Assembly: GCA_938036665.1 (NCBI GenBank)
Contig: CALHWR010000108.1
Location: 1-22,472, forward strand
Length of the DNA stretch: 22,472 bases
DNA from: an uncultured Collinsella sp.
GTDB lineage: Bacteria; Actinomycetota; Coriobacteriia; Coriobacteriales; Coriobacteriaceae
Direction: 5' to 3'
The stretch's first letter is position 1. Each line of letters begins with the position of its first letter. Below the pieces are notes generated by a model that worked only from the letters and a program-made list of their open reading frames with translations, was not told where the DNA came from and did not search any database. The translations under genes and the position numbers were made by a program. This document shows, piece by piece, positions 1 through 22,472 of the stretch.

Positions 1-1998
1 GTTGGAAATCGTCCAGCAGACATCCAAATCAAGGAATTTCTGCAAGCTGATCGGTGCAATGCCGACTTTGGCGCGCAGAGTCACACCGCTGTCCGTCACC
101 TGATATTCGGTGCGGTAGGCGTTGGTCATACAGTGGTCGTAGCGGGCAGCCAGCCAATCCAGCTTCAGCTTGCGGTCATTGTCCGTAGGAGCACGCCAGA
201 TGTTGAACTCCATTTCCTTGTCCAACAGGACTGCATCCTCGTACTGCATCGCGGCGAACAGACCCGTCAGCTTATTAAAGTTGTAGGTGAAGTTCTTGCC
301 GCGCAGCGTCAAATGGCGGTCCGTCTCCTGAACAGTGATTGTGCTGTTGGAAGAGGCATCACTCCACATAGCCAAGGTTTTCTGGTTGCGGCTGTCTTCG
401 TTTTCCAGCAGGATTTCATCAAAACCCAGAAGATGATCTTCCGAACGCAAGGACAGGTCTTTATCGCAATGGTAGAAGATTTTCAGGAAACACTTGCCTT
501 TATCGGGAATATGGACGGCCAACGGCAAGGCGTTTTCACTGTGCGGCGGCAGGGTGAAACCGTGAGGGTAAGGGATGAAGCCGTTGTCGATGACCTCGCC
601 GTCGCAACTTACCTGATAGGTTAGTGCGGCATACTCGGTCAAATCAACAAAGTCCATGTAGTTGTGCAACGTGAGCATGCCGGATTCCCGGTCGTACTTC
701 ACAACACGCGCCGGGCGATAGACGTTCTTGAACTCCAACAGCCCGGTGTGCGGGCGGCGGTCGGGGTAAACCAGACCGTCCATGCAGAAGTTGCCGTCAT
801 GCGGCCACTCATTGTGGTCGCCGCCGTAATAATAGATGCCGCGGCCGTCTGGCATCTTCCCTTTATAAATACCGTGGTCGCACCACTCCCACAGGAAACC
901 GCCGACCAAGCCATCATGGCTCTGAATGAACTGGAAGTAATCCTCCAAATCGCCGGGGCCGTTGCCCATGCAGTGGCTGTACTCGCACATGATATAGGGT
1001 TTGTCCGGCTCGTTGTCCAGATATTCCTGAATGCTTTCGAGAGAAGGGTACATATTGCTGAACATATCAATGTTCGAGAAATCGTATTTACGGTTCTTGC
1101 TGCGGTACTGGGCGCTCTCGTAGTGGGTCAGGCGGCGGGGGTCAAAACTCTTTGTCCATGCCAGCGCTTCTTCGAACGTGCAGCCGTAGGCGCTCTCGTT
1201 GCCCATCGACCAGATGATGACGCAGGGACGGTTCTTGTCGCGCTCCACGCAGCGGCGGGTGCGGTCTACGGTGGCCTCGGTGAACTCCGGGTTGTCTGCG
1301 ATGGGCTTGTTCCAGTTTTCAACGTGGTTGGGCCAGCTTTCGTTGCCCTCGCAATAGTATTCGGACGCACCGTGGCTCTCGTTGTCGGCTTCATCAATGA
1401 CAAAGAAGCCGTACTGGTCGCAGAGTTGATAGAAGTAAGGCACATCCGGGTAATGGCTGGTGCGGATGGCATTAAAGTTGTGCTTTTTAATCATGAGCAG
1501 GTCTTTTTTCGTCTGCTCAAAGCCAACAGCATATCCCGTGACGGGGTCGGATTCGTGGCGGTTTACACCGTGGAACTTGATGGACTGGCCGTTGACATAA
1601 ATCTGGTTGTTGGCAACATGAACCTCACGGATGCCCACACGGTCCGTAATAGTCTCGTTGGGCGTGTCCAACACAAGGGTATATAAGTAGGGCTGCTCTG
1701 CGTTCCAGAGTGTCGGGTCAACAATGGTGATTTCTGCATGATAGGGGAATTCCGCATCATCCGGTGCTTCCACGGGCGTTACGCTGCCGACCATCGTGCC
1801 GGCTGCATCGTAGAGGGTGATGCGGGTGGCAACGGCGGAATCGTAGTAACGCAGGCGGACAGCAACCTCTGCGGTGCTGCCGTGGATGTCGGTGGTGATG
1901 AAATAGTCCTCGATGCACTGTTCCGGTCGGTGCAGCAGGTAGACATCACGGAAAATGCCGCTCATGCGGAATTTGTCCTGGTCCTCAAAGTAGCTGCC
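1..1998 (-). other. lacZ: LacZ-type GH2 beta-galactosidase segment of the chimera (N-terminal domain missing, C-terminus beyond the left edge)
   Basis: The segment is a LacZ-type glycoside hydrolase family 2 enzyme, which hydrolyses lactose and other beta-galactosides. It begins where E. coli LacZ is at about residue 195, so the N-terminal sugar-binding jelly-roll domain is missing. Visible landmarks, in order, are GIFRDVYLLHRPEQ, GVNRHESDP, HNFNAIRTSHYPD, the acid/base WSMGNES (Glu codon 1195-1197) and the nucleophile MCEYSHCMGN (Glu codon 982-984). The sequence then enters the C-terminal beta-sandwich region and is still open at base 1. The wording of the motifs resembles Firmicutes LacZ, and its GC is clearly lower than that of its neighbours. 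That suggests foreign DNA or another organism's contig. Confidence 0.85.
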
Positions 1999-3435
1999 GT
2001 CCAGCTCACCACGCAGCTCCTCGTACACCGGGCCGTACTTGAGCGCCAGCGTCGCGGCGTCGTCATCGTAGAGCCAGGTGCTCAGCGCATCGCACGCAAT
2101 GGCCACGCCGTCGGCGATACCGTAGTCGCGCTGGCGCAGATCGTACTCGTTGCTGCTGATGATGGCCTCTAGGCGCTCGCGCGGAACGCCGTGCTCGCAC
2201 AGGTCGCGGCAAGCGTCCTGGAATACGCGACGCAGCTCGCGCGCCACGCCGGGCTGCGCATTTTGCAGCATGATGAGCTCGTAGGGCTGCAGGCTCTCGG
2301 CCGCGGTGTAGCTCACCACGTTGCCGCCCAGTCCGGCGGCAAGAACGGCCTTCTTAACCGGTGCCTCGTTGGAACCTAGCAGTGCCTCGAACAGGATATC
2401 CGCCGCGATCGTGCGCTTGCGGTCGAGCGCGCTGCCCAGCACAAGGCCCAGGCCCACCAAGGCGTTCTCGGGTGTGGTGGCCATCTCGATGCGCTTGTAC
2501 TCGCAGGTCACGGGCGCCTGCACGCCCAGTGGATTGGGTGCCAGCGTGGACGGGTCCTCGCCGGCGGCAACGGCTGCGTCCATGCGGCGGCTTGCGGCGC
2601 TCGGCTGCGACAGGTAGCGCTCGTTCAAAAAGGCTAACGCGCGGTCCACGTCCAGGTCGCCGTAGAGCGTGATGTAGGAGTTGGAAGGATTGTAGTGGCG
2701 CGCGTGCGTGTCCAGGAACTGCTCGTAGGTGAGCGCAGGAATCGCGCGCGGGTCGCCGCCGCTTTCGTGCGCATAGGCGGTGTCGGGATAGAGCGCGGCG
2801 TTGACGGCGTCGTCCAGCACGCTCATGGGGTCGGACAGCGCGCCCTTCATCTCGTTGAACACCACGCCGTTATAGCGCAGCGTGCCCTCGCGCAGGCTCG
2901 CGGAGCTGTCGCCGTCCTCGCCCTCGGCGCCCTCTGGCAGGTCCAGCTCGTAATGCCAGCCCTCCTGCTCAAAAATGGTGGGTTTGGTATAGATGGCCGG
3001 GTTGAACACCGCGTCCAGGTACACGTCTATCAGGTTGTACAGGTCCTGCTCGTTGGTGGTGGCAACGGGGTAGATGGTCTTGTCGGGGTAGGTCATGGCG
3101 TTGAGGAACGTCTGCATGGAGCTCTTGATCAGGTCCACGAACGGTTCCTTGACGGGGAACTTGGCCGATCCGCACAGCACCGAGTGCTCAAGAATATGGA
3201 ACACGCCGGTGGAATCGGCCGGCGGCGTCTTGAAGCCAATGGCAAAGGCCTTGTTTTCATCGTCGCATGCCAGGTACAGCAGGCGAGCGCCCGATGCGGT
3301 GTGGCGCAGCACGTAGGCGTCCGAGTCGAGCTCGGGCACGGTCTCGCAGCGCTCGACGGCAAAACCGTGACAGATGGTACCGGGCACCAGCAGTGCGGTA
3401 ACAGCGGCGCGCGGGTCGGTTGAGGTGGTGGGCAT
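1..3435 (-). CDS. Chimeric open frame: N-terminal half of an M16C metallopeptidase joined in frame to a GH2 beta-galactosidase (partial, runs off left edge)
   Basis: A single uninterrupted minus-strand frame runs from ATG at 3435-3433 to base 1, 1145 codons with no stop. The start is backed by AAAGGAG seven bases upstream. Residues 1 to about 483 are an M16C (presequence-protease-like) peptidase with the inverted zinc motif HILEH at residues 80-84 and the third ligand Glu195 in NEMKGALSDP. From about residue 484 the sequence becomes LacZ (EDQDKFRMSGIFRDVY), with acid/base Glu747 in WSMGNES and nucleophile Glu818 in CEYSHCMGN. A normal M16C protein is near 1000 residues and a normal LacZ has about 190 residues before this point, so each partner lacks half or an end. 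GC also changes: 44 of 60 bases in 2521-2580 against 26 of 60 in 421-480. I infer an assembly chimera more readily than a functional fusion. Confidence 0.85.
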   Translation of the reverse strand, partial: MPTTSTDPRAAVTALLVPGTICHGFAVERCETVPELDSDAYVLRHTASGARLLYLACDDENKAFAIGFKTPPADSTGVFHILEHSVLCGSAKFPVKEPFVDLIKSSMQTFLNAMTYPDKTIYPVATTNEQDLYNLIDVYLDAVFNPAIYTKPTIFEQEGWHYELDLPEGAEGEDGDSSASLREGTLRYNGVVFNEMKGALSDPMSVLDDAVNAALYPDTAYAHESGGDPRAIPALTYEQFLDTHARHYNPSNSYITLYGDLDVDRALAFLNERYLSQPSAASRRMDAAVAAGEDPSTLAPNPLGVQAPVTCEYKRIEMATTPENALVGLGLVLGSALDRKRTIAADILFEALLGSNEAPVKKAVLAAGLGGNVVSYTAAESLQPYELIMLQNAQPGVARELRRVFQDACRDLCEHGVPRERLEAIISSNEYDLRQRDYGIADGVAIACDALSTWLYDDDAATLALKYGPVYEELRGELDGSYFEDQDKFRMSGIFRDVYLLHRPEQCIEDYFITTDIHGSTAEVAVRLRYYDSAVATRITLYDAAGTMVGSVTPVEAPDDAEFPYHAEITIVDPTLWNAEQPYLYTLVLDTPNETITDRVGIREVHVANNQIYVNGQSIKFHGVNRHESDPVTGYAVGFEQTKKDLLMIKKHNFNAIRTSHYPDVPYFYQLCDQYGFFVIDEADNESHGASEYYCEGNESWPNHVENWNKPIADNPEFTEATVDRTRRCVERDKNRPCVIIWSMGNESAYGCTFEEALAWTKSFDPRRLTHYESAQYRSKNRKYDFSNIDMFSNMYPSLESIQEYLDNEPDKPYIMCEYSHCMGNGPGDLEDYFQFIQSHDGLVGGFLWEWCDHGIYKGKMPDGRGIYYYGGDHNEWPHDGNFCMDGLVYPDRRPHTGLLEFKNVYRPARVVKYDRESGMLTLHNYMDFVDLTEYAALTYQVSCDGEVIDNGFIPYPHGFTLPPHSENALPLAVHIPDKGKCFLKIFYHCDKDLSLRSEDHLLGFDEILLENEDSRNQKTLAMWSDASSNSTITVQETDRHLTLRGKNFTYNFNKLTGLFAAMQYEDAVLLDKEMEFNIWRAPTDNDRKLKLDWLAARYDHCMTNAYRTEYQVTDSGVTLRAKVGIAPISLQKFLDLDVCWTISN
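1984..3435 (-). other. M16C peptidase segment of the chimera (N-terminal ~480 residues, C-terminal half missing)
   Basis: This segment matches insulinase/PreP-like M16C peptidases, which degrade peptides inside a closed chamber made of two homologous halves. Only the first half is here. It carries the zinc site His80, Glu83, His84 and Glu195, and then a second subdomain up to the stretch WLYDDDAATLALKYGPVYEE, which belongs to the inter-half region of this family. The second half, which closes the chamber, is absent, so this stretch alone should not give a normal enzyme. Its GC and codon use match the rest of the window, so it is probably the native host gene. Confidence 0.85.
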
Positions 3436-3624
3436 ATGCAGTCTCCTTTGACGCCCCAGCGGGGGCGAATCGAGTCGAATCCTCGAGAGTATACCCATAT
3501 GGGGCCGCAGCTCTGCGGCGAACTGGCAACGATATTGGTGGACGGCTGTGCTGGGTTGACGGCGCATGCCGCGGGTAGCCGCTGCACCCCGCTAAAGTGA
3601 AATAACACCCCGTTTACCGAATCA

Positions 3625-3649
3625 TTTAGGAAATATATGGACTCCTAAA
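3625..3649. promoter_or_regulatory. Inverted repeat overlapping the putative gntR promoter
   Basis: TTTAGGA (3625-3631) and TCCTAAA (3643-3649) are perfect inverted arms separated by 11 bases. A plausible promoter overlaps them: ATGGAC (3637-3642), 16 bases, then TACAAT (3659-3664). An inverted repeat covering the -35 box upstream of a GntR gene is a reasonable autoregulatory operator, but that role is inferred only. Confidence 0.4.
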
Positions 3650-3714
3650 AAGTTCTAATACAATATAAATCAACTATCTATAACCTGCTGATTCCTTGCA
3701 AAGGTATGGTTGAT

Positions 3715-4419
3715 ATGGTTGAAGCAAATAGCGTTATCCCCCTGTACAAACAGATTGTCCGTGCGCTTTCTGATTCGATCGCCAACGGCACGTACCGTCC
3801 GGGAGATAAGCTCCCGACCGAGGCGGAGCTTATCGAGCAATTTGGCGTGAGCCGAATAACGGTTCGCTCCGCAATTAAAGAAATGGAAGATGCTGGGCTT
3901 GTTGAGAGAGCCCGCGGCAAGGGCACGTTCGTTTCGTCGGACACACAGATGTATGCCGCGGACGACCGTGAGAGCTTTACCCATTCGTGCCAACTTGCGG
4001 GAAAAAAGGCGTCTACCAGGGTTCTCGAAATGGGCTGGGACTTCCCAAGCCTGCGAGACGCGAAGTTCCTGGGCGTAGACGATACCCAAAAGGTATTGCG
4101 TAGTCGTCGTCTGCGCCTTGTGGATGGCAAGCCCACGATGCTGGAAACCAATAGCTATTCCGCTGCGCTTTCTTTTTTGGAGCACGAATCCCTCGATGAT
4201 TCGCTGATGGCGGTACTCGATCGCCAGGGGATCAAGATGGGTCCCAACACGCGTACGCTCGAGGTCTGCTATGCGAGCGAGCTCGAGGCGGCATACCTTA
4301 ACGTGGAGCTGGACTCTTCGCTGCTTCTGTTTGTCGATAGACGTTATGCTCCAAGCGGCGAGCCGCTTTTCATCTCCCGTCAGGTGTACTGCACCGAGCG
4401 ACTGAAGTTCTACTTGTAA
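3715..4419 (+). CDS. GntR-family transcriptional regulator with UTRA domain (HutC-type)
   Basis: This is a 234-residue DNA-binding regulator. Residues about 6-70 form the GntR winged helix-turn-helix (IPLYKQIVRALSDSI, then PTEAELIEQFGVSRITVRSA, ending GKGTFV). The rest is a UTRA ligand-binding domain, ending LFISRQVYCTERLKFYL. UTRA domains usually sense small phosphorylated sugars or related metabolites. I chose the ATG at 3715 because AAAGG (3700-3704) lies 10 bases before it; the in-frame ATG at 3706 would leave one base of spacing. The gene lies directly upstream of a co-directional PTS/deglycase operon, so its likely job is to derepress that operon when the phosphorylated substrate accumulates. 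This is inference from context. Confidence 0.92.
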   Translation: MVEANSVIPLYKQIVRALSDSIANGTYRPGDKLPTEAELIEQFGVSRITVRSAIKEMEDAGLVERARGKGTFVSSDTQMYAADDRESFTHSCQLAGKKASTRVLEMGWDFPSLRDAKFLGVDDTQKVLRSRRLRLVDGKPTMLETNSYSAALSFLEHESLDDSLMAVLDRQGIKMGPNTRTLEVCYASELEAAYLNVELDSSLLLFVDRRYAPSGEPLFISRQVYCTERLKFYL

Positions 4420-4430
4420 ATTAGAGATAG

Positions 4431-4452
4431 ATTGGTCGGTTTACCGACCAAT
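4431..4452. promoter_or_regulatory. 22-bp perfect palindrome between gntR and the PTS genes (operator or terminator)
   Basis: ATTGGTCGG (4431-4439) and CCGACCAAT (4444-4452) form a perfect 9-bp inverted repeat around TTTA. No T-run follows, which argues against a classical intrinsic terminator. It starts 12 bases after the gntR stop and lies upstream of the PTS promoter region. The half-site TTGGTC resembles HutC-type operator halves, but the spacing differs from the NagR/DasR site. It could be an operator or a weak terminator. Confidence 0.5.
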
Positions 4453-4500
4453 TGTTACCGTTCGCGGATTTGGAAAATAGACACACCACGTAGGGCAGAT

Positions 4501-4509
4501 TGCTAATAT
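4501..4509 (+). promoter_or_regulatory. Candidate extended -10 promoter for the PTS genes
   Basis: TGCTAATAT fits an extended -10 (TG-N-TAATAT) in an AT-rich patch, 46 bases before the EIIA start. No convincing -35 box is seen at the right distance, as extended -10 promoters allow. Other AT-rich hexamers nearby (TATAGT at 4525) are alternatives. Confidence 0.35.
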
Positions 4510-4554
4510 ACTTTGTTATGACAATATAGTACGTCCTATTGGTATTGGAGAACT

Positions 4555-4974
4555 ATGAATAAGATATTGCTAGCGAGTCATGGTTATCTCGCCCAAGGCA
4601 TGAAAAGCTCTCTGGAGATTCTGATGGGCACCAACGACCGAATCGAGTGCCTGTGCGCCTATGTCGATGACGATTCAAGGGACGTCGCGGCGTTGATTGA
4701 TGCATGGATGGAGACGAGGGACCCTGCCGACTCTTGGTTTGTCGTGACTGACATCTTTGGCGGCTCTGTAAACAACGAATTCATTCAGAGACAGACCACC
4801 GGATCGTTTACGTTGATTACCGGAATGAACTTGCCGCTGCTGGTGGAAATGGTTACACAGCTGGATTCCCTGGATGCGGACAAGGCCAAAGCCGCGGTCG
4901 AGGGGTCGCGTCCGTTTATTCAGCTTTGCGAGGCGGCGGACATGCTTGCCGGCGCCGAGGAAGAAGAGTTCTAG
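4555..4974 (+). CDS. PTS mannose/fructose/sorbose-family EIIA component
   Basis: This is a 139-residue soluble phosphocarrier that takes phosphate from HPr and passes it to EIIB. It shows the EIIA-Man fold signature: phospho-acceptor His9 in ILLASHG and the TDIFGGSVNN motif (residues about 64-73). The length is normal for a stand-alone EIIA domain. GGAG (4547-4550) lies four bases before the ATG. It is the first gene of the PTS set, and EIIB follows after 70 bases. The C-terminus is strongly acidic (AGAEEEEF). The substrate cannot be read from EIIA; the downstream deglycase points to a phosphorylated Amadori compound. Confidence 0.93.
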   Translation: MNKILLASHGYLAQGMKSSLEILMGTNDRIECLCAYVDDDSRDVAALIDAWMETRDPADSWFVVTDIFGGSVNNEFIQRQTTGSFTLITGMNLPLLVEMVTQLDSLDADKAKAAVEGSRPFIQLCEAADMLAGAEEEEF

Positions 4975-5044
4975 TTAGTTCTGGTTCGAGCCCTAGCTAA
5001 GGGCCACGCCTGTCATTCCTTTATCACGTGCGGAGATGATAACG

Positions 5045-5518
5045 ATGATTAAGCTTACGAGAGTTGATTACCGACTGATTCACGGCCAAGTTGCCATGTC
5101 CTGGACTCACGCTTTGGATGTAGATTGCATCCTGCTTGCCAGCGATGCTGTGGCAAAAGACGACATGAGGAAGGCGGCCTTGAGGCTCGCCCGCCCCAGC
5201 GGCGTTAAACTCGTCATCAAGGATGTTGACGCTGCTATCGAGGCGCTCAACAGCGGCGTTACCGACAAGTATTCGCTGTTTATCATCACTGAGACGATTG
5301 AAGATGTCTATCGTCTCGCTAAGGGTTGCAAAGACATCAAAGAGATCAATCTGGGTGGAACCCGAAAGACCCCTGAGACCACGCTTCATCCGACCCCTGC
5401 AATCTTTGCGACCGAGAAAGATGCCGAGCATATCCAAGAGCTCCTGGGCGATGGCGTGGCCGTCGAAATCCGTCAGGTTCCCAATGACGCTAAGGTGTTT
5501 GCCAAGGACGTTTTTTAG
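5045..5518 (+). CDS. PTS mannose/fructose/sorbose-family EIIB component
   Basis: This is a 157-residue EIIB that accepts phosphate from EIIA and phosphorylates the incoming substrate on the EIIC/EIID complex. The N-terminus MIKLTRVDYRLIHGQV is the family signature and contains the phosphorylated His13. I prefer the ATG at 5045: GGAG (5032-5035) lies nine bases before it, but directly abuts the alternative ATG at 5036. The C-terminal region has the expected VEIRQVPND stretch. A strong terminator follows 53 bases after the stop, so this gene probably closes a first transcript with EIIA. Confidence 0.93.
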   Translation: MIKLTRVDYRLIHGQVAMSWTHALDVDCILLASDAVAKDDMRKAALRLARPSGVKLVIKDVDAAIEALNSGVTDKYSLFIITETIEDVYRLAKGCKDIKEINLGGTRKTPETTLHPTPAIFATEKDAEHIQELLGDGVAVEIRQVPNDAKVFAKDVF

Positions 5519-5571
5519 CCGAAAACATGCTGGTGTTCGGTATTTATTGAGCCGATACTCTATGTCTATGT

Positions 5572-5603
5572 CCGTCGATCATTTGATCGGCGGGCTTTTT
5601 ATT
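5572..5603 (+). terminator. Rho-independent terminator inside the PTS operon, after EIIB
   Basis: The stem CCGTCGATC (5572-5580) pairs with GATCGGCGG (5585-5593), with one T-G wobble and a four-base loop, and is followed by GCTTTTTATT. This is a textbook intrinsic terminator between EIIB and the deglycase, so it should stop or attenuate readthrough from the upstream PTS promoter. Confidence 0.85.
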
Positions 5604-5634
5604 AAAGAAAAATCAAAAAAATCTGAAATAGTTC

Positions 5635-5662
5635 TTGCATAGTTAGTTATATAAAGTATTAT
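5635..5662 (+). promoter_or_regulatory. Promoter for the deglycase gene
   Basis: TTGCAT (5635-5640), a 16-base spacer and TATTAT (5657-5662) make a good sigma-70-type promoter. It lies about 30 bases after the EIIB terminator and 51 bases before the deglycase start, in a clearly AT-rich stretch. Transcription would start near 5669. Confidence 0.7.
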
Positions 5663-5671
5663 AACGTCATG

Positions 5672-5692
5672 GGATGAATGAAGGGTTCATCC
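5672..5692 (+). promoter_or_regulatory. Inverted repeat at the start of the deglycase transcript
   Basis: GGATGAA (5672-5678) and TTCATCC (5686-5692) are perfect 7-bp arms around a seven-base loop. They lie at the predicted transcription start and just before the ribosome-binding site AGGAG (5702-5706). It could be an operator at the start site or a 5' stem-loop that stabilises the mRNA; the sequence does not decide. Confidence 0.45.
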
Positions 5693-5712
5693 AAGTGAGT
5701 TAGGAGTAAGGG

Positions 5713-6747
5713 ATGTTCAATTTCGATGAGCCTCGTTACGAGAAGGTTGTGAGCGATGCCCTCGCTCTCCGTCCTCAGATTGAGGCTGCCGTGGACAAGG
5801 TCTGCGAGCAGGGTTATTCCAACATCTTCTTCATCGGCTGCGGCGGCACCTGGGCCCACACGCTCCCGATGAAGTATTGGGTCGAGACCACCACGGCCGA
5901 CGTCGACGTCCACTGCGAGATCGCCGCTGAGTTCCTCGCATGCCCGCCCAAGACCTTCAACAAGGACTCGGTCTGCGTCTTCTCCACCCGCACCGGCACC
6001 ACCCCCGAGATCATCGAGGCCGCCAAGTTCTGCCAGGAGCAGGGCGCCCGCACGCTGATGTATGTCTCCAACGACAACACCCCGGCCACCGAGTACGCCG
6101 ATTACAAGTTCTTCAGCTTCGCCGAGGACGACGTTCTGTGCGAGGCCATCTATACCTACCAGATCACGCTGGTTGCCCGCTTCCTCAAGAACGCCGGCGC
6201 CTTCCCCAAGTACGACACCTTCATGGAGGAGTTCGGCAACATCGCTCCGTACCTCATCAAGGCCAAGGACGCTCAGGACGAGCGCTGCGCCGCCATGGCC
6301 GAGGACTTCAAGGACACCGACTACCACATGGTGATTGGTTCCGGCATGCTCTGGGGTGAGGCCTACGACTACGCTATGTGCATTCTCGAGGAGATGCAGT
6401 GGATCAAGACCAAGTCTATCCACGCCGCCGAGTTCTTCCACGGCACCATCGAACTGTGCGAGGAGGGCACGAGCCTCATCATGCTCTACGGCGAGGACGA
6501 CACCCGTAAGCTCATGGACCGCGTGGACAACTTCACTCACATGCTCGCCGACGAGAAGAGCGTCCATGTCCGCGTGAACAAGTTCGACACCGCCGAGGTC
6601 GAGCTGCCGTTCAGCGACCCCGAGTTCCGCAAGATCGTCTCCCCGATGGTCACCTACACCATCACCGAGCGTCTGAGCTGCCATCTCGAGCACGTCCGTA
6701 ACCACCCGCTCACCACGCGTCGTTACTATCACCAGATGAACTACTAA
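5713..6747 (+). CDS. SIS-domain sugar-amine-phosphate deglycase, FrlB/GfrF-like
   Basis: This 344-residue protein has two SIS domains (about 35-165 and 205-335). FrlB-type enzymes hydrolyse fructoselysine 6-phosphate to glucose 6-phosphate and lysine; GfrE/GfrF and FraB act on related Amadori phosphates. The first SIS domain shows IGCGGTWAH and the phosphate loop STRTGTTPE. Glu227 and His243 (in EFFHG) are 16 residues apart, the spacing of the catalytic pair in FraB (Glu214/His230) and GlmS (Glu488/His504). The C-terminus TRRYYHQMNY is typical of the FrlB group. AGGAG lies six bases before the ATG. Codons are strongly C-ending compared with the PTS genes, suggesting high expression, in keeping with its own promoter. 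No separate sugar kinase is present, as expected when the PTS does the phosphorylation. The exact substrate is uncertain. Confidence 0.85.
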   Translation: MFNFDEPRYEKVVSDALALRPQIEAAVDKVCEQGYSNIFFIGCGGTWAHTLPMKYWVETTTADVDVHCEIAAEFLACPPKTFNKDSVCVFSTRTGTTPEIIEAAKFCQEQGARTLMYVSNDNTPATEYADYKFFSFAEDDVLCEAIYTYQITLVARFLKNAGAFPKYDTFMEEFGNIAPYLIKAKDAQDERCAAMAEDFKDTDYHMVIGSGMLWGEAYDYAMCILEEMQWIKTKSIHAAEFFHGTIELCEEGTSLIMLYGEDDTRKLMDRVDNFTHMLADEKSVHVRVNKFDTAEVELPFSDPEFRKIVSPMVTYTITERLSCHLEHVRNHPLTTRRYYHQMNY

Positions 6748-6768
6748 TCCTCTCAAATTGCTGCGGTT

Positions 6769-6807
6769 GTCTGCAGGCGAGCTGCGCAGAATGCCTCGCC
6801 TGCAGAC
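6769..6807 (+). repeat. 13-bp perfect inverted repeat between the deglycase and EIIC
   Basis: GTCTGCAGGCGAG (6769-6781) and CTCGCCTGCAGAC (6795-6807) are perfect inverted arms around 13 bases, and the loop itself contains the palindrome CTGCGCAG. No T-run follows. It fills the gap between the deglycase stop and the EIIC start, so it could partially terminate transcription, or protect the deglycase mRNA from 3' decay and so lower EIIC/EIID relative to the enzyme. Confidence 0.75.
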
Positions 6808-6828
6808 CTGTTTCTGGGGTTGATCGAA

Positions 6829-7602
6829 ATGGTTGTCCAGTATCTTCTAGTTGCACTGGTCGCATTTATTGCGTCCATGGACGAGCAATTATTTGGCATT
6901 ACGATGCTTGGTCGTCCGCTGTTTACGAGCCTGTTTGTCGGCTTGATTCTTGGCGATGTCCAGCAGGGCGTTATCGTCGGCGCTGCTTTGGAGTCCATGT
7001 TCATGGGCGCCATCATGGTCGGCGCGGCGGTTCCTCCCGAGGTCTATGCCTCCGGCGTGCTTGGCTGCGCGTTTGCCGTCATTACGGGTACGGGCACGGC
7101 AACTGCCGTCGCACTCGCCCTTCCCGTCTCCGTCTTCCTTCAGGTGTGGCGCAACTTCTGCTACGCCGTTCCGGGTGCCTTTGCCTGCAAGAAGATTGAG
7201 ACCGCTCTGGCAAATCGTGATCTTGCCAAGGCGAATCTGTACCATCTGACCATCGTTCCGTTGTCGATTGGCATTCCGTCTGCACTGCTGGTGTTTTGCT
7301 CGCTGTTCTTTGGTGCCGACCTCATCAACAATGCGCTCAACGCGATTCCGCAGTTTGTGATGGATGGCCTCAACGTTGCGTCCGGCGTCATGGTCTGCAT
7401 CGGCTTCGCACTTCTTATCAGGACTATGGGCGATAACAAGCTTCTTCCCTGGCTGTTCCTGGGATTCATTATGGTCATCTACCTCAAGATGGACGTTATC
7501 GGTGTTGCCGCTGCCGCTATCTGCGTTGCGCTGCTCCTGGCATTCCGCGAAGGCTCGGCCGGTCCGCAGGCGGTTGCCGAAGATGAAGAGGAGGACTTCT
7601 AA
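6829..7602 (+). CDS. PTS mannose/fructose/sorbose-family EIIC component
   Basis: This is a 257-residue integral membrane protein that forms the substrate channel with EIID. It opens with a hydrophobic segment (MVVQYLLVALVAFIASMDEQ) and contains the family-typical region LFTSLFVGLILGDVQQGVIV followed by GAALESMFMG. Further hydrophobic helices run to about residue 240, and the tail is acidic (AEDEEEDF). I prefer ATG 6829 over the in-frame TTG at 6820 because GGGG (6816-6819) lies nine bases before the ATG and the TTG would have no spacing. Its TAA overlaps the EIID ATG by one base, so the two subunits are probably translationally coupled. Confidence 0.92.
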   Translation: MVVQYLLVALVAFIASMDEQLFGITMLGRPLFTSLFVGLILGDVQQGVIVGAALESMFMGAIMVGAAVPPEVYASGVLGCAFAVITGTGTATAVALALPVSVFLQVWRNFCYAVPGAFACKKIETALANRDLAKANLYHLTIVPLSIGIPSALLVFCSLFFGADLINNALNAIPQFVMDGLNVASGVMVCIGFALLIRTMGDNKLLPWLFLGFIMVIYLKMDVIGVAAAAICVALLLAFREGSAGPQAVAEDEEEDF

Positions 7603-8450
7603 TGGCTACCCAGAACACCGATCTCAAAGAGGCCAAGAAGGACGCGATTATGACTCCCGATATGTATCGGAGCATGTTCCTTCGCCAGTTTACGAGCCAG
7701 TGCTCGCAGTCGTACGACAAGATGATGGCAATGGGCTTCATGTACACCATTCAGAAGCCCCTGCGAAAGATCTATCCCAACGACGACGATTACTATGCGG
7801 CGCTCGACCGCCATACCGAGTTCTTTAACGTCACGCCTCATGTGCTTCCGTTTGTAGCCGGCCTAACGGTTTCGATGGAAGAGCAGGCGGCTGCCGATAA
7901 GAACTTCGACACGTCCTCGATTAACGCCATGAAGGTCGGCCTCATGGGACCGCTTTCCGGCATCGGCGATTCGTTCTACTGGGGTACGTTCCGCGTGGTC
8001 GCCGCCGGCATTGGTATTGGCATCGCTTCGACGGGCAACCCGCTCGGCCCCATCGTGTACGCGCTCATCTACTCGGTGATTAACTTTGCAACGCGTATCG
8101 TCGCAGCCCATCTTGGTTACGACCTGGGAACCAAGTTCTTGCAGCAGTCCGAAGAGAACAACCTTATGTCTCGCATGACGCATGCTGCTGGTGTCCTCGG
8201 AATGACCGTTATCGGCGCCATGATTGCGGCACAGGTCTCGCTGTCCACGGCTTTGACCTTTGACGTGGGTGGTTCGGAGATTGTCCTGCAGGATCTGTTC
8301 GATTCGATCTTCCCCGGTCTGCTGCCCTTGCTGGCAACCTTTGCCTGCGTCGCCCTGTACAAAAAGGGCGTCAAGACCATTTGGATCATCTTGGGCATCT
8401 TTGCGATCTGCATCATCGGAACGGGCTTGGGAGTGTTCGCGGCGGCGTAA
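7602..8450 (+). CDS. PTS mannose/fructose/sorbose-family EIID component
   Basis: This is a 282-residue membrane subunit that pairs with EIIC. Family features are the N-terminal MYRSMFLRQFTSQCSQSYDKMMAMG-type helix region, the HTEFFNVTPHVLPFVAGLTVSMEE segment, the GLMGPLSGIGDSFYWG motif (about residues 112-127), and C-terminal hydrophobic helices ending GTGLGVFAAA. The GAGGAGG ribosome-binding site lies inside the end of the EIIC gene, and the TAATG overlap implies coupled translation. Together with EIIA, EIIB and EIIC it makes a complete four-component mannose-type transporter. It ends the operon; a large hairpin follows 25 bases later. Confidence 0.94.
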   Translation: MATQNTDLKEAKKDAIMTPDMYRSMFLRQFTSQCSQSYDKMMAMGFMYTIQKPLRKIYPNDDDYYAALDRHTEFFNVTPHVLPFVAGLTVSMEEQAAADKNFDTSSINAMKVGLMGPLSGIGDSFYWGTFRVVAAGIGIGIASTGNPLGPIVYALIYSVINFATRIVAAHLGYDLGTKFLQQSEENNLMSRMTHAAGVLGMTVIGAMIAAQVSLSTALTFDVGGSEIVLQDLFDSIFPGLLPLLATFACVALYKKGVKTIWIILGIFAICIIGTGLGVFAAA

Positions 8451-8475
8451 AGCCAACGGCAACAAATGATATTAG

Positions 8476-8515
8476 GTGGCACCGGGCCGGGATTGTCTTC
8501 CCGACCCGGTGCCAC
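8476..8515. terminator. Large hairpin between convergent genes (likely shared terminator)
   Basis: A 17-base arm (8476-8492, starting GTGGCACCGGG) pairs with 8499-8515 with a single C/A mismatch and a six-base loop. It sits 25 bases after the EIID stop and two bases beyond the stop of the convergent minus-strand gene. Neither side has a good T-run, so it is a very stable hairpin terminator of the less canonical kind. Confidence 0.65.
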
Positions 8516-8517
8516 TG

Positions 8518-9021
8518 CTATTCTCCGACTTTGGCATTGATATCTGCGGTGCCATTCATCAAGAACAGCCTAAGAACCAGCTTGATGACATATCCCGGTT
8601 TGACTTCAGCCGCGCCAAAGACGCTGCGCTCGGCGAGCTCGCTGCAGTATGCATAGATGTCGCGGATAAGGTCCGCGCCCGAGAGCGTAAACATGTAGCC
8701 TGCGTCCGAAAGCGCATTGGGCGCGGCGGGCAACTTGGCCATGTGGCAGAACGTTTGCAGGTCGGGCGCCATAACATTCTGGTAGTCGAGGTGGCCGCTG
8801 GCATCCTGTGCGGCAAGCTCCAATTGGCGCACAAAATCCAGCGCCGCCGCTAACACAAAGCTCGGCGTAGGCGCATTGACGTCCTGAGTGGTCGCCACAA
8901 GCCTGCCCGCTGCCTGCGTGACAAGCCAAGCGACCTCGCGCTGGCAACGCACGGCCTTGCGCGTCACCGGCTTAATGGACGAAGAAGAAACGCTCCCCTT
9001 AGGCGGATTCGAAGCAGCCAT
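8518..9021 (-). CDS. Conserved-looking hypothetical protein, 167 aa
   Basis: I do not recognise the family. The start at 9021 (MAASNPPKG) is supported by GGGAGGG five bases upstream. A longer in-frame start near 9069 lacks such a site. The protein has a Ser/Lys-rich N-terminus (SVSSSSIKPVTRKAVR), then a mostly helical body with no signal peptide or long membrane segment. The body includes REVAWLVTQAAGRLVATTQ and a C-terminal hydrophobic stretch, KPGYVIKLVLRLFLMNG. Codon use matches the surrounding genes, so it is probably a real cytoplasmic protein. It stands alone, convergent with the PTS operon. Confidence 0.7.
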   Translation of the reverse strand: MAASNPPKGSVSSSSIKPVTRKAVRCQREVAWLVTQAAGRLVATTQDVNAPTPSFVLAAALDFVRQLELAAQDASGHLDYQNVMAPDLQTFCHMAKLPAAPNALSDAGYMFTLSGADLIRDIYAYCSELAERSVFGAAEVKPGYVIKLVLRLFLMNGTADINAKVGE

Positions 9022-9069
9022 AAGACCCTCCCATGAACAATCCGGCCCAAACAAGCCCGGACGAAACAC

Positions 9070-9450
9070 GTGCTACATCAGTATACAGGGGAGTGGGGTA
9101 GTGGGGTACAAGCGCGCCAGCGGCAAACCGAGAGCATCAACGATGTGCCTCCGCTCTATTTGGATGACGGTACGTGGGTCATTAAGTACTCGGTTCAAGC
9201 GCCGGGCACCGTTGGTTTTCGAGACCAGAATCACAACCGTAAAATGCTCAACTGCATGGAATGTGGCGTCCCAGTCGGAGTCATACTTGCAACCGAGGTG
9301 AGCTATAAGGTGCTCGGCCTTGCGTTTGTTGAGCGGTTCGAGCTCGAAAACGGATGGTTTGGACCCAATACGGTGTTTCTTGAGGCCCATTGCATTGAGT
9401 TCGATCGCTCGGAAAAGAAGCGTGAAAAGGCGGGGCTTCTGCCGTATTAG
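9070..9450 (+). CDS. Small protein resembling an isolated SRA/PUA-like domain of HNH-type nucleases (possible remnant)
   Basis: The frame encodes 126 residues from a GTG at 9070. No good ribosome-binding site precedes it; a GTG at 9145 with GAGAG upstream is an alternative start. The stretch PPLYLDDGTWVIKYS, then NHNRKMLNCMECGVPVGV, then YKVLGLAFVERFE with a following NGWF, resembles the DNA-binding domain found beside HNH nuclease domains in ScoMcrA-like restriction proteins. This family call is from memory of motif patterns and is tentative. No HNH domain follows, and the upstream DNA is occupied by a divergent gene, so it is either a stand-alone domain or a decayed nuclease. Confidence 0.5.
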   Translation: MLHQYTGEWGSGVQARQRQTESINDVPPLYLDDGTWVIKYSVQAPGTVGFRDQNHNRKMLNCMECGVPVGVILATEVSYKVLGLAFVERFELENGWFGPNTVFLEAHCIEFDRSEKKREKAGLLPY

Positions 9451-9572
9451 CGTATTTGGCTTTGGCGGTCTTTTACGATCGTGTTGTTTGATCGGATCGC
9501 GTGGCGATGCAATCTCGCGCACGCCTGCCGGTGCATGCTCTTCCTGATTTGTATAGCGAGAGGGGAGCGAGC

Positions 9573-9857
9573 GTGAGCTGGCGAGGCGATATTGCGATGG
9601 GGAAGTACGGAAAACTGCCGTGTGCCCTTATAGACAACAAAATGTTTCCGAGCGTAGAAGTTGATTGCGGGTCGTTTGTCGTCGCCTGTCCTTGCTGCGG
9701 CTCGCAAATACCGTGCCTCGACATTCGGTTCATCGATGCGCGCGACAGACTTAGCGACGAAGTGAGAAAACGGACAGGCGTTCATATGCCGGTGTATTCG
9801 GAGAAATGCCCTGTTTGTGGCCTCGATATCGTGTACGACGCCGGCGACGAGGGATAG
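9573..9857 (+). CDS. Small zinc-ribbon-like protein, 94 aa
   Basis: I do not recognise the family. The start chosen is GTG 9573, with GGGGAG five bases upstream; the frame is open further upstream to a GTG at 9501 and has an internal ATG at 9597. The protein has two CxxC pairs, Cys39/Cys42 in ACPCCGSQIPC and Cys79/Cys82 in KCPVCG, spaced as in zinc ribbons. No membrane segment is seen. It follows the SRA-like ORF by 122 bases on the same strand. It is likely a nucleic-acid- or protein-binding zinc protein, but no function can be given. Confidence 0.55.
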   Translation: MSWRGDIAMGKYGKLPCALIDNKMFPSVEVDCGSFVVACPCCGSQIPCLDIRFIDARDRLSDEVRKRTGVHMPVYSEKCPVCGLDIVYDAGDEG

Positions 9858-9894
9858 GTGATGCAGAGGAGTTGGCTGCGAGTGTCTTTTGCCT

Positions 9895-10581
9895 CTACAA
9901 ATAAATCCCCTCACCGAGTTGCTTGTGGAACTCGGCGTGATGGTCGCGTGCCCAGGTAAAGAGCGCCTGGTCAAAGTCGGTACGCGTGGCCGGGACGCCA
10001 AAGACGCCGGCAACTTCGACGCGTATAAACTCCAGTGCCGGCAGCTTGTTGATGGCAGTGAGGGCAAACGGGGACGAGGGCTCCTCGAACAGATAGCGGC
10101 TGCCTTGCAGCGCGTCGCAACTGGCGCACGTGTTGCCGAGCGACGGGGCTTTGGAGGCTCGCGCGCCTACGGGCTTGTAGCCGCAGCGCTTATGAAGGTA
10201 GTCGCGGATCTCGCCCGGCACGCAGCCAAGAGCGGGCACGATGGCGAGTGCGTTGGCGTTGACCGTGTCGATGGCAATGTGCCCGGCTTCGTTGGGCGCG
10301 TGCGCGATGGCGATGCTCTCGTCGTTATCGGCTCGATAGGGAATGCCGAAGGCCGCGACCGAGGTTTCTTTGTGACACTTCCAGCACTCGCGCTTGCCCA
10401 GTACTAGATATATATACGGCGCTGAGGGGTCGGATCGGTCAACACCGGGCAGCCACTCGGCAAAGGGTTCGGGGTTGACGCCACTGGGCACATACCAGAT
10501 CTTCTTGGTCCGGTCCCATTTGGCGCCCAGCGCCTTGGCTTCTTCTTTGTGCGAAAAGGGGACATCGAGCTCGGTGCGCAT
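9895..10581 (-). CDS. DUF5710 domain protein with two CxxC pairs, 228 aa
   Basis: The N-terminus (LDVPFSHKEEAKALGAKWD, then KKIWYVP) is a DUF5710 domain, a short module also found at the ends of DNA primases and conjugative proteins; its role is unknown. The ATG at 10581 is preceded by AAGGAG five bases upstream. Cys66/Cys69 (CWKC) and Cys152/Cys155 (CASC) could bind one zinc ion. Between them lies a region with three histidines. The C-terminal part (TDFDQALFTWARDHHAEFH) looks helical. The frame stays open far upstream through the tRNA gene, but that extension is not coding. It is convergent with the small zinc-ribbon gene. Confidence 0.8.
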   Translation of the reverse strand: MRTELDVPFSHKEEAKALGAKWDRTKKIWYVPSGVNPEPFAEWLPGVDRSDPSAPYIYLVLGKRECWKCHKETSVAAFGIPYRADNDESIAIAHAPNEAGHIAIDTVNANALAIVPALGCVPGEIRDYLHKRCGYKPVGARASKAPSLGNTCASCDALQGSRYLFEEPSSPFALTAINKLPALEFIRVEVAGVFGVPATRTDFDQALFTWARDHHAEFHKQLGEGIYL

Positions 10582-10777
10582 GGTGGCTCCTTGGTGCTGC
10601 AGGTGTAAGTGGCTCAAGGATACCGCAGGGCGCAGACATCGCGGCGTTTTGCTGAGGAGTTGCGGCTTGGATGGGTTCGAGACGCGTTGGCCTCGGCCTC
10701 GGTGGCTATTGACGCGGTTTTGTGCATGGGCAGGGTGGTTGCTTGGGCGGTTGGAGCAGCCAGCGGATTTGGCGACA

Positions 10778-10813
10778 TAAAACAAAACAGCCCAGAGGAC
10801 ATAGCCTCTGAGC
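10778..10813 (-). terminator. Intrinsic terminator of tRNA-Val
   Basis: Read on the minus strand, GCTCAGAGG pairs with CCTCTGGGC (one T-G wobble, six-base loop; 10790-10813), followed by TGTTTTGTTTT. It begins 11 bases after the tRNA 3' end. Confidence 0.85.
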
Positions 10814-10823
10814 TGCGAACATT

Positions 10824-10898
10824 TGGTGGGCGTTAGAAGATTTGAACTTCTGACCTCTTCCGTGTCAGGGAAGCGCTCTCCCCCTGAGCTAAACGCCC
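10824..10898 (-). tRNA. tRNA-Val, anticodon GAC
   Basis: The minus strand folds into a full cloverleaf. The acceptor GGGCGTT pairs with AACGCCC, and the D arm starts GCTCAGGGGGAGAGC. The anticodon stem CTTCC/GGAAG encloses the loop CTGACAC with anticodon GAC (bases 10864-10866). The T arm AGAAG-TTCAAAT-CTTCT and an encoded CCA end (10824-10826) complete it. It reads valine codon GUC (and GUU by wobble). Promoter and terminator are both visible, so it is a single-gene transcript. Confidence 0.97.
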
Positions 10899-10927
10899 GA
10901 TCAAGGGTGCGCAAGCGCGCAAGGGAT

Positions 10928-10956
10928 AATATAACGGAGCCTGAACTCGGTGGCAA
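10928..10956 (-). promoter_or_regulatory. Promoter of tRNA-Val
   Basis: On the minus strand TTGCCA (10956-10951), a 17-base spacer and TATATT (10933-10928) form a near-consensus promoter, with the -10 box 29 bases before the first tRNA base. Confidence 0.8.
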
Positions 10957-11187
10957 GAACATTTTTAAAAATCGCTTACATTGTGGAATTCGGGGGCTTT
11001 GTCGTATCCATTTCAAAAGAGCCTGCTGCCGCGATTTGGCTGTCGCATAATGCAAGGCCATTGCGGTATCGAGCTATGGAAAGACGCCTGCGGAATTGTC
11101 CTACCGATAAGCGGACAAGCCTCCAGCTGGTGACTTCGCCGTGGTAAGGTAAGCCGAATTGTTTCCAGACTGTTTCGGGGGAGTGGA

Positions 11188-12210
11188 ATGAGCAAAGAGT
11201 GTGTCGAGCAGGTCGAAGGCGCAGGGGCTTCGGTGCCGATGACCGATATATCGAACATTGATGTGCCCGAGGGCACCGACGAGCTCAGCCGTAGCACCCG
11301 CCGCGCCTGGCGCGGGCGTCTGAACAGCGCTTCGACGCGCAAGATGATCACGGGCGTCTTGGCTACGCTGGTGGGCGGTTCGTTTTGGGGCTTCTCGGGC
11401 ACCAGCGCGAGTTTTCTGTTCGATACCTACCACGTCGATACCTTGTGGCTTATGAGCGTGCGTCAGATTCTCGCCGGTCTACTCTTTATGGCCGTGGTTG
11501 TTACGCGCGACCGCGAGCGCCTGATTAAGCTCTGGACCACACCCGCCGATTGCAAGCAGCTGCTGCTCTTTACCGCCTTTGGCCTGCTGTTCAACCAGTT
11601 TTGCTATCTTTCGGCCGTGCGCCTGACGAACGCCGGAACCGCGACGGTGCTCCAGTGCCTGCAGCTTGTTATCATCATGGGCTACACCTGCGTGATCGAT
11701 TGCCGCATGCCTCGCGTGCGTGAGGCCGTTGGCATTGGGTTGGCCCTGGGCGGCACCTTTTTAATCGCTACCGGCGGCGACCCTACCAGTCTGAGCATAT
11801 CGCCGCTTGGCCTGGTCGCAGGCCTTATGTGTGCGGTCAGCGCCACGTGTATGGCGGTGATTCCCGCCAAGATCCTGCCCGAATACGGCAGCCCCATCGT
11901 CACGGGCTCGGCAATGCTCACGGCGGGCGTGGTCTCGTGCGTCTTCGTGCAGCCTTGGGCGCATATGCCGGCACTCGACGCTGCCGGCGTCGAGGCGCTC
12001 GCGGTATTCGTGGTTATCGGCTCGTTTTTTGCTTACATGCTCTATATGCAGGGCGTTAAGGACATCGGCTCGGTGCGTGCGAGCCTCATCGGAACTGTGG
12101 AGCCGGTTTCGGCGACCATCACCAGCGCCGTTATGCTGGGCACGGTGTTTTTGCCGACCGACCTTATCGGCTTTGCCATGATCATCGTGATGATGTTCCT
12201 CACGGTGTAG
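11188..12210 (+). CDS. EamA/DMT-superfamily transporter
   Basis: This is a 340-residue membrane protein of the drug/metabolite transporter superfamily. After a polar ~50-residue N-terminal extension it has about ten hydrophobic helices in two EamA repeats: the first from VLATLVGGSFWGFSGTSASF, the second from SPLGLVAGLMCAVSATCMAV. Each repeat ends near a conserved motif, LTNAGTATVLQ in the first and VRASLIGTVEPVSATI in the second. Such proteins export or import small metabolites, often amino acids, and substrates cannot be predicted from sequence. GGGGGAG lies four bases before the ATG. It is monocistronic as far as can be seen, with the DUF4012 gene 149 bases downstream. Confidence 0.92.
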   Translation: MSKECVEQVEGAGASVPMTDISNIDVPEGTDELSRSTRRAWRGRLNSASTRKMITGVLATLVGGSFWGFSGTSASFLFDTYHVDTLWLMSVRQILAGLLFMAVVVTRDRERLIKLWTTPADCKQLLLFTAFGLLFNQFCYLSAVRLTNAGTATVLQCLQLVIIMGYTCVIDCRMPRVREAVGIGLALGGTFLIATGGDPTSLSISPLGLVAGLMCAVSATCMAVIPAKILPEYGSPIVTGSAMLTAGVVSCVFVQPWAHMPALDAAGVEALAVFVVIGSFFAYMLYMQGVKDIGSVRASLIGTVEPVSATITSAVMLGTVFLPTDLIGFAMIIVMMFLTV

Positions 12211-12359
12211 CTGGCGCCGCCGCCAAGACAGAAAAGGTGTTGTGCCGCATTTTCGCCAATTGACGTCCGTGTCTGGAGTTTAGCTGTCGATGCTCAAAAT
12301 GCCATAAACTAGTAACGTTATGGATTTTTTCATTGCGACTCAATTGCGAGGATTTCTTT

Positions 12360-14672
12360 ATGGCTGGTAATCACTTTAAGGGCAGCGATAACGGCCGTCC
12401 TGCAGTTCCGCCGCGTCCGAACGGGGCTGGTAAGGCCGGCACGCCGGGCGGCGCTGGACAGGGCGGTTCCAGTAAGCGCGTGTCCCCGGGCGAGACGGCG
12501 ATGTTTACCGCTCTGTACGAGCAGTCTCAAAAGGCGAAAAAGACCGGCCGTGCAAGAGGGAATGTCTTTGCGGGCGGTGCAACCTCCGCGTCGCAGCCGA
12601 GCGGGGCTCCTTCGGTACCTGCGAACAACGCAGGTGCTGCCAACGCCGCAAATGCCGCCGGCAACGTTAATGCCGGCAAGGCCGCCAACAATACTCCCTC
12701 TGCCGGTGGCGCGGGGCTTACGGGTAACCTTGGCACGATTTACACCGGTGCCTCCGAGACTGGCACGTTCGCCCGCCTGGATGATAGCGGTGCCGAGTTT
12801 GCGGGCTCGGGTTCCAAGGAAGATTATTACGATTTTGGCTTGAACTACGGTAGCGACGCTTCGTCGAGTTCGACCTCTGACGGTCTGGTCCGTCATCGCC
12901 ATCGCAAGGGCGAACGCAAAAAGCGTCACACCGGCGCCATTATTGCCGCTGTAGTCGCGGTGCTTCTCGTTGCGCTTGGCGCAAGCGGCTTTATGCTGCT
13001 TAACTCGGCAAAGACCGTAAAGAGTGAAGCGAAGGAGGCCGTCGAGATTGTCGGTGGCCTTAAGGACAAGGTCACGTCGGGCGATTTTTCGACGCTGCCT
13101 GACGACGCGAAGAAGATTGATGAGCTTTGCGACAGCATGAAGGCGGAGACCTCGAGCCCGCTGTGGACGGCGGCTTCGTTTATCCCGGTGTATGGCAGCG
13201 ACATCAATGCGGCCCGCACCATGATCGACGCCCTGTCCGATGTCTCGAGCAATGCGCTGGTTCCCATGGCCGATAACCTTTCGCAGGCCACGCCCGGCAA
13301 GCTGTTTCAGGACGGCATGATTAACGTGTCCGCGCTGCAGGCGGTCGCCGATTCGCTTTCCAGCAGCTCGAAGGTGTTCAAGAGCGCCAACGAGAAGATC
13401 CAGGGCATTGGCGATACTCATATTTCCCAGGTGACCGAGCTGGTCGATAAGGCCAAGGACGGCTTTGCCACCCTCAACGGCGCGGTTGACGCGGCGGAGA
13501 AGGTCGCCCCCGTCCTTCCGCAGATGCTCGGCGCCAACGGCCAGACGCGCAACTACCTTGTGTACGCCATGAACAACGTCGAGATTCGTGCCTGCGGCGG
13601 CTTTGGCGGTTCGCAGGGCCTGATTTCGGTCACCGACGGCCAGATGTCGATTGGCGAGTTTGTTCCCCGCATTGGACTCAGCGAGGATGAGGCAGTCGAG
13701 AGCGTCGACGAAGAGGATGAGGCGCTGTTCGGCAACCACAGTAACCTGTACAACTCGGGCAATACCTATTCGCCTGATTGGCCCCGCAACTCGCAGCGTG
13801 TCGCAGCCCTGTGGAAATCTCAATATGGCCAGGACGTTGACGGCGTCGTGGGTATCGACCCGGTGTTCCTGCAGTATCTGCTGGGCCTGGTCGGTAACGT
13901 GTCGCTGCCCGACGGAACGGTTGTCGACGGCACCAACGCCGCAAAGGTCCTCATGCACGATGTGTACTGGAACTATCCGGTCGAGGAGTCGGACGGCATC
14001 TTTGCATCCGTCGCCAGCGCTGCCTTCGACAAGATCCTTGGCGGTATCGGCGATGTCGATGTTACGAAGCTTGTCAGCGCCGTTGAGCGCGGTGCCGAAG
14101 AGGGCCGCCTGATCGCGTGGATGAAAAACGATGACGAGCAGAACGCTATCAAGGAGATGAACATCGACGCCTCGCTGCCCGATCCGGATGACCCGAGTGA
14201 AGATCCCGTTGCTGGTGTCTACTTTAACAACCTGAGCTTCTCCAAGCTCGACTGGTACCTGAATGCCGATACGCAGATTGGCCAGGGCATCAAGAACGGT
14301 GACGGCACATGCTCGTATCGCATCACCGTTACCCTGACGAACATCATGACGCAGGAGGAGGCCGGCAAGCTGCCCGACTACGTCGCGGCGAGCGCGCCCG
14401 ATGCCGCGCGCGACGACGAGCGTCTGAATGTCTCGTTGTTTGCCCCGACGGGCGGCAACATTACTGATCTGACCGTCGAGGGCACCCAGTTTGGTCTTGG
14501 CGCCGCTACGTGGCATGGAATCCCCTTCTATTCGGGCACCGTTGACCTGCATGCTGGCGAGACGACGACGATCACATATACGCTGACCACGTCAGCCGAG
14601 GCGGGGGACAAGCCGCTTACGCTGCGTCAGACTCCTACATGCCAGGCGGCTCGCGACAGCGCGTCGGCGTAG
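12360..14672 (+). CDS. DUF4012 domain membrane-anchored envelope protein, 770 aa
   Basis: The N-terminal ~190 residues are low-complexity and cytoplasmic (Gly, Ala, Asn, Pro, Ser rich, e.g. NAGAANAANAAGNVNAGKAA). A basic cluster (RHRHRKGERKKRH) comes before one membrane helix at residues about 193-215. The remaining ~555 residues should be outside the membrane and carry DUF4012: FIPVYGSDINAARTMIDALS, then NYLVYAMNNVEIRACGGFGG. Actinobacterial DUF4012 proteins are predicted envelope proteins, and their biochemical role is unknown. I start at ATG 12360, with GAGG eight bases upstream; an in-frame TTG at 12333 has less support. It is followed by a terminator and then glmM. Confidence 0.88.
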   Translation: MAGNHFKGSDNGRPAVPPRPNGAGKAGTPGGAGQGGSSKRVSPGETAMFTALYEQSQKAKKTGRARGNVFAGGATSASQPSGAPSVPANNAGAANAANAAGNVNAGKAANNTPSAGGAGLTGNLGTIYTGASETGTFARLDDSGAEFAGSGSKEDYYDFGLNYGSDASSSSTSDGLVRHRHRKGERKKRHTGAIIAAVVAVLLVALGASGFMLLNSAKTVKSEAKEAVEIVGGLKDKVTSGDFSTLPDDAKKIDELCDSMKAETSSPLWTAASFIPVYGSDINAARTMIDALSDVSSNALVPMADNLSQATPGKLFQDGMINVSALQAVADSLSSSSKVFKSANEKIQGIGDTHISQVTELVDKAKDGFATLNGAVDAAEKVAPVLPQMLGANGQTRNYLVYAMNNVEIRACGGFGGSQGLISVTDGQMSIGEFVPRIGLSEDEAVESVDEEDEALFGNHSNLYNSGNTYSPDWPRNSQRVAALWKSQYGQDVDGVVGIDPVFLQYLLGLVGNVSLPDGTVVDGTNAAKVLMHDVYWNYPVEESDGIFASVASAAFDKILGGIGDVDVTKLVSAVERGAEEGRLIAWMKNDDEQNAIKEMNIDASLPDPDDPSEDPVAGVYFNNLSFSKLDWYLNADTQIGQGIKNGDGTCSYRITVTLTNIMTQEEAGKLPDYVAASAPDAARDDERLNVSLFAPTGGNITDLTVEGTQFGLGAATWHGIPFYSGTVDLHAGETTTITYTLTTSAEAGDKPLTLRQTPTCQAARDSASA

Positions 14673-14709
14673 GGTTTTTCTGGTAGCGCAGATAATCGAG
14701 TACCATTTT

Positions 14710-14743
14710 GGGGCGGACAGGCAATCTGTTCGCCCCTATTTTG
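14710..14743 (+). terminator. Intrinsic terminator between the DUF4012 gene and glmM
   Basis: GGGGCGGACA (14710-14719) pairs with TGTTCGCCCC (14727-14736), with one G-T wobble and a seven-base loop, followed by TATTTTG. It ends just before the glmM ribosome-binding site. glmM must therefore rely on readthrough, or on a promoter that I could not pick out. Confidence 0.75.
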
Positions 14744-14755
14744 TAAGGAGAGCGC

Positions 14756-16087
14756 ATGAAGTACTTTGGCACCGACGGCTTTCGCGGTGAGGCTAACGTT
14801 GGGCTGACGGTAGAGCACGCTTATAAGATTGGCCGTTTTGTGGGCTGGTATTACGGCGCCAACCGCGAGCGCAAGGCGCGCGTCATCGTGGGTAAGGACA
14901 CGCGTCGCTCGAGTTATATGTTCGAGGCGGCGCTGGTGAGTGGCCTGGTCGCGAGCGGTGCGGACGCCTATATGCTGCACGTGATCCCCACACCGGGTGT
15001 AGCGCATCAGACCGTGGAAGGCTGCTTCGATTGCGGCATCATGATCAGCGCGAGCCACAACCCGCTTTGCGATAACGGCATTAAGCTCGTCAATAGCGAC
15101 GGTTTTAAGATGGACGAGGACGTACTGGAGCTCATCGAGGACTACGTCGATGGCAAGAGCGAGGTGCCGCTGGCCACGGGCAACCACATCGGCGCCACGG
15201 TGGACTACATGCAGGGCCGCAACCGCTACATTGCCTCGCTCATCGCCAGCGCGAACTTTTCGCTGCAGGGCGTCAAGATCGGCATCGACTGCGCCAACGG
15301 CTCGGCGTCCTCGGTGGCCAAGCCGGTGTTCGACGCGCTGGGCGCCGACGTGCGCGTGATCAATGCCGCGCCTGATGGTTTTAACATCAACGTCGACTGC
15401 GGCTCCACGCATATGGAGCGTCTGCAGCGCCACGTGGTGGAGCAGGGCTTGGACGTGGGCTTTGCCTATGACGGCGATGCCGACCGCTGCCTGGCCGTGG
15501 ACGAGCGCGGCCGCGTGGTCGATGGCGACCAGATCCTGTACGTGTGCGGCGTGTACCTGAACAAGCACGGTCGCCTTTCGGGCGGTACCGTGGTTCCGAC
15601 GATTGCCAGCAACTTTGGCCTGATCAAGTCGTTGGAGCTTGCCGGCCTAAGTGCCGTGACCAGCGGTGTGGGCGACCGCCACGTGTATGCCAAGATGCGC
15701 GAGGGCGGTTACAGCCTGGGCGGCGAGCAGACGGGCCATACGATCTTTGGCGATATCGAGCGCACGGGCGACGGCATTATGACCTCGCTGCGCTTGATGG
15801 AAGTGATCCGCGCCGAGCGCGAGACGCTCTCGCAGCTCACGGCTCCGTGCAAGCTGCTACCGCAGGCGCAGGTGGCCGTGCGCGTGGCGGACAAGGACGC
15901 CGCGCTCGAGAACATGGGCGTGCAGAACGCCATCGCCGAGGCCGAGGCTGCGCTGGCAGGCGAGGGCCGCGTGCTCGTACGCAAGAGCGGAACCGAGTCG
16001 GTTATCCGCGTGCTGGCCGAGGCGCCCGACCAAGCATCCGCCGATGCCGCCATGAAGCGCATCGCCAACGCACTCGAGGCTCTGTAG
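14756..16087 (+). CDS. glmM: Phosphoglucosamine mutase
   Basis: GlmM converts glucosamine 6-phosphate to glucosamine 1-phosphate, an early step to UDP-GlcNAc for peptidoglycan. The 443-residue length is normal. Visible motifs are the N-terminal KYFGTDGFRG, the catalytic phosphoserine Ser100 in ISASHNP, and the magnesium-binding DGDADR (Asp239, Asp241, Asp243). The substrate loop GGEQTGH and the C-terminal phosphate-binding RKSGTES are also present. AAGGAG lies five bases before the ATG. The stop is followed at once by an 11-bp hairpin, and the next gene is convergent. Confidence 0.97.
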   Translation: MKYFGTDGFRGEANVGLTVEHAYKIGRFVGWYYGANRERKARVIVGKDTRRSSYMFEAALVSGLVASGADAYMLHVIPTPGVAHQTVEGCFDCGIMISASHNPLCDNGIKLVNSDGFKMDEDVLELIEDYVDGKSEVPLATGNHIGATVDYMQGRNRYIASLIASANFSLQGVKIGIDCANGSASSVAKPVFDALGADVRVINAAPDGFNINVDCGSTHMERLQRHVVEQGLDVGFAYDGDADRCLAVDERGRVVDGDQILYVCGVYLNKHGRLSGGTVVPTIASNFGLIKSLELAGLSAVTSGVGDRHVYAKMREGGYSLGGEQTGHTIFGDIERTGDGIMTSLRLMEVIRAERETLSQLTAPCKLLPQAQVAVRVADKDAALENMGVQNAIAEAEAALAGEGRVLVRKSGTESVIRVLAEAPDQASADAAMKRIANALEAL

Positions 16088-16113
16088 TTACGCGGTTTTA
16101 CCAAACCGCGTAA
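16088..16113. terminator. Perfect 11-bp hairpin abutting the glmM stop codon
   Basis: TTACGCGGTTT (16088-16098) and AAACCGCGTAA (16103-16113) pair perfectly around TACC, starting on the base after the glmM stop. There is no T-run after it, so it may stabilise the mRNA 3' end or act with the palindrome just downstream. Confidence 0.55.
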
Positions 16114-16127
16114 CTGCTCGACGCTGC

Positions 16128-16226
16128 AAACGCCCCTAAGCGGCAATCTGACGTTCAATTTCAAGGGCGCGACCAGAAGGTCAGCGCCCTTTCATTTCAC
16201 GTCACCTTGCTCGCTTAGGGTCGTTT
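16128..16226. repeat. 99-bp imperfect palindromic element with a central terminator hairpin (copy 1)
   Basis: The outer arms AAACG-c-CCCTAAGCG (16128-16142) and CGCTTAGGG-t-CGTTT (16212-16226) pair except for one mismatch. Inside, CAA-tc-TGACGT pairs with ACGTCA-cc-TTG. The core, AAGGGCGC plus GACC (16163-16174), pairs with GGTC and GCGCCCTT (16179-16191) with a bulged A and is followed by TTCATTT. It lies between convergent glmM and the M32 gene, so it probably terminates both. Its arms share motifs with the pheS/pheT element. Confidence 0.65.
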
Positions 16227-16292
16227 TCGCTGACGTTGCCAAGACATTGGCGTCAACATAGTTGGCGTTGGCGATGGCGTGCTGGTCAATCC

Positions 16293-17834
16293 TTACAGCT
16301 CGTACAGTGTGGTGAACTTGTCCTGCAGGTAGCTGCAGTAGTAGCGGGCGTCAAAGGCCATGCCGCAGGCGCCCTTGATGAGTTCCGGCGCGTCTTTGGC
16401 GCGGCCCCACTGCCAAATGTGCTCGCCCAGCCAGGCGCGGACGGGCGCCAGATCGCCGCTCGCGCAGGCACCGGTAAGGTCGACGCCGTCGCGGCACATG
16501 GCCGGCACAAACATGGCATCGTAGGCGCTACCCAGCGCATACGTGGGGAAGTAGCCAAACGAACCGCCGCTCCAATGCGTATCCTGCAGGCAGCCGTGCG
16601 TGTCGTCGGGAACGGGAATGCCCAGGTACTCGTCCATAAAGCGGTTCCAAAGCGCGGGGATGTCCTTGGCCGCAGCCTCGCCGGCAAACAGCATACGCTC
16701 AATCTGGTAGCGCACCATAATATGCAGCGGATAGGTGAGCTCGTCGGCCTCGGTGCGGATCAACGACGGCTGCGCGATGTTCACGGCGCGGTAGAGCGTG
16801 TCTTCGTCGACGTCGCCGTAGACCTCGGGCGCGTGACGACGCAGCACCTCGAGCAGCGGGCCCATAAAGGCGCGGCTGCGACCCACGGTGTTCTCAAAGA
16901 AGCGGCTCTGGCTCTCGTGGATGCCCATGGAGGTGCCGCCCTCCAGGCAGGTGCGCGCGTAGGCGGGATTGACGCCCAGCTCGTACATGGTGTGCCCCGC
17001 CTCGTGGATGATGCTGTAGACGTTGGAGATGCAGTCGTCCTCGTAGATGTGCGTCGCGATGCGCGCATCACCCACGGCAAAGCCCTCGCTAAACGGATGC
17101 TCGGTAAAGGCAAGCGTGGTGTCGTCCAGGTCCAGGCCGACAAGCTTCATAAGGTCGAAGCTCATGGCGCGCTGGGCAGCCTCGGGCACGTGGGCGTGCA
17201 AAAAGTCGGCAGCCGGCTGCTGGCCGCGCTCGCCGATGGCGTGCACGAGCGGCACGACCGTGGCCTTGACCTCGTCGCAAAACGCGTCGAAGCTCTTGGC
17301 GGAAAGGCCGCGCTCGTACTGGTCGAGCCAAACGTCGTATGGATCGCGCTTGGGGTCCATGAGCTCGGCCTGATGCTTAAGTTGGGCGACGATTCTATCC
17401 ACATAGGTCTCAAAGCTCGCCCAGTCATTGGCCGTCTTGGCCTTGTGCCACACGGCGTCGGCCTCGCAGGTGAGCCTGGTCCAGGCTTCGGCCTCCTCGG
17501 TAGGAATAACGCTTGCCTCACGTTGATCGCGGCCGAGCACACGGATCTCGTCGAGCAGCTGAGGGTCGTCGATTTTGCCGCCGGCGACGGTCTCGCGCGC
17601 TAACGAGCGTACGAGCTCAACGGACTTCTCGCTGGTCAGCAGCTTGTGATGCTCGCCGGCAAGCGTGCCCATGGCGTCGGCACGCGCTGCTGCGCCGTTG
17701 GCGGGGGCAATGGTCGCGCCGTCAAACTCGGCAATCTTGAGCAGGTACTCACGAGTCCACAGCTTGCCTTCGAGCTTGCGGAGCTTCTTGATGCTCTTGC
17801 CCGCCTTGGCCTTCTTATCGAGTTTCTTTCCCAT
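16293..17834 (-). CDS. M32-family metallocarboxypeptidase
   Basis: This is a 513-residue carboxypeptidase Taq-type enzyme that removes C-terminal amino acids from peptides in the cytoplasm. The zinc site is HEAGH at residues 277-281, with a third ligand Glu307 in GIHESQSRFFEN. Other family motifs are DARIATHIYEDD and the C-terminal HWSGGSFGYFPTYALGSAYDA. The ATG at 17834 (MGKKLDKKAKAGK) follows AAGGA; a longer frame to 17945 has no better start. The length is normal for the family. It is convergent with glmM and divergent from the pheS leader. Confidence 0.95.
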   Translation of the reverse strand: MGKKLDKKAKAGKSIKKLRKLEGKLWTREYLLKIAEFDGATIAPANGAAARADAMGTLAGEHHKLLTSEKSVELVRSLARETVAGGKIDDPQLLDEIRVLGRDQREASVIPTEEAEAWTRLTCEADAVWHKAKTANDWASFETYVDRIVAQLKHQAELMDPKRDPYDVWLDQYERGLSAKSFDAFCDEVKATVVPLVHAIGERGQQPAADFLHAHVPEAAQRAMSFDLMKLVGLDLDDTTLAFTEHPFSEGFAVGDARIATHIYEDDCISNVYSIIHEAGHTMYELGVNPAYARTCLEGGTSMGIHESQSRFFENTVGRSRAFMGPLLEVLRRHAPEVYGDVDEDTLYRAVNIAQPSLIRTEADELTYPLHIMVRYQIERMLFAGEAAAKDIPALWNRFMDEYLGIPVPDDTHGCLQDTHWSGGSFGYFPTYALGSAYDAMFVPAMCRDGVDLTGACASGDLAPVRAWLGEHIWQWGRAKDAPELIKGACGMAFDARYYCSYLQDKFTTLYEL

Positions 17835-17953
17835 ACCTATATCCTTGATCTCGCAGGTCGAGCGCCACGGGTGGGCGTGCGGCCAGTTTGCACAGCTACC
17901 TGCCTTGTACCCAGTGCGAACAAAACGGAACGCGGCGATGCACACGCAGAATG

Positions 17954-17962
17954 TGTTATCCT
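17954..17962 (+). promoter_or_regulatory. Candidate extended -10 promoter for the pheST T-box leader
   Basis: TGTTATCCT fits an extended -10 (TG-N-TATCCT). It lies just upstream of the predicted T-box leader, in an otherwise GC-rich region. No good -35 is visible. Confidence 0.4.
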
Positions 17963-17969
17963 ATAGCCC

Positions 17970-18253
17970 AATGCGTTGACGGAGAGGGTTTTGCCCGCCG
18001 CGTCGCCGGCAAGAGAGGGAAGGTCATGGGCTGCGAGCCTTCCTGCGGTGACAAGGGCCAAGCGTTCACTCCCGAGCAGCGACCTCAACGGGCACGCGGC
18101 CAGCGGCGGCGAAGCCCCAGTAGGGAAGCCGTGAGCCTCGCGACAAGGGGCACAGAGTGGGCGCGGCGGGCCAGACATCCGCCGGGTCAAACAAGGTGGT
18201 ACCGCGGAATTCAACCGTCCTTGGGCAATGCACATGCCCGAGGGCGGTTTTTT
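17970..18253 (+). promoter_or_regulatory. T-box riboswitch controlling pheST (tRNA-Phe sensing)
   Basis: The ~500-base gap upstream of pheS holds a T-box leader. The T-box sequence AAGGTGGTACCGCGG is at 18193-18207, and its TGGT can pair with the ACCA end of uncharged tRNA. It is followed by a terminator: the 13-bp stem 18215-18227/18235-18247, then TTTTTT (18248-18253). The likely specifier codon is TTC (18065-18067) in GCGTTCACTCCC, matching phenylalanine; its placement in Stem I is inferred, not modelled. Uncharged tRNA-Phe would favour the antiterminator and raise pheST expression. The exact 5' end is a guess. Confidence 0.88.
18215..18253 (+). terminator. T-box-controlled intrinsic terminator
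   Basis: CCGTCCTTGGGCA pairs with TGCCCGAGGGCGG (two wobbles, seven-base loop) and is followed by six T. The 5' arm starts eight bases after the T-box sequence, so the antiterminator and terminator are mutually exclusive. Confidence 0.88.
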
Positions 18254-18338
18254 GTTACCGAACCGGGCCGCACATCCGCAGCTCCGGGTGGCTCCAGCCG
18301 CCGCGGCAAGTGGATGCGCGAGAGACGAAAGGGAAGAC

Positions 18339-19415
18339 ATGAGTCTGATTGATGATCTGGTCAAACTCGAGGAAGAGGCCAAGGAGCTCGTCGCAGGCGC
18401 CGATGACGCCGCCAAGCTCGAGGCTGCGCGTGTTGAGCTGCTCGGTCGCAAGGGTCGTATCACCGGCTTGATGCGCATGATGGGCAAGCTCGCCCCCGAG
18501 GATCGTCCCGTGATGGGCAAGCGCGCCAACGAGATGCGCCAGCTGATCGAGGGCATGCTCGACGAGCGAAACACCGAGATGAAGGCCGCCGCCCTCAAGC
18601 GCGCACTCGAGCACGACGCCGTCGACATCACGCTGCCGGGCATCCGTCCGCAGATCGGCCACCAGCACCTGATCAAGCAAATCATCGAGGAGGCCGAGGA
18701 CATCTTCTGCGGCATCGGCTACACCGTCGAGTCCGGCCCCATGGTCGACACCTCTTACTACAACTTCACCGCGCTCAACGCTCCCATGGATCACCCGAGC
18801 CGCTCGGCCCGCGATACCTTCTATGTGGTCGACAACAACCCCGGCAGCGTCGCGCACCCCGAGGCTCACGCCCACGGCGAGTCCGACGTGCTGCTGCGCA
18901 CCCAGACTTCGGGCGTGCAGATCCACACTATGGAGTCGCAGAAGCCGCCCATCTACATGATCTGCCCGGGCACCGTCTACCGTCCCGACACGGCCGATGC
19001 CTGCCACCTGCCGCAGTTCAACCAGATCGAGGGCCTGGTCGTCGACGAGGGCATCACCTTTGGCGACCTGAAGGGCACGCTCGACTACTTTGTTAAGTGC
19101 ATGTTTGGCGAGGATCGCAAGACGCGTTACCGCCCGCACTTCTTCCCCTTCACCGAGCCCAGCTGCGAGGTGGACGTGAGCTGCCACGTGTGCGGCGGCA
19201 AGGGCTGCAACTTCTGCAAGCACAGCGGCTGGATCGAGATCTTGGGCTGCGGCATGGTCGACCCCAACGTCCTGATCAACTGCGGCATCGATCCCGAGAA
19301 GTACACCGGCTTCGCCTTTGGCATTGGCGCCGAGCGCGTCGCGGCCCTGCGCTACGACCTGCCGGACCTCAGAACGCTCATGACGGGCGATATGCGCTTC
19401 CTGAACCAATTTTAG
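18339..19415 (+). CDS. pheS: Phenylalanine-tRNA ligase alpha subunit
   Basis: PheS carries the catalytic core of the alpha2-beta2 enzyme that charges tRNA-Phe. The 358-residue protein has an N-terminal coiled coil (about 1-90, LVKLEEEAKELV). The class II core follows, with HPSRSARDTFYV (motif 2 region), LLRTQTSGVQIH, and the motif 3 GFAFGIGAERVAALRY near the C-terminus. A four-cysteine cluster, CHVCGGKGCNFC, is the usual PheS Cys-rich insert. I use ATG 18339 (MSLIDDLVKLEEE), with AAAGGGA five bases upstream. A longer frame from 18228 would start inside the T-box terminator and is rejected. The gene is 162 bases upstream of pheT. Confidence 0.97.
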   Translation: MSLIDDLVKLEEEAKELVAGADDAAKLEAARVELLGRKGRITGLMRMMGKLAPEDRPVMGKRANEMRQLIEGMLDERNTEMKAAALKRALEHDAVDITLPGIRPQIGHQHLIKQIIEEAEDIFCGIGYTVESGPMVDTSYYNFTALNAPMDHPSRSARDTFYVVDNNPGSVAHPEAHAHGESDVLLRTQTSGVQIHTMESQKPPIYMICPGTVYRPDTADACHLPQFNQIEGLVVDEGITFGDLKGTLDYFVKCMFGEDRKTRYRPHFFPFTEPSCEVDVSCHVCGGKGCNFCKHSGWIEILGCGMVDPNVLINCGIDPEKYTGFAFGIGAERVAALRYDLPDLRTLMTGDMRFLNQF

Positions 19416-19421
19416 GCTTGC

Positions 19422-19508
19422 CCAGGCACCCCATCTTGGCGTTCAAACCGTCGCTCGCGTACCTTTAGTACGCGTCGCTCCTCTTTCACGCCAACCTGGG
19501 GCACCTGG
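19422..19508. repeat. 87-bp imperfect palindromic element between pheS and pheT (copy 2)
   Basis: The arms pair as CCAGG-ca-CCCCA-tc-TTGGCGT (19422-19442) with ACGCCAA-cc-TGGGG-ca-CCTGG (19488-19508). A central hairpin, CGCGTAC/GTACGCG (19456-19474), has a five-base loop. No T-run follows, so it need not end transcription into pheT. ATCTTGGCGTTCAA (19433-19446) and TTTCACGCCAACCT (19484-19497) match motifs at the same places in the glmM/M32 palindrome. Confidence 0.65.
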
Positions 19509-19577
19509 ACAACCCTAAGGCGAACGTCTTCATTTGATATTCCTCCCTTTGCGGAGATTAAGAACTAGGAGAGCTAC

Positions 19578-22031
19578 ATGCGCGTTTCTTACGACTGGCT
19601 CAAGACCATGATCGATATTCCGGAGGATCCCAAGACCCTTTCGGACGAATATATCCGTACCGGCACCGAGGTCGAGGCGATCGATGCCGTGGGCGAGTCC
19701 TTCGACCACGTGGTTACCGCCAAGGTACTCACCAAGACCCCGCACCCCGATAGCGACCACATGTATGTGTGCTCGGTCGACGTGGGCGACAAGAACCTCG
19801 ACGCTGACGGCAACCCCGCTCCGCTGCAGATCGTCTGCGGCGCGCAGAACTTTGAGGCCGGCGACCACATCGTCACGGCCATGATCGGCGCCGAGCTGCC
19901 CGGCGACATCAAGATCAAGAAGAGCAAGCTCCGCGGCGTCGTGTCCATGGGCATGAACTGCTCCGCGCGCGAACTCGGCCTGGGCGGCGACCACTCCGGC
20001 ATCATGATCCTGCCCGAGGATACGCCCTGCGGCATGCCGTTTGCCGAGTATGTGGGCTCGAGCGATACCGTGCTCGACTGCGAGATCACGCCCAACCGCC
20101 CCGACTGCCTGTCCATGATCGGCATGGCCCGCGAGACCGGTGCCATCTTCGACCGCGATTTCCACGTTGAGCTGCCCGCCATCCAGGCCGAGACCGGCCG
20201 CGCGACCGACGACGAGCTTTCCGTCGAGATCGCCGACGAGGGCCTGTGCGACCGCTATGTCGCTCGCATCGTGCGCAACGTGAAGGTCGGCCCGTCGCCC
20301 GACTGGATGGTCAAGCGCCTCAACGCCCTGGGCGTGCGTCCGCACAACAACATCGTCGACATCACCAACTATGTGATGATGCTCACCGGTCAGCCGCTGC
20401 ACGCCTTTGACCTGTCCAGCTTTGCCGAGCGCGAGGGCCGTCGCCGCGTGGTGGTTCGCGCTGCCCAGCAGGACGAGAAGTTCACGACCCTCGACGGCGA
20501 GGAGCGCACGCTCGATGCCGGCATGGGCCTCATCACCGACGGCGAGCGCCCCGTGGCGTTGGCCGGCGTTATGGGCGGCATGGATTCCGAGATCGAGGAC
20601 GACACCGTCGACGTGATGGTCGAGAGCGCTTGCTTCAACGCCGGTCGCACCTCGCACACCAGCCGCGATCTGTCGCTGATCTCCGACGCCTCCATTCGCT
20701 TTGAGCGCCAGGTTGACGAGACTGGCTGCGTGGATGTCGCCAACGTTACCTGCGCGCTCATCGAGGAGATCGCCGGCGGCGAGGTTGCTCCCGGCTATGT
20801 CGATGTTTTCCCCGCGCCCAAGACCATCGACAGCATTAAGCTGCGCCTGGCCCGCGTGCATGCCATCTGCGGTGCCGACATCGAGCCCGACTTTATCGAG
20901 CGTTCGCTTACCCGTCTGGGCTGCACCGTCGAGCGCGACGGCGAGGACTTTATGGTTACCCCGCCGAGCTTCCGTCCCGACCTGCCGCGCGAGATTGACC
21001 TGATCGAGGAGGTCCTGCGCCTATGGGGCATGGGCCGTGTGACGGCGACCATCCCGGCTGCCAAGAACCACATCGGCGGCCTGACCCGCGAGCAGAAGCT
21101 CACCCGCAAGGTCGGCGAGATCCTGCGCGCCTGCGGCCTCAACGAGACCACGACCTTTGGCTTTGCCGCCCCGGGCGACCTGGAGAAGATCGGCATGTCC
21201 ACCGAAGGCCGCGGTTGCCCCGTGGTGCTCATGAACCCGCTGGTAGCCGAGCAGACCGAGATGCGCCGCTCGCTGTTGCCAGGCCTGCTGCAGTCCGTTG
21301 CCTATAACGAGGCCCACGGCACGCCCAACGTGCACCTGTACGAGGTCGGCAGCCTGTTCCACGGTCGCGAGAACGCCAGCCTGCCCAAGGAGACCAAGTC
21401 CGTCGCGGGTGTGCTCTCGGGCCAGTGGAGCGAGCAGTCTTGGAACATGAAGTACCGTAAACTGCGTTTCTTCTTTGGCAAGGGTATCGTCGAGGAGCTG
21501 CTCGCCCAGCTGCGCATCGAGAAGGTTCGCTTCCGTCCCGTCGAGGGCGAGGGCTATGCCTTTTTGCAGCCGGGTCGTGCGGCCGAGGTTCTGTCCGGCG
21601 GAACCGTGCTGGGCTGGGTCGGCGAGATTCACCCCGAGGCGCGCGAGGCGATGGGCATCGATGAGGTCGTCGTTGCCTTTGAGCTCGACTTGGACAAGCT
21701 GATCAAGGGCGCCCGCAACCAGGAGAACTACCGTGAGTTCTCGCAGTACCCGGCCGTTGAGCACGACCTTGCCATTGTGGTTGACAACTCCGTGACCTGT
21801 GAGGATCTTGAGCGCCGCATTACGAGCGCCGGCGGTAAGTTGCTCGAGGGCGTGCGCCTGTTCGACGTCTACCGCGATCCCATCCGCATCGGAGCGGGCA
21901 AAAAGTCCATGGCCTTTGCGCTTACGTATCGCTCCGACGACCACACGCTTACCAGCGAAGAGGTCGAGAAAGCGCACCAGAAGATTGTCACCAAGGTATG
22001 CAAAGGCGTAAACGGCGAGGTCCGCGGCTAG
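19578..22031 (+). CDS. pheT: Phenylalanine-tRNA ligase beta subunit
   Basis: PheT binds and positions tRNA-Phe and edits mischarged tyrosine. The 817-residue protein shows the standard order: the N-terminal MRVSYDWLKTMIDIP and an OB-fold tRNA-binding domain at about 40-150 (VTAKVLTKTPHPDSDHMYVC). The B3/B4 editing domain includes NRPDCLSMIGMARE and later GVMGGMDSEI. A B5 domain follows (about 400-480, RLARVHAICGADIEPDFIER), then the class II-like core (GLNETTTFGFAAPGD), and a C-terminal FDX-ACB domain (YPAVEHDLAIVVD to the end). AGGAG lies seven bases before the ATG. It shares the T-box leader with pheS. Confidence 0.97.
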   Translation: MRVSYDWLKTMIDIPEDPKTLSDEYIRTGTEVEAIDAVGESFDHVVTAKVLTKTPHPDSDHMYVCSVDVGDKNLDADGNPAPLQIVCGAQNFEAGDHIVTAMIGAELPGDIKIKKSKLRGVVSMGMNCSARELGLGGDHSGIMILPEDTPCGMPFAEYVGSSDTVLDCEITPNRPDCLSMIGMARETGAIFDRDFHVELPAIQAETGRATDDELSVEIADEGLCDRYVARIVRNVKVGPSPDWMVKRLNALGVRPHNNIVDITNYVMMLTGQPLHAFDLSSFAEREGRRRVVVRAAQQDEKFTTLDGEERTLDAGMGLITDGERPVALAGVMGGMDSEIEDDTVDVMVESACFNAGRTSHTSRDLSLISDASIRFERQVDETGCVDVANVTCALIEEIAGGEVAPGYVDVFPAPKTIDSIKLRLARVHAICGADIEPDFIERSLTRLGCTVERDGEDFMVTPPSFRPDLPREIDLIEEVLRLWGMGRVTATIPAAKNHIGGLTREQKLTRKVGEILRACGLNETTTFGFAAPGDLEKIGMSTEGRGCPVVLMNPLVAEQTEMRRSLLPGLLQSVAYNEAHGTPNVHLYEVGSLFHGRENASLPKETKSVAGVLSGQWSEQSWNMKYRKLRFFFGKGIVEELLAQLRIEKVRFRPVEGEGYAFLQPGRAAEVLSGGTVLGWVGEIHPEAREAMGIDEVVVAFELDLDKLIKGARNQENYREFSQYPAVEHDLAIVVDNSVTCEDLERRITSAGGKLLEGVRLFDVYRDPIRIGAGKKSMAFALTYRSDDHTLTSEEVEKAHQKIVTKVCKGVNGEVRG

Positions 22032-22140
22032 GGCTTGCGATGGGGGGCGTAGGGCCTGATGGCGGTTGCTGCGGAGCTCTGCGCGACCGCGGTGTTCGGA
22101 ATAAGGCATCGCTGACCCTGCATATATGACACGCGCATTA

Positions 22141-22179
22141 CAAAACGGCGTGCTGCTTTTGTGGCGGCGCGCCGTTTTG
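22141..22179 (+). terminator. Hairpin terminator after pheT, overlapping the cbiM promoter region
   Basis: CAAAACGGCGTGC (22141-22153) pairs with GCGCGCCGTTTTG (22167-22179) with one T-G wobble, giving a 13-bp stem whose 3' arm supplies TTTTG. It is the only terminator-like structure between pheT and cbiM. Confidence 0.7.
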
Positions 22180-22186
22180 CTATCAT
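22178..22186 (+). promoter_or_regulatory. Candidate extended -10 promoter of cbiM
   Basis: TGCTATCAT fits an extended -10 and begins at the very end of the pheT terminator stem. TTGTGG at 22159-22164 could serve as a -35 with a 16-base spacer, placing it in the terminator loop. Transcription would start near 22193. Confidence 0.5.
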
Positions 22187-22196
22187 AGCCTGCGGC

Positions 22197-22281
22197 GTGT
22201 TACGAATCATCTAGCTCGTAACACTGATGAAATGGTTCAAGCGGCGCTGCAATCCCATGTGCCGGCAACCGGGAGGCGTAT
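22197..22281 (+). promoter_or_regulatory. Structured 5' leader of cbiM, class not recognised
   Basis: The leader opens with a perfect 9-bp hairpin, GTGTTACGA (22197-22205)/TCGTAACAC (22216-22224). It ends with GCCGGCAACCGGGAGGCG, where CCGG-caa-CCGG abuts the ribosome-binding site GGGAGG (22271-22276). This could regulate cbiM translation. I cannot match it to the cobalamin riboswitch core, so I do not assign a ligand. Confidence 0.4.
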
Positions 22282-22472
22282 ATGCACATTCCAGATAACT
22301 ACCTGTCCCCGCAGACCGATGCCGTCATGGCGGTGGCGATGGTGCCCGTATGGGTCCATTGCATCAAGAAGGTGCGTGCTACGCTCGATCGCGAGCATAT
22401 GGCGTTCCTGGGCATCTGCGCCGCATTCTCCTTCTTGCTCATGATGTTCAACGTGCCGCTGCCCGGCGGTAC
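22282..22472 (+). CDS. cbiM: Cobalt ECF transporter substrate-binding protein CbiM (partial, cut by right edge)
   Basis: The first 63 residues are present and the gene continues past the window. MHIPDNYLSPQTDAVMAVAM is the CbiM N-terminus; in this family the amino group of Met1 and His2 help bind the metal. A first membrane segment (AVMAVAMVPVWVHCI) and a second (MAFLGICAAFSFLLMMFNV) follow, then the conserved VPLPGGT. CbiM is the metal-specific membrane component of the CbiMNQO cobalt importer that supplies cobalamin synthesis. GGGAGG lies five bases before the ATG. cbiN, cbiQ and cbiO would be expected just downstream. Confidence 0.93.
   Translation, partial: MHIPDNYLSPQTDAVMAVAMVPVWVHCIKKVRATLDREHMAFLGICAAFSFLLMMFNVPLPGG

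Follow-up and report, generated by a model that had tools for sequence, protein, structure and literature searches.

An open frame across two gene families

The window considered here is the whole analysed stretch of 22,472 nucleotides, and on its minus strand a frame (3567..1) runs open up to window base 1. Starting from the ATG at 3435, its product (minus strand, 3435..1) comprises 1145 residues. Pfam analysis placed Peptidase_M16 at residues 72-149 and Peptidase_M16_C at residues 235-427, and found Glyco_hydro_2, Glyco_hydro_2_C (E=5.9e-92), LacZ_4 and Bgal_small_N from residue 508 onward. The Bgal_small_N match covers only profile positions 2-96 of 248, as the end of the sequence cuts the domain, and a Glyco_hydro_2_N match at residues 479-504 (profile 138-169 of 169) stayed below the cut-off, with 25 bits against 28. 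The family changes at DGSYFEDQDKF, i.e. hybrid residues 479-489 (bases 2001..1969). A preliminary description of this DNA had proposed an in-frame switch from an M16C peptidase to a beta-galactosidase at GSYFEDQDKF; the open frame, the Pfam matches and the limits of the DNA alignments given below confirm it.

Read along the minus strand, the product begins with the N-terminal half of a Collinsella-type M16C peptidase (1980..3435; residues 1-485 and the first base of codon 486), which is cut at the joint. Its assignment rests on Pfam, on an alignment limit common to 21 of 21 loci and on the motif HILEH (residues 80-84, window 3198..3184), which we take to be the HXXEH zinc-binding motif of M16C enzymes. 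Bases 1980..2001, reading GACGGCAGCTACTTTGAGGACC and encoding DGSYFED plus one base, form the zone in which the locus alignments of the peptidase and the beta-galactosidase overlap. There follow a patch unlike both main parents (1961..1979) and an internal piece of a Gemmiger formicilis lacZ of family GH2 (1..1960), in which the motifs WSMGNESAYG (1212..1183) and MCEYSHCMGNGPG (990..952) presumably represent the two catalytic glutamates of the TIM barrel. On the Collinsella side, the plus strand carries at 3706..8450 neighbour genes that we take, from their translations, to be a regulator and sugar-PTS/SIS-like genes, colinear with the intact peptidase locus in genome G008.

Neither partner is complete, as had been stated earlier: the hybrid keeps peptidase residues 1-486, the listed relatives having mostly 1012-1014, and LacZ residues 187-853 of 1023, the latter numbers being calculated by hand from the coordinates. 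Compared with the Collinsella M16C proteins P0008 ('peptidase M16') and P0028 ('insulinase family protein'), both 98% identical to hybrid residues 1-486 (42% of the query), it lacks the second half including PF08367, and compared with the Gemmiger formicilis GH2 LacZ (L024, 1023 aa) it lacks residues 1-186 and 854-1023. M16C peptidases combine both halves and PF08367, the M16C-associated region, in a single chain roughly 1000 residues long, but in the hybrid homology stops at residue 486 and Pfam did not find PF08367, which is listed for the intact relatives. Similarly, Pfam detected neither the full N-terminal sugar-binding domain nor the full C-terminal domain of LacZ in the hybrid. The two halves of an M16C enzyme are required to close on the substrate, and assembly of LacZ depends on its N-terminal domain. 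Since the second peptidase half and LacZ residues 1-186 are missing, neither peptidase nor LacZ activity is expected of the hybrid. As a very likely assembly error, the gene is probably without biological function.

Parents of the two halves

Comparison of the hybrid protein with 98 relatives gave a match in 78. The top 22 matches all come from the nearest genus and extend over residues 1-486, or almost that far, with 94-98% identity and in stop-free frames of 906-1119 codons; the intact M16C gene, which the preliminary description had suggested seeking in other genomes, is therefore present in nearest-genus genomes. At the DNA level the limit is sharp: the alignment of the nearest-genus peptidase loci to the window ends exactly at base 1980 in 21 of 21, and over bases 1920-1979, beyond that limit, 15-17 of 60 are identical in the three peptidase loci checked. 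In five relatives inspected, DGSYFED continues into LLREL, which normally connects to the second half of M16C. Peptidase matches extend past residue 486 in four remote relatives, namely G083 (to 489), G076 (to 497), G088 (to 565) and G084 (to 566), the last two with 50-51% identity and frames 978 codons long, and none of the 98 relatives has a peptidase match beyond residue 566 of 1145 into the lacZ half. Proteins in clusters at 90% identity were searched with the hybrid and with its lacZ half. In the first search, the 120 matches listed of 7987, mostly of 1012-1014 aa, span no more than 42-44% of the query, namely the peptidase part; for the lacZ half, the 120 matches listed of 7959 are 791-1108 aa long and all lack an M16 domain. 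A fusion covering both halves was absent from the 98 relatives and from the 120 matches listed in each search.

The DNA upstream of the hybrid matches the Collinsella group as well. The nearest genome (G001) has 59% of the window's 31-letter words in common and aligns to window 10748-22025 at 97%, most of 3507-8556 being without a near match in it; this part looks like a strain-variable block. In G008, window 3402-8450 corresponds in a single piece to contig 1 (G008:C1:905415-900365, 96%), overlapping the intact peptidase match at G008:C1:905382-906839. Window 8558-9149 lies on the same contig about 2 kb beyond that match, and 9362-16086 (96%) and 16268-22472 (92%) follow there with order kept. 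Since 1980-22472 as a whole matches Collinsella-group genomes piecewise, in order and with short gaps, the foreign DNA in the window is confined to the terminal 1979 bases.

Scanning genome contigs with the lacZ half yielded 16 loci, the best two being those of Gemmiger formicilis MCC627 (L024) and An812 (L025). Protein identity of this half is 99% to L024 and 97% to L025; in DNA, the corresponding figures for window 1-2001 are 98.1% and 96.7%, with 28 and 56 mismatches in 1-1960. The lacZ alignment spans window bases 1 to 2001, corresponding to LacZ residues 853-187, and L024 contains an intact lacZ ORF of 1023 codons. Searched half by half, as had been advised, the parents thus belong to different organisms, the label Collinsella deriving from the names of protein matches P0008 and P0028 and the label Gemmiger formicilis from record titles. 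Collinsella's own lacZ was considered as second parent or bridge and rejected: that of G001 (L002) reads DGSYIEDQDMWWASGIF at the joint site, and own-lacZ matches to the window reach 35-36% in nine same-genus genomes (G001, G004, G007, G010, G011, G012, G027, G036, and G037). Other matches of relatives to the lacZ half are at most 51% identical. Mean GC is 54.5% in 1-1960 and 65.0% in 1980-3435, with overlapping ranges; in 60-base windows the G+C count is 21-44 (mean 32.8) in 1-1979 and 30-48 (mean 39.0) in 1980-3435. A compositional shift at the join had been put forward on counts of 44/60 and 26/60, which are correct, and the means do differ, but those windows were picked and the ranges overlap.

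The joint and the adjoining patch

At the joint, the peptidase reads DGSYFED and the lacZ genes DGSY(L/M)EDQD. Over 2001..1980, a comparison by coordinates of 21 peptidase loci and three lacZ genes (L071, L081, and L024) showed that 3 of the 21 peptidase loci are identical to the window (L010, L011, and L023, matching exactly from 2007 to 1980), 16 carry one difference and two carry three. The lacZ genes differ from the window at 2 (L071), 4 (L081) and 6 (G. formicilis L024) of the 22 bases. Between the parents, the L024 lacZ and the peptidase loci disagree at 5-7 of 22 bases, with at best 17/22 in common and these non-contiguous, and L071, from another genome in the genus group of L024, differs from those loci at 1-5, the best being 21/22. 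The earlier estimate of 17-20 shared bases is therefore about right for M16C against this one lacZ, but it does not hold as a shared run for G. formicilis. In eight gene pairs, compared in frames as contained in the loci and in several cases cut by locus flanks, the joint was the best 22-base match in three (L004 and L071, L011 and L071, L004 and L081; up to 21/22), tied for best in one (L011 and L081), and was not the best in four (L004 and L011, each with L077 and with G. formicilis L024). No exact word of at least 15 bases common to peptidase and lacZ was found at the joint among the loci compared.

The patch at 1979-1961 fits the Gemmiger parent poorly. Four positions (1961, 1972, 1973, and 1975) mismatch both L024 and L025, so that the hybrid has lacZ-like QDKFRMS where L024 has QDMFRMN, i.e. 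DKFRMS for DMFRMN. The same four differences were seen in other G. formicilis-like copies (L038, L039, and L069), and DMFRMN also occurs in seven close proteins (P0121-P0124, P0127, P0128, and P0145). By comparison, the lacZ genes L077 and L081, from two genomes of a family sample drawn around the Lachnospiraceae record L030, match the window at every base from 1980 to 1960, their exact runs being 32 bases long (1980..1949 and 1986..1955). Below 1960, differences to L024 number at most 2 in any other 19-base stretch. The binomial probability of at least four differences in 19 bases is 1.4e-4 at the L024 rate and 1.8e-3 at the L025 rate, values that serve as a guide only, as they assume independent sites and a pre-chosen stretch. 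A third, bridging lacZ source, which the preliminary description did not contain, seems to be involved at the joint, and in the source sample it would read CAGGACAAATTCCGCATGAGC. However, as many as 6 differences occur in a 19-base stretch elsewhere in the lacZ of L025, which weakens the third-source argument, and the patch could be an unsampled Gemmiger lacZ allele with clustered differences. A direct joint of the two parents is disfavored by a patch unlike both of them, the L025 clusters being the counter-evidence. Longer joint patterns of the bridging lacZ were found exactly in 0/394, 0/297, and 0/2 genomes, and each of two joint patterns in 0/43 genomes of the nearest genus. The 33-base core occurs at seven places in 6/348 genomes of the family of L030, each with 1-2 mismatches and none exact.

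Origin of the joint

The preliminary description had preferred a misjoin in the assembly graph, and this preference is borne out by two organisms as parents, intact genes elsewhere, no fusion in the relatives or listed proteins, and a terminal foreign part. We consider it very likely that the hybrid frame represents an assembly chimera between species, located where a metagenomic Collinsella sequence ends. In this scenario, the assembler would build the Collinsella part of the contig from 22472 to 1980, leave the peptidase gene through the short stretch in which peptidase DGSYFED resembles lacZ DGSY(L/M)EDQD, then take some 20 bases from lacZ words of a different gut bacterium, and finally land on the Gemmiger formicilis lacZ until the contig end. 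The simplest path would thus run from M16C through another bacterium's lacZ to that of G. formicilis by short similar words in a small-k assembly graph; the assembler as maker, the shared words as route and a third lacZ as source of the patch are what we infer from the arrangement. According to PMC7299287, graphs connected through k-mer sets in common can produce chimeric contigs; a section heading of PMC10174551 gives a 3-12% misassembly rate for real metagenomes, and the same source has interspecies translocation as the MetaQUAST term for an inter-species chimeric contig. The present case resembles such contigs in that two organisms are joined where related genes agree, the foreign part is terminal and no copy was found in the genomes searched or the proteins listed. 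It differs from the usual ones in that a fragment of a third gene seems to lie on the route and that the frame happens to remain open. What keeps the frame open is that the peptidase and lacZ carry these similar words in the same codon phase (DGSY-x-ED), and the open frame is no evidence of selection.

A real hybrid in Collinsella would require a very recent cross-phylum recombination by microhomology, in which about 20 codon-aligned bases, common to two unrelated families by chance, joined the catalytic M16C half to most of a Gemmiger LacZ. Collinsella and Gemmiger formicilis both inhabit the gut, the joint is in frame and codon-aligned at DGSYxED, and it sits where M16C and one lacZ (L071) have up to 21/22 bases in common; these points speak for it, and if true it would be a clear example of microhomology-based fusion across phyla. 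However, the G. formicilis lacZ itself (L024) has 5-7 mismatches to the peptidase loci in those 22 bases, and the joint lies outside its four best peptidase matches. Since the patch at 1979-1961 fits neither parent but does fit other lacZ genes, one exchange between the peptidase and the Gemmiger lacZ would not yield this joint; a further event would be needed, or a donor allele as yet unseen. The order of M16C, lacZ scrap and Gemmiger lacZ suits a short-word path through an assembly graph better than one recombination. Moreover, the fusion occurs in none of the relatives searched, and the product would be left without the second peptidase half and the first 186 LacZ residues. A mobile element as carrier was rejected, as megablast of window 1-3600 against the plasmid and phage collections gave no match and a 38-base joint piece gave 0 exact matches in viral_contigs. 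The literature listed on gene transfer and beta-galactosidase in Collinsella and Gemmiger describes no such fusion in its titles and abstract openings. We believe a real hybrid to be very improbable.

Slightly less probable still, in our view, is a chimera that arose in the laboratory and not through assembler error, by template switching during PCR or multiple displacement amplification. Template switching at a short similar sequence does make the same type of joint. Nevertheless, a rare chimeric molecule would normally lose the competition between contigs, and the apparent third-source patch would demand two switches.

As an assembly artefact, the hybrid is a matter of quality control. A codon-aligned joint keeps the frame open, so gene callers may report a new two-domain protein, and an artefact of this kind can pass for gene transfer between phyla.

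The region beside the peptidase gene

A block resembling a regulator and a sugar PTS adjoins the peptidase at window positions 3507-8556. It is present nearly entire, again next to the peptidase, in the genomes G008 (Collinsella group) and G024, and most of it is without a near match in G001, the nearest relative. At 8451-8557, the window does without approximately 2 kb found in G008.

tRNA gene and probable repeats

The window carries a tRNA-Val gene (anticodon gac) at 10824-10898 on the minus strand. Further along, the stretches at approximately 16085-16253 and 19415-19516 had numerous partial matches dispersed across all three Collinsella-group genomes that the search covered, and are therefore probably dispersed repeat families, judging by these matches. 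An Rfam search of both stretches returned no family at the gathering score.

Irregular lacZ genes in other genomes

In the genome G518, which also belongs to the Gemmiger genus group, lacZ is interrupted by approximately 1357 inserted bases (L085:2649-4005, equivalent to G518:C1:2305948-2307304), at a point corresponding to about window position 1356-1360. The insertion contains a transposase-like ORF of 307 aa, presumably of the IS3 type.

Among the proteins listed, the beta-galactosidases P0125, P0126 and P0127 have a mosaic appearance. P0125 and P0126 have an N-terminal half unlike that of Gemmiger and are near-identical to the Gemmiger sequence from NRHESDPVTGYAVGFEQT onward. P0127 is Gemmiger-like at the start and changes around KNVYRP. 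They represent either further chimeras or natural recombination.

In the draft genome of G. formicilis ATCC 27749, two contigs terminate within lacZ, at points corresponding to window positions 1833 and 1838. In one of them (L038, region 5225-5738), a 448-base lacZ piece is fused to unrelated sequence with the frame remaining open, the switch occurring at QYTNIRYPF. Given these contig ends and the joint with unrelated sequence, lacZ is either a difficult stretch for assembly in this draft as well or rearranged.
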